Origin: Wolfiporia cocos
Taxonomy: Eukaryota; Basidiomycota; Agaricomycetes; Polyporales; Phaeolaceae
Reading direction: 5' to 3'
Assembly (NCBI GenBank): GCA_029448655.1
Contig: JACCLO010000007.1
Location: forward strand, 3,348,001 to 3,412,000
DNA: 64,000 bases
In this document: positions 1 to 64,000 of the stretch, piece by piece
How positions within the stretch are numbered: position 1 is the stretch's first letter
Layout: each line of letters begins with the position of its first letter
Made by a program: the position numbers and the translations under genes
The notes under the pieces: model-generated
What the model saw: the letters and a program-made list of their open reading frames with translations, nothing else
The model's database searches: none
What the model was told of the DNA's origin: nothing

Positions 1-1219
1 GGCTTGAAATTGGCATGTGACATGCTATGTCCCAAAATCAATGTATATGTTCCGAGATCATGTTCTTCTAATTTTGGACGTGATGAGTCTTGTAATGTCT
101 GAGAGCTTGCTGAGACCTGTATTGGTTAGATCTGATGTAGAAATCTATTGGTCTGTGAATCTTTCAGTCGTCTGACTCATTCTCTGTGACATGATGGTCC
201 AAGATAGGGTCGAAATCTGACACATGCTACAACCTAAGACACACACCCGGGGGAAGGGGGCTTGCACAAAGGTGCCTTCCTGGTCCAGGGCATCTCAGGA
301 TGAAGAGGCCAAGACAAGTCTGAGGTGTTACCTCGACTGTTGGCCCATTATATAGACTACTACTGTTTGTACATGTTATGGTGCACAGGCTGTAAGGCTG
401 TCGGCGCTGGTATGTGATTGGTCTAAGCTATGTGGCCGGTAATGGCATTGGAGCACAGGTTATGCAAGATGTCCATGGCGATGTAGCAGGTTATGCCCGG
501 ATCAGAGTAGGTTACCAATCTGCCAGGCTCAATTGGTGGTTCTCATCAATCAGGGGTTCTGCCAGTAATGGTGGGTTGTAATGTCCATCAATTGGGGTTC
601 TAGTGTGATTGGGACCGAGGCCAGTAATGGCGGGGTCAGCGGTCTGTGATCGGTGACATAGCTAGTGATTGAGGGTTGGCCACTAATGGCATTGAGTGAC
701 GTAGGGTGATTGAGGGTGATCAGCTGTGATTGGTGACGTTGTGGTTATAGCCTGTGGCTGGTGGTTCTCGTTGGCTAGGGTGTACTGTAGGTCTAGAGCC
801 TCTGTAGGCTGTAGTTCATACTGTACATAGTCTGTGCCTGTAATGGTGTAGTCCATGGTTGGTAATGACTGTGTGGCCAGTATTGGTGGTGGTTTGTGGA
901 GACAGGAGGCATTGGAGATGGTTGGTTAGGCGGACATGTTTTGGTGGTCCTAGCCAGGAGTCATGTGTAGCTTTGATGGCTTAGAGTGGGGCATAGTAGC
1001 TGGCAAGCAATGGGTTCTGGTGTTACGGTTATTTTGATTTTTCAAGCGCTCACAGAACTCACCATTGGGCAAATACGATACAGGGACTTGTTGCGCAACC
1101 AACTCCCCTGGCTACTTGTGACTCTACTGGGCATAACCCCACTTGTACTAGCATATAGGACTCATTTCAGCATTGGCAGATGCAACCCTGCCACTGTTTC
1201 ATATCTATTATTCTATGAT
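1..1219. other. Repeat-derived, no gene recognised
   Basis: I see no coding exon with family motifs. The stretch has imperfect iterations of short phrases such as GTGATTGGTGAC and CAGTAATGG between about 400 and 900, which looks like decayed repeat DNA. It ends where the Copia-like LTR begins. Nothing more can be assigned. Confidence 0.4.
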
Positions 1220-1536
1220 TGACAGATGGTGTTCAACCGCTATCAACATTATTATCTATTGTTTCAGATATATTGCTACATACTTATCAAATGTTTCAAT
1301 CTAGGACGTAGATAGTATCAGTGACATCTGGGACAAATAGGACTCCTAAAACCTAGCATAGTATATAAACTCATGTAACTAAGTTGAGGCTCTTCAGCTC
1401 GACCTTGTTGTGTTAACAAGAGTCTTATACTCGTTCTCAAATGTGGGAAACTACACTCAGTATATTTGCAAGCTCAGAAGACTGAGTCCTCAAAGTACAC
1501 ACTGACTTCGTGGACTTAGGCAAGTACTCTCTACAA

Positions 1537-3909
1537 TAAGGCTCCAACCATATAATGTATATACCATGTATACATGGTTTTATATATATACTATATACAT
1601 GTATTTACACATGGCCAAGTACATGGTATATACATGGTATATTATATCGTATATGGTTGTTGTGAATGCATTCATATTAGATCCTCAATTGTTGTCTTGA
1701 ATATGTACTTGAGCTACATATAATGTGTCTTGCAGATTGTATGGTGCAGTAGCAATATGAGATTTGGACAATCTGTTGGCTGCTGTGCAAATGCAAAGAT
1801 GTTAAGTCATAATTCACATGCTGTCACAGATCTGGGACATATAGCATATTTTTGTGCATTTATAGCACTTTATCTGGCCTTTCTACAGCCTCTACGAAGT
1901 TATCCGGGACTTATCCCACAATGCTGCACCTGCCGAGGTTATCTAATGGAAACCCTTCACCGAATAGGTGTTATCTTACACATGACCTATAGCTCCAGTC
2001 TAGCCGCAAAACCCAGCCTAGCTATGTCATCATATGTCATAGAGTCTAGAGTCCACATGTCGACCAGGCTCTCTACGTCAGCGAGCGCCACTCGCATAAT
2101 AATGGCAACATGGCACAACAGCTGACTAAGCTCCGTGTCCCTTCAGTCCATCAGGCTGAGAAGCCTACCGACCATCACGCATCACTGGCACTTCCTAAGC
2201 TCCATGCTTCCATCACCGGTCCCATGCAACCTCCGGGCTTCTAGTCCCGGCTCTACGCAACCTCTGTGCTTCCATTGCTGGTGTTGCCCAATCTCTGAGC
2301 TAGCTGTGAGGCCTCACTCCCACGTCACCACTGGTCCATCCATAACACCAGTTTATGACATCACACTTGGCGTTCTTGGCCTGAGTCATCAAGGGGCTGG
2401 CGAATAGCCATAGTCCCTCACCTTACCGGATCACCGGTCAACCATATACCCAGGCTGCGCCCGTATTCACATGCCTAACCGGAAGGTGGCACCACCGCTC
2501 TCTCATTTACCATTGGCTCGGCCATTACCGGCCTTGCACGGCCATTGTAGAGTAGCACTTAGCTGTATACGCTGTTAGGGCGCACATACACTCCTTCAGG
2601 GCAGGCTAACTTGTTAGTAGTAGACACCTTACCCTGTACATTTTGAGACCAAGGCTAGACACCTTGATATCTTAGTTCTATTCTTCTCGGCTTGCACTGT
2701 AGAAGCACCTCTCAACCCTGCTGTGCTTGATTATCCCCTCTACCAACTCGCCTATTACCTCAAGGCTTAGTCTGGTGAGTCCCACAGGATAGTCTGTGTC
2801 ACATGCTCTGTTTACCCTCTCATTTGGTGCAGGTAAGATCAGATTTGTGTTTATGTTATATATCATCCCACATAGTGATTGCATCATGCATTAGACTCGT
2901 GCATAAAAGTATGCCATCATCTCATACATTGTTCACAATTCCTAAGCCATTCCAGCTACTAGTGTGGCTGTTGGACACTGAACACCAATTTATTCCTTGC
3001 ATCAGCCAAGTGCTGATACCTGCAGCATGTCATTGAAGGAGGAGACAATCTCCATAGCCATATGGGCAAGGCAGTGGCCATGCTGAGATGTCTAAAGAAT
3101 CAACCATTTGAAAACCATGTAAACCATGTATATACCATGTATATACCATGTATATACCATATACAGTTGACTATCTAGTAATGCATTAGCTAGTAATGCA
3201 TATGATCTCATAATGCATAGCCTGAGCTGGGGACCGATCTCGTCCCCAAGATGTTATGCATAAATTTCTGATATTGCATAACACATGCCCAAAGTTGGGG
3301 TTATGCATTATTATATTTGCTATATTTGGTAATTTAGTGCACGCATAGTATAGTGTGACTTCATCAGCTCTCCCTGTAGACGACCGGAAGCGCAAACCGT
3401 GCCCTGCAAAGAAGCCCTATGCCCATCCTACTGCTGAGGAAAAGCCACCAGAAGCCATCAAAGAGCCTAGGTCTTCAGCAGTCAAGCCAACAAAATAAGC
3501 ACGAAGCAATCTCACTCTTCATGACTGTTCAGTCCTCAGTTTGCAGAAGCTGAGGGTGTCTCGGTACTTGTTCTCCAGCAGCAGTTGCAGAAGCTACGAG
3601 ACCATTTACATCACATTAACTTTGATCCACAAAAGCAGAGCACGCTAGATAGGTACTGGCAGGATAGCAGTAGTTCGGCAGACGTATAGTGGCACTCAAT
3701 GTGATGTTGATGTGACAGAGCGTGACGTACCTGCACGGGGAAGTCACATATGATCACAATGAGTCACACTATGTCACGGATCTGATCACACATAACACCT
3801 CATAATGCATAGCAAAATCCAGGGACCAACGGTATGCATTACTAGATAGTCAACTGTACCATATATTTACTGATTTTCTGTACATGTATATTATATGGTT
3901 GGAGCCTTA
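1537..3909. mobile_element. hAT-like non-autonomous DNA transposon
   Basis: It has perfect 20-bp terminal inverted repeats, TAAGGCTCCAACCATATAAT at 1537-1556 and its complement at 3890-3909. The flanking octamers CTCTACAA (1529-1536) and CTCTAAAA (3910-3917) match at 7 of 8 positions, as expected for an aged hAT target duplication. No transposase ORF is recognisable in 2.37 kb, which includes a nested mariner-like MITE at 3164-3856. Reading frames near 1730-2407 show no known domain. Confidence 0.65.
3164..3856. mobile_element. Tc1/mariner-like MITE
   Basis: Inverted termini start CAGTTGACTATCTAG at 3164 and end with the exact complement at 3856. At least 23 bp match perfectly, and both ends are flanked by TA (3162-3163, 3857-3858), the mariner target duplication. 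The 693-bp interior has no transposase motif. It is nested in the hAT-like element at 1537-3909. Confidence 0.65.
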
Positions 3910-3929
3910 CTCTAAAATACCACACCATA

Positions 3930-6144
3930 CAGTCACCGTACCCTGGAACAGCCAGTCAACCAATGGGTACGATGGGCTTGTACACCGGCAGAGCTGACGT
4001 CGGCTGACGAATCCCTCGTTGCCTGCACGTCCAGTCAGCCCACCAGATCCTTGTAGCTGGAACATGGGGTGGGCCGATGGAGGGTTGCGGTGCGCATGTT
4101 TCCGTGAGCCCCAGTTGGCCCACCAGCCAAATGTTCATGTACCTGGAACATGGGGTGGGCCGACAGGGGGTTGCGGTGCCCATGTTTCCGTGAGCCCCAG
4201 TCAGCCCACCAGCCAAATTTCCATGTACCTGGAACACTGGGTGGGCCAACAGGGGGTAATGGTGCCCATGTTGCCGTGAGCCCCAGTCAGCCCACCAGCC
4301 AAATCTCCATGTACCTGGAACACTGGGTGGGCCGACAGGGGGTTGCGGTGCCCACGTTGCCGTGAGCCCCAGTCAGCCCACCAACCAAAATGCTACATAT
4401 CTGATGATGACTTCAGTGTGTTATGAATATTGACTGTGACATTACATATTGAATGACACATGGTAAGCATTTGTTTGTATAGCACAGAATAAAATAGAAG
4501 CATTCCTAGTCAATAACATCACAGTAGGGGTCGCGAAATAGGCGCCCATAGCTCGCGGTAAGCTTGCAGTTAGCTCACAAAAGCATCAGTAGCACATGTT
4601 AGGGCTTGCAATGGGCACATGCCACAACCCTTTCCACAAGCATAATTATAAGCCAGTTGTCAATTTGGATTGCCATGTTGTGTATGAGATGCCACAAGCC
4701 TCACAACACTTATTGAAGGCTTAGTGCTAGTTATGGGCCCTTACTGTGACCCTTACCACAAGACATGTACCATCACCATGACCCTTGCCATGACCCTTAC
4801 CGCGACCAATGGGCGCTTATTCGCGACCCTTATTGCGAGCATAATTGTAAAACAATTGTCCATTTTGATTTCTATGCTATGTACAAGCCACCCTAGGCCT
4901 TGCAATGAGCTATAGATGCTTATTGAAAGCTTGGTGCAATCTATGTGCCTAGTGATGTGCAAAGCACGGCTCGGCTCAAAGCCCAGGGCTTGGGCCCAGC
5001 TTTGAAGGGCTCGGGCTCAGCGAAATGTCAAGCCGGGCCCTCCTTGACGGCTCAGGCCGGCTTGGGCCCGGCTCAGGCTCAGGCTGGGGCTTATGGGTAA
5101 TCAGATAGGACCTCGGAATTATTGGCTTGTGCAGTTCAAATGACAGCACAACATATTCAGAATGCTTATATGTCTACTATTTGTTGATAATCTGATCTAC
5201 AAGTGTTTTTACAGCTGCTTATGATGTTGACCGAAAATCCAGATCTCGATCACAACCCCAATCGCAACAGTAGTCACAACGTTCCACACCGTGTTAGCAG
5301 ATCACAAGTCATTGTAATGGCCGTTGAGATCATGTAAGGTGAATTGATGCAAAATCTTAAACCATTTTCGCTAATTTTAACAACACCACAGCTGCGTGCC
5401 TAAAGCCGCCGGCTCAGGGCTCGGCTACGGCCAGCTCACAATCCAAGCCGGGCCCTGAGCCATCTTAAGCTGCCCCCCCAGGCTCGGCTCAGCCCGGCTT
5501 AAGTCGGCTCGGCCAGGCTCGGCTCACGGCTTTGAGCCGTGCTTTGCACATCACTATATGTGCCCTTTACTGTGACTGTGACTGCAAGATATGCATGCTT
5601 ACCATGATCCTTATTGTGACCCTTACCACAAGCTATGAGATCGTGACCTCCCATTGGCCCACCCCATGTTCCAGGTACGTAGACTTTTGGTTGGTGGGCC
5701 AACTGGGGCTCATGAAAACATGGGCACCGCGACCCCCATTGGCCCACCCCATGTTCCAGGTACATGAACATTTGTTGGATGGGCCGACCGTGGGTTGCAG
5801 CAACATGGGCACCGTGACCCCCCATCAGCCCACCCCATGTTCCAGGTACATAGATTTTTGGTTGGTGGGCTGACTGGGGCTCACAGAAACATGGGCACCG
5901 TGACCCCCTGTTGGCCCACCCAGTGTTCCAGGTACATGGAAATTTGGCTGGTGGGCCGACTGGGGCTCACAGAAACATGGGAACCGTGACCCCCCATCGG
6001 CCCACCCCCATGTTCCAGCTACAAGGATCTGGTGGGCTGACTGGACGTGCAGGCAATGAGGGATTCGTCGGCCGACATTGGCTCTACCGGTGTACAAGCC
6101 CATTGTACCCATTGGTTGACCGGCTGTTCCAGGTACGGTGACTG
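3930..6144. mobile_element. 2.2-kb element with long inverted arms made of 86-bp repeats
   Basis: The ends are CAGTCACCGTACC at 3930 and its complement at 6144. Inverted arms run about 3930-4393 and 5653-6144. Each arm carries a unique outer part (the phrase AACCAATGGGTAC is found in both) and then about four tandem copies of a unit spaced exactly 86 bp in the left arm (repeat phrase starts at 4055, 4141, 4227 and 4313). The interior (4394-5652) is non-coding and contains the hAT MITE at 4950-5556. I could not identify a target duplication, so the superfamily is left open. Confidence 0.6.
4950..5556. mobile_element. hAT MITE copy 1 (TAGTGATGTGCAAAGC family)
   Basis: The terminal inverted repeat TAGTGATGTGCAAAGC sits at both ends with a perfect 8-bp target duplication TATGTGCC (4942-4949, 5557-5564), diagnostic of hAT transposition. 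The element is 607 bp and non-coding, with GC-rich subterminal repeats of GGCTCGGCTC type. Two further copies lie at 18917-19505 and 54131-63398 (interrupted). Confidence 0.85.
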
Positions 6145-6454
6145 AATGGGCTCACAATACTTGCTAACAGAACCCCAATATATTCTTTAATGTGTACTGA
6201 ATATCTCATGATCCCTTAAGTCTTTCGACCTAGGGTATTGCACGGATGACAAGTCAATACGGCTTGGTGCAGAGGATTTATACTTGCGACTCAAGTATAA
6301 CGAATGGGTATACGACCCGTAACATCTGGTAGCGGGTGGTTGGCTGGGTTAGGTGCGCTGCCTGGCTCGGTGCGATCTGCCTTGCTCGTATGGCTTCGTG
6401 ACTGGGCTTTGGACTGGATGGATGGGCTTGGTAGTCTGGGACCTGGGTTCTATG

Positions 6455-8188
6455 TAGTGTTGCCGAAGTTCGGTTCAGTTCAGGTTCAGGGGGGTCTGGG
6501 GCTGAACCTAGAACTGAACCGAATGCAGGGAGCCTGAACCTGAACCTGAACCTGGACTGAACCTGCTGAACTGGTTCAGCAGGTTCGGTTCATGGTTCGA
6601 ACTAGGTTCGAACCACTAAATGACTTGCTTTTCTAGAATGTAAAAATCATAATGTTGAGTCCACTGGAGTAACCAATATGCTGCAAAATCAATGTGCCAT
6701 AGACATTAGAACCATGTAAGAACACAGAGACGTGACCAAACACGCATCAAAATGACGCAGAATGCACCACGGAAAGCCAGCTGGTAGGCAGAATGCCCAT
6801 CCGAGGTGGTTTAGCCACAGCTCGACCGATCGTGATCAACCTCGATCGTGCTCGCACAGTGAACGTTGAACCTTCGCTGGTTTGCGCACAATCTGAAACG
6901 TCGCAAAAGCCCTGCGGACACTCTCTGGCTGCTCATCTAGTTAAAGACAGGTACTATCCGACATTTCTCTAGGCTCTCTAGCATAGACAGGTCTGTCCCA
7001 ACCTCGACTGCTTTCCTATAGCTTTTTCCATGTCTTGTCTCTCTAAACTCTGTGCACCACCTTAGATCTACGGTCTATCGGTCTCGTAAAATAATTTTCT
7101 AGTATTCCAGGACAATCCTCACTGTTTCAGGGTTCGTCTCCGACTTGTCTAGCTTGTAGGGTGCATACTCAGATTTTAGGGCACTCAAAATGTTGTAGAA
7201 AACCTTATAGCTCTCTATGTATTTAGGCGATGTGCAGATACAAGAAAATACATTGATTACTGCCAAGACTAAGTTAGACGAAGAGCTGTGCTCGAGGCGT
7301 TCGCTCAGGACTTAGGGAATCAGTTACCAATGTTTTGATTTGATTTATATTATTCCTGATCCATTTAAAGTGCCGCCGCCGTTTGAATCGCTACAAGCTG
7401 CGTGTCTCCTAGGTACATTGCTCGCCATCGACCCCTTAAACACCTCACCTATCGTGGCACATCCTGACCTGCCCGGGAAACCCGAGGGAAATATTTTTCT
7501 GACAACACCAAACTTCAAGTTCTGCAGTGCCTCTGTTTGGTGTCTATTGGGCTGCTACATTCCAAATCGGCTCTGCGTCTTCTTTACAGTGGTAAAACAT
7601 AACTTATGATGCACAATAGTCACTCAAGGCAGCAGATTTGAGCAGTTCAGTAATCAGAATCCATGAGCAGAATGAGTGTGAATTAGCCTGAGGCAAAGCT
7701 AATAACAAACCTTATTAGACAGCTCTGTATATAACCTAGGCTCATGGATATGAAGTGAAACATTGTGAACTACATTTTTTACTTCATCTGACAGCAGCGA
7801 GTGTAGCCCAGTGCCAAAGAAAGCACAGTACTTCCAACATGGGGCTGAGCTCTCACCATATTGGGAGACTGGAGTATATCAGTGCTGATGCTTGCCATTG
7901 TGAAGCCAGTTATCCATAGTTTACTGCAACAATACTATAGCAAAGATGGCAAGAATATGATTGTAGTTTATGCTTATCCACCAGAAGTTGCCAGGAATAT
8001 GTTAATGCTAAGTGGTTCAAGGTTCAGTCCGGTTCGAACCTGGTTCAAGGGTACCCATGGCCCCCCTGAACCAAGAACCGAACCTTGACATCCTACCCTG
8101 AACCGGACCTGGACTGAACCTGAACCTAGGTTCGGTTCCGGCGGTTCAGGTTCTGAACCTTGGTTCTAACTGAACTTCGGCAACACTA
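6455..8188. mobile_element. hAT-like element with GGTTCA-rich subterminal repeats
   Basis: Perfect 17-bp inverted ends TAGTGTTGCCGAAGTTC are flanked by GTTCTATG (6447-6454) and GTTCTAGG (8189-8196), a 7 of 8 match. The subterminal zones (6470-6620, 8010-8185) are arrays of GGTTCA / TGAACC hexamers in both orientations, typical of transposase-binding subterminal repeats. No transposase frame is visible in 1.73 kb, so it is non-autonomous. It is inserted in the internal stub of the Copia-like element. Confidence 0.7.
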
Positions 8189-9019
8189 GTTCTAGGCATG
8201 GCTGGTGATGCTGGTGGCTAGTGCCCGGAGTGGTTCGTGCGTAGGGCTTCTACTAGGTGCAACATCGGGTTCCAGCGTCGGGTGTGCTCTTTGGAGGTGC
8301 TCCGGCGCTGTTATGGTTCTGGTTTAGCGTGAGCGGGGTCGAAAACGGGTAGCGTCTTCAAGGCTATGAAATTGGCCTGTGACAAGATCTCGTCTAGCAT
8401 CTCCTCAGCTTTTATCTTTGCCTAATCAATAACCGAGGTGAGACATGAAAATCAATATATAGAATGAGATTTGCACATCGTCCTTCACTAAATATCGGGG
8501 AGCATACGCTCGTTCCACCTTCGATGCTTACAGTATCGATACACAATATCTGGTTAGTCTGAACCAGCAATGATACAAAAAATGAAATCTGATGAGCTTG
8601 GCGAACTTACTCCTACAGTGTCAAGTCGCCTGCACTATATGTATGACTTGTCACCCTTCGTGGCTTTTCTGTATTCCGCACCTTCTATGTGTTCATAGGT
8701 TGGGATGAGCCGTTGACCGCCGAGACAGGAGCTGATTCAAGCGTATTGAGTGCGCTAAATCTAGAGTGGATCACCGGTTGACAGCTTAAATCTGTCAGAC
8801 TCTAGTGGAAACATAGTAGCTGGTATATAAGTCCATAAGTCCCAGGGCTCAGATATAACAGCGTCGCCCGATCCAGGATTTGACCAAAGTCAGTGCGCGT
8901 ATATAGTAGCAAATACACCGTTGTACAGTAAATTACATGCCATACGAACGCTGTCGTCTCGACACAACGCATGATGAGCATTGCAAGATTCATCATTGCT
9001 GATTCATGAGACTCGTGAA
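8189..9019. other. No gene seen
   Basis: The left part continues the internal stub of the Copia-like element (8189 to about 8400). The rest is unique non-coding sequence lying 3' of the first sugar transporter. Confidence 0.4.
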
Positions 9020-11031
9020 TTACGCGCCGGCTACTGCCGAAGCGCTTTCGATATGATCTTCGTCCGTCTTCTTCTCGATGCTCATCGACTCGGCCTGATC
9101 GGTAATGCCCTCCTCTGATCGCGCAAGCCTTCGGCGCGCTCTAGCGTGGCGAACCGCATCGCCTGCCTTAGGCACAACGGACCATTGCATGCGTGCGAGC
9201 AGAGAATAGGTGTCTGGTGACGGGTCATGCGTCCGGAAGAGATCGTCAACTGCTTCCAGAGTAAGCCCGGACGTCTCAGGGTAGAGCGCCCAGACGATGG
9301 CGGCGATGACGATGTTGAACGCGGCAAATATGACATAGGTGCGCCAGCCAATATTTTGCAGCGCTGGCGGCGTAATCTCGACAACCTATTGTCGTGGGTT
9401 AATGATGAGTGGAAGGCGAGTTAGTGCGCCGGGACATCTCAATTACCAATGGCCTTACGCACCAGGAAGTTTCCGAGGAAGTCAGATGCGGTGGCCAAAG
9501 CGGCGCCCTTGGCACGAAGCTTGAGCGGAAGGATCTCTGCAGGATATACCCACACAGTCGCCATCCATCCTGAGGGTGTCCGATAACTGTGAGAATAGCT
9601 CTACTCACCTCATGGTAGAATAGACTTACCCCAAGTGAAACAGGCCTCGTACAAGAAGATGAAGAACACGGCAGCAGCGCTGGATGCTGTGTTATCGAGA
9701 GCAACACAAACAGCCTCGAGTACAAGGACAATCATCTGTCCAATAGCCATGGATATCCACAGCTTGCGTCGTCCCATCCGATCTATAGTGTACCACTATG
9801 TGATAATGACGGCGATCGTCAAATCATAATGTTCAGCACATCACTGCCACAAAGTGGTATGCGGCTCACCGTAACAAATGATGCGATGAGATACCATACT
9901 TGCAGCCAACAACCAAGAAAGAGAGACATCCGTTGCGTCATTCCGAGGCTCTCTTTGAATAGGGTAGGCGCATAATACGTAACAATGTTGATGCCTGATA
10001 TATGATAAATGAACGCAGGTGACTATTGGTTTTGATAGGTCACGTACCTGTCATCTGCTGCATGAACTGGATACCCAAAGCAAGGTAGACGCGTCTGTTG
10101 CCCATGACCCCATTGTCTTTGAAAAGATCAAACCATGACCCTTCCTCCTTGCACTCTAGCTCAATCGCAACCATGATCTCCTTGACCTCCCGCACTACAA
10201 CCTCATGGTCTTTCGGAAGGTTCCTCAACTTTGCAAGCACTTCGATTCCACGATCGGGTGAAGGGTCATGACGGATGAGCCAACGCGGTGTCTCGGGAAG
10301 CCACGGCGTGACGAGTATAACATAAACGCAGAAAACACACTGAAAGAGTAGCGGGAACCGCCACTGAGCCGCGTTAGAGTGAAAGTACCAGCCGTAATTC
10401 ATCCAATACGCGAGCGTCATTCCGCCAAGCATGCTCGTCAGCTGACAGCACAGTTGCCATCCGCGGTGCTCCGGCAACGTGATTTCACTCTGGTAAACGG
10501 GCGTTACTGCGCAACATCGGCACCAGGTGAGCGATCGCGCGACCACTAGCGCGGAGTAGTAAGAGATACGGACCGGATGTGATGTAGCCAATACCTTTGT
10601 TGGGAGTGGAAGGATGTCAGATGTCAAGGTGCACGGATGCAGAGGAACTCAAGCTACTGACCAATTCCAGTAACGATGCGCGCTACCATCATTTGGATAC
10701 GCTCGACACAAGTGCCCATGAGGATTGTGCCAACAAGCAAGATGGATGCTCCAAGAACGAGGGTCCGCTTTCGCCCCATGGGCTCGCCAGTAACAGCAGC
10801 AAATAGGGCACCAAAGACGGCGCCAACGTCATACAGAGCGGTGATTGTGCTGAGCATAATTGTACTTGGATTGCCCATCGTTTCGAGCCAGTATTGCGAG
10901 ATGACAACACCGGACATAACGCCCTGATCGTAGCCAAATAGACAGAAACCCGTGGAGCATACTGATGTAAGGGCGGTAATGAGCGCAACGCCGACGAGGT
11001 CGTCGACACCTAGTTTGTTGGGAAGCTTCAT
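9020..11031 (-). CDS. MFS sugar transporter, tandem copy 1
   Basis: This is a twelve-helix major facilitator sugar/proton symporter of the fungal hexose transporter family, expected in the plasma membrane. Reconstructed exons on the minus strand are 11031-10662, 10594-10574, 10506-10048, 9994-9870, 9795-9630, 9569-9463 and 9385-9020, giving 537 residues in frame. Visible signatures are GYDQGVMSGV after helix 1, EPMGRKRTL in the helix 2-3 loop, PVYQSE, LPETPRWL, the YYAPTLF motif of helix 7, and YPETSG near the C-terminus. Exon 2 is only 21 nt and codes (G)IGYITS(V). The neighbour at 13001-14968 is a paralogue with all seven exon boundaries conserved, so the pair arose by tandem duplication. 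The substrate cannot be told from sequence alone. Confidence 0.88.
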
Positions 11032-13000
11032 AGTCGTGCTATTTTATGAAGAGAAGAAGTAGTCGGATACAGGATGGATAGGAAGGAGGTGGGAGCCGTT
11101 TGTAGCGACGGCAATCGCTGAGATATGTACAACGGGCTTTATAGCAGTCAAGAGGAGTAGGAGTAGCAACCGGCCCATGGTAGCGCGGTCAGGTGGACAA
11201 TGCGGGTGTCCGCTGAAAACTCGGGGAGAGATAAGATGACGGTATCCTCAGGGATCGAGGTGAGGATCTTAAGAACGCTGATTTAACCCCAGCTTCACAT
11301 GCGGGGTTGACGGTGGCGCAAGACTGACCCCGTGGGGAAGGGCGTCTTATTTTTTCCTTTAGCCGAAATATGCTAGCAAATAGTCGGCGCAGCGTGTCGT
11401 CTCATGGATATAATATACGAGACAGGGCGCGAAGGACTCAAGAGTGTCGTCCAGCAAAATCAGCGCCAAGTGCATAGAAGGCAGTAGCTCCAGAGCTCAA
11501 CGGACGTGCTTATGCTTACTCACAGAAGATCTAGATACGGACGGGATTCGGACGCCACATTTTTCAAGGTCATATCAGCTGGCCTAGATCCGACGTCGTA
11601 GAGGTAGAGGAGGGTTAGATGGCTGCACCTGAAGCGACTTCGACACTGGCTTTGTCGTGAATTTACAGTCGAGCTGCACTGTCAGGCCAGCTCATTCACT
11701 GATAAAATGCGCTATAATCTCGGTCTAGCCATCCGGTTATGGATGTTGCCGCTCCCCGATGGCACACATTGCCACGCCATCGTACGCGTGTAGTCGATAC
11801 CACTGTGGAAACTCCTCGGCCTGCCAAGCTGTGATCGCAGAGTGTTCCACTAGATAAACCGCAGATCTCTCTTGTCCCCCGAGACGGCGAGCCAGTACAG
11901 AAGCACAACCATATTTCTACGCAGCATGATGCCAAGTTATGTTATGCGACAATTGCGGTGTCTAGGTTGCTGTTGACGATGAACATTTCATGAACAAGTC
12001 AAAGGTCTGTACCATCATGCTATAAATTGTTCCAATCTGTGTAGTAGTTTTCTGTCTTCTCAAGGAAAGTCACAAAGCGCAAGCGTGTCGCATCCCTCTA
12101 CTACTACATCGTTCGAAGGCATTCATCAGGGATGGCGATTTAGAAGCTCACTGCTTATTCAGACACCATCGTTTATAGTGGATGATTTAGCTCCTCGGAC
12201 GATACCTAGCCAAGAGGGATTCGCTCTATGTGTTTTATAAGACGATTCATGAACTACTGACAATAATAGTAAAGCAATCGGGACTCTTCGGGGCTGCACC
12301 AGGCTGTACACCACCAGGATGTTTATACACAAAGTCAAGCTGAGGACCTCGTAGCTTCTGACACAAGAGTCTCGCACACGTCCTATTGCACTAAGCAAGA
12401 AATGCGACGTTGTCTTCTGGGGAGAGATGCATGGCATCGTGGCTTAATATGTCATTCACTGTGGCCCGGATGTATGTATTTGGGTGCTGTAGATCACTGC
12501 ACGCACGTGCATCGACGTCAGATTATCTTCTCTTCATCTGTAAAGTCACGTCGCTCTGGTCGAATGATAAGGCAGGGCTTACTTGATAGCCATTTGGGAC
12601 CATAGAATGGGCATAGTGGATTGATCAGAGTGTAAGCATTGTCTACACCACGACTGGAAGGGAAGGGGTGATTATCAGAATATCGAACAAGGGGATATTA
12701 CCAGGCAGCAGCTGATTGTAATGTGAGCTATTTGCTTAGGCAAAGAAGCAAAGATACCGCGCGCTCAATTATTGTGATTAGAACCTGCGAGCATACGTTG
12801 TGGATGCTACTGCTTGCTTTGAATGTTGAGGTAAAACGGCTTTGGTTCGTTTTGACATATTATCGGGTGTACTGCACCGGATTGATGAGAAATGCAATGA
12901 TCTATTTTCGATCTACGGCATGCTAGCGCAGAAGCTCATGATACCGTGTTCTCTAGGTCGGTAGCACCGAGTCACGAAACGGTACCGACCGAAGCGCGGA
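11032..13000. other. Intergenic, promoter side of transporter copy 1
   Basis: I see no exon with homology or a sustained open frame. The segment lies between the start of transporter copy 1 and the stop of copy 2, so it should hold the promoter of copy 1. No recognisable repeat. Confidence 0.4.
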
Positions 13001-14968
13001 CTACTGAAGTTGAGCAATTTGTCCCGCAGGGATGCTCTCGACCTGCGCCTCACCCATCTTCTTCTCCAAACTCGCCGACTCACTCCGGTCCGCCGATTCC
13101 ATCGCCCTTGCCAGCTGGCCCTCTTCCGTCCTGGCAGTCCTGCGCTGAGCCCTGACGCGCCGCACGGACTCGTCCGCCTTTGGCACGATCGACCACTGAA
13201 TGCGCGCGACGATCGACGCATCCTTCGCCGCGCGATCGTGGTACCGGAAGAGCTCGTCGATGGCCTCGAGCGACTGCCCGGACGTCTCGGGGTAGCACGC
13301 CCAGACGATGCACGCGATCACGATATTGAAAACGGCGAAAATGATGTACGTGCGCCAACCGATGTTTTGGAGCGCCGGCGGCGTGATCTCGACGACCTGC
13401 GGGTGCTAGCTCAGCGAGGCGTTCGATGCAGCTAGGGGGTAGTCATCTTACAAGGAAGTTCCCGAGGAAGTTCGCTGCTGCACCGAGGGCGGCACCCTTC
13501 CCGCGGATCTTGAGAGGGAGGATCTCCGCGGGATACACCCATACTGTCGCCATCCATCCTAAAGAAAATCGCGTATAAGCAACTGCTAGACGGTAAATTG
13601 TTGAGGACCTACCCCATGTGAAGCACGACTCGTACAAGAAAATGAAAAACACGGCCGCGATACTTGACGAGGGGTTGTTAATCGCGACGCAGATCGCCTC
13701 AAGCACAAGGACTAGCATCTGCATGACGGCCATGCTAAGCCATAGCTTGCGCCGTCCTACACGGTCAATGGTGTACCACTGCGTCAGATTAAGTCAGTCT
13801 GTGTTGGGGGGCCACTAACAGGGATAATTACCGTGACAAACGATGCGATGAGGTACCACACTTGCACCCAACAGCCTAGGAAGAGGGATTGCTCCTGTGT
13901 CATCTTGAGACTCTCCTTGAACAGAGTTGGCGCGTAGTATGTGATGATGTTGATGCCTACGCATTCGTAAATCAATCTGACAAATTAACCGCGCGCCGCG
14001 GTCAGGGATCCCTACCGGTCATCTCCTGCATAAACTGGATCCCAAGCGCGAGGTAGAAGCGGTTCCTGCCCATGACGCCGTTGTCCTTGAACAGATCCAG
14101 CCACGACCCCTCCTCCTTGCATTCAAGCTCTACGGCATCTATGATCTCCTTCGCCTCCTTGACCACGATCTCGTGATCTTCTGGCAGGTTGCGTAGCTTC
14201 GCGAGCACCTTGATGCCGCGCTCAGGCGTCGCATCATGTCGGATCAGCCACCGCGGTGTCTCCGGGAGCCACACTGTAATGACGATAATATACACGCAGA
14301 ACACGAGCTGGAAAAGGAGCGGGAAGCGCCATTGCGCCGCGCCGGAGTGGAAGTACCAGCCGTAGTTCAGCCAGTAGGCGAGGACCAACCCGCCGAGCAT
14401 GCTCGTTAGCTGACAACACAACTGCCATCCACGATGCTCCGGAAGTGTGATCTCACTCTGATATACAGGCGTCACTGACGTACGATCTCATTAAGTGGGG
14501 GAATCGCAATCGGAAAATCACAAACCGGACGTAATATAGCCAATACCTGGAGAATGTTCCGCTGAGGATTGCCGACAATGCACCGTGCAATAAATACTGA
14601 CCGATCCCAGTCACAACGCGTGCCACCATCATTTGAATACGTTCAACACAGGTGCCCATGAGGATCGTGCCGACAAGGAGAACGAACGCGCCGAAGATGA
14701 GTGTCCGCTTGCGGCCCATAGGCTCGCTCGTGAAGGAAGCGGAGATTGCTCCAAAGATGGCGCCGACGTCGTACAATGCAGTGATTGTACTAAGCATAAT
14801 CGTGCTTGGGTTGCCCATAGTCTCAAGCCAATATGTCGAGATGACGACTCCAGACATGACGCCCTGGTCGTATCCGAACAGCCAGAAGCCTGTAGAGCAT
14901 ACCGAGGTAAGAGCAGTTATCAGCGCGGTGCCTCTGAGGCTGTCGACCCCGAGTTTGTTGGGGAGCAT
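13001..14968 (-). CDS. MFS sugar transporter, tandem copy 2
   Basis: Paralogue of the gene at 9020-11031. Exons on the minus strand are 14968-14602, 14546-14526, 14474-14016, 13956-13832, 13778-13613, 13558-13452 and 13396-13001, giving 546 residues. The ATG at 14968 is chosen because the protein then begins MLPNKLGV, matching MKLPNKLGV of copy 1; an in-frame ATG at 15043 would add 25 residues. The signatures are GYDQGVMSGV, EPMGRKRTL, PVYQSE, LPETPRWL, YYAPTLF and PETSGQSLEAIDELF. Exon lengths 2 to 6 (21, 459, 125, 166, 107 nt) are identical to copy 1. Codons are more GC-rich than in copy 1, so the copies are not recent. Proton-linked sugar uptake is inferred from the family. Confidence 0.9.
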
Positions 14969-15043
14969 GTTGACTGAGTTGGGCGGACGAGTCTGCAAGA
15001 GCTGGTCGGAAGTACTCGTACTCCAAGGACTTCCGGGACGCAA

Positions 15044-15668
15044 TCCGCACGCGAAAGAACCGTCTGCGAACCGGATGCCAGCTTATGTATCAGTCGGCGG
15101 CAGTAAGCGTTGTGCTTGCACAATCAGGTGAACGCTCGGGTGCCCGCAAGGACGTCGGAGAAAGATAGGACGTATGTGGTTTCGCACAATCAGAGCCCAC
15201 GATCCGCGAATATACATAGAGCATTAGAATGGAGGAGACTTTGACGCCATAGTCAGGGACACCTCGATGCCTTTCCGAGTCGCACGCAATGTGCAGCAGG
15301 AACGGTCGAAGTGGTCGCGCACATGCACGTTCTGTTTGAGCCACAAGTTAAGAACCATAACATGCATCTGCGAGCCAAATAAGCCCTGTAGCGTGCAGGA
15401 GAATGGTAAGGGGCAGAACCAGTCGGCTCCAAGTTCTTTGCAGATCTTCCCAGATCGTTGCATCGGCGTGGTGTGCCAGGTCACCCGTGTGAGGCTTCGT
15501 TCAGGAACGTCAGAATTCCGAGAGTCGCGCGTACAGCTGTAGATGCCATCAAGTTGTATATACAAAGCTAGAGGAGGAGGGAGACATGTACACGCGCGCT
15601 TACATTTCCTGCGTGTCACGGTCACGGCAAAGGGCGACGTCACCTCAAATTGGCATTCAGGTTTGTGC
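15044..15668. other. Divergent intergenic region
   Basis: It separates the minus-strand transporter copy 2 from the plus-strand tRNase Z gene and should contain both promoters. Open frames here lack homology or codon bias and are not called. Confidence 0.4.
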
Positions 15669-15773
15669 ATGACCATGCTTGTCTTGCTTTCCAACCCGCG
15701 ACATCTATCTCGGATATCTGCATTCCTCTCTAGCACGAACAAACATCTTCGACGCCTCAGGCGAGCGTATAGA

Positions 15774-18483
15774 ATGGAGCATGTGCATCATCCCCGTGTC
15801 ATGTCTCAGGACATGACCGTCACTTTTCTCGGCACCACAAGCGGTGGCGGTCCCTCTGAGACCCGCAACTGCTCGAGTCTCGTTGTGTCTCCTTTAGGGG
15901 AAGGCTCCTTATGGAGTGCGTAGTTTAATGAGGCCGTTTGTACTCTATACATCCCGTGCATGACTGAATACACCTTCGTGTGTAGTGGTTGATTGTGCAG
16001 AGGGCACCTTGCGCCAATTCTATCAACAACCGTACTATGACTGGCGGCGCACAAAGTTGGGCAAACTATCAAAAATATTCATCACACACATGCACGGCAA
16101 GTACATTGAATTTTGTGACTTTCTGGAGTGCTCTTCATCGGCATCATATTCTGGGATAACTGTGCGGCGCGGTAGGAACACGCCATAGCGGCACATTTGC
16201 TCTGCCAATGTGCATATGCGCTACGATCTCCATGGCCATCTTTCTTGGCTTGTTCCGCTTGCAGTCTCAGGCCTCATCAGCTGAAGGAGACAGCACTGGA
16301 GGCTCGTTGTGTTAGCTCATTTCATTCTCGCATCGAATTCTCGGAAACAACCTCGCATGCACTACAAAGGACGATGCGTCGGCATCAAAAGCTCTGTTGA
16401 AAAATCTATTTTGACTCCTTCCGCTACCCGCGTGGACGTCTTCAGGATGTCTTTATGCATGTCCGAGTCTCTGTGACAGGCAATGGCCGGGCGTTCATGC
16501 GAAACGCCACGAAGGAATGATCGCAAAGCAGAACTCGTTGAGCACCTGGAAATGTGACATGGACTAATCCCTGCCTTTCCGATGATCAGGCAACGTCTCA
16601 CCAATTTAACTCAAGGATCTGCTGCGCCGGAAAGAGGGCGCGACATCAGTCTCGTCTAGCGAGGGGTAGCAGGACGTCTTGACCGTTTGTGCTACAAGAC
16701 CACTTGCATTCTTGATCGGACTATCTCTCAGTGCGCTTCTGTCTTCCTTCAGTTTTGCCGACGGATGCCCGAGGAAGTCGAGAGCACGAGTGTCGCCTCA
16801 CCCCAGGCCGCTCATCCTCCACTATCACCATCGATGCCCCAATCCACGCCTTGTCCCGTTCCGTGCACACCACCCTCATCGATCCCGTATCCCGTCTCGC
16901 CGAGTCAATGACATCCCGCTGACTACCGCTCTTCCCACCCACAGCTGACCACGTCGCGGGCCTGCTCACCCTCCTGCGCAGCGTGCTCGGCGCCGCACCT
17001 TCGCGCGCGAGCGCGGGCGCGGGTGGGGGCGCCGCCGAGCCGCCGCGCATCGAGATATTTGGCCCGCGCGGGCTCCGCAGGCTCCTCCGCACGCAGATCG
17101 TCCTCACGCACACGCGCTCCGCAAAGCGGTACGCGGTGCACGAGCTCCTCGCGCCTGGCGAGGCTCCCTCCGCGCCCGCGGACGAGCGCGGGGAGGGCGC
17201 ACCGGCAGAGGAGGAGATTCCTGAGAACGAGGCACCCGGGCTGGACGTCGCGTGCGACGCGGCGGGATTCTGGCGCGCAATCGTGCGTGCGCACGCGTTT
17301 GGCAATCCGCGGAGTGCAGGGGTTGTCGTCGTGGACGCGGGGCCGATTGAGCATCGAGGTACGTGCGTCTGCGTCGGATCTTGTGCTAGGTCTCTGTGAT
17401 TCCCAGAGTGGCACAAGACGGGGGATTGCAGGATGCGGTGGCACGACACCTCCCGCGACCATGGACGACATTTGAGCTCTGTGCTCATTGTCGCACATGA
17501 CGCCGCAGCTGCTGCTGCGACGACTGCTGACACGCTGCGGCCTCCAACAGACCCCTGCATCGGCTATGTCATCCGCGAAGAGCCGCGGGATCTCTCGCCA
17601 GCGACGCCCGTCCCGCGCAAGATCGTCATTCTGGGCGACACCTCCAACCCATACGCGCTCGTGCCGCTCATCCACCCAACGCTGCCCATGGACAACGCCA
17701 ACGGCAGCAGCAGCGACGCGCCGATCGAGATCCCCGACGAGGCGCCGGACGCGCCCGCGCCCACGCCCACGCCGGTGTCGCTGCTCGTGCACGAGGCGAC
17801 GGACGCGTTCATCCCTGCGCACATCGACCCGGAGGAGCGCACGGGGCGGAACCGTTCGCCGCAGATCGTGCACGAGAAGACGATCGAGCGCGGGCACAGC
17901 ACGCCCGCGATGGCGGGCACGTTCGCGCGCGCGATCGGCGCGGAGCGGCTCGTGCTGAACCACATCGGCTCGCGGTGCGTCCCCTCCTCCGTCTGAGCGC
18001 CCGCGCGGGATCGGCGTGCTGATGTTTGCTGATATCGATGTGAATGTGGTGGCGCGCAGGTTCCCGGCACCCGCAATGCCCGCGCGCTCATCGATGGACA
18101 AGTTCCGCACGCAGTGCATGCTCGAGATACAGGCGCAGGCACAGCTGACGTGGATGCCTGCCAACGGCGCGCAGGTCCAGGCAGCGTATGACTATATGCG
18201 CGTCGTCATTCCGCCGAACCCGTCGCCGTCTTTGGAGACTGAAGATGCCACAGGTGATGTTGCGCATCCTGACTCGATGGGCGGGCGTGGAGGTGAAACT
18301 ACTGGCGATGCTGGCAAGAAGAGAGAGAGGCCGGGTGAGCTGGCGGATAAGGTCCACCATCCGAGGAGACGGGATAGGTCCGGCGAGGATGGTGGATCGT
18401 GGGCTGTGAAATCGGACAGGGAACGTTTGCACGACCCTGAGTGGTTTTATAGGACTAATGGCGGCTCTTCAAGGAGACGATAA
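15774..18483 (+). CDS. Short-form tRNase Z (ELAC1-like tRNA 3' endonuclease)
   Basis: A zinc-dependent metallo-beta-lactamase-fold endonuclease that removes tRNA 3' trailers. Exons are 15774-15915, 15986-16096, 16945-17358, 17551-17974 and 18060-18483, giving 504 residues. The motifs in order are FLGTTSGGGP, VDCAEGT, the split metal site THMHADH (joined over intron 2), GPRGLRRLL, PCIGYV, ILGDTSNP, LLVHEAT, GHST with MAGTFA, and LNHIGSRF. Only one beta-lactamase domain is present, as in the short form. Intron 2 is unusually long (848 nt) and starts with GC rather than GT; intron 3 is 192 nt. An in-frame ATG at 15669 would add 35 basic, Ser/Arg-rich residues without acidic ones, which resembles a mitochondrial presequence, so both mitochondrial and nuclear forms are possible. 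Confidence 0.82.
16097..16944 (+). other. 848-nt GC-AG intron inside the tRNase Z gene
   Basis: The donor is GCAAGT, the usual strong consensus for GC introns, and the acceptor is CCCACAG. Splicing joins CAC-G to CT-GAC-CAC and restores His-Ala-Asp-His. No nested gene or transposon was recognised inside it. Confidence 0.6.
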
Positions 18484-18916
18484 GGCTTGTGCTCGTCGGT
18501 TTGGGCATGTACGGAGGCAAGAAAATCGATATGCACTTGGAGATCACATTGTTACCTGCATAAGGAAAGCGGCAAGACGGACAGATGTACGATCGTCGTA
18601 TTCGTCATGTTGACACTGACAATTGTTCCTGCCTTGTGGCTTTGCGAGCACCATCTTGCATGGAGACAAAAGGCAGAAGCAGCACATGAGCAGCAAGCAA
18701 TGGATCCTCAAGGCCTCACTTCGATTGTCGTCGTAGAAGTACCGCGATGTGGTCTTGCCACGCCATCTGCAGCTCCGCGACACTGCCGGTAGTGCGGGAT
18801 TTCTCTGATGCGAACGGTAATATATTCAGTCAGAGAAAGACAACGGGTACCTTCTCGAGACATGCAACGCCGTGGCGAGGTCTGTGCCTCACAATGTTGT
18901 GGCACAGTGAACTTGT

Positions 18917-19505
18917 TAGTGATGTGCAAAGCCCGGCTCAAAGCCGTGAGCCGGGCCTGGCCGAGCCGACTTAAGCCGGACCGGGCCGAGTCTTGGGGGC
19001 GGCTTACGGCCCGGCTTGGATTGTGAGCCGGCCGTAGCCGAGCCCTGAGCCGGCGGCATTAGGCGCGCAACTGTAGCTATGTTGTAGTGAGCGAGAATAG
19101 GCCCGTTGGTACAAGATTTTGCATGCTTTTACTCAAATATTCTCAACAACCATACAATGACTTGTGGCCGGTGTAGAACTTCGTAACTATTGCGATCGGG
19201 GTTGCGATCGGGGTTGCGATCGGGGTTTCGATCGGGGTTGCGATCGGGGTTGTGATCGAGACCGGTATTTTCCGTCAGTGTCATGAGCAACTGTACAAGG
19301 ACAACAATAAATAGCGGACATATATGCATTCTGATTGCATTGTGCTGCAATTTTGAGCTGTACAAACCAATAACTTTGAGGTCCTTCCTGATTGCTCATA
19401 AGCCCCGTCAGGGAGGCCCCGGCCTGACATTTCGCTGAGCCCGGGCCTTTCAAAGCCGGGCCCAAGCCCCGGGATTTGAGCCGAGCCGGGCTTTGCACAT
19501 CACTA
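18917..19505. mobile_element. hAT MITE copy 2 with a 12-bp tandem expansion
   Basis: It has the same inverted ends (TAGTGATGTGCAAAGC) as copies 1 and 3. No matching 8-bp flanks are visible (GAACTTGT / TGCGGGGT). Inside, five near-perfect copies of GCGATCGGGGTT run from 19192 to 19251, followed by a degenerate sixth; the other two copies have a single unit at this position. Confidence 0.75.
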
Positions 19506-19719
19506 TGCGGGGTCATCGATTAGATCGCACCGAGATTTAGTATAGATTGCAAGGGCGTCAAATTCTGATTTACCTCCGACAGCGACATGTCGCGCTCAAG
19601 TCTACTCAGGAAATGCTAATACATACAATGTCCTTGCATACTTGCCGCGGTGCATACTTGACTCCATGCTGCTCACGAATGCTGCCCGCGCTGAGTCTGG
19701 TCACTGCGTGGGCATGTGC

Positions 19720-19845
19720 GTGATGGAGGGGCCGAAGCATTCCAACAGCCTGGGATTTCATATGGAGCGAGGCCCACGCACGCCGAGATCAACGAGCATT
19801 TTGCTGCCGTGCGCACGTAGTGGCAGAACCCGAAGGACATTGCGA
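19720..19845 (+). pseudogene. Truncated 5' copy of the membrane protein gene
   Basis: 19775-19840 aligns without gaps to codons near the start of the intact gene (20559-20624), but its CAG-TGG becomes TAG-TGG, a stop, and homology ends at the duplication junction. Upstream, 19720-19775 resembles the first codons of the intact gene. No function is expected. Confidence 0.6.
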
Positions 19846-20490
19846 GCACCATCTTGCATGCAAAGCAGCAGCGCATGAGTGGCAATCAATGGACCCTTAA
19901 GACCTCACTTCGATCGTCGTCGTAGAAGTACCGCGATGTGGTCTTGCCATGCCATCTGCAGGAGTCTGTGACGCTGTCTGTAGTACGGGATGTCTCTGAC
20001 GTAATAATCAGAAGTGGTGAGCAAAGCAACTTGTACCTTCTCGAGACATGCAGCGTCGCGGTCGGGCGGGATCACCGATCACCGATCAGGCCTCAGGTCC
20101 TACCGAGATCCAGCGTTAGATTGGGCGTCAGATTCTGATTTACATCCGGCCGCGGTGACATGTTCAGGCTACTCAGCAAATGCAGATACAAGCAATGTCC
20201 TTACGGTGCGTACTTGACGTAGTGCATGCCTGACTCGCTTATGAATGCTGTCCACGCTGTGCTGGTAACTACGTCGAGTTGCCATATCACTTCCGACCAT
20301 TCGTTATGCACATGATGGCCGAATGATCTGGTATTCAATTCAATTCAATTGCTTAGAAGCGAGGCTCCGCGCAATCGATCCTCCACGTCCTGTCGTGACT
20401 TAGCGAGCTCGTAGCAGCTGATCCGACACCTGGCTGCCTTCCACACATCGCGCTTTGTGCTGCGGCTCTTGCTCCACCACGACTACCACC

Positions 20491-21768
20491 ATGCCACCGA
20501 AATGGATCCCTCATCCTAGAGCACCCGCCGCGAGTGCAGAACTGTTCCGGCGACATGCCACGCACGCGGAAATCGACGAGCATTTCGACGCCGTGCGCAC
20601 GCAGTGGCAGAATCCGAAGGACATCCTAGCCGTCCTCACCCTCATCGGCGGCGACATCGTCCAGTGCGCTCTCGCCGCGCTCGCCTCTCCCTCCCTCTTC
20701 ACGCCCGTTGCTTTCTCCTTCGGCTGGGTCGCGTACGCATTCAGCGCGATCCTCGCCGTCATCGGCGACGGCCGCCTCATGCCCGCGCCCGACTGCGCCG
20801 CGCTCGTCATCAACGCGGATACGGGCTACTCACGCACGAACAACTCGTGGATTCTCGGCCGTCTAGTGCGTGACTATGACCCACCTGAAACAGAAAACCC
20901 CGAAGACCGCCACCGCGGCCTCACCGTTGCATTTCACTACACAGACCACGTGCGCCGCATCGGCGTGCCGGACCGCGACTGGGTGTATTGGAGCGGCGTG
21001 CTCGTCATGCTCGCGCAGCTCGGCGTTGCGTGCGTGCCTGGCGCGCTGTACGGGAACTGGGTCATCTTCATCCTCACAGGCGGCGGGACCGTGCTCGCGC
21101 TCGCGGGCGGCGCGCTCCCGCAGTGGGCGAAGGAGAAGTGGGCCGCGCGCAAGGTGAAGGCCGACGCGCGCGAGGTCGTGTGCCTCACGCGCGGGAACGG
21201 CGACCGCGCGGTGCAGGTCATCGTCAGCGATGGGTGCGGCCTCAAGCTCGAGGACGTCGCCGCGGCACGCGATGCGCCCTCGCCCGTGACCGTGCCTGCG
21301 GCATTTGCGCTCGCGGTGCTGTGGATCGTGCACCTGCTCACCGTCGAGGCCGTCGAGACGGACGCGTGGTACAGTATATGCATCGGTGCGATGGGCATGA
21401 TGCAGAACGCGGTTGCTGCGGGGGTAAAGCGCCGTCCGGGCGCGCTTGGTTTCCATTTCAAGCCGGAGGAAGAGCGATCGATTTGGAAGGAGAAGGTGTT
21501 CGCGGCGCTGCAGGCCGCGGAGGAGGTTGAGCCGGGTGTGGGGCTTTCGCTCCTACCCGTGTTCTTCCCCGGAGGGCTGCGGAGGAGCGAGGAGGATTGG
21601 CGGAATAGGATGCTGGAGGAGAAGGAGCGCAGGAAGGGGGAGAGGAAGGCACAGAGTGCTATGCGGTCACCAGCAGTGAGCGTGGCGGACGAGAAGGGTA
21701 CTCTGGTGTCGGCGACGGAGACTTCGTATGAGCGCCAAGAGGCGAACGGCAAACGGCTGTCGAAATAA
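20491..21768 (+). CDS. Multi-span membrane protein of unknown function
   Basis: Intronless gene of 425 residues from the ATG at 20491 (MPPKWIPHP); an in-frame ATG 36 nt upstream adds a Cys/Thr-rich stretch that looks like leader. Hydrophobic segments near residues 60-105 (two helices), 175-225 (two helices, the second Gly-rich: FILTGGGTVLALAGGALP) and 275-320 suggest five or so membrane spans. They are followed by a cytosolic tail rich in Glu, Lys and Arg from about 370. No catalytic motif is recognised. I recall similar proteins being common as hypotheticals in mushrooms, but assign no role. A broken duplicate of its 5' end lies just upstream at 19720-19845. Confidence 0.75.
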   Translation: MPPKWIPHPRAPAASAELFRRHATHAEIDEHFDAVRTQWQNPKDILAVLTLIGGDIVQCALAALASPSLFTPVAFSFGWVAYAFSAILAVIGDGRLMPAPDCAALVINADTGYSRTNNSWILGRLVRDYDPPETENPEDRHRGLTVAFHYTDHVRRIGVPDRDWVYWSGVLVMLAQLGVACVPGALYGNWVIFILTGGGTVLALAGGALPQWAKEKWAARKVKADAREVVCLTRGNGDRAVQVIVSDGCGLKLEDVAAARDAPSPVTVPAAFALAVLWIVHLLTVEAVETDAWYSICIGAMGMMQNAVAAGVKRRPGALGFHFKPEEERSIWKEKVFAALQAAEEVEPGVGLSLLPVFFPGGLRRSEEDWRNRMLEEKERRKGERKAQSAMRSPAVSVADEKGTLVSATETSYERQEANGKRLSK

Positions 21769-22320
21769 CTGCCGTTCAAGCCGCACTCTGGTGCTCCGTA
21801 GTGAGCATTTCTGATTATATAGTGATGAGCACGATCTATCACGACACACAACACCTATTTGATGACAATATGCACTCCTATTAGACTCACTGACACGGGC
21901 TATCGTGTGTCTCATACATGAATGTAGCAAAGCAACTGTAAATACCAGTGTGCGTCATCTCCTTGAACCCTGAAGCTGAAGCTCCGCGCGCTTTTCATCT
22001 CTACATCCGAACCCCAGATCGTGCTAAGCATTTCCGCCTCTCTGTGACAGACGTATAATAATCGTAGAATACACCAGCAAGCGCGCTTATGAGTCGGAAC
22101 TTTAGTCGGAACTTTGGCTCTCTCGGAGCTCGACGCGTCGAAACGATGTGCAAAAAAGTGGAAGTTGTCATTACTTTCGGGAACGACTGTACACGAAAGG
22201 GTCGCGTTCGTTTCGTAACAGTACTTCAACAAAAGAGGACTTCTACAACGGATCGAAGATGGTGAGCAAGTTTCATGTTCACCCACTCCAATGCCCCAAA
22301 GTCGTGGGGATCGTTTGAAA
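21769..22320. other. Intergenic, no gene seen
   Basis: Lies between the 3' ends of the membrane protein gene (plus) and the RHS-like pseudogene (minus). No repeat or exon recognised. Confidence 0.4.
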
Positions 22321-23020
22321 TTACACAGGACCCTTCCAACCAGGGGGCATCGTCCACTCCGACGCCTTATCAGGAGAGACAAGGACATATATCGTCTTCA
22401 CGTCCTGCGCTCGCTTCAACTTCTTTCGCGGTCCCTCCGCAGCAGACCTCCTCCGCTTCTGACCAGCGACACGGTGTGCTTCCTCGCTTACTGCCTTCGC
22501 ACGCTCATGTAATTGTCCACGAACAACTTTTTCGACATTGTTGACGAGATCAAAACCGCGCGCTGACCCACCGTGCTTCTTGCCCACAATCATCTGGAAG
22601 ATTCACAATGTGGCAGCGTTGCTGTCGTATTCGATCATGAAAGCGTCAAACGACGGGTCACTTTGGGCGTTCGGGACGTAAAAGTGTTCGTCTAGAGGTA
22701 GCTTGAGCTCGAGATCCTTGGAATTGTCCCAATGGAATCTTCTCGCTCGGATGGGAGGTGAAGGTGTAGTGTTCAAAGTTGTCGTTGACAATTCAGCCGG
22801 ACGGAACGTCCTGCCTTTCGGGAGTCGTTGCATAAGAAGCAGGGAGGGTAATTGAATCAGAGTATTTGTCAAGCCTGCTAGGTAATGGTGCGCCAACGCC
22901 TCGAGAATGACCCTGCCAAGTGAGGCTGCATGCGGAGGAGAGAGACAGTAGGGTAGCATTGGCACTGCCTGTTGAACCTGGATGATTCCCAATCGGTCCC
23001 AGACTTTGTCTTTGAATCAC
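22321..23020 (-). pseudogene. RHS/Crinkler-type C-terminal domain, pseudogene
   Basis: In one minus-strand frame the sequence reads a module seen in fungal proteins related to the retrotransposon hot spot (RHS) and Crinkler families: SLGRVILEALAHHYL, KGRTFRPAEL, then DAFMIEYDS, IFQMIVGKKHGGSARGF and finally KTIYVLVSPDKASEWTMPPGW. A TGA stop interrupts ATL*IFQM, where the family normally has Trp, so TGG to TGA is the likely lesion. The N-terminal part of such a protein (ATPase or header) is not seen upstream. Family assignment is from remembered motif patterns and is moderate; the stop is seen directly. Confidence 0.45.
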
Positions 23021-23285
23021 CCCGCCCTATGTTTATCTCATAGCGACCAACAGAAGGGGCTGCGGAAGGACTAGGCATCTACATGAACGCCTGTGGCTCC
23101 GCTGTCCTGGTCGTTCCTGCTGTCGCTTGTTCCCTTTCTCTGATCAGCACGGCATTGAGAATGTCCTGTATCATGCTTGAACATTCATCCCTGGCGAGGA
23201 TGGATGATAGAGTGCTAAGCTGGAACAAATCACTACAGGAGTCGCCTCCTTGTTCCGATGAAGTGCAGTAAGGTTTCTTGGAAGT

Positions 23286-24654
23286 TCAGCCAGTGCGGAC
23301 TCCGCATCGCGAACAACGGAGAGGGATGGAAGAGGTCCTTGGGTTTCTCTGCCGCCAGGCGATCTGATAAAGCCTAGCTAAAGAACCTCCGTCGGTATGG
23401 TTGTCGGGTGCAACACACACTGCACCATTGTAGGTTGACGTGGCGAGCACAGGAGGGAGCGGCATGTCAACGAAAACAGATACAGTTGCAGTCAGGACAT
23501 CCCTTCCAACGGTGACTCTGACAGCATCCCGCTCGAACGACGCAGCTACTCTCTGGATAGCCTCGGACCAAGTGGCGTTGACTGTCAAAGGAGTTAGCGT
23601 GAGCCATATTCGTCTGCACAACGGAACGACGTGCACATCAGCGTTTGCCGTTCCGCCCCTGCCTCGTATGCCCAATGATCGACCGAATATCACCCTCCAT
23701 TCCACGGTCGAGCATCCGGTCCGCTTCGTCCAGGATGAGATACAGCACCCTACGCCGCATCCATAACCACGGTTAGCCATGCCACTCATCGATCACAGGC
23801 CGCTTACCGACTCAAATCACACACGCCATCTTTCACCAATTTTAGTATCCGCCCGGGCGTCCCTACGACGATCCGCGTCGTCCTCCCGTCCTTGTTCGCG
23901 CCCGAGCGTCCGAACACGCGAGCCCTCGTCGATGCCACCAGAGAGCGCGGCGTTCGCGATCCCGTGCGGCGTGCCGAGGACAGATAGCGTGTCGTACGTC
24001 TTCACCGCGAGCTCGTGCGTCGGTGCGAGCACGAGCGTCGCCACCGTCGCCGTGCCCTTTGACTTTTTACGGTCCTTGGTGATCAGGTGCGCGAGGGCGG
24101 GGAGGCCGAGTGCTAACGTCTTTCCACCTGTGCGGGGGTCAACAGCGAGAGGGTATGTATGCAGAGGAAGGACGGGCATCTCCGTCCGTGCGACACAGAT
24201 GACATCCCGCCCCTCGAGTGCCGGCGGCTAGGAGGATGCCTGAGTCAGAGTGAGCTCTTTGAAGCCCTCGAAGGCCGGATGGAGCTTGGAGGGGACGTTA
24301 AGCTGGTCGAAAGAGAGAGCGAGAGCCGCAGGGGATACGCCCTCGGGTATGTGAATCTACGGAGTGCCTCGTGAGGAACGTATCGATGCCTGCAGACGAT
24401 GGGGCGCTGCATGAGGCCTGAGGACGTGGGGGCCGTTCCAGCAGCTGCAGAAGTGCCGTTCTTGCGCCGTTCTTGCGCCTCTTCTTTGCGCTGGGGATGC
24501 TGACCTCGGCTTGTGATATTTCCGTGGGTTTCATGGCAACTGCATCTTTTCGCCGCTTCTTGGGCGAGCTCTCCTTGACACAGTCTTGCTCCCTCTTGCG
24601 CTTCTTCCTCTTGGACCCGGACGAGCTCTCGTCTGCGGTGGGCCGGACACGCAT
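23286..24654 (-). pseudogene. DEAD-box RNA helicase (Dbp3-like), pseudogene
   Basis: A basic N-terminus with repeated KKRRK is followed by SFDQLNVPSKLHPAFEGF, the Q-motif region, PPALEGRDVI, GGKTLALGLPAL (Walker A), LVLAPTHELA (motif Ia, normally PTRELA), VVGTPGRIL (Ib), [13 protein letters not shown] (DEAD box), and TWSEAIQRVAASF after the SAT position. Lesions: a TAG where family members have Trp (QASS*PPAL), frameshifts before IHIPEG, before ANKDGRTTRIVVGTPG and near ERQTLMCTS, and a lost GT at the donor before TGGGKT. No helicase C-terminal domain is recognised downstream. In a functional copy this would act in ribosome assembly; here it is a decayed copy. Confidence 0.65.
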
Positions 24655-25246
24655 TACTGATCGTGTGATCTAGCGTACCAAACGCAACATAATTATTATC
24701 TATGCCCTCGCGGTGCTTTAGATTCCTCCCCCTATATCGTTGAGCTTCAAGTATATACCATCATGTCGGCAAGTGTTTGATCCGCGCAGAAACACAGCTG
24801 TGGCTCCGACCGACATAGTGATTTAGGATCACGGTCTATGCATGCAGCAATGGGCGGTCGGTGTTTCCGGCAGAATGCAGTACAGGAGAAGGCAAATTGG
24901 AGATGGAGCCTTCCACAAGCCTAGGCAGATTCAGATACCTCCGCGCGTTACCGAACCCGCCGGCAGCATCGTGGGGTCAATCTCGCTTGGCCAGGCGGTG
25001 CAAATATGCGGTGAAAAATAAAAGCCGCGAGGACGATGGTTGGGTGCCAAGAGGCACTGCTTGAGCCGTCCAAGAGCAGTCGCAAGTCGAGATGTTGCCG
25101 CCGAACAGGCACTGGGCGCCAGAACTGCGCCCGCCTGAAACGCTCGCTGACGGTCCACGTCCTGTTCGTTCTTGTCTCCCTCCCTCGTCGCTCTCCGTCT
25201 CCCTCTGTCACCCGCGCTCATCATGCATCGACAGCGACCTACCACC

Positions 25247-26975
25247 ATGCCTGAGTCCGTCAAGACATTGTCGCACTTCCTGGCTCGCCGCCTCAAGAGA
25301 GCCCTGCGAGCGGTCGCGCAGATCCGTAGCAAACGGTGCGTGTTCCCGCCATGGTGGTCTTGATGGTGTGTGCGCTATGTACCACTCTGCTCGGCTGGCG
25401 AAAGCGGGCTAGGCTGCCAGAGATCTAAGCGAGCGTTGTGGCGCATGGTCTGCCATCCTCCCCGCATCCGATCCCCAGGCACCTCGCGCCTGTCCTGGAA
25501 CCCACATGCTCACCTCGCTTGCATCCAGGCAACCTCGTCTCCGTCGTAGCGAGCCAGCAGCTGCACACTCACCGTACATCCCTCCAGAGATTTGGGAGAT
25601 CGTGATCAAACACGCATGCCTTCACGACCACGACCCGATCCACACCTCGTCGGAGTTATCTTTCCTCGAGTCTCCCGATACCCAACTCGCGTCCTACCGC
25701 TCCGCGATGCGCGCCAAACTCTCTCTGGCCATGGTCTCCCAGCAGTGGAACGCGCTCAGCAGGCCATATCTGTACGAGTTCATCTGGATCCGACGTGCCG
25801 CCCAAGCGAGACTATTGGCGCACACACTGTCTTATCCCTCTTTTGACCAGGATTCGAATGGAAAGTTCCTCCGGCGACTGCACATCGAGACCCCGGCGTT
25901 CGAGCGTTGCTCCCCGGTTGATCTAAGGTCCATTCTCGACCACGCGCCCAACCTCTTCATCTTCTCCGACCACCACTCTGTCCAGCGCAACCTCCTCGCC
26001 GACGACACCACCGACCCCAGATGCAGCCCCGAGGAGATCCTCAAGCTCGTTGTCCACCCCAAAATCCGGCGTCTGAGCTGGACGAACTACGGTGATGCGC
26101 CGTTTCAGCTTCGGATGCATCCTCTAGAGACGAACCTGACGACGCGGCTCGAGTTCCTCGAGCTCTCGGTGTGTTCGCCCAACTTTTCGACACTCTTCCA
26201 CGGGTCCTCCCCGCACGGTGGGAGGATCAACATGGACGTGTGCCTGCCCGCGCTGCGCGCGCTTAAGGTCTCGCTCGACAACGACACCTTCGCCGCGCTC
26301 GCGTCCTGGACCATGCCCCGGCTGACGAACCTCTCGGTGCTCTCGTCCGACTTTAGCTACACCGACGCCGGCTTCGCGCAGTTCTTCCAGTCCCACGGCG
26401 CGAAGCTCCGGCAGCTCGAGCTCGGGCACTCGTCCTCCCTGATCGAGGAGCACTACCTCACGACGCCCCGCAGCGTGCTGCAGATGCAGCAGAGCCACGG
26501 CACCGCCCAGGCGCTCCCGCTCGCGGACTGGTGCCCCGCGCTGCGGCAGTTCATCTGCTCGGCGGACGCCGCGTGGCGGTGGCAGTCGCCCGACTGGATC
26601 GCGCCGCACATCCTCCTCCCGCGGCACCCGACGGTCGAGTTCATCGGCATCCGCGACATCGACGCGCGGCTGCTGCACGACCCGGACCTGCCGACCGACC
26701 CGGACTTCTACACCCCGTACTTCCCGCTGTACGAGCAGTTCTGCTCGCTGCTCGACAGCGACGCGTTCCCGAAGCTCAAGTTCGTGCGCGACCTGAGCCC
26801 GCTCAGCCACGAGATGCGGATGGTGCGGCCGCACCCGCGCGTGCTCGAGTTCTGGACGCGCGTCGTGAAGCGGTGCAGGCAGTGCGAGATCTGGCTGGAG
26901 GACTACACGGGCATGAACGTCGGCCTGCGGAACCTCAAGCAGGCGACGCTTTCCGACACGGACTCTGATTGGTAG
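25247..26975 (+). CDS. F-box-like protein
   Basis: Two exons, 25247-25335 and 25529-26975, join in frame (CG|G, Arg) to give 511 residues; starting instead at 25506 would give an intronless 489-residue protein. The F-box-like segment PYIPPEIWEIVIKHAC is followed by a helix ending LSLAMVSQQWNALSRPYLYEFIWI, the usual mushroom F-box arrangement. The remaining 400 residues have irregular leucine-rich character (LRALKVSLDND, LTNLSVLSSDF, LRQLELGHSSS), consistent with a substrate-binding LRR-like region. Such proteins act as SCF ubiquitin ligase adaptors; the target is unknown. It converges on the minus-strand gene at 27285-28380. Confidence 0.72.
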
Positions 26976-27284
26976 AACGGTGAGGACATATGGACCTTTG
27001 TGGCTCGCGACCGCTTCTTGTGCTATCCGCATCACGACGTGCACGACAGGCCTGTATTCATGATCATCCCCCATGCTGCTCCCTCACGACAGAAACGACG
27101 ACCGTCTTTGCTGGTCTCAGGGCGGATATACCTGCTGTATCTTGTAACTACCTCATCCTGTGGTTGTACCATCCTAGCCGATGGGGTTCGCTTACGTAGT
27201 CCCATCACAATACCTGCATGATCACACGGACAAGCACTCTGGCAGATCGAAATGTACATTATGTCTGTGAACTGCGACGGCTGC

Positions 27285-28380
27285 TCATGCACAGACCAAC
27301 ACGGGCGACGACGGCGCAGCGAGACTGAACGGCTGTTCCGACGCCCGGCAACCACCCGGCGGAGACATCTGCACCCCGAGGCAACTCTGCGTCCGGCTCA
27401 TCGGCGGGCCGCTCCCCAGCTTGATGACGGGGAGGCTCACGACGCGCAGCGAGCGGAAGGCCTTCGCGCAGCGGGGGGCAGCCACATCCTGCCCGATCTT
27501 CATCGCAGGCCGGATGGTGGCAGAGCGATCCAACACGGGCCGCGCAACGCCGGGCATTCTGCGGACACCCCCGAGCCCAGCGTACTTCCCTCCTCCCTCT
27601 GCTCCGAGCTCGGGGCTGGTAGGGACCGCCGGCCGCACGGTCGTCTCGCGCGCCATGGCGGGCATCGACGGCGGCACGCGCGGGGGCAGGCTGAACACGC
27701 GGTGCGGAGGGAGCTGCAGACGCCTCTGCGTCAGCTTCGACGTCCCCGGCGAGTCCTTGGTGATCAGGCCGGCGGCGACGGCGTCGATGTACTCCCGCAG
27801 CCCGGCGGGGAGGGTGAGCGGCGGCGGCGCCAGCGGCAGGCAGGGAGGGAAGCGGGCCGTCCGCCCAGCGCGTATGGTCGCGTGCGCCGACCCGAGACCT
27901 GCGGCGCTGGGCTGAGCGAGGGCCGCGTGGCGCGACGGGGGTCGTGGCGCGCAGTCTGTGCCGACGTCTGGAGGCCCTGCGCGCCGCAAGGCCATCACCT
28001 GCGACTTGTACTGCGTGCGTGGTCAGTCGCTGCGCGCCACTACTAGCACCACGCGTGCCTACCCATCGCGCAAGGAGGCACTGCGCCTCCGGCGTGCCCC
28101 ACGAGAGGCCGTCGAGGTCGGCAAACTCCACCTTGACGTCCGCGAAGGATCGCTGCAGGGAGGCGAACTGCTCCTGGGGGCGCGGACGCGATCAGCCTCG
28201 CCCTGCCCGCGTTTGGACGCGCACGCGCATGCTCACCGCGGTCATCGCGACGTCCGCGAGGTCCTGGAGCCGCTGCTCCTCTTCCTGCTCGCGCTGCCGC
28301 TTCATTCGCTCTGCGAACTTGTCCCCGCTCGGTCTCATTGGCAGTCTCGTGCTGCCTTGCTGTGTGGGCGACCTTGTCAT
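27285..28380 (-). CDS. Hypothetical protein with N-terminal coiled coil
   Basis: Proposed exons are 28380-28237, 28173-28063 and 28010-27285, in frame, 326 residues. An upstream ATG at 28395 is also possible. The N-terminal part is charged and helical (DKFAERMKRQREQEEEQRLQ), followed by EQFASLQRSFADVKVEFADL; the second half is rich in Pro, Ala and Arg and appears disordered. The splice sites used are GTGAGC, GTAGGC and acceptors CCCCAG and CACGCAG. I do not recognise the family. Confidence 0.5.
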
Positions 28381-28791
28381 GCCCAGGGCCAGCATGGGGC
28401 GAGAACGGGAGGTTGACGCATGCGCCATCAGGTAAGTGCTGCACGTCCAGCGAGCAGATGATAGAGCGAAGTACTGGCGAAGCAAGAGCGAGATGGAGGT
28501 CCGTGTGTGCTACCAGCCACATTTACCCCCGGTTTCGATTCAGACCAAGGCCAGCGTGCCGTTATCGTCTCAGCTCTTAGATATCCATGTAGCAGCATGC
28601 CGTCTAGGAGATACACGGAATAGAGCGTGTGCACACATTCTGGCAATGACCTGAGCAAGGGGAGGAACACAGTGGCCGTTTGCGCGAGAGATCACGCTCG
28701 TGACAACGGCAACCCGCGTCTGTGACAGCGCGTTTGTGACAAAGTGTGACAAGCGCGTCCGTATATTATACTCTTCGCGTTTGCTCTCTCG

Positions 28792-28797
28792 ACGCGT
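28792..28797 (+). promoter_or_regulatory. MluI cell-cycle box (ACGCGT) before PCNA
   Basis: ACGCGT lies 43 bp before the PCNA start codon. This is the MBF-type G1/S element that controls replication genes, including PCNA, in yeasts. A second CGCG core (TTCGCGTTT) sits about 18 bp upstream, and an AT-rich TATATTATA stretch lies further up. Function is inferred from position and consensus. Confidence 0.55.
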
Positions 28798-28839
28798 CCA
28801 TCTCCTCCTCATCCCTTGCAACACCGTCCAGCTACCGCG

Positions 28840-30183
28840 ATGCTTGAAGCAAAACTTTCCGAGGCCGGCATTCTGAAGCGTCTGCTCGACGGTTAGTGCT
28901 CGCATCACTGCACCGTTTTCGCTCGCTGAACACTCTGCAACAGCCATCAAAGAGCTTGTGGCCGACGCGAATTTCGAGTGCAATGAGGAGGGCGTCGTTC
29001 GTGCCTTTCATCTCAGTTAGTTGTGCTGCTACTCACCCCTTCTTACGTAGATTCTCCAAGCAATGGACAACTCGCACGTCGCGCTCGTCGCGGTCAAACT
29101 GCTCGCCACCGGCTTCAAGAAGTACCGCTGCGACCGGCCACTCCCCCTCGGTGTCAACCTCGGCTCGTTCACAAAAGTTCTCCGGTGTGCAAAGGACGAC
29201 GACGCGTGCATCCTCAAAGCCGCAGACGACGCGGACATCCTCAGCCTCACCTACGAGGCGCGCAGTGCGTCTCCCCTTTGCTGCTGCCGCGGCCCTGACG
29301 CGACGCGTCGCTGACTGCTCCCCTGCCAGATACCGACCGGATCGCCGAGTACGAGATGAAGCTGATGGACATCGACGCGGACACGCTCCAGATCCCCGAC
29401 ACGGACTACGACGCGCGCGTGACGATGCCGTCGTCCGAGTTCTCGCGCATCGTGCGCGACCTCTCGCAGCTCGGCGAGTCGGTGCGCATCGAGGTGTCCA
29501 AGGAGGGCGTGCGCTTCATCAGCGAGGGCGAGGCTGCGAACGGCAACATCCTGCTCAAGCAGACCGAGGGGGCGGGCAAGCGCGGCTCGTCGTCGAAGCG
29601 GGACGAGGACGACGAGGACGAGCGCGAGTCTGAGGACGAGGACGGGGACCGGAAGGCCAGGGCGAAGAAGGAGAAGGTCAAGAAGGAGGATGGGGAAGAT
29701 GTGGACATGAACGGCGATGCGGAGGACGAGGACGAGGAGGGCGATGGCGAGTTCAAGTCCAAGGGGGAGGACGATGACGACGACGACGATGACGAGAAGC
29801 CGGGCAAGAAGCGGAAGAAGGCTCCCGCGAAGGTGTGTGGTCCCCGCTGTCCCCGCCGAGTGTTGCTCACATTGGCACAGAAATCCAAGCCCGCAAAAAA
29901 GGCGAAGAAGGCTGACGACGAGGACGCATCAGCCGACGCCGTTACGATTGAGTTGAACCAGCACGTCAATCTGACATTCAGCTTGAAGTACCTGGTGAAC
30001 TTTGCCAAGAGCAGTTCGCTATCCAACGTGGTTCAGCTCATGATGAGCAATGACGTGCCGCTTCTTGTGAGTGAGATCGCCCTGTGGGTCGCCACAACGC
30101 TGACGACTGTGGTACAGGTCAGCTACGACTTTGGCCAGGGCTACATCCGGTACTATCTCGCTCCCAAAATTGGCGACGACTGA
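28840..30183 (+). CDS. Proliferating cell nuclear antigen with a large charged insertion
   Basis: DNA sliding clamp and polymerase processivity factor. Exons 28840-28891, 28944-28996, 29051-29264, 29330-29832, 29881-30066 and 30118-30183 give 357 residues, against about 260 in other eukaryotes. Canonical stretches are MLEAKL, LQAMDNSHVALV, YRCDRPLPLGVNL, MPSSEFSRIVRDLSQLG, GNILLKQT, AVTIELN, LTFSLKYLVNF and RYYLAPKIGDD. Between GNILLKQT and AVTIELN, where other PCNAs have a short loop, there are about 100 residues of alternating acidic and lysine-rich low complexity (residues about 187-292). Intron 4 lies within the insertion, is 48 nt and has no in-frame stop, so retention would simply add 16 residues. 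The conserved fold on both sides argues for a working gene. Confidence 0.92.
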
Positions 30184-30460
30184 TGGGCTCGTTCGTCTGC
30201 TTACCGTCGTGTACTCACTGTAATGTCTCATCTTAGCTCGTATTGTATTGATTCTCGACGATTGCATGCGTGATGACTTCGCAAGGGTCGCTTCCGGTAG
30301 CCGAGTAGCGCCCATTAAGCATTAAAGGAGAACGGGCGCCTACAATGGTGGACCTGCACGACGACCGGCGCGTTTCAAATCCAACTGGATTCCTTCCAGC
30401 CCGACTCCGTCTCTGCGCTCCCGGAACAGCACGACTAGCGCGACGGGCTCAGTTGCACGC

Positions 30461-33400
30461 ATGAACAGCCCCGTGTCTGGTACGTGCTCGCCGCCCGCTC
30501 AGCATCCTCCCGCTCACCGGCAACCAGAGCCAGCGGAGAACTGGGACGACGACTTTGACTTTCCCCAGCAGCGCTCCTCGGCCCATGCAGACACCAGTGC
30601 ACACCTCTTGCGGGACAGGAAGAACACGCTCAAGCGATGGACAGAGCCCGGTCCGTCCGCGCCCAGCCTCCCCGCCGACCAGCCAGAGAACTGGGACGAC
30701 GACTTTGCCGAGCGAGGCGACTCTCCCGTGCGCGCGCGCGCAAACGGAGGAGGAGACTCGCCCGAGAACTGGGACGACGAGTTCGACGGCGCCCGTTCGC
30801 CCGAGGCCAGGGCCCCGCGCCGGGTCGCGTCCTGGGGCTCGTCTGACGACCAGGAGGAGCACGCCGACCGCACAGTCACCTCGCGCGCACGGCGCGTCCC
30901 CATTCGCATCCCGGACGACTCCTCCCCGCGTGCGCCCTCGCTGCCCTCCCCCATGCTAAGCTCGCCCACGCCCTCCGTGTTCTCCATGCCCGTCTCGTCC
31001 GCCGGGCGCGACTCTGTCACTGACCACGCCTACAGCTCGACGGCGCACCTCATGGGTCGCCACAATCCGCCCGGGGCTACCGCCGCGCTCTCGCCCTACC
31101 CCCCCGCCCCCCCGGTGCAGCGCGAGCGACGGCGCCTGCGCAAGAAGTCGCGGCCTCCGCCCGCGATCCCGCTCGACCTCTACGAGATGGACGACCGCCC
31201 CGAGGCCGCGCCCGCCGCGCCCACCACGCCGCCGCAGAAGAGCAGCACCTCGCTGCACGACGCCACCGGCGACGTGCCCCCGAACGCGTCCCCATCCGGC
31301 TCCAGCACCGGCAACGCCAACACCAAGAGCCCGCTCCTCTCGCGGATCGGGTCGGTGGGGCGCAAGTGGGGCATGGCGCGCAAGAAGCGCTCGAGCACGG
31401 GCCCGGCCGAGGTCGTAGCGATGCAGGAGCGCGGCCGGGATCCCGAGCCGCGGGAGGAGCAGAGGTCGCGCCCGCAGTCGGTGCTCGGACTCGCCACGCC
31501 CCCGACGCCGTCCAGCAAGGGCGGGTGGTTTTTTCGCGCTGGCGGCGGCGGTGGGCCGGGGCCCCCGCCGTCGCCCCAAAGTCCCCTAAGGCATGAAGAG
31601 AGCATCGAGAAGCTGATCGCCGAGGCGGAGGTCTTGGGCATGGAATCGCTCTCACGCAAGGGCAAGACGAAAGCCGAGGACGGTGCATTGGATGATGTGG
31701 GTGGACATGACGACGGTGCGAGCGAGACCCATGGCAGCAGCCGCGTCCCGTCCGCGTCGTTGCTGTTCGGACACCACTTTCAGATGCAGAAGTCATCGTC
31801 GCATTCGAGTTCCAACTCGAGCTGGGCAAGCTGGAAGCCCCCGCCCGTTTCGCGGTTCGCCTCGCAGGGAAGCGACCGGCCTGGAAGATCCTCTATCCCG
31901 AACAGCCGCGCGAGCTCCAGGGGACGCTCTGTTTCGGCCGCGCGGAGCGACCGCAGCTCTACCCTGCGGAAGCGCAAGTCGAAGGATGCAGGGGCCACGC
32001 CAAATGTACGCGCAGAAAACGCAAAGTCCAAGCGGCGCGACGAGAGCGTCGACGAGGTGTTTGGCGGCAAGGACATAGGGCGGGGCTTCATAGGGAGCAT
32101 GCGGCGGATCAGCCTCGTCGGGAGTGCGCGGCACAAGAAGACCAAGAGCTTCGCTCATGTTGGCGAGAAGAGCTACCCGGACGTCGAGGCCACGCCCCGG
32201 CCGCCCTCGCGCCCGATGCGCTGCTCACACGACGCGCTGCTGCCTCCCGCTGAGCTGCGGCCGCCCTCGCCCCCGGTCACTCCTGGCAAAGCCAAGAAGC
32301 AGCGGCAGCCGAGGCACGAGCACGAGCAGTCCGCCCACGAGCACCCGTCGACGAGGTCGCCCAACGGACATCGCGTGCTCTCGCAATCCCGCTCCGCGAC
32401 CCCCCTACTCGAGCGCCACTTGATGTCCGCCGCAGTATCGTCCCCGCTGCCCTCGCCGGATGTCTCGCCCTCGTCCTCGCCCCTGTCATCTCCGTCGCGC
32501 GCAAGACAGTCGCCCCAGCATGTGGCGTCGTTGGGGCGTGCGACGCAGTTGCCTACGGTTGAGCGCGACGCGAGCGCGAGCCCATCGGTGCCACGGCGGA
32601 ATTCTCTGGGAGACCTGAAGATCCCTACCAGGATAAGCCAAGCACAAGTCGGACTGCGGCGGGATCTTGGGATGGTGCGAGAGTTTGCGAACAGCGTTGA
32701 GCGTGAGTCCCGGATGCTCAACAACTAGAACGTACCCACTCATTCTATCATCGTTCGTAGAACTCAAGCAACTGCAGACGACTTACCGCGACCTAGTTGA
32801 CGAGATCCGCAATATCGTCATTGAACAGCTCGCGGAGTCGTCGGACGCGCAGAGGCGGACGCCGGCCACCAAGCTCTTTGACTCGCACAAGTCTTCGACG
32901 CGTTCGCGGTCGCAAACCAACCCAGCATCCTCTCAATCCTCAAAGAATCCTCACGATTTCAGAGCTACATTCCACGATATCGAGACACGCTACCAGCTTT
33001 CCTGGGAGTGCGCCGAGCTCATCATCGACCTGGGCAGTGGGCCACCCGCCCCTCCAGTATCTGCGCCTCCGCTGACGCCTCCATCAGGCCCGCTGTCGGC
33101 GCCCGCGTTCTCCACTGAAGGCCGGCCAAGCCGTGAACGGGCGATCACTCTGTCTGGCGATGAGCCCAAGCCCGGGCCCGGATCTCCAGCCCCCGCGGGA
33201 ACGTCAAACCCGGCACAGTGGCGGGCGACGACAGGCCGGCACGACCTCAGCTCGCGTCAGCTCATCCTCCTCCGGGAGATGCTCAACAGCTCAGATTCGG
33301 TGACGCCCGCGGCACAGCCGCAGTTGCCAATCCCCGAGGAAGACCTGCGGGCGACCAAGGTCAACCGCAGCTGGCGCTGGGGCGACGTCACGGGCAACAC

Positions 33401-34511
33401 CGTCATGCTGCCGAGCGACGGTGACGGCGCACCGGCGAGCGGCCCCTATTCTCCCTCTGCGAACCAGAAGCGGCAGAAGCGGCGGAGTAGCAGGCTGCGC
33501 GGGATCAGGGACATGCTGCGGTCGCTGAAGAAGACGTACGCGGATTCGGGCAACTCGCACGGCTTGCTCGTGCCCGTGGCGCCCTCGACGATCTCAGCTT
33601 CGGCCAGCACGGACTCGTCAGTTGGCGCTAGTCCGCAGGACGTCAGAGCGTGGCCAACGCGGCGGCGGCGTGCGAAGACGAGCATCGGGCCAGAGTCGAG
33701 CAGCTCTGTCCAGGAACAGGACGGGCATCCGGACGCGCTGTTCACGGCGTCGATGTCTCTCCAGCACAAGACCTCGCCGCGCCGGCCCTCTCTAGCGTCC
33801 ATTTTCCGCCTCACGCAGAGGAGCAAGTCGGGCTCCTCGGCGATAGAGCAGCAGCTGGACGAATTCGGCTTCGCCGTGCCCTCCGAGTCCGCGTACGAGT
33901 CGGCAATCGCGAACGACAGCGACACGAACCTGGCTGACGAAGAGGACTGGGACCGCGTCGACTCTGCGTCGGACATCGAGCGCGACGCTCGGCGGATGAT
34001 GATAACCCCGGACGGCTTCGCGACAGTCCGTGGCAAGGAGAAGTCGCCCTATCCGTCGCAGCAGCAGGCAGGAGGGGAGCACATGACCGGCGCGTCGCGT
34101 TCCTCCCTATGGAGCGAGGGCCAATCCGCACAGAAGAGGACTTCTCCCCGTATACCCAATCTGCAGCTGGTCTGGCCGTCGCCTGCGCGTCTGAGGAAGC
34201 GGGCTGACAAGACCTACCGCCCATCGTCTCGCGGCAAGGGAAAGCCTGCGTCTGCTGCTGGTGCTCAGCCTTCGAGTTCGCGCCTCCTGGTGTCTAACGT
34301 TAACGTTGTCACCGTGGACCCTTCCAATCCCCCTCGTACTCTGCCCATCATCACTCAAGACCTCCCGCAGGAAACGCCCGAGTTTAAGCTCGCGATGACT
34401 CCGGAGAATATACGGCCGCTGCTTGAGAATGCAAGGGAGGTCCTTGCGCGGTGCGACGAGTGTATTGTTGAGCTGAGGTCGCTGCTCGCTACGGCAACGG
34501 AGGCTGCATGA
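30461..34511 (+). CDS. Byr4/Bfa1-like septation (SIN/MEN) regulator
   Basis: Two exons, 30461-32702 and 32761-34511, joined over a 59-nt intron, 1,330 residues. The N-terminus has three copies of the motif ENWDD[DE]F (residues about 26, 77 and 104), which recalls the NWDDDF-type motifs of Byr4/Bfa1. Those proteins, with Cdc16/Bub2, form the two-component GAP for the Spg1/Tem1 GTPase at the spindle pole. The middle is Ser/Pro/Arg-rich and disordered with many SP sites. A helical segment spanning the exon junction (LGMVREFANSVEQLKQLQTTYRDLVDEI) and another with YQLSWECAELIIDLG precede the final helix (IRPLLENAREVLARCDECIV). Identification rests on the repeats and architecture. A small intron near 30480-30510 is possible. 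Confidence 0.5.
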
Positions 34512-34824
34512 CATCATTTTAGAGCGTCGACGACGAGCATTTACTATTCGTGATAATCCCGAAGGACCTTCGTATACCATTTCACTCGCGCACGATCCAT
34601 CAATTACACCTCATACATAGCATCTCTCGCCTCGCTGTCGCATACGCTGTCGCGCACGCTGCCACGCTGTTCATCTCCCGATTTATGTACAATCAGCGCA
34701 TATAATGTCACATAGTGAGTTTCTTGGACCCACAATGTTGTGTTGTCGATCCGAACGCTTGAGATTCTGATCCGCGGCGGGCGAGAAAGCGCTCGGGGCG
34801 CTTGTCTAATCCCTGCGCGCATGC

Positions 34825-36219
34825 ATGAATTCGATACTTGCTCGCTGCCCTCGTCTGACCGCGCGGCGGTGCTATTCCACTCTCCCGTCGGCCAGCGCGC
34901 GAATACCGAAACGACCGCCCACGATGGGGAAGAACAAGAAGTCCTCCGTGCCGGGCGAGGAGCATCTTCATCTCCCGGTTCATTCTGCCTTGGCAAGCAG
35001 CGAAACGAGACCGCCGATCGTCGACACCCACACGCATCTGGTCTCGACGTTCAGCGCGTACCGCGGTAAGTACAAGCAGGGCAAGTACGAGACGATATAC
35101 GACTTTGTACGGGGGCTCTACCGCGATCGTAACGTGGAGGCTATCGTGGACGTCTGGTGCGAAGCTCCCGTTCAAAGGAGCTGGAGAGAGCTGGCAGACT
35201 CTGCCTTGTCAGAGGAGGACAGGAGGGATAAGTGGGGCGGTGTGCAGTACTGGTTCGTGATGGGCGAGTGTCTGGTTTATGTTTGAATGGTGCGTGCGCT
35301 CATTGACAGCTTCGCTCAGGCGTGCACCCGTGAGTGTTCTACCTTGCAATTCCTGACAATATTGACGGTCGAATTGTTGCTCAGTCATGAGGCGAGCCAG
35401 TACACCGACGAGGTAGAGAAAGACATGTCCGTGCGTCCCGTGTCGCGCTCTCTCGCACTGCTCATGCGATCTCTCCTGCAGCTTGGAGGCGATGGCGCAC
35501 CCACGCTGCGTCGGCTGGGGAGAAATCGGACTCGACTACCACTATGACAACTCTCCGCGTGATATTCAGCAAACAGTCTTCGTTCGCCAGCTGCAGCAGG
35601 CAGTCCGCCTCGGCAAGCCGCTGACCATCCACACGCGGGAGGCAGAAGAGGATACGGAGCGCATACTGAAAGAGCACGTCCCAAAGGAGCACAAGGTTCG
35701 TCGCCGCTCCCTCATCACATTCGTCCGATCGCCCACCCGGCGAGTCTCCAGATACACATACACTGCTACACGGACTCGCCCGAGTGGGCCGCGCGCATGC
35801 TCGACCACTTTCCCAGACCACTTTCCCAGCTTGTTCATCGGAATCACCGGTGCGGTCTCACCGATCTCGCCGCTCATGCCTACACGCCTCACACGCGCGC
35901 CACAGGGGTGATCACCTACTCGACCAACCTGAACACCTCCTCTGTGGTCCGGCAGATGTCCCGGCCCGGATCGCACCCCCCCGCGCCGCTGCGCGTCCTC
36001 CTCGAGACCGACGCGCCCTTCATGGTCCCTGCGAATCTGTACGGCACGCTGACGGACGTAAAGGGCCGGCTGCCGCTGTGCCACACCGGCATGATACCCT
36101 GGACGGCGGAGTTTGTCGCGGCAGTCGCGAACGAGGGCGGGGAGAGCGCGCAGGAGTGGAGCGTGGAGCGGATTATGCTGGAAGCTAGAGATAACGCCCG
36201 CAGGATGTATGGCGTCTGA
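34825..36219 (+). CDS. TatD-family metal-dependent deoxyribonuclease
   Basis: Exons 34825-35263, a 10-nt exon 35320-35329, 35385-35426, 35482-35695, 35752-35849 and 35906-36219. The motifs are IVDTHTHLVS (metal-binding HxH), MGVHPHEA (created only when the 10-nt exon is included), GWGEIGLDYHYD (catalytic Glu), PLTIHTREAEED (His), IHIHCYTDSPEWA and LLETDAPF (Asp). The first intron starts with GC (GCGAGT). A 13-bp tandem duplication (GACCACTTTCCCA twice) in exon 5 shifts the frame; without it the exons encode a 367-residue TatD. The first 33 residues (Arg- and Ser-rich, no acidic) resemble a mitochondrial presequence; the internal ATG at 34924 would give the shorter form. Acts on DNA 3' ends; family members have been linked to repair and apoptosis-like DNA decay. 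Confidence 0.78.
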
Positions 36220-37704
36220 TGCGTCCGAGTGTCGGGGGTTATGTACGTAGAGTGACCATCGCTCTTATGCAGGGCTCTAGATGTTCTGTGGAGCTCGTCT
36301 GCGGTGAAGATTAGAGCCAGATCGACCCGCAATCGAGCGAGTATTGGCGTATATCGTTGACGGCTTATTTTTGCTACCATGCAGATCGCATGTTGCATAG
36401 CCAAGCTGAGTAGGTGTGTAGCCCGCGCTGCACTTATTGTGAGACATCGCTGGCAAGACTGAGCCACCCACGCCCCAGGTGGGGCGAAGGGGAACTAGCT
36501 AGGTGCGGGTATTTTCTGAGCACGAACTTTGCGATGGCTTGCGGTCAACGCGACATGGCTGCCTTAAGCTGCGCACAATGGCCTAGCCCCCAGTATCAGC
36601 GGACACGGACGAGTCGCAGTCGGTTGCAGCTCGCACACCGTAGGAGTAGAAGTGATTGTCATCGGCATGGTTTCTGGCCGATAGTTCTACGGCTCGATCC
36701 CAAGGAAGGTTCAATGTGACCGTAGTCTTGCGCGCACACCGCCGATCATTCTCACCAAGGGAGACATCGCAGCTCATCGGTATTTGGGAATGCAGTGCCT
36801 GCCGCGAGGAAGAACCTTTCCACGCGTATAAGCTCACGTACAGACAACTTTCCACGGCATGATTAACTGAGCCAATTCAGTACGGATGATAGATGAGCTG
36901 TGGGTATCGTCAGGGGCATGCTTCGTCGCTCATGTTATGAATCGATCATGATGCTACCACAGAGCATTTCCACCAGGGCTCGGCAGCCCAGTTCATTAAT
37001 TACGGGTGATTAAATGAGCAGTAGATATCGTCAGTGGTATACTTCGTTACTCATATTACGAAACGATCATGATGCTACCGTGCAGCCCGACTCATTGATG
37101 TCGCTTACAGAGCATTGCCACCGGTTGAGCGGCCCAATTCAGTACGGATGATATATGAGCTGTGGAAGTCATCAGAGGCATACTCCGCTGCTCATATAAC
37201 CCACCCATCAAGATGCTCATTTACGCGGGCATCGCCATGTATATGTGCCGATCTAACGCAGCGAATCCGAGGACGCGCCAGGACATCAGATGGAAGGCGG
37301 CGCAGTGAGCCCAGATTGCCGCAGAAGACGCAGGAACGCGTTCCAGCGGTCAGAGATACTCAGCAGCCCCCCGACATGGAAGGCGTCGTTCGCAGTATTG
37401 TGTTTGGCTGGCCGGCGCAGACGCATCGGCAGGCTTCTTCCTGATCATCACATCCTCGTGCAGATGCTACCTGATCATCATTCAAGGGTGCGAAGGCGGA
37501 AGGGAGGGAAGTATAGGGGCCACGCCTCGGCTTTGAGCGGAGATTGGGCGCAGTGCGGGGTATCTGTCATGCGCAGTTAGTAGGTTCATGAGAGTCTATA
37601 CCGGAACGCGCATCGAGCAGAACATCGCATCTATCACTCGCGCAGGGAGACCCGCAATTCCGGCCACCGCGGGGAGATGCGCCCGCGAAGCAGCGTTCCT
37701 CGTC
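36220..37704. other. Intergenic region between TatD and amidase genes
   Basis: No coding exon is recognised. It contains a diverged tandem repeat (36876-37240, listed separately). The rest is unique. Confidence 0.4.
36876..37240. repeat. Three diverged tandem units of about 115-145 bp
   Basis: Units begin near 36876, 36991 and 37137 and share TTCAGTACGGATGATA (first and third), an ATGAGC-TCGTCA-CTTCGT..CTCAT series, and ATCATGATGCTACC followed by AGAGCATT.CCACC. Function unknown. Confidence 0.55.
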
Positions 37705-38976
37705 TCACTTGCCGTGCGTAAAGATAGACTTGGACAACATCATCTCGATCTGCGTCGCGGTCAGCGCGCGCGCTGCGGTCGCAGGCAGGGACGACTCACG
37801 ACGTGATTGGGCTTGTCGACCTACCTCGATCGGTGAGGCCGGCGTCACCTGATCGGAGGGCAGACTCACCACCTCGTGCATACGCAGGTCGGCGACGCTG
37901 CACAGCATGTACGCGTCCACGCGGCTGAGGCCGTGCTCCGCGCCGAGGAACGCGATCATGGGGCGGACGGCCGCACGCATCGCCTCCCTGATATCTGCGC
38001 AGGCGGCCATGGTCAGTCCCGTAGCAGACGCCGTGGCGGCGCGCGCTCACTGGCGTGCACGCCCGTGGTGCGGTAGTACTCCTCCGGCGCGGCCGCGGGT
38101 GTGCGGAAGTGCGGCGTCTGGACGTGCGGCTGGTCCTTGAGCACCGTGAGCCGCACGGTGACGCGCATCGGCGTCTTGATCGGGGACCCTGCGCAGTGCC
38201 GTGGTCAGCGGTCTCCGCACGCAGCGGGTGACATCGCGGACCGCAAACGAAAAACTCTAAGCACGGGGACGGATCAGCCAACGCGGGGACGGGCGTGCCG
38301 CCGGGACTCACCGCGGTTGCTCTGAGCGGCATGGCCGTGCTGCGGGCGGATCGCGGTCAGTACGGCGCGCGGAGGCGGGGCAAGGACGGACCCCGACGGA
38401 GAAGAGCGCGCCCGGGACCTCGACGGGGAGGTAGAGCGCCGCACCAGCGCACGCGTAGCGCGTGTCGGTGTTCCCGCCCTTGAGGTGCTTTGGGAGGCTC
38501 GGGAACGCGCGGTCCTGCGCGGGCGTGACGCCCATCTCGCTCACGAACGAGCGGAGCGGGATCTTGATGCGCCGCGCGTCGTCGAACCACACGTGTTCCA
38601 CGCCCGCGGCGTCGTCCCACTCGAGCGCCAAGTGTTTGAGCGCGGGCTCGGGGAACTCGTCCGCGAGGAGGCCGAAGTACGGGACGAACGATATCCAGCC
38701 CCGCGGAGGACATCGCCCGGACGGCGCCGGCGACGTGTACAGGGCCGGTGACCGGGCAGAGCCGCCTATAGTCGAGCGCGGCGAGGGCGTCGGCCGTGGA
38801 GGCGGGGGTGATCTGGCCGTTGGAGGCGTCGAGGCAGTCGAAGATGACGGTGTCGCCCGAGGCGACGTAGAGCACGGGCGGGATGCTGCGTGCGGTGTCA
38901 GCTGATGGCGAGGGCGCGGGACAGGGCTTGCCTACGCGAGTTGGGCCTGCGTGCGCTCGACGGTGTGGATGGACAT
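37705..38976 (-). pseudogene. Acetamidase/formamidase (FmdA/AmdA) gene with frame lesions
   Basis: Family members hydrolyse formamide or acetamide to ammonia and the acid. Exons on the minus strand: 38976-38936, 38885-38392, 38339-38312, 38188-38051, 37994-37870, a 21-nt exon 37820-37800 (VDKPNHV) and 37749-37705; about 297 codons. Motifs: IPPVLYVASGDTVIFDCLDA, CPVTGPVHVAG, FGLLADEFPEPALK, DDARRIKIPLRSF, HAAQSN and DAYMLCSVADLRMHEV. In exon 2 near 38715-38740 the frame changes twice within about 30 nt: GAV is out of frame with GDVLR, which is out of frame with GWISFVPYFGLL, and about ten codons normally present between them are missing. The residue before GHAAQ is His where Asp is usual. Either a recent pseudogene or local sequence error; I favour pseudogene. 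Confidence 0.65.
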
Positions 38977-39174
38977 GGCGGTGGCGAGAGCGATTGAGCT
39001 GCAATCCTGAGCTTATCACGCCGGAGTCTAAAATGTAGACGCTGAAACTGCAATTGTGGCGCTATACAAATCTGAAGCACTGTACTACTAGAATTACCAT
39101 ACTTGCAGGTAACTGTGAGGTGTGAATGTTGACAATGAGACCACAGACTAGCAGTCATAGCTGTAGAGGGAGCA

Positions 39175-39556
39175 TGTCACAAGCTGATTTCTTTTGCCTA
39201 GCCAACGACTAGTGACTAGAGCCCAAACCCTTATCTTATCTAAGCGCACGCCTATGCAGTCACGTACCAAGACCCCGAACACCCTATCACATGTTGTCAA
39301 GACCCCCAGGCACTCTGTGCAGTGTACCTACACCCATTATAGGGTTTATCCTAGTTAACGGACCAGCAGCTTACATAATAACTGTACAGTTGCCAAACAA
39401 TGTACAAACAGTAGAATAGCATATATACTGGCCGACAAGCAGGGTAGCACCCCAGACTCGTCTGGCCTTATACGCCTTGAGTAGCCTCAGCCCAGGAATA
39501 TGCTTTCATGCGAGTCATATTCCCCTGAGTAGTTGCTTGAAGTGTTGCTTGTGTCA
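39175..39556 (+). repeat. Solo LTR of the TE2 family (TSD GAGCA)
   Basis: Begins TGTCACAAGC and ends GCTTGTGTCA, with perfect 5-bp duplication GAGCA (39170-39174, 39557-39561). It aligns along its length to the TE2 LTR and retains AGCATATATAC (TATA) and CCCCAGACTCGTCT (predicted start). The sequence right of it (39562 to about 39720) resembles the 481-bp solo LTR seen at 54614-63297, so it probably inserted into such an LTR. Confidence 0.85.
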
Positions 39557-39828
39557 GAGCAGGCAGCATGCAGGGAGATAGTATGAATGAGGGCCTAAGC
39601 CCATAAGTCGAGAATGCTAAACATGAGGTGCAAGCCTCATGTTAATATGGTTATATACATGCCAAGGTAGCTACGTCAACATGTCTACCCTAAAGCAACT
39701 GGTCTATGCATAACTACAGGTGCATCTATGTATGCAAGCTGTATGACTAAGCCAGTAATGGCTTTGTCCATCACGTTACCTACTATTAGGGTGCTATCAC
39801 AAGCGCTAACCTTCCACCAGGGCAATCT

Positions 39829-40329
39829 GTGACAATTCAACTGCCATTATCATTCTTATCTATCATTTCAGATATATCACTACATACCTATCAAATGTTT
39901 CATACCATAGCATAGATAGTATCAGTGACATCTGGGATGGACAGAACCTCTAAAACTTAGTGTAGTATATAAACTCATGTACATAGTGTCGAGGCTCTTC
40001 AGCTCAACCTTGTTGTACAGACAAGAAGTCTTATACTCGTTCTCAAATATAGGAAACTATGCTCAGTACTTGCTGAAGCCTGAAACAACTAAGTGCACAC
40101 TGACTTCTCAGACTTGGGCAAGTTCTATATTCTGAACTTGCTCTCTGAACCAATATATTCTCTAACACGTATTGAATATCAAATGATCCTCTAGAGTCTT
40201 TGACTTAGGGCCCGAAGGCTTAATACAAATAGGGTATTATTTGCCTTGCACTTGTCCACAGGACTATGTGCAAAAGAACAATTTATATTTGTGACTCGAA
40301 TATAACAAATGGGTATACGACCCGAAACA
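39829..40329 (+). repeat. Copia-like LTR copy 2
   Basis: Ordered similarity to the split LTR at 1220-6324, uninterrupted here, ending GGTATACGACCCGAAACA. A partial repeat of the right end follows at about 40350-40400. No target duplication was found, and the left boundary is approximate. Confidence 0.5.
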
Positions 40330-40833
40330 TGTACTTGGTGTTGACGACATTATATTTGTGGACTCAAATATAGAATGAGAATGGGCATATGGCCCATAAC
40401 ACCACAGATATATCAGGGAATAAAGCATATTGTAGCACATTGTACATACACAAGGAGAATGCCTTGCTCACCCACTCAATGTTGTCACAGTTTCTGCCAG
40501 TTTTATACATATTCTCCCAATTTTTTGCAAATTTTCCCTTGGTTTCAAGACTTATATAGGCCTTACACAGGACTTACCACACTATGCTGAAATGCTGTAA
40601 AATATTTAATGATTACCAGTTCCACAGTCACAATCTCCAATCATGGGACTAGTCTATAACATGTCACATGTCAAATGTTAGGTGTGGAAAGATGCTACAT
40701 CAGCTATAATATGTGATCAGTCCAAGACGATGGGCATCTCAGACTGACAAACATAGTCATGTCTCCACAACACAAAAGCTTATTGGATCAGTATGACTGG
40801 TGCCCTTTCAGGCCCAAAAGCTTATGATTGTAG

Positions 40834-41238
40834 TGTCACAGGCTGATTTCATTCAATTAGCCAATGACTAGCCAACACTGACAAGTTCCCTTATCTTATC
40901 TTATCCTAGTGCCAGCTCCTTATATAGTAACCCTAGTCATGTGCCCAACCCTAACCAGACACTCAGTGTAGCCACACATCTAATCTCTTGTTCACAATCC
41001 AATCAACTGTATGATTATACGAGGACCCTACATTGCAGCTATGCTACCATGGACACAGCCATTACCAGCTGCATAGCATAACATGTACAAATACCTGTAG
41101 AGCATATATACTGGCCTGCGAGCTGGGTAGTGCCCCAGACTCATCTTGGCCTTTTATGCCTTAAACAGCCCTGCTAGCAATATGCCTTTGAGCAAGTACT
41201 ATTGCCCAGGCTCTTGTTTGAGATCATTGCTTGTGTCA
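40834..41238 (+). repeat. Solo LTR, diverged TE2 family (TSD TGTAG)
   Basis: Begins TGTCACAGGC, ends GCTTGTGTCA, with perfect duplication TGTAG (40829-40833, 41239-41243). 405 bp. Contains AGCATATATACTGG and CCCCAGACTCATCTTGG, the TATA and start region of the family with one change. Confidence 0.85.
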
Positions 41239-41917
41239 TGTAGTGCTCCCCTACTGGATTATGCACAGACCTCTTAGTCTAGGGCAGGTTAAATGTAGAT
41301 AGTGCAAACATGTATCATGGAATATATCACCAAACTTAACCACTTCTACATGCTCAATATAAATCTATGAGTGGCAACTTCTCAGAATATATTCTACTGT
41401 GCCTTTGTGGGCCATCAGAGCATATACATGATCCTCATCATATGAATCAGCCCCTCAGGGGTGGGCAGAGGTGCTCCTGATGCATCAATATTCACATGAT
41501 GTTGGGCACCTGTCTATACAAACCTGCTGGATAATTAACCTTAAGTGCATACAGGTTGACACTATATGCCACTGAGTACTGTGGACATGTGCTATGCCAG
41601 CCTTTGTAGTGTGAGTGCCAATGTGCCCTGGGATAGAGTGGTTGCCTGTACTACAGGTGGGCATGCTCAGCAGACCCATATGTGGGATGCAGGGACCCAT
41701 CTCCAAGGTATCTATCAAAACACACATATATGTGGTGCTGAACAAGTGTCATGGTGGCCTTTTGCCCTTGCTGTAACCAGATACCAGGAGTGCTATACTT
41801 GACAGATGGCCTTGTTAAAACTTGAATTTGTCATGAGACAAGCTCATGTGTGACTGGAGATGGAGGCAGTTTCTAACTTAGGTAAAAGGGTATAGTCACT
41901 CAAATTTTTGTATGTTA
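41239..41917. other. No gene seen
   Basis: AT-rich sequence between a solo LTR and a MITE. Short open frames have no recognisable domain. Confidence 0.35.
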
Positions 41918-42592
41918 CAGTGTACTACCACTCCTTTACCCACTATTTTGAACTCAGTTTTTCCTCAATTGGCCAACACACCTTCCTCCAAACTAATGAG
42001 TGGGATATATCAACCAATGTATGAAATATATACATTAAAAATAACCAAGGCATTGCTGGTGAACATGTGGAGTATCGAGCAAAACATACCAAAGTAACAG
42101 AATGTCATGGAAACCACTCCTTTACCCGGTGTGACTACCCCTCAATTTGGAAACTCCAAATTTCAACCATGTGCACTACTCCTCACTGTGTTGGGCAAGC
42201 TCTCATTCCATACATGTCACTCATTTGTCATACCTACTTTCTGTCATTTCTGGTGGCCTCAACTTCACTCCGATTCTCTACATCTTTGAGGGAAATATAC
42301 TCAGAAATGGCCTCAGTAAATTTAGAAGCTATTAGATTCATGCTCTATTTCAACTGTAGACTACAACTGTTCAAAACATAGTGCATCTCATCTAAAATAG
42401 GTAATCACAGATATATGTGTGTTCACTGGCAACGAGCCGTTTGTCAGAACTTGACGAAATAATTTAAGCTGCATATTCCTAGAGCATATACAAAGGTGCA
42501 ATAAATAAATGGGAGCATAACTCAAAGTAGGGGAGGAGTTAGAGCCGAATGGGTAAAGGAGTGGTCGTGGGTAAAGGAACGGTAATATACTG
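41918..42592. mobile_element. Tc1/mariner-like MITE, second family
   Basis: Imperfect inverted ends CAGTGTACTACCACTCC and its near complement (GGTAATATACTG at the right end), both continuing into CTTTACCCAC, are flanked by TA (41916-41917, 42593-42594). 675 bp with no transposase. The internal phrase CCACTCCTTTACCC is repeated near 42112. Confidence 0.55.
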
Positions 42593-44044
42593 TACCTTAC
42601 ACGTTTGCCCACCATCCCTGATCGTCAACGGGTCCAAACGCGATGCTGAATCTATTGGTTTATGATTTTCTCAACAGGCTTGATGGTATAAGATGTACAT
42701 CAGCAAAGTGCGAGACCGTAGATCTACTAGTATCTATGTAGATATACCAAGCAGGTCCTGTAACTGTAGCCAGACCGGTATACTCATATATAACCCCCTT
42801 ATAGTAGCAGGTCCTTGCAATAGCAAGCGCCTAGGGGACAGGTTCCTGCAAGGACCTCACCTGAGGCCCTTCGCTACTGCGAGGACCGCACAATAGTGGT
42901 CCCCTTGGCAGCGGCATGGCAGGAGCACCGCTCTAGGGTACTGGTTCCAAAAATGCAGCTCTTAAAATATAGTACATAATACACATGGTGCAGTGCCAAT
43001 AAAAGTTTTATTCATGTTAGTAGAGCTGGCTACTGACAGAAGGGACAACAAAAGATCCAACACAGAGCAGTAGTCTCTGACCTCTGCTCCCACCCACAGC
43101 ACACACGGTGGCAACCTCTTAGTATCAACATGGACGTATGCCATGGGCATGGTGTGGATGCCATGTGCTGCCACTACCGTGAGCATGTCCTATGCGCAGC
43201 GTTCACTATCACCGTACGCAGCATGTCAGCCATGAATTACTACAAGCAGGAAGGGAAGGACGCACATGAGTGCAGTCACGACATGTGCCACGAACAAAAG
43301 GTGGAGGAGGCCCGAAGATGGGTGTACTGTGGGAGGAATCAGACCATAAGGTGGGAGATAAGTAGGTGGTATGCACGACATCGATATCTGTCAAGGAGGT
43401 CATGACTGGTTACGATGATCATGAGGGGCTTATGGCACATTTAAGAATTGATGTTGCTGAGCAGAAAAGCGCATATATGCGCACAAGGAGGGGGAGAGTA
43501 TGAGTCAACGCACCAGATATCCAGGAGTGAGGGCAATGAGTACCCAAGGGAATGGAGCAGCGGGTGCTGTCCAGTGTTTTGTGCCTGTCATGGCAAGCAT
43601 TCCCATAAGGTTATGGCAGTAGGGTTTAGTAAGGTATGCAGAGGGAGAAAAGAAAGACATACTCTGTGTGCAGCGAGCATGCAGGGTCACAGGTAACGAC
43701 CACAATGCATGGTGCCAAGAGGCGAAGGAGAACGAGCTGAGACCAGGGAGAGAGTGGTGGATGCATCAACTTGGATACGTGCAGGTGACAGACTGTGCCT
43801 AGGTAGTCAAGTGACAAGAGAGCAACAGATTGAGGAGAGGTTTGAGCGCATTGACAGTGACAAGAGCTAGCCTTTATGGTACTAGTGACAAGATTCAAGA
43901 GCCGACTGAAAATATGACAGACTACGAAGTATGATATAAGGTGTTGCCCGATCAAGTAAGGGACTTACTAAATTGGATGAGAGCCGCATCACGCCCAGAT
44001 GCCACTCCGGATCTGTGCATGGATGCGTTCCGGTTATTGATATC
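42593..44044 (+). other. Decayed ORF and non-coding repeat flank
   Basis: From about 43500 one plus-strand frame is open except for a few stops and reads EKKDILCVQRACRVTGNDHNAW, then (after stops) KIQEPTENMTDYEV and VLPDQVRDLLNWMRAAS up to the 30-bp repeat array. It resembles a degenerate gag-like or accessory protein, but I do not recognise it. Confidence 0.3.
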
Positions 44045-44073
44045 TCCATCTGTGTTGATCCTGCAATTGATAT

Positions 44074-44772
44074 TGACACAGACTAGACTGTGGGACTCAC
44101 ACTATAACCTTATAGGCGACTTGAAGGAGTTGCTAGAGGTTGGTGAGGAGGCTAGTGGGCGCAAGCAGAGATGTTATGTAACTGTGCGAATGCAGAGAAC
44201 AAATCTAAGGCTTATCCGCAGTGATAGCCCTACTTATATACATGCATTGTTTGGTTACCAGTAAGGGAGCCAAACATGAAGACGGTCTGTGCGCAGACAT
44301 AACTAATACAGCTAAGTCGTAAACTACAATAGACCATGTGCGCCGGTAATGGCCGCACCAGTAAGATCGTTTGTTTGGACCGTAGGTCCATGTTGTGGAA
44401 GTGGCTGTAGCTACGTTAGTAAGCCATGCATGTGATTCTTATATACCGGCATCGGGATATGAGTAATCGTAAAGGCATTGGCATGTGATAACAAGCGGGC
44501 CGCTTATCCAATTGTACTGACATAGCCCGGTATTGGGATATGAGCAAAGCGCGTGACACCGGAGGTTAGTCCGCTGAGTCATTGACGCGTACAAACGTGT
44601 TATGTACGTGTTGTTATGACAAGTGGACGTATACCGCGTTGTGTACGTGTTGTTTGGTTGTGTGTACGTGTAGACGGGCGCTTAGCAGCGTAAATGTCTA
44701 CAAGGTCGTAGAAATACCAGATAAATAGGTAAAAATACGGGAAAAATAGTGGCATGTCCCAAATCTGTGACA
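44074..44772 (-). repeat. TE1 3' LTR
   Basis: 699 bp. Identical to the copy at 53367-54065 except A versus G in GATAA[C][AG]AGCGGG. Preceded on the minus strand by the purine tract GAAGAGGGGG. Confidence 0.95.
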
Positions 44773-44785
44773 TTACCCCCTCTTC
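44773..44785 (-). other. TE1 polypurine tract
   Basis: GAAGAGGGGGTAA directly before the 3' LTR on the minus strand, the plus-strand DNA primer site. The same sequence (GAAGAGGGGGTAC) occurs in TE2. Confidence 0.85.
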
Positions 44786-44811
44786 AGGTTTCATTGTCCC
44801 TAATGGAACGA

Positions 44812-47800
44812 TTACTTTCCTGTGGAGCCGAAACCACCAGTACCGCGCTCGGATTTAATCTTTTCAAAGTAAGATTTTCCGTGTAGCGTAATGTGCGGGT
44901 CCTTAGCAACTTCGCAGATGAGCTGAGCAATCTTATCACCGGCCCGAATATCGATAGATATATCGGAGTGATTCCGGAGAATGATGATTACTTCGCCTTG
45001 ATAATCGTGGTCGATAACGCCACCCATTACGTCTATGCCTTTTCGGGCAAGACTAGAGCGGGGGGCGATACGTCCGTAAGTGCCGAAAGGTACCTGGATC
45101 TTCAGTTTGGTGTTGTATTCTGTCTGCCCGTGAGCTGGCAGAACGTCGCCTGTTGCAGTGTACAGGTCAAACCCAACCGAGTCCTTGGTTCCCTTTTCCG
45201 GCATTCGGCCGCCTTCACCGACTACGATTTTCAAGTCCGCGTTTTGGTTAATGTCCGCTGACATCCATCCCCCGTCGGGGTGTCTAACCATGCGCTGCTT
45301 AGGATCCTTCGCAAATTTTTCGCGATACTGCGGCCAGTCGTCTGGCCACGTGCATTCGTCGGCTTCCCAGTCGTCGCTGTCAGGGTCGAAGACATGAACT
45401 GCTTCTTTCCTTCTGGCTGATCGCCTGAGGGGGACATCCTGCATTGGAATGGCGTGTGAAGCCTTGTATTCTTGCAGAATGTCATATGCCGTGTCGAGAT
45501 CGGCTTCGCGTACCCAGGAGTCGTCATTGATACCAAATCCTTTCCATCGGATTCTGTATTCAACTCTTCCTGCGCGGAGACGATGATCTAAGATCTTCTC
45601 GACTTCCCATAATTCCTCGCCGTCGACCATTTCTGGTTGAGGCTCTGGTCTTTTCTGATGCACCGGGTCCTTGTATATGACCAATTTGGAAGCGTGGAAT
45701 ACTGGGTGGTAAGCCCTGTATTGCTCGTCCATGTGTACCCTAAAGGTGACCGGAGATAATTGTTCAATTATCTTAAATGGTCCCAGATAGCGTGGACTAA
45801 GACTTCTTTCGGAGTCTTGCCAGCTACGGGCGTCAACGAGAACTTTGTCGCCAACTTTAAACGGTACCGAGCGCTTGTGTTGATCATAGTACCAAGACCA
45901 GCGTTCGGCAGCCAATTTCATAGCTGCCTTAGCTTGTTCTTGTGCTGACCATCTGGCGTAAGCAAATTGATTTAAATCCGAATATTGCGTCGGCTTCAAA
46001 TCCGTAGGTCCTGCATTGGGATGCCTTCCTAGTTCGACGAAGAATGGGCTATTCTTGGTCGTCTCGCTAGCCGCGTTATTGTACGCAAACTCTGCCGTGG
46101 GGAGATAGAACACCCAGTTATCTTTTTGGATAACGTCGATGTAGCATCGTAGGTATTGTTCTAGAATTTGGTTAATCCTCTCCGTTTGGCCGTCCGCTTG
46201 CGGGTGGTAGGCTGTCGTCATCGACCTCTGAATTCCCAATTGTTCGCACCATCCCTTGAATAACTCAGAAGAGAATTGCGGTCCTCTATCCGAAATGATT
46301 TGTTTCGGAAGTCCGTGATTCGGATAAATCCGAAGGTACAGGAGGTTTGCTAATTCCTTTGCCGAGATATTGTCTGACGTGGGAATGAAGTGTGCGCGCT
46401 TGGTCAATCGGTCCACTACTACCATAATAGCAGTGAATTGTTTGCGTTCGCCGCTGGGCGGTAAGTGAACGATGAAGTCGATTGTGATTGTGTCCCAGGG
46501 TGCTTCCGGTACTGGGAGCGGTTGCAGGGGTCCATACGGGGTCTGGTTGCGGTTCTTCATGCGCTGGCATGTGTCACAACCTTCCACGTATTGCTTCACC
46601 ATCGTGGTCATTCCAGGCCACCAGTAATTACGTGATAGAAGTTCATAGGTCTTCCATCGTCCGAAGTGTCCGGCAGTCACATGGTCATGATGTAACTCCA
46701 GAATCTTCGTGCGCAATTCTTTAGGCTTTTTTGGAACGTACACTTTTCCTCGTCTGAGGAGTAATCCGGCCTCCATGTTCCATTCCTGGAGATCTTTACC
46801 GAATTCCTTGGGACCACTTTTCAGTAGTTCCTGGTAATCCTTGGTAATCTGATCGTCCATGAGGGCTTGTCGGATTTGTCTGAGAAGGTCCTCGTCGCCT
46901 GATTGTATCTCCTGCTGTGACGCTTCTAGCGCCCTAACCGTAAAGTATTCCGGTTTCAGCAAAATTTGATCGCGATTGTCGAGTTCCACCCCCTCTTCAT
47001 GGTCTGGCCTCCGTGACAGAGGGTCAGCCGTGAGCATTGTTTTACCGGGTTTGTGACACATGGTGAAGTTGAACCTTGTCAGGTAAAGACTCCAACGTGC
47101 CTGTCTCCGGGTTAGCCGTTGTGCCGATTTGAAATATGTCAGATTGAGATGATCCGACCATACTTCAAATTTGTGTGGGTGTCCTTCGAGGTAATGTCTC
47201 CATTCTTCTAGAGCGCGGATGATTGCGAGCAACTCCTTATCGTAAATCTCATAGTTCCTTTCGGGTGCTGATAGAGATTTCGAGTAAAAGGCTACTGGGT
47301 GCCAGAGCTTATCCTCCGAAGAGTATTGTGATAGCACCGCACCAGTTGCGTAATCGGAAGAATCCGCTTCCACGCGGAACGGGGACTCCTGATCTGGGAT
47401 CCGGAGTATTGGAGCCGATGTGAAAGCTTCCTTGAGAGTTTGGAAGGCTTCCGCTTGTTCGGGTCCCCAGTTCCACTGCGTGTTTTTCTTGGACAGTTCG
47501 GTTAACGGCTTAACCACTCTGGAGAAGTCTTTAATGAACCGCCGGTAGTAGTTGGCGAAGCCAACAAAGGCCTGGACGTCCTTCACCTTGGCAGGTGTAG
47601 GCCAGTCCATTACGCCGGCTACCTTCTTAGGGTCCATTTCGACTTTTCCTTTGGAAATGATCATTCCCAGGTATTCAATACTGCTTTGTTCGAAGAAGCA
47701 CTTTTCAGGCTTCGCGAACAAGTCGTTGTCTTGCAAGATTTGTAATACTCGCTTGACGATACGACGGTGTTCCAACAGGTCGTTTCCGAACACAAGGATG

Positions 47801-49347
47801 TCGTCTAGGTAGACAATGACCTTTCCTTCTCTGATAAGGTCACCTAGGATATCGTTCATCATGTGTTGGAACGTGCTGGGTGCATTACAAAAACCGAAGT
47901 ACATGACTACGGCTTCGTAAAGGCCGTTAGGCGTAATGAATGCGGTCTTCCATTCATCTCCCTCCTTGATTCTTACGTTGTTGTAACCCCAACGCAAGTC
48001 GAGCTTCGTAAATATCGAAGCCTGGCTAAGCTTATCGATAAGCTCGTCTATGCGTGGGAGAGGGTACCTGTTTTTAATGGTTAAGTCGTTCACCTTTCGG
48101 TAATCGACTATCATTCGGGCTCCGCCGTCTTTTTTAGGGACGAAGAAGACCGGGCTCGCAATCGGAGATTTTGAGTGTCGGATGTAGCCCTTCCGTAACT
48201 CTTCCTGAATCCACTGATCTAGCGAGTTCGCTTCCTGAGGAGACATCTTGTATGCCTTACTCGGGGGCGGTAGTACCGCGTCATCGGGAAAGTCGATGGC
48301 GTGGTCGTATGGTTTCCGCTCGGGCATCCTTTCGGATGCGCGTTGAGAAAATACCGTGGGACCAAACTCCTGGTATTCCTTCGGAACCAAGGATTTCCAT
48401 TTCTGGAGATCCGCATCTGTCAAGAATTCATCGTCCGACTTCTCCGTTATCGACTGAATGGCATCGATAAGGAGTTCCGTTCCTTCGTCAAGGGTGTTCA
48501 CCCAAGCGACAAAGGGATTCTCAGGCTCCTCTAAGCCGAGAAAATCTATTGGAAAGTCGTTGATGATCTGATAGATGTTGCGGGGTTCAATTTCGTCTTC
48601 TTCCTCAGAAATCGAAACCCGTTTGCCATGTTTGCATTTTTCCGTACACCGATATGTGAAGGTTCCTTCCGGCCAATTGAAGTCCGGGTTGTGTTTCAGA
48701 AACCAGTCATATCCGAGGATTACATCCGCATTCTGTACGTCCATGACGTACAAGAATTCGGTGGACTTGTGTTCCTCGTGCACCATATAAGCTTTTACTG
48801 CCATATTGATATTACCGGCGGTATTAGAGGTACCGTCGGCGTTGCGAATCTCGAGGGGCGAAGGTAGTTTCTGAGTGACTAACTTTTCCTCGTGTACGAG
48901 TTTCTTATCTATGACGCTTATTGATGCACCGGTGTCGATTAATGCCATGGCGTTTACTTTCTTTCCGTATACCCACAGTTCCACTTCGATAGAGAACGAT
49001 TTATTGTCGTCTCGAGAATCGTTTCCATGTACATTATACAAAGTGAAAAACTTCAACGCGAGCGGGTCAGGATAAAAGTATTGTACAGGAGGGGCACGTG
49101 TAGCTAGTGTCCGAGTCCTCCGGGCAAAGACCATTGCCGAGTTTCCGAATATACCGATATGGGATACCGGGTGACGTACGACCGCCTTATCTTCCCACAA
49201 GATAAGGGGTCTCTGTGAAGCCTCTTCGTAGAGGTGCACTTCTTCGGGGCGCTGTACACTCCCAGCCGCTGTGGGGCTGGTGTGTTCTTCACAGAACGTC
49301 TTCGAGACGTGTGGTTGGGGCGAGGGGAACCGAGATGGTCCCGACAT
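44812..49347 (-). CDS. pol: TE1 Pol: protease, reverse transcriptase, RNase H, integrase, chromodomain, dUTPase
   Basis: 1,511 residues without stops. Aspartic protease ALIDTGASISVID (about 133-146); RT with YPLPRIDELIDKL, FTKLDLRWGY and VIVYLDDILVF (about 506-517); RNase H VEADSSDYATGAVL (about 655) and YDKELLAIIRALEEWRHYL; integrase zinc finger H-H-C-C (HHDHVTAGH to CDTCQRMKN, about 885-930); DDE core IDFIVHLP, SDRGPQF, HPQADGQTERIN (about 955-1055); chromodomain WEVEKILDHR to YRIRWKGFG (about 1243-1292). After a 70-residue linker comes a dUTPase (about 1370-1511) with motifs SVGFDLYTA, GRIAPRSSLARKG, GVIDHDYQGE, GDKIAQLI and RGTGGFGSTG, all five present. Pol is in the +1 frame relative to gag with a 59-nt overlap, so expression needs frameshifting or re-initiation. 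Confidence 0.95.
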   Translation of the reverse strand: MSGPSRFPSPQPHVSKTFCEEHTSPTAAGSVQRPEEVHLYEEASQRPLILWEDKAVVRHPVSHIGIFGNSAMVFARRTRTLATRAPPVQYFYPDPLALKFFTLYNVHGNDSRDDNKSFSIEVELWVYGKKVNAMALIDTGASISVIDKKLVHEEKLVTQKLPSPLEIRNADGTSNTAGNINMAVKAYMVHEEHKSTEFLYVMDVQNADVILGYDWFLKHNPDFNWPEGTFTYRCTEKCKHGKRVSISEEEDEIEPRNIYQIINDFPIDFLGLEEPENPFVAWVNTLDEGTELLIDAIQSITEKSDDEFLTDADLQKWKSLVPKEYQEFGPTVFSQRASERMPERKPYDHAIDFPDDAVLPPPSKAYKMSPQEANSLDQWIQEELRKGYIRHSKSPIASPVFFVPKKDGGARMIVDYRKVNDLTIKNRYPLPRIDELIDKLSQASIFTKLDLRWGYNNVRIKEGDEWKTAFITPNGLYEAVVMYFGFCNAPSTFQHMMNDILGDLIREGKVIVYLDDILVFGNDLLEHRRIVKRVLQILQDNDLFAKPEKCFFEQSSIEYLGMIISKGKVEMDPKKVAGVMDWPTPAKVKDVQAFVGFANYYRRFIKDFSRVVKPLTELSKKNTQWNWGPEQAEAFQTLKEAFTSAPILRIPDQESPFRVEADSSDYATGAVLSQYSSEDKLWHPVAFYSKSLSAPERNYEIYDKELLAIIRALEEWRHYLEGHPHKFEVWSDHLNLTYFKSAQRLTRRQARWSLYLTRFNFTMCHKPGKTMLTADPLSRRPDHEEGVELDNRDQILLKPEYFTVRALEASQQEIQSGDEDLLRQIRQALMDDQITKDYQELLKSGPKEFGKDLQEWNMEAGLLLRRGKVYVPKKPKELRTKILELHHDHVTAGHFGRWKTYELLSRNYWWPGMTTMVKQYVEGCDTCQRMKNRNQTPYGPLQPLPVPEAPWDTITIDFIVHLPPSGERKQFTAIMVVVDRLTKRAHFIPTSDNISAKELANLLYLRIYPNHGLPKQIISDRGPQFSSELFKGWCEQLGIQRSMTTAYHPQADGQTERINQILEQYLRCYIDVIQKDNWVFYLPTAEFAYNNAASETTKNSPFFVELGRHPNAGPTDLKPTQYSDLNQFAYARWSAQEQAKAAMKLAAERWSWYYDQHKRSVPFKVGDKVLVDARSWQDSERSLSPRYLGPFKIIEQLSPVTFRVHMDEQYRAYHPVFHASKLVIYKDPVHQKRPEPQPEMVDGEELWEVEKILDHRLRAGRVEYRIRWKGFGINDDSWVREADLDTAYDILQEYKASHAIPMQDVPLRRSARRKEAVHVFDPDSDDWEADECTWPDDWPQYREKFAKDPKQRMVRHPDGGWMSADINQNADLKIVVGEGGRMPEKGTKDSVGFDLYTATGDVLPAHGQTEYNTKLKIQVPFGTYGRIAPRSSLARKGIDVMGGVIDHDYQGEVIIILRNHSDISIDIRAGDKIAQLICEVAKDPHITLHGKSYFEKIKSERGTGGFGSTGK

Positions 49348-51277
49348 TGGCGACGGTGGTGGCGGGGGCCGAGGGTCCTGCTGAGCTTGAGTCAGCCGTC
49401 ACTTCTTCCCAGATCGTTCGGGCACGATACGTCTTGCCATCCGCGGGGGGCGCCGAGTACGGCTTCTTGCCAGAAGCCTGTCCCTTTCCACTACCCGAAG
49501 GAGCAGCGGACTTCTTGTCAGAAGCCGCCGCATCCTTCGCCCTTTGTTGTTCGGCCCGCTGAGCGGCAGGCACGAACGTTCCCGCAGCCTTGTCCGCGGC
49601 AAGCTTAGGACACTTGTTGAAGTAGTGTCCCGTCTGCTTGCAGTAAGTGCAGACGGCGTTGGCGGTGTCGGCGGGGGCTTTGGCGGGCGCCTTTCCCTTG
49701 TCCTTTTTCTTCTCCGACTTCTTCGCAGAAGCGGAGGACGTCTCCTTCTTTTCGGCAGGTGCCGAGTCCTTCTTGCCAGCCTTCTCGAAGATCGAGCCCT
49801 TGATCTTGTCAGGGTAAGATGTCTGATACATTTCTAGAGCGAAGTCAATCAGAGGCTCGATGTCGGTGGGGGCCTTGAAGAACGGGGTTTTGCCGAGGAC
49901 GTTTAAGGTGTCCTTAACCTTTTCGGGGAGAGTCTCGGTGAATTCCCACACCAGAGTCTCGTTGGCGGTTTCGGAGAGGCGGCCGAGGGTGCGGAACCGT
50001 TCGCAGTAATTGAAGTAGTTCGATTCTGCCAATTCCTTGCCCTTCGTGCCGTAGTAGCCGCGAATTTCCTTCTTGGCTATCTCCTTATCCGTCATCTTTC
50101 CATATTGCACCATTACTGACTTGGTGAAGTCCTCCCAGGTGCCGAGAGGTTCACCGTTTCCTGCCTTCTTGATGAGAGGCGAGAAAAACTTGTATGCGTC
50201 CCCTGTGACGCGGAAGAGGGCCGTGGTGATACGGTCATGGTCATCGTAGACCCTGAGCGTACCGAAGTACAGGCCCATCTTCTCCACCCATTCCTGCGCA
50301 GTCACCTTTCCAGATGACCCAGAGAATTCGGGGGGAGGGGGAATTTTCAGGTTTTGAGGCAGACCTGGAATCTGCGGGGCGACGGCTGTTGCAGCAGCGG
50401 CTGCAGCTTGTGCGGCGGCAGCGGCCTCGGCTGCACGGGTTTGAGCAGTGTTGGGAGCCGGTGCGGGTTCTTTCGGGGGCGTGCGGACACCGGGAGGGTT
50501 GGGAACGGAGGGATTCTTGCGATTCCTCCGAAGTTCCTCCTCGACCTTCTCCATGCGCTCGGCAAACGCATCCTCGAGATCGTCGAGCCGGGACCGGTAG
50601 TCCTTTCGGAGCTGCTTCTCCATTTCGGAGAACTTGGCGGTGTACTCCTGTCGGAGTTCCTTGCCGAGGTCCACCAGAGTGGACAGCACCTCGTTGCGGA
50701 CCGAATTGACCGCTTCGTGTAGCTCGTCTTGGGCCTTCTGTTCGATTGCCCTGGATTGCCCAGCCAGGGAGTCGATTCTGCCATGGATTCGCTCCAGGCG
50801 GGCGTACACCATCCGGCCGAGGATCTCAGTCGTATCGTGACTGATTGCCGCACTTCGTTGTACGGCGGCGTCGAGAATGGCCCCATGTAGGGGTCCATCC
50901 ACCTTGTGGTGTTCCTCCTCTGGGAGGTACGACTTGAGGTCTGTTTCGACCCCGGCATTGGTTCGGCGTGCTGGACCCGAAAACTCCATTTCTAGGGTTG
51001 TTACGGGCCCGATCGGACGGGTATAGCGAGCCGGGGGGTATCCTGGGATAGGCGTACCCGGACGCGTTCCCATGGGGTTGGTCGGTGAGTCCCTTTGTGG
51101 GGGGACATACTCGAGTGCGTCCTCTTCCTCTTCCTCTTCCTCTTCCTCGCTTAGGTGCTCCAAGGTCACCAGGGGTTGAGTCCCTGAGGTCCCTGCTACC
51201 GGGGTTACCGGACCTTCTGAGCGGAGGCGCATCTTGCGGGGGGCGAGGGGGGTGCTAACGGAGGAGGTGGAAGACAT
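49289..51277 (-). CDS. gag: TE1 Gag
   Basis: 662 residues from the ATG at 51277 (MSSTSSVSTPLAP); an in-frame ATG at 51319 is also possible. It has an acidic stretch (EEEEEEEED), a long coiled coil with many charged residues (about 140-260), a Pro/Ala-rich hinge, and then a Ty3-type capsid region (PPPPEFSGS, AQEWVEKMGLYF, WEDFTKSVMVQYG, LRRL-like RTLGRLSE). One CCHC zinc knuckle CTYCKQTGHYFNKC binds nucleic acid. Ala/Lys-rich linkers flank the knuckle. The capsid would assemble the particle that carries TE1 RNA. Confidence 0.9.
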   Translation of the reverse strand: MSSTSSVSTPLAPRKMRLRSEGPVTPVAGTSGTQPLVTLEHLSEEEEEEEEEDALEYVPPQRDSPTNPMGTRPGTPIPGYPPARYTRPIGPVTTLEMEFSGPARRTNAGVETDLKSYLPEEEHHKVDGPLHGAILDAAVQRSAAISHDTTEILGRMVYARLERIHGRIDSLAGQSRAIEQKAQDELHEAVNSVRNEVLSTLVDLGKELRQEYTAKFSEMEKQLRKDYRSRLDDLEDAFAERMEKVEEELRRNRKNPSVPNPPGVRTPPKEPAPAPNTAQTRAAEAAAAAQAAAAAATAVAPQIPGLPQNLKIPPPPEFSGSSGKVTAQEWVEKMGLYFGTLRVYDDHDRITTALFRVTGDAYKFFSPLIKKAGNGEPLGTWEDFTKSVMVQYGKMTDKEIAKKEIRGYYGTKGKELAESNYFNYCERFRTLGRLSETANETLVWEFTETLPEKVKDTLNVLGKTPFFKAPTDIEPLIDFALEMYQTSYPDKIKGSIFEKAGKKDSAPAEKKETSSASAKKSEKKKDKGKAPAKAPADTANAVCTYCKQTGHYFNKCPKLAADKAAGTFVPAAQRAEQQRAKDAAASDKKSAAPSGSGKGQASGKKPYSAPPADGKTYRARTIWEEVTADSSSAGPSAPATTVANVGTISVPLAPTTRLEDVL

Positions 51278-51421
51278 TGTGAATCTGTTTGTGACGAATG
51301 TTAGTTTCCGGTTACTCATTGTCTTAGATTCTTTAAGAAGGGATTGGGTTTGAAAGCTGCAACTTTCGTTATAGATCACACTCGCACTCTATTTCAGAGT
51401 TAAAAGATGATAGTATTTCTA

Positions 51422-52345
51422 CTATACAATCGCGAGTATATCCTCTTCTACCGAAGTAGTTGAGGGCCCTGCCACCTTGTCAGGTGGTGTTACACCGAAG
51501 GCAAAAGTAATTTGTAGCGCTACGCATTCTGCTACGATACGAGCTAAGTCCGTACGCCAATCCAAAAAGGAAATATTGCCGAGCTGTTTGCAATACTTTT
51601 TCATAATTCTCCAGTCTCTATTGGTGATCCTCCCCCGTCTCGCTCTATCCTTTACGTTATCCACCAAGTCCTCCAATTCTACTACCATAGTATGGAAACG
51701 CATGTCGTTTTCCATATGGAAGCCTGGGTAATTAGGGGGGTGGTTGGCGAGAGGAGTGAGGCGGGTGAGAGTGCCTTCTAGCATGGGAATAACTTGATCG
51801 CATGCTTGGAGAGGCTTCTTCTTCCCGAAGATGAGGGAAGGGTCGAGAATCTTGTGGTTGGCCGGAACAGAAGGTCCGGCCGCCGGGCTGGAGAGACGGA
51901 GGGCCAGCGAAGAAGCTGCTTGCTTGGCTTCCTTGGCGGCTTGTTTGGCGGCGATTCGCTTATTCAGCTTATCGCGAGCGAGCTTGAGCTTGTTGAGTTC
52001 GCGGAGTTCGATGAGATTCTCCATGGCGGTAATGGAAGCGGCTAGCTTCTCTTCCTCTGTCCAGATACGCTTAGCGAGCGGAACTGGTTTGGGAGGTCGA
52101 GGAGCGGGTTTCCCAGCCTCAGCAATGTGCTTTGGCATGTGGACGGGAATCTCCCAAAGATGGAGCTTTCCAGTGTAATCTTCCTTTACAGGAAGTGTGT
52201 AGGTGACTTCCTCTGCCCGAGGAATGTCGGTGGTGTCGATGCGGCTGAGAAGGGACCGCTTCGCCGGTTTGACGTAAGGGGCAGTGGAGGAGCCACGGGT
52301 GCGACGGGTAACGCGGGGCATGATTCTAGAAAGTGCAGCCTTCAT
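51422..52345 (-). CDS. TE1 ORF0, unknown protein upstream of gag
   Basis: 307 residues, in the same frame as gag but separated by several in-frame stops and about 145 nt. Features: a basic N-terminus (MKAALSRIMPRVTRRTRG), Pro-rich middle (KPAPRPPKPVPLAKRIW), a helical Ala/Lys segment (AKQAAKEAKQAA), then a folded-looking C-terminal half (NYPGFHMENDMRFHTMVVEL, RITNRDWRIMKKYCKQLGN, WRTDLARIVAECVALQI). No retroelement domain is recognised. The frame is intact in a very young element, which argues that it is used. A structural or RNA-binding role is only a guess. Confidence 0.6.
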   Translation of the reverse strand: MKAALSRIMPRVTRRTRGSSTAPYVKPAKRSLLSRIDTTDIPRAEEVTYTLPVKEDYTGKLHLWEIPVHMPKHIAEAGKPAPRPPKPVPLAKRIWTEEEKLAASITAMENLIELRELNKLKLARDKLNKRIAAKQAAKEAKQAASSLALRLSSPAAGPSVPANHKILDPSLIFGKKKPLQACDQVIPMLEGTLTRLTPLANHPPNYPGFHMENDMRFHTMVVELEDLVDNVKDRARRGRITNRDWRIMKKYCKQLGNISFLDWRTDLARIVAECVALQITFAFGVTPPDKVAGPSTTSVEEDILAIV

Positions 52346-53353
52346 GAGAAACGAAGTTTCCCAGTGATACGTCCAAGAACAGGAATAGAAGGGATTATGT
52401 AAGGTAGGGTAGTGGACTCCTTTTCAGGAGCAAAGAAGGTGTACTACGGGGCATAATTACTCTTATGTTGCGTGCAAACCCTGTGCCGAGATGGCGCGGA
52501 TATTCGCATGACCCTAACGGTCAGAGGCGCCGACTCCAGGGGTAGAGTTGCTGACTGCCAGGCCGGTTCCTGGGTCAGATGATTGGGATTCGGATACACG
52601 ACACCGCCCCGGAGGGACGATGCCGGAAAGTGGCTGGGATTTTACATCCCTTAGCCTGTCCATGCTTCAACAATGAGGTTGCCGTCTGTAGCCACATGGG
52701 TGTCACATCAGGGCTAAAAAACCACTGTCGATCTAAGATCGCGAGACAGCAGCGCTCCACATCCCGAGGGAGTGGGCTACGCGCTTCTCTTCCAATGGGG
52801 CCCCAAATCCGTTTGACCCATGCTCGCACGCCGAGCTGCCCGGAGGACTTATGCTATTGGCTACCGCGAGTGACCTATGGCAGGGTGATTTTTTACGTCA
52901 CCCCCCTCACTGCTTTTCCCATAACGGGTTCAAAGCAGGTCCCTTACGCCTGGGAGGCGGCTTTGGAAAATTCCCATGCCATCATAATGATGACCCTGTG
53001 GATAGTGATGGGGCGCTGAACAACGCTTGCCATGACAGGGGGTTGGGCGCACACAGGCAGACCGTCCCTTTTTCTCCACAGGCGGGTCTTAACCGCGCAT
53101 AGTCCAAGCTTGTCAGCGAGGACCATGTCTCCTTGACCCTGGAGTCCGGGTTAGGTAGACCTCCTGCCTAAAAAGGCGGTGTGGCTTCCCTGGTTGCCAA
53201 TCCTCTGCCGAGGATGGCGATGTATCCCCCAGATCTCAACTATCACCCCAATCGCCTTGTCAGGCAGAAAGGAATGTGCGCAGCAACGAGCAATATACCC
53301 CTGTAGGATAGAAACCCAGGCCCAAGCGCAAGCGCAAGGGCGGGGGTAGGGGG
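52346..53353 (-). other. TE1 leader, non-coding
   Basis: About 1 kb between the primer-binding site and ORF0 with no long frame. It probably holds packaging and translation-control signals; none can be pointed to. Confidence 0.5.
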
Positions 53354-53364
53354 AGATTTGTTCT
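53354..53364 (-). other. TE1 primer-binding site, self-priming type
   Basis: On the minus strand, two bases inside the 5' LTR, AGAACAAATCT is the exact complement of AGATTTGTTCT within the LTR (53489-53499), which lies 27-34 nt downstream of a TATATAAG box (53526-53533). No tRNA-type TGG site is present. This is the Tf1 arrangement, where the first 11 nt of the RNA prime reverse transcription. Confidence 0.75.
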
Positions 53365-53366
53365 TA

Positions 53367-54065
53367 TGACACAGACTAGACTGTGGGACTCACACTATAA
53401 CCTTATAGGCGACTTGAAGGAGTTGCTAGAGGTTGGTGAGGAGGCTAGTGGGCGCAAGCAGAGATGTTATGTAACTGTGCGAATGCAGAGAACAAATCTA
53501 AGGCTTATCCGCAGTGATAGCCCTACTTATATACATGCATTGTTTGGTTACCAGTAAGGGAGCCAAACATGAAGACGGTCTGTGCGCAGACATAACTAAT
53601 ACAGCTAAGTCGTAAACTACAATAGACCATGTGCGCCGGTAATGGCCGCACCAGTAAGATCGTTTGTTTGGACCGTAGGTCCATGTTGTGGAAGTGGCTG
53701 TAGCTACGTTAGTAAGCCATGCATGTGATTCTTATATACCGGCATCGGGATATGAGTAATCGTAAAGGCATTGGCATGTGATAACGAGCGGGCCGCTTAT
53801 CCAATTGTACTGACATAGCCCGGTATTGGGATATGAGCAAAGCGCGTGACACCGGAGGTTAGTCCGCTGAGTCATTGACGCGTACAAACGTGTTATGTAC
53901 GTGTTGTTATGACAAGTGGACGTATACCGCGTTGTGTACGTGTTGTTTGGTTGTGTGTACGTGTAGACGGGCGCTTAGCAGCGTAAATGTCTACAAGGTC
54001 GTAGAAATACCAGATAAATAGGTAAAAATACGGGAAAAATAGTGGCATGTCCCAAATCTGTGACA
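53367..54065 (-). repeat. TE1 5' LTR with promoter
   Basis: 699 bp. TATA box TATATAAG at 53533-53526 (minus strand). The predicted RNA start is near 53499, from the self-priming match, leaving about 133 nt of R/U5. Confidence 0.9.
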
Positions 54066-54623
54066 GATATTCCTGTCCTTGTTAATCCTGCAAATAATAG
54101 ATCTGTCCTCTTTGGTCCTGCAAATATTATTAGTGATGTGCAAAGCACGGCTCAAAGCCGTGAGCCGGGCCTGGCCGAGCCGACTTAAGCCGGGCCTGGC
54201 TGAGCCTGGGGGGGGTGGCTTAAGATGGCTCAGGGCCCGGCTTGGATCGTGAGCCAGCCATAGCCGAGCCCTGAGCCGGCGGCTTTAGGCACGCAGCTGT
54301 GGTGTTGTTATAATTAGCAAAAATGGGCCCTTTGGTTTAAGATTTTGCATCAATTCACCTTATATGATCTCAACGACCATTACAATGACTTGTGATCTGC
54401 TAACACGGTGCAGAACATTGTGACTACTGTTGCGATTGGGGTTGTGATCGAGATCTGGATTTTCGGTCAACATCATAAGCAGCTGTAAAAACACTTGTAG
54501 ATCAGAATAACAACAAATAGTAGACATATAAGCATTCTGAATATGTTGTGCTGCCATTTGAGCTGCACAAGCCAATAATTTCGAGGTCCTACATGATTAC
54601 CCATAAGCCCCAGTGACACAAAC

Positions 54624-54994
54624 TGTCACAAGCCGATTTTCTCCAACTTGCTTGCGACTAGGAACGACCCTTATCTTATCTAAGCGCCCGCCTATGCATC
54701 ACGTGCAAGGACCCCGAACACCCCACACGTGCCTACACAGACCCCGGACACCCTTGATGTGGCTCTACACCTACGATAGGGTTTACCATACTCTAAACGG
54801 TCTATCAGCTTACGTAATACTGTATAGTAGCCAAACATGTACAAACAGCCTACGAGCATATATACCAGCCAGACGAGCAGGGAGCACCCCAGACTCGTCT
54901 TGGCCTTTGTTGCCTTGAGTAGCCTCAGACTAGCAATACGCTTCCACGCGAGTAATATTGCCCTGAGTAGTTGCTTGAGATAGCGCTTGTGTCA
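54624..54994 (+). repeat. TE2 5' LTR with promoter
   Basis: 371 bp, TGTCACAAGC...TTGTGTCA. TATA box GCATATATACC near 54857-54867, and AGACTCGTCTT at 54891-54901 as predicted RNA 5' end, about 30 nt downstream. Confidence 0.92.
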
Positions 54995-54995
54995 T

Positions 54996-55006
54996 AAGAC
55001 GAGTCT
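54996..55006 (+). other. TE2 primer-binding site, self-priming type
   Basis: AAGACGAGTCT, one base inside the LTR, is the exact 11-nt complement of AGACTCGTCTT in the LTR (54891-54901). No tRNA 3'-end complement is found here. Confidence 0.75.
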
Positions 55007-55765
55007 CCACCCCGTTCTGAGTTCATTCCAGAACAACCCCGGCGCACTAGGGGCAAAGTGCATTGTTCATTCGCCCTCGAGTTGACTTCGGTCGATTCGG
55101 GTGTATAAACTCTTATCCTCCCGTATCCCAGGGACAAGGGACAGGGTTCTGGGGGATCATACTTGCGAACAGCGTGTAGGGGACCACTCCTACCGTTGCT
55201 TCAAAGCTACTGGACCACCGTCGTGCAACGCGGCGTAAAGGTCTTGGGTTAAAACCCCACCACAGTAACTGTGCACCCGACGCGTAATAATCAAACGCAT
55301 TAAGGGGCCCTGTGGCAGTGTACTGAGGCACTGGTCGTCTATTTACGCGCATTACCGCGCCACTATACGGGCATTACCGCCCCCTCGTTACTATAACAAC
55401 CCAGCGCCCCACCAGGCGGCTGAAGAGGCGCGACACAGCCTGTCCATATGGCCACTTGGCCCAACTACGCTTAGTTTTTACACGCCCCATCCCAGGCGGA
55501 TAGTTCCTGTCCCCCCGGTATCCCGAATTAGCTTCGGGGCTGGACGAGGGTTCAGAGGCAGAGTTTACTTGCCGGCTTTGGGCAGAAAACCCCTTAGCGT
55601 TTCTTGGCGCACTCCCGAAAAGGAGTGGACTCTGACAGAGGCGGACAACCGAAGTTTGTAGTTACCACCCCGATCGCAGCTATAGGCTGATCCACAGTGG
55701 GCGGGTAGCGCTTCGAACGTCGCGGCCACTGCTTTTTTAAATTTCTATACCTACCCATACGTACA
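55007..55765 (+). other. TE2 leader, non-coding
   Basis: About 0.76 kb before the gag-pol start with no sustained frame. Confidence 0.5.
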
Positions 55766-58700
55766 ATGGCCGCTCCACACGATCTCGACTACATCCGCGG
55801 CCCTCGGCCCCCGCGCAACCCCTTCGACACCCCGGCCGACGTCCCGCTCCCACTCTCGATCGACCCATTCCGACCGGGTCAATGGGTAAACTACCAGGTA
55901 CACGGCCTCCCGGAAGACTTCGCCCTACTATCAGTAAGGGACAGCATCCATGCTCCCCGAACTCCGGTAGAAGTCGCCCCGGTCCGCACCGAGACAATAG
56001 GTGAACACCAGCCCGCCCGATCATTAGTCCTTGGCGGGTCGGTAGAGGACCAAGGCCCTGGAATCGAACGCCTCGACGAAGCGTTCCAACTGGCACGGGA
56101 ACAGTCCAATACGATTTGCGGGGGTAGTCAACTGGGTCACATCGACTCACCCCTCGCAATGCAGTGGGCTTTCCCACCCAACCCGACAGCGGCTGATTTC
56201 GGGTTTCGGTGTCAAACGGTAGCCGCTACAATGGTTCAAACCGGTGTGTGGAACGCCGACATGGGAGCACGATTCCTGCGGGAGGCACAACGCCTCCAGG
56301 CAGATGCAATCGCGGCAGGAGATGTGGCCTCGCTACATAGCCAGCACTCCGCCCCCTGTCGGTCAGTACCATCGGTTCCGGAAGAACGTTTCCGGCAGGT
56401 TGAGAACTGGGTGAGATCCGTCCACATGGGATCTCCCCCACCGGTGAACTCGGCAACCCGTCCGGCATCGAACGCGGGCACTCGGCAGACAAACCCCTTC
56501 CTGCCAGGCTACACCCCCCCGGTCATCACACCCCAGGTCCCCTACTCGGCTATGGCAGCAGCACCGGTCCCTCCGTCGGCTCCCCCCGCAAACGTGCACG
56601 CGAACACCTGGAGAGCCGCGCCTCTTCAGGGAACACGGGCATCGATGTGGCGGCCCGAGAAACCGGCCAGCTCGCAGTGGGACGCGTACTCAATGCTCCC
56701 CGAGCCACAGCCCGACCCCCGGTACAAGTCCAAGGTGCGCGAACCCGAACCCTTCACCGGCGAGAACTTCATCGCCTGGGTGATGCGCCTCAAACTGTAC
56801 ATCGACGACAACCGGCCGCTGCTCTTTACAGACAGCAAAAAGATTGGCACGGCCATTTCGTTGATACGGGGACCAAAGGTAGACTCGTGGGTAACGGCTT
56901 TCACGCGGGAACATTACCGTGACGGACAATGGCACCTCAGCTGGCTTCGGTTTATCTGGGAACTTCACCAGAAATTCGACGACCCCGACTTGGAAAAGAA
57001 GTCGGCGGTCGCAGCCAAAAAGTTGAGCATGACCATCGGTAGGGGCGAGGAGTACTTCCAGGAGCTGGAAAGACTTCTTTCGGAGGCCAAATACGACAAG
57101 GAGAACCAGATCGTTCATCGCTGGGTCACCTCGGCCATCCCGAAGGAAATCTATACGGCAGTACACTCCGCCTTCGTCGCCGCCACGGTAAACGACAAGT
57201 CGCAACGCGGTTACAACGTCCAGATCCCCGAGGACTACGAATCCTGGAAACAGGCAATCCTCCGGACGGACAACGCGATGCGCTGTCTCCGCGACGAAGA
57301 AAAGCTGCGCCACGGTCGAGACACGGGTAAGGGAGTCGCCGACAAGGGAAAGGGTCGGGCGACAACATCGTCATCGGGAACCACGCGGTCCGAGCCCACC
57401 GCAGAAGAACGGGCCAACTTGCTCAAGAGGAAGTGCCACTCTTGCAGCAAGACACAGGCAGAGGCACCAGGGAAGGGCTGCAACAAGCCCGTCTGGCACC
57501 AACCCAACTGGAAGCCCCGAGCAGCTACCAGTGGAGGGAACACCGGTGCCGGACCCTCACAACCGGCGCGCACCTGTCAGGCCGTCGAAGGCCCACCAGC
57601 AGAAAAAGTCCTCGGGGAAGTATCCCAGGAAGACTTCGTGCGAATGGTGGCCGCCTGGGCCAAGGAAAATCCGGAGGCTGCGAAGGAAGCCGGATTCACT
57701 CAGGTACGTCCCCTCTCTAATAATAAATTTTCAGTTCTGGAGATCGAGGAACCAGTAAATGTCTCTATCTCCGAATCTGCCTCGGAGGGTAACGAACCGG
57801 TGGATGGACTATATGGGCTAGGAACCGGGGCCCCAATATTTGATTACGTATCTGTACCACGTTCAGTAGATTTGGCGCCTGGCGACGACGACGGAGCTTC
57901 AACATGCTCCGACGATTCGTTTGTAACAGCCTCAGAGGAGCCTCCCACCGGAGCTTGGCGGGAGGATAAAACCGTGCTTAATTCCTCTAGTATCAATATA
58001 AATTATGTGCCAATGGACGTAGACCCGGTTGTAGACTCAGATGTGCAAATGGCAGACGCATCTAAGCCTACAGTCCAGAAAAAGACGGAAAAGAAAGTGC
58101 GGCGTCGACGAGCCAAGAAGAAGGCTGTCACGCTCGACATATACTTAGACCACCCGCGGGCAATCCCCCCTGAGCGCAAAAGCGAAGGAGCCGCGGGTTA
58201 CGATCTTCACTCCGCGGAGGAAGTCGTCATACCAAACGGGAAACGTATCACCGTGGATACAGGCATAATGATTCGAATGCCACCCGGTGTATACGGCCGC
58301 ATAGCTCCACGATCCGGACTCGCCTTGAAGGGAGTCGACGTGGAGGCCGGGGTAGTTGACGAAGACTACACCAGTCGGCTAAAAGTCATACTGAATAATC
58401 AAACCGGAACAGATTATCAGGTCGAGTATGGGGACAGAATCGCCCAGTTCATACTCGAATGCAATATGACACCAGACACGCGCATAGTAAAAAGCATTAG
58501 GGAAACCAGACGCGGAACACAGGGGTTCGGCTCTACTGGTGAGAAACTCAGAGGGAATGTAGTGGTAATCCAGACGGGAAAACGGGGAAGGCAGATCGAA
58601 GTACCGATCACCCTCCACCGCCCTGACGGACGCGCCCTCTTCACAAAGGCACTGATAGACTCCGGTTCAACGGGATCGGTCATCAGTTGTGCCTACGTGG

Positions 58701-61700
58701 AGGAACACAAACTCGAGCAACTCCCACTAGACCGACCCGTCAAACTGTACAACGCTGACGGTAGTACCAACGCTGCGGGAAAGATGACGCACTATGTCGA
58801 ACTCCAGATGCAGATCGACACGCATTTGGAAACGCGCAAGTTCCACGTCACCGAGCTGAGCTCGGCCGACATATTCCTCGGCTTCGATTGGTTGGAGGAC
58901 CACAATCCCACCATTGACTGGAAGAAACGCCGAATCACCTTCACCTGCGACTGCGAACACGAGCAGATCGAGGACGGTGACCATATTTATTACATCTTCG
59001 CTGACGCTTGGATACGGAATAGGGAAGAATGCCGGGCCGACATCGCTGAGCGAGTCCGCGTGACGAAGGCAACCGAGATCGCCATCGCCACCGGCAAAAC
59101 CACGGAAGCCAAGGCTTTCGAAGAGGTGGTCCCCGAGTACTTACACGAATTCGAAGACGTGTTTAAGGAAACGGAATTCGACCAACTCCCCGAAAGACGA
59201 CCGTGGGATCACGCCATAGAACTCTTACCGAACTCCGAACCCTACGCCGGCAAGATCTATGCCCTATCGCCCCGGGAACAAGAGGCGCTAGACGACTTTC
59301 TAGAAGAACAGTTACGGACTGGACGCATACGACCATCCAAGTCACCATGGGGGGCACCATTCTTCTTCGTCAAGAAGAAGGATGGGAAACTGAGACCCAT
59401 TCAGGACTATCGGAAGCTGAACCAGATGACCAAGAAGAACCGGTACCCGCTCCCTCTGATCACGGAGCTGCTCAACAAGTTAAAGCGAGCTAAGTACTTT
59501 TCCAAATTGGACATTCGTTGGGGATACACGAACGTCAGAATCAAAGAAGGCGACGAAGAAAAAGCCGCCTTCATCACTAATAGAGGATTATACGAACCAT
59601 TAGTGATGTTCTTCGGAATGTGCAACGCACCGGGCACGTTCCAGACTTTGATGAATGACATCTTCCGAGACCTGATAATGACTGGAAAGGTCATTGTATA
59701 TCTAGACGACATACTTGTTTTCACGGAGACCGAGGCAGAACACAAAGAGATCCTGCGCAAGGTTCTGCTCGTTCTCCGTCAAAATAAGTTGACTTGTAAA
59801 CCAGAGAAATGCGAGTTTATGAAGTCGGAAGTAGAATACTTAGGACATATAATCTCTCACGGGGAAATCCGTATGGATCCCGCGAAGGTGGCGGCAGTGG
59901 CTGAATGGCCCGCACCTCGGAACAAGAAAGAAGTGCAATCCTTCATCGGATTTGCAAACTTCTACCGGAGATTTATACCTAAGTTCTCCACGGTAGCACG
60001 CCCACTGATAAACCTAACCAAGGATATGCCTTGGCAGTGGGGTACGGCGGAACAAGAGTGTTTCGATAAGTTAAAGAAAATATTTATCAAAGCACCCGTG
60101 TTAGGGATACCAAACGACGACGACCCTTTCCGCATCGAGGCAGACTCATCGGACTTCGCAACCGGGGCCTGCCTCATGCAGAAACAGGACGGCGTCTGGA
60201 AACTCATCGCCTACCAGAGTAAGACGATGCTACCGGCAGAACGGAACTACAAAATATACGACAGAGAACTCCTCGCCATCATGCGCGTGCTTGATGAATG
60301 GCGGCATTTCGTAATGGGTGGCAAACACCCTGTAGAAGTACTAACGGACCATAAGAACCTAGAATATTTTAAGACCCCGCAGAAAATTAATCCGCGACAA
60401 GCCCGGTGGATGACGGAACTCGCCGAGTATGACCTACAACTCGTGCACATCCCCGGGAAAACCAATGGAAGGGCCGATGGACTTTCCCGAAGAAGTGATC
60501 ACGGAAACGACAAGGATCACCTCGAAGGGCAAGTCGTCCTGAAGCCACACCTCTTCGTCCAAGATAGCGCAGAAAGGCTGCGATCCTCATTCTATACTGT
60601 AGTCAAGGGTATCACCCACGACGAAGTAAAAGAGAGGGTCAAAGCGGAAGCCGCTCTCTACGATGGAAAGGAAGGAGTAGAAGTAGGGGAAACGACCGAG
60701 GACGGTCTGCGATATAGGAGGGGGAGGTTAATTATCCCTCGGGACGAAGAATTAATCGGGAAAATCATTTCTTCGTTCCACGACACCGTCTCAGCAGGAC
60801 ACCCTGGCACCGAAAACACGTACACTGCCATACACCGACACTACTGGTGGCCAAAGATGCGCTCAGACATCCGCCAGTACGTTAAGGCTTGTATCAAGTG
60901 CCAGGCCACTAAGCCGGACCGATTCAAACGCGCGGCTCCACTCAACCCGAACCCAACTCCAGCACACAATTGGGAGAACATTTCCGTAGACATGATCACA
61001 GGACTCCCCACTTCCAAGGGTCGCGACGCAATAATTGTAGTAGTAGACATGAAGTCAAAGGACTATATAGCTGTACCAACAACAACTAAACTATCGGCCG
61101 AAGGATGGGCCAACATATTCATAGATAAAGTATATACACAACACGGACTACCAAAGAAAATATTTAGCGACAGAGGACCACAATTTGTATCAGAATTCAT
61201 AAAGGACGTATATCGTAGATTAGGCATACAGGGAAACCCGAGTACCGCGTTCCACCCACAGACAGACGGGCAAACGGAACGTATGAACCAGGAACTCGAG
61301 GTCTACCTTAGATTATTTATTAACGATACTCATACGAACTGGCCGGACTTACTCCCGCTGGCAAGCTTTGCGTACAAGACACACGTACACAGTAGCACGG
61401 GATATAGTCCCTTTTACCTTACGCACGGATACCACCCCTTCACAGGTGTAGAGGCGCCGGAGCAAGAAGAGGGGGTAGCACAAGACTGGGTCGAACACAT
61501 GCACATGATATCCAAACTCGCTTCACAGAACCTGGAGAAAGCTAAGCTACGCATGAAGGAGTACTACGATAGGAAACAGGCATCGCCACTATCGTACTCT
61601 GAAGGCGACTTGGTTTGGGTCAACGGCCGTAACATAAACATGGGCCACCCAACCAAGAAGCTTGACTCCAAGCAATTTGGACCGTACAAGGTCACGAAGA

Positions 61701-62026
61701 AGGTCGGGCACGGGGCATACGAACTAGACCTCCCCGCAGACATGCGCGGGATATACCCAGTATTCAACGAGGTCTTACTCCTACCTTACACACCGCCCGC
61801 CTTCCCCAATCAGGACCACAGTAAAGTGACGGAAAGCAATGACGTTCGCAGGCCTCTCAGGATCCTCGAATCCAGAGAAGACCGAGGGCGAATCGAGCTA
61901 GAAGTCGAGTGGTCCGACGGGACTAGAACATGGGAACGAAAACGTGGACTAAACCATTACCAAGAGCTCGTCACTAAGTTCTTCGAAGCTAGACCATCCG
62001 CGCCAGGTAACCAGTGGAAAAACTGA
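55766..62026 (+). CDS. gag-pol: TE2 Gag-dUTPase-Pol polyprotein
   Basis: 2,086 residues. Capsid region with VREPEPFTGENFIAW, RFIWELHQKF and an unusual Cys/His cluster CHSC..GKGCNKPVWH (about 555-580) in place of a plain CCHC knuckle. dUTPase about 788-927 with motifs AAGYDLHSA, GRIAPRSGLALKG, GVVDEDY, GDRIAQFI and RGTQGFGSTG. Then protease ALIDSGSTGSVIS (about 962), RT with FSKLDIRWGYTN and VIVYLDDILVF (about 1309-1320), RNase H IEADSSDFATGACL (about 1457), integrase zinc finger (about 1672-1715), DDE core VDMITGLP, SDRGPQF, HPQTDGQTERMN, and a short chromodomain-like end (RPLRILESREDRGRIELEVEW). A single frame for Gag and Pol is also the Tf1 design, so proteolysis rather than frameshifting sets protein ratios. 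Confidence 0.95.
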   Translation: MAAPHDLDYIRGPRPPRNPFDTPADVPLPLSIDPFRPGQWVNYQVHGLPEDFALLSVRDSIHAPRTPVEVAPVRTETIGEHQPARSLVLGGSVEDQGPGIERLDEAFQLAREQSNTICGGSQLGHIDSPLAMQWAFPPNPTAADFGFRCQTVAATMVQTGVWNADMGARFLREAQRLQADAIAAGDVASLHSQHSAPCRSVPSVPEERFRQVENWVRSVHMGSPPPVNSATRPASNAGTRQTNPFLPGYTPPVITPQVPYSAMAAAPVPPSAPPANVHANTWRAAPLQGTRASMWRPEKPASSQWDAYSMLPEPQPDPRYKSKVREPEPFTGENFIAWVMRLKLYIDDNRPLLFTDSKKIGTAISLIRGPKVDSWVTAFTREHYRDGQWHLSWLRFIWELHQKFDDPDLEKKSAVAAKKLSMTIGRGEEYFQELERLLSEAKYDKENQIVHRWVTSAIPKEIYTAVHSAFVAATVNDKSQRGYNVQIPEDYESWKQAILRTDNAMRCLRDEEKLRHGRDTGKGVADKGKGRATTSSSGTTRSEPTAEERANLLKRKCHSCSKTQAEAPGKGCNKPVWHQPNWKPRAATSGGNTGAGPSQPARTCQAVEGPPAEKVLGEVSQEDFVRMVAAWAKENPEAAKEAGFTQVRPLSNNKFSVLEIEEPVNVSISESASEGNEPVDGLYGLGTGAPIFDYVSVPRSVDLAPGDDDGASTCSDDSFVTASEEPPTGAWREDKTVLNSSSININYVPMDVDPVVDSDVQMADASKPTVQKKTEKKVRRRRAKKKAVTLDIYLDHPRAIPPERKSEGAAGYDLHSAEEVVIPNGKRITVDTGIMIRMPPGVYGRIAPRSGLALKGVDVEAGVVDEDYTSRLKVILNNQTGTDYQVEYGDRIAQFILECNMTPDTRIVKSIRETRRGTQGFGSTGEKLRGNVVVIQTGKRGRQIEVPITLHRPDGRALFTKALIDSGSTGSVISCAYVEEHKLEQLPLDRPVKLYNADGSTNAAGKMTHYVELQMQIDTHLETRKFHVTELSSADIFLGFDWLEDHNPTIDWKKRRITFTCDCEHEQIEDGDHIYYIFADAWIRNREECRADIAERVRVTKATEIAIATGKTTEAKAFEEVVPEYLHEFEDVFKETEFDQLPERRPWDHAIELLPNSEPYAGKIYALSPREQEALDDFLEEQLRTGRIRPSKSPWGAPFFFVKKKDGKLRPIQDYRKLNQMTKKNRYPLPLITELLNKLKRAKYFSKLDIRWGYTNVRIKEGDEEKAAFITNRGLYEPLVMFFGMCNAPGTFQTLMNDIFRDLIMTGKVIVYLDDILVFTETEAEHKEILRKVLLVLRQNKLTCKPEKCEFMKSEVEYLGHIISHGEIRMDPAKVAAVAEWPAPRNKKEVQSFIGFANFYRRFIPKFSTVARPLINLTKDMPWQWGTAEQECFDKLKKIFIKAPVLGIPNDDDPFRIEADSSDFATGACLMQKQDGVWKLIAYQSKTMLPAERNYKIYDRELLAIMRVLDEWRHFVMGGKHPVEVLTDHKNLEYFKTPQKINPRQARWMTELAEYDLQLVHIPGKTNGRADGLSRRSDHGNDKDHLEGQVVLKPHLFVQDSAERLRSSFYTVVKGITHDEVKERVKAEAALYDGKEGVEVGETTEDGLRYRRGRLIIPRDEELIGKIISSFHDTVSAGHPGTENTYTAIHRHYWWPKMRSDIRQYVKACIKCQATKPDRFKRAAPLNPNPTPAHNWENISVDMITGLPTSKGRDAIIVVVDMKSKDYIAVPTTTKLSAEGWANIFIDKVYTQHGLPKKIFSDRGPQFVSEFIKDVYRRLGIQGNPSTAFHPQTDGQTERMNQELEVYLRLFINDTHTNWPDLLPLASFAYKTHVHSSTGYSPFYLTHGYHPFTGVEAPEQEEGVAQDWVEHMHMISKLASQNLEKAKLRMKEYYDRKQASPLSYSEGDLVWVNGRNINMGHPTKKLDSKQFGPYKVTKKVGHGAYELDLPADMRGIYPVFNEVLLLPYTPPAFPNQDHSKVTESNDVRRPLRILESREDRGRIELEVEWSDGTRTWERKRGLNHYQELVTKFFEARPSAPGNQWKN

Positions 62027-62488
62027 AACACTGGCTGGGACCACTCTGACACCAAATGGGACCCAGAGTGGGAGGACTTCAAACGAAAAGCTCAGGAAAT
62101 GGGACTCAGGGAGAACCCGAAGGAGTTCATCATATACGACGACATAGACATTACGCTTCTAATCAAAGGCAGCATACCATTCTACACCTACGAAAAGAAG
62201 CTGGTCGCTCGTAACTTCTGGTTCTGCGATCCACGAACACGGGTTATGCAATATGGAATACGCGTTGGACAGCCGATAGAATCCACTATACCTGAATCAA
62301 AAGGATACTGGATCTACCCGGTTCTGAACACACTCCAACTGGCGCATCCACACATATGCGTCAAAACCGTAGACCACCCGTGCCATGTTGACCAAACTAT
62401 GTACAAAGTGATTGCTGGGCGTGGGGACACGCAGCTAGAAGAGGGGGTACTGTCACAAGCCGATTTTCTCCAACTTGCTTGCGACTAG
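62027..62488 (+). CDS. TE2 downstream frame after the pol stop
   Basis: Directly after the TGA at 62024-62026 the same frame stays open for 153 codons and ends inside the 3' LTR. The first ATG is at 62099 (129 residues). It reads DPEWEDFKRKAQEMGL, EFIIYDDIDITLLIKGSI, NFWFCDPRTRVMQYGI and GYWIYPVLNTLQLAHP; the composition is protein-like. It may be the original C-terminus cut off by a Trp-to-stop change, a read-through extension, or a small separate protein. No homologue is recognised. Confidence 0.45.
   Translation, partial: NTGWDHSDTKWDPEWEDFKRKAQEMGLRENPKEFIIYDDIDITLLIKGSIPFYTYEKKLVARNFWFCDPRTRVMQYGIRVGQPIESTIPESKGYWIYPVLNTLQLAHPHICVKTVDHPCHVDQTMYKVIAGRGDTQLEEGVLSQADFLQLACD
62438..62450 (+). 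other. TE2 polypurine tract
   Basis: GAAGAGGGGGTAC directly before the 3' LTR; matches the TE1 tract apart from the last base. Confidence 0.85.
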
Positions 62489-62821
62489 GAACGACCCTTA
62501 TCTTATCTAAGCGCCCGCCTATGCATCACGTGCAAGGACCCCGAACACCCCACACGTGCTTACACAGACCCCGGACACCCTTGTTGTGGCTCTACACCTA
62601 CAATAGGGTTTACCATACTCTAAACGGTCTACCAGATTACATAATACTGTATAGTAGCCAAACATGTACAAACAGCCTACGAGCATATATACCAGCCAGA
62701 CGAGCAGGGAGCACCCCAGACTCGTCTTGGCCTTTGTTGCCTTGAGTAGCCTCAGACTAGCAATACGCTTCCACGCGAGTAATATTGCCCTGAGTAGTTG
62801 CTTGAGATAGCGCTTGTGTCA
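62451..62821 (+). repeat. TE2 3' LTR
   Basis: 371 bp, six substitutions relative to the 5' LTR. The CAAAC duplication follows immediately. Confidence 0.92.
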
Positions 62822-63556
62822 CAAACTCTACAAGACGTACTCATAACCCCTATATCCCTATGTCTTAGCCACCATACGCAAGACGAGACGATGTTGAGTC
62901 TCTATGGTCGAGTGCAGAGGGTGTGTCACTAAGCTGGGTCTCTAAGGGCGCACGCCTAGTGGTAGCAGAGAGAGGAGGGCTATCGCCCATACATCGAGAA
63001 TAACAGTTCTGAGGTGTAACCCTCAGAACGACGTAGTATATATACATGTGGACGCAGCGTAACTAAGACGTAGCGGCCCACCCTAAAGGGGGCCATGCGC
63101 TACTATTGTCATACGGTCACGCTATGGCGCAATCCACAACCACGTGAGCGGCCCGGCGGGACGGGCGTACCGTATCGTACCGCCTATCTGCAACGCGCTT
63201 TATCTAATCTATGGATCACATGACCTTGGTCTCACCCGTTCGTGCGTTCGACCCTCGGAGAGGGCAGATCCTGGGCCGCAGCCCAAAATCTGTGACACCC
63301 AGCCTGAGGGCCCGGCTTGACATTCCACTGAGCCCAAGCCCTTCAAAGCCGGGCCCAAGCCCCGGGCTTTGAGCCGAGCCGTGCTTTGCACATCACTAAA
63401 TATTATTTCGGTCCTCTTTGATCCTGCAACTAACATGCCGGTCCTCGTTGATCCTGCCAATAACATGTCGGTCCTCATTGATCCTGCAAATAGTATTTCG
63501 GTCCTCGTTGATCTTACAAAATATATTTCGGTCCTCGTTGATCCTGCAAGTACCCC

Positions 63557-64000
63557 ACACATAGTATCTGCTCGTATCTACATATATCTACTGAGCTGCT
63601 ATTTGCAATAGTTAGCGGACTAGATATGAGAGTTCGCGTTTTGCCGATGTACGTGCAACTTCAGTTTCGAGACATAAGCGCAAGCGATACATGAAATTTT
63701 GAAATCCCAATTGTGGGATGTGGCGTACATGCATATGCGATTAACTCGATTCCATGCCATCATCCAATGAGCCCCGCAGGCGATGAGGTCAATACGAAAT
63801 ACACCGGTACGTATACGTAGCATTAGTTGTACAGATCGAAGAAGGCCATAGAACATGTGATATACTGGGTGGAGAGATTAGCTGGTCGCATAATCAAGTG
63901 CAGAGGCAATGTCGTGAACGCTCGAAGTCCATGACACTTCGCTTATGCTGTCGTTCTCGTAGTGAATGCTCGATCCCCCTGACACTTCGCTTCTGCGGTA
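63557..64000. other. No gene seen
   Basis: Unique sequence to the window end. The last 90 bp contain a doubled phrase (GCTCGA...TGACACTTCGCTT at about 63920 and 63968). Confidence 0.35.

What the first reader, a model, noticed from the sequence alone, without database searches (positions are those of the whole stretch)
44815..58545. Two neighbouring Ty3/gypsy elements each carry a dUTPase, at different polyprotein positions
TE1 has a complete five-motif dUTPase fused after the chromodomain (44815-45240, minus). TE2 has one between the Gag Cys/His cluster and the protease (about 58128-58545, plus). Both keep the catalytic Asp/Tyr of motif 3 and the full motif 5. dUTPase is established in betaretroviruses and non-primate lentiviruses, where it lowers uracil misincorporation during reverse transcription. 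Finding it in two fungal elements at two sites suggests independent captures or domain shuffling, and selection for dUTP control during reverse transcription. I cannot tell from here whether this lineage has been described.
Basis: partly seen in the sequence, partly recalled or inferred. Interest (0 to 1): 0.88.

Follow-up and report, generated by a model that had tools for sequence, protein, structure and literature searches.

The report
Fungal gypsy retrotransposons carrying dUTPase
Two neighbouring jumping genes in a likely fungal genome each carry their own copy of dUTPase, an enzyme that would keep uracil out of the new DNA copy; elements of this kind were already described in another fungus in 2010, but here the enzyme's signature occurs at about a thousand places in one genome.

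Summary
Both elements are full-length Ty3/gypsy retrotransposons with matching LTRs and 5-bp target duplications, and each encodes a five-motif dUTPase domain: after the chromodomain at the end of Pol (TE1), and between Gag and protease (TE2). Profiles, solved-structure searches and fold prediction agree. They are not one-off fusions: 150 of 150 scored TE1-type matches in the genome are identical over the domain; a motif-3 pattern finds 998 places (1 in the reversed control) against 1,257 gypsy RT motifs; at least 80 of 100 sampled RT places have a dUTPase beside them. A third group has it between protease and RT. The dUTPase is under purifying selection (dN/dS 0.04-0.29 in the nine pairs that could be computed, none of them including TE1).

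Independent capture is not established. The RTs of all three groups form one clade, and no test rejected a single dUTPase clade (AU p 0.17-0.40). The kind is published: Novikova et al. 2010 describe dUTPase at the same three positions in Postia placenta gypsy elements. Added here: the scale, the selection estimate, and the open question of one capture or several. Verdict: new members of a known kind.

The parts
44074..44772 (-). TE1 3' LTR (699 bp)
   Evidence: 99.86% identical to 53367-54065, 1 difference; 5-bp TSD GATAT at 44069-44073 and 54066-54070
53367..54065 (-). TE1 5' LTR (699 bp)
51422..52423 (-). TE1 extra open frame of 333 aa upstream of Gag, function unknown
   Evidence: no Pfam match at E 0.01; 121 of 121 scored own-genome matches cover 1-333 at 98-100% identity, 6 of them with one stop
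49289..51388 (-). TE1 Gag frame (699 aa)
   Evidence: weak Ty3_capsid, Retrotrans_gag and zinc-knuckle matches, E 0.005-0.01, all below cut-off
44812..49398 (-). TE1 Pol frame (1528 aa): PR-RT-RNaseH-IN-chromodomain-dUTPase
   Evidence: Pfam
45460..45609 (-). TE1 chromodomain
   Evidence: PF00385 E 1.1e-10, residues 1264-1313
44818..45207 (-). TE1 dUTPase domain
   Evidence: PF00692 E 2.5e-32; TIGR00576 over cut-off; AF2 model and Foldseek
54624..54994 (+). TE2 5' LTR (371 bp)
   Evidence: 6 differences from the other LTR; TSD CAAAC at 54619-54623 and 62822-62826
62451..62821 (+). TE2 3' LTR (371 bp)
55709..62026 (+). TE2 Gag-Pol frame (2105 aa): Gag-dUTPase-PR-RT-RNaseH-IN-weak chromodomain; ends earlier than in many other copies
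   Evidence: Pfam (Gag itself has no Pfam match); many other copies have open frames of about 2250-2285 aa
58169..58540 (+). TE2 dUTPase domain
   Evidence: PF00692 E 1.6e-34; TIGR00576 over cut-off; AF2 model and Foldseek
58643..58945 (+). TE2 protease
   Evidence: RVP_2 E 1e-8, residues 979-1079
61859..61987 (+). TE2 degenerate chromodomain
   Evidence: PF00385 E 0.0081, 16.5 bits, below the 25.1-bit cut-off

Best explanation
Both retrotransposons encode a complete dUTPase domain inside their own polyprotein, which is likely packaged with the reverse transcriptase and would destroy dUTP there, keeping uracil out of the new DNA copy. Shown here: the domains, their positions, their presence in many copies and subfamilies, and purifying selection in the pairs that could be measured. 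Inferred: that they hydrolyse dUTP, form trimers, are packaged, and help where the host's own dUTPase is low, as reported for dUTPase-bearing lentiviruses in non-dividing cells. In TE2 the domain lies in one uninterrupted Gag-Pol frame, so it would be made in the same amount as Gag. In TE1 Gag and Pol lie in different, overlapping frames and the dUTPase is at the far end, so it would be made at the lower Pol level. The elements belong to a published kind: dUTPase-bearing gypsy elements of basidiomycetes.
For: Domain identity by profile, sequence and fold. Scale: 998 motif-3 places, 1 in the reversed-pattern control; 1,257 gypsy RT motifs, 0 in control; 78 of the first 100 RT places, all on contig C1, have a dUTPase match on the same strand at -2.5 to +4.5 kb, and 2 of the 22 misses have one after all (read together). 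dUTPase dN/dS 0.043-0.286 in the 9 of 12 pairs where it could be computed. Role of lentiviral dUTPase in non-dividing cells: PMC4531489, passages read.
Against: No activity, packaging or expression data. TE1's motif 2 reads PRSS where PRSG is nearly invariant in the comparison set. The window copy of TE2 has S two residues after the motif-3 Tyr, where 19 of 19 sister loci L030-L048 have G, so activity of these exact copies is not certain. Some copies are changed at motif positions (for example L062, L063 and L084 have Asn for the motif-1 Asp). In the 5 of 12 pairs where both ratios were computable the dUTPase is less constrained than RT in 5 of 5 (0.10-0.29 against 0.03-0.11), so the domain may be helpful rather than essential. 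The pairs share sequences and several dS values exceed 1, so the ratios are rough.
Confidence: 0.75

Rival explanations
1. Independent captures: the C-terminal, Gag-PR and PR-RT dUTPases came from different donor genes at different times.
For: In the 54-sequence tree each group is its own clade (bootstrap/SH-aLRT: C-terminal without the divergent L088 96/96; Gag-PR with P0048 and two Laetiporus proteins 100/99; PR-RT 100/100), likewise in the 84-sequence tree (SH-aLRT/bootstrap 93.1/100, 99.5/100, 100/100; C-terminal with L088 only 80.3/77). No group joins the host gene with support. The Phlebia protein P0006 has RT of the Gag-PR type (99.7/100) and its dUTPase before the protease, yet its dUTPase does not fall in that group. 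Novikova et al. 2010 suggest independent acquisition.
Against: Holding any of five groupings together is not rejected (AU p 0.169-0.395). With long branches removed, three groupings give 0.283-0.335 and the C-terminal and PR-RT groups are already joined at 92/85. P0006 with the Gag-PR group is not rejected either (p 0.243). Only 156 columns, with long branches.
Confidence: 0.45
2. One ancestral capture followed by moves of the domain within the polyprotein in one chromovirus clade.
For: RTs of the three groups and P0006 form one clade (100/100 in the 25- and 28-sequence trees), and at least 80 of 100 sampled RT places in this genome have a dUTPase nearby. No test rejects a single dUTPase clade.
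Against: All but three of the RTs in those trees were recruited through their dUTPase, so dUTPase-free sister elements would have been missed. Of the three others, which fall inside the TE1 and TE2 groups, one has a dUTPase and two are unresolved. The free dUTPase trees do not unite all three groups.
Confidence: 0.45
3. The domains are passive passengers or decayed enzymes without a role in the element.
For: Weaker constraint than RT in 5 of 5 comparable pairs; a very divergent C-terminal subgroup exists (L088, end branch 4.97); some copies are changed at motif residues.
Against: dN/dS well below 1 in the pairs measured, which touch all three positional groups (the C-terminal one by a single pair, L070-L082).
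Confidence: 0.08

Closest known systems
PosPlaTy3-3, -4 and -5 of Postia (Rhodonia) placenta (Novikova et al. 2010, PMC2864245; passages read)
   Same: Gypsy elements of a polypore with dUTPase at the N-terminus of Pol, the C-terminus of Pol, and between PR and RT: the same three positions as TE2, TE1 and the third group here.
   Different: The passages read say 'several' elements carry it and give no copy count for it.
dUTPase-bearing Metaviridae of Phanerochaete chrysosporium (Novikova and Blinov 2008) and Tmt1 of Tuber (Riccioni et al. 2008); neither read, known from the passages and reference list of PMC2864245
   Same: Fungal LTR retrotransposons with dUTPase.
   Different: Not compared at sequence level.
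Juno, Vesta and TelKA LTR elements of bdelloid rotifers (PMC5408684, passages read)
   Same: LTR retrotransposons with dUTPase in Pol.
   Different: Between PR and RT only, no chromodomain, animal hosts.
Retroviral dUTPases (PMC4531489, passages read)
   Same: In betaretroviruses the enzyme contains the nucleocapsid part and ends next to the protease, a place like TE2's; lentiviral dUTPase matters in non-dividing cells.
   Different: Infectious viruses; the betaretroviral enzyme is a trans-frame product of gag and pro, whereas TE2 has one continuous frame.

Membership tests
dUTPase (PF00692 / TIGR00576) | Score over the curated family cut-off | tested here: met
   PF00692 111.8 and 118.9 against 22 bits; TIGR00576 114.2 and 140.9 against 102.55 bits
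dUTPase (PF00692 / TIGR00576) | Five motifs with Asp and Tyr of motif 3 and a complete motif 5 | tested here: met
   DHDYQG and DEDYTS; RGTGGFGSTG and RGTQGFGSTG; motif naming recalled. TE1 has PRSS for PRSG in motif 2
dUTPase (PF00692 / TIGR00576) | dUTPase fold | tested here: met
   AF2 pLDDT 81.6 and 87.2; the 50 Foldseek PDB rows shown for each are dUTPases
dUTPase (PF00692 / TIGR00576) | Homotrimer and dUTP hydrolysis | not testable with these tools
   needs protein
Ty3/gypsy LTR retrotransposon | PR-RT-RNaseH-IN order, LTRs, target-site duplication | tested here: met
Chromovirus | Chromodomain after integrase, TE1 | tested here: met
   E 1.1e-10, over cut-off
Chromovirus | Chromodomain after integrase, TE2 | tested here: inconclusive
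   none in the whole-frame scan at E 0.01; E 0.0081 in a 108-aa segment, below cut-off
Published dUTPase-bearing gypsy elements of Postia placenta (PosPlaTy3) | dUTPase at Pol N-terminus, C-terminus or between PR and RT | tested here: met
   TE2, TE1, and L004/L079 respectively against PMC2864245
Published dUTPase-bearing gypsy elements of Postia placenta (PosPlaTy3) | Sequence-level membership of the same families | not tested

The most novel reading that the evidence does not exclude
In this fungus dUTPase is near-obligatory cargo of the gypsy elements (at least 80% of sampled RTs), derived from one ancient capture that has since moved between three polyprotein sites while staying under selection, so the element-borne copies outnumber the host's gene by about a thousand to one.
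Probability: 0.4. Interest if true: 0.55.

Novelty: new member of a known kind. Interest (0 to 1): 0.35.

Why it matters
It supports the view that dUTP control is a sustained part of the life of some fungal retrotransposons. This genome offers many copies of all three architectures side by side, which would allow a test of why the position varies and whether particle dUTPase is needed in slowly dividing hyphae.

Tried and rejected
Rejected: that the domains are chance matches or one-off fusions. Rejected as proof of independent capture: the separate dUTPase clades, because constrained trees are not rejected. Treated with caution: TE2's best PDB sequence matches are chlorella-virus dUTPases (named so), but its group does not join chloroviruses with support in the trees, so no viral donor is claimed. 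Three of the 22 RT places without a dUTPase match were read (L091-L093): they fall in the TE2 group (L091) and the TE1 group (L092, L093). L093 has a divergent dUTPase at the expected distance (L095); L092 showed none in the 361 bases read (L094), which may mean a truncated or nested copy; L091 was not followed further. The other 19 were not read.

The AU tests 'A4 alone' and 'A with host' were asked for, had no time to run and were not asked for again; B+C, A4+B+C and B+host did not finish there and were finished (B+host p 0.349). Support labels printed in the re-rooted drawings are misplaced on some branches; one search reads them from the unrooted trees, and the values given here are those. 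The trees used part of what was found: 84 sequences (11 element sequences of this genome, the host gene, 50 polyproteins, 22 of the 120 stand-alone proteins listed out of 1,395 found); 54 (30 of the 50 polyproteins dropped, P0001 and those without gypsy-type domains, many of them with PF07727); 44 (L088 and nine further polyproteins dropped, mostly long branches). The host species is not known; nearest named proteins are from Laetiporus sulphureus and Phlebia brevispora.
Full report
What was checked. TE1 lies at 44074-54065 on the minus strand, with 699-bp LTRs differing at one base and a 5-bp duplication GATAT. TE2 lies at 54624-62821 on the plus strand, with 371-bp LTRs differing at six bases and a duplication CAAAC. 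Pfam finds in TE1's 1528-aa Pol frame protease, RT, RNase H, integrase, SH3, chromodomain and then dUTPase (residues 1398-1527). In TE2's 2105-aa frame it finds dUTPase (821-944) before protease (979-1079), then RT, RNase H, integrase and SH3; a weak chromodomain follows (E 0.0081, below cut-off).

The domains are dUTPases. Both pass the NCBIfam dUTP diphosphatase cut-off. Searches of solved structures return mostly entries named dUTPase, with a few under other names. AlphaFold2 models on 18-sequence alignments match solved dUTPases (human, chlorella virus, yeast, shrimp and others) in the 50 rows shown for each. Activity and trimer formation are inferred.

They are not isolated. The window lies in a 64.4-Mb assembly of 76 contigs. 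With TE1's 142-residue domain as query, 150 of 150 scored matches are 100% identical, and 110 of these sit in open frames of 1528-1532 residues (counted by eye). With TE2's domain, 150 of 150 scored matches are 88-100% identical and 4 contain a stop. A DNA pattern for motif 3 finds 998 places, against 1 for the reversed pattern; these include the host gene and damaged copies. A pattern for the gypsy RT motif finds 1,257, against 0. Among the first 100 RT places, all on contig C1, 78 have a dUTPase match on the same strand between -2.5 and +4.5 kb: 33 downstream as in TE1, 14 upstream as in TE2, 29 at the shorter upstream distance of the third group, and 2 at other distances. Two of the 22 misses have one after all: one just outside the distance limit (RT at 622105, dUTPase at 617314) and one too divergent for the pattern (L095). 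The remaining 20 were not resolved. Among the first 100 motif-3 places, seven residue patterns occur three times or more, so several subfamilies contribute.

A third position. L004 and L079 have dUTPase between protease and RT; L003 and L080 have it before the protease, as in TE2; L070 and L082 have it after the chromodomain, as in TE1. The one place with the motif VIDADYRG is a gene of five exons with GT-AG introns, read as the host's dUTPase. Further host copies with a different motif 3 are not excluded.

Selection. Pairwise dN/dS by a Nei-Gojobori count, for 12 pairs of subfamily members: 9 gave a dUTPase value, 0.043-0.286; 3 had saturated dS, two of which are the pairs with TE1. In 5 pairs both domains could be computed, and the dUTPase value (0.10-0.29) exceeds the RT value (0.03-0.11) in 5 of 5. 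The pairs share sequences and some dS values exceed 1, so the figures are rough. The domain is conserved by selection, less strictly than RT. The identical TE1 copies say only that the family expanded recently. Results against: some copies have changed motif residues (L062, L063, L084), and the L088 subgroup is very divergent.

Origin. RTs of the three groups, with the Phlebia protein P0006, form one clade (100/100) in the 25-sequence tree and again in a 28-sequence tree. All but three of these proteins were recruited through their dUTPase, which is a bias. In the dUTPase trees each group is a supported clade, L088 being doubtful (80.3/77 in the 84-sequence tree), and none joins the host gene with support. 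Yet holding A+B, A4+B, A+C, B+C or A4+B+C together is not rejected (AU p 0.215, 0.169, 0.395, 0.212, 0.209), nor B with the host gene (0.349). Here A is the C-terminal group without and A4 with L088, B the Gag-PR group with P0048, P0051 and P0052, C the PR-RT group. With long branches removed, A+B, B+C and A+B+C give 0.295, 0.283 and 0.335, and A+C are already together at 92/85.

Mechanism. A dUTPase inside the particle is likely to lower dUTP around the reverse transcriptase. In lentiviruses the enzyme matters mainly in non-dividing cells, where cellular dUTPase is low (PMC4531489, passages). The two positions imply different dosage: Gag level in TE2's single frame, Pol level in TE1, where the Pol frame overlaps Gag in another frame. 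This is inference from anatomy.

What is known. Novikova et al. 2010 (PMC2864245, passages read) report dUTPase in several Postia placenta gypsy elements at the Pol N-terminus, the Pol C-terminus and between PR and RT, cite earlier cases in Phanerochaete and Tuber, and suggest independent acquisition. A network study of LTR elements (PMC2774666, passage) notes betaretroviral dUTPase as similar to that of fungal chromoviruses. Postia placenta and Laetiporus, the source of the nearest named TE2-like stand-alone sequence, are both Polyporales. Rotifer elements carry it between PR and RT (PMC5408684, passages), and a planarian giant element has a dUTPase-like motif there (PMC6431247, passage). Entomophthora muscae shows dUTPase among TE-related enriched families (PMC11105155, passage). 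In six searches of the open library no listed title or abstract start reported a genome with about a thousand element-borne dUTPases; not every listed paper was opened, and the subscription literature, including the 2008 papers, was not seen. The finding is a new member of a known kind, with scale and selection as the additions.

Noticed in passing
51422-52423 (minus): TE1 carries an extra 333-aa open frame upstream of Gag with no Pfam match; 121 of 121 scored own-genome matches are full length at 98-100% identity, 6 with one stop, so it looks like a working part of the element.
   Followed up: partly
62024-62026 and 62027-62488: The window's TE2 copy has an in-frame stop after the weak chromodomain; many other copies have open frames about 150 residues longer. 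The dUTPase is not affected.
   Followed up: partly
49289-49398 (minus): TE1 Gag and Pol frames overlap by 110 bases; the Pol frame is offset by +1 relative to Gag, which would fit a +1 frameshift.
   Followed up: no
39227-39556 and 41074-41239: Fragments about 80% and 77% similar to the TE2 LTR, probably older solo LTRs or remnants.
   Followed up: no
63398-63582: A short tandem array with a 30-bp period.
   Followed up: no
L088, L095: A divergent C-terminal dUTPase subgroup with motif 3 IDWDYRG and motif 2 TRSSMA; keeps the motif-3 Asp and Tyr.
   Followed up: partly
proteins P0007, P0009, P0012, P0013 and others: dUTPase together with PF07727 (copia-type RT, name recalled) in proteins of unnamed source, so the pairing is not limited to gypsy elements.
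   Followed up: no
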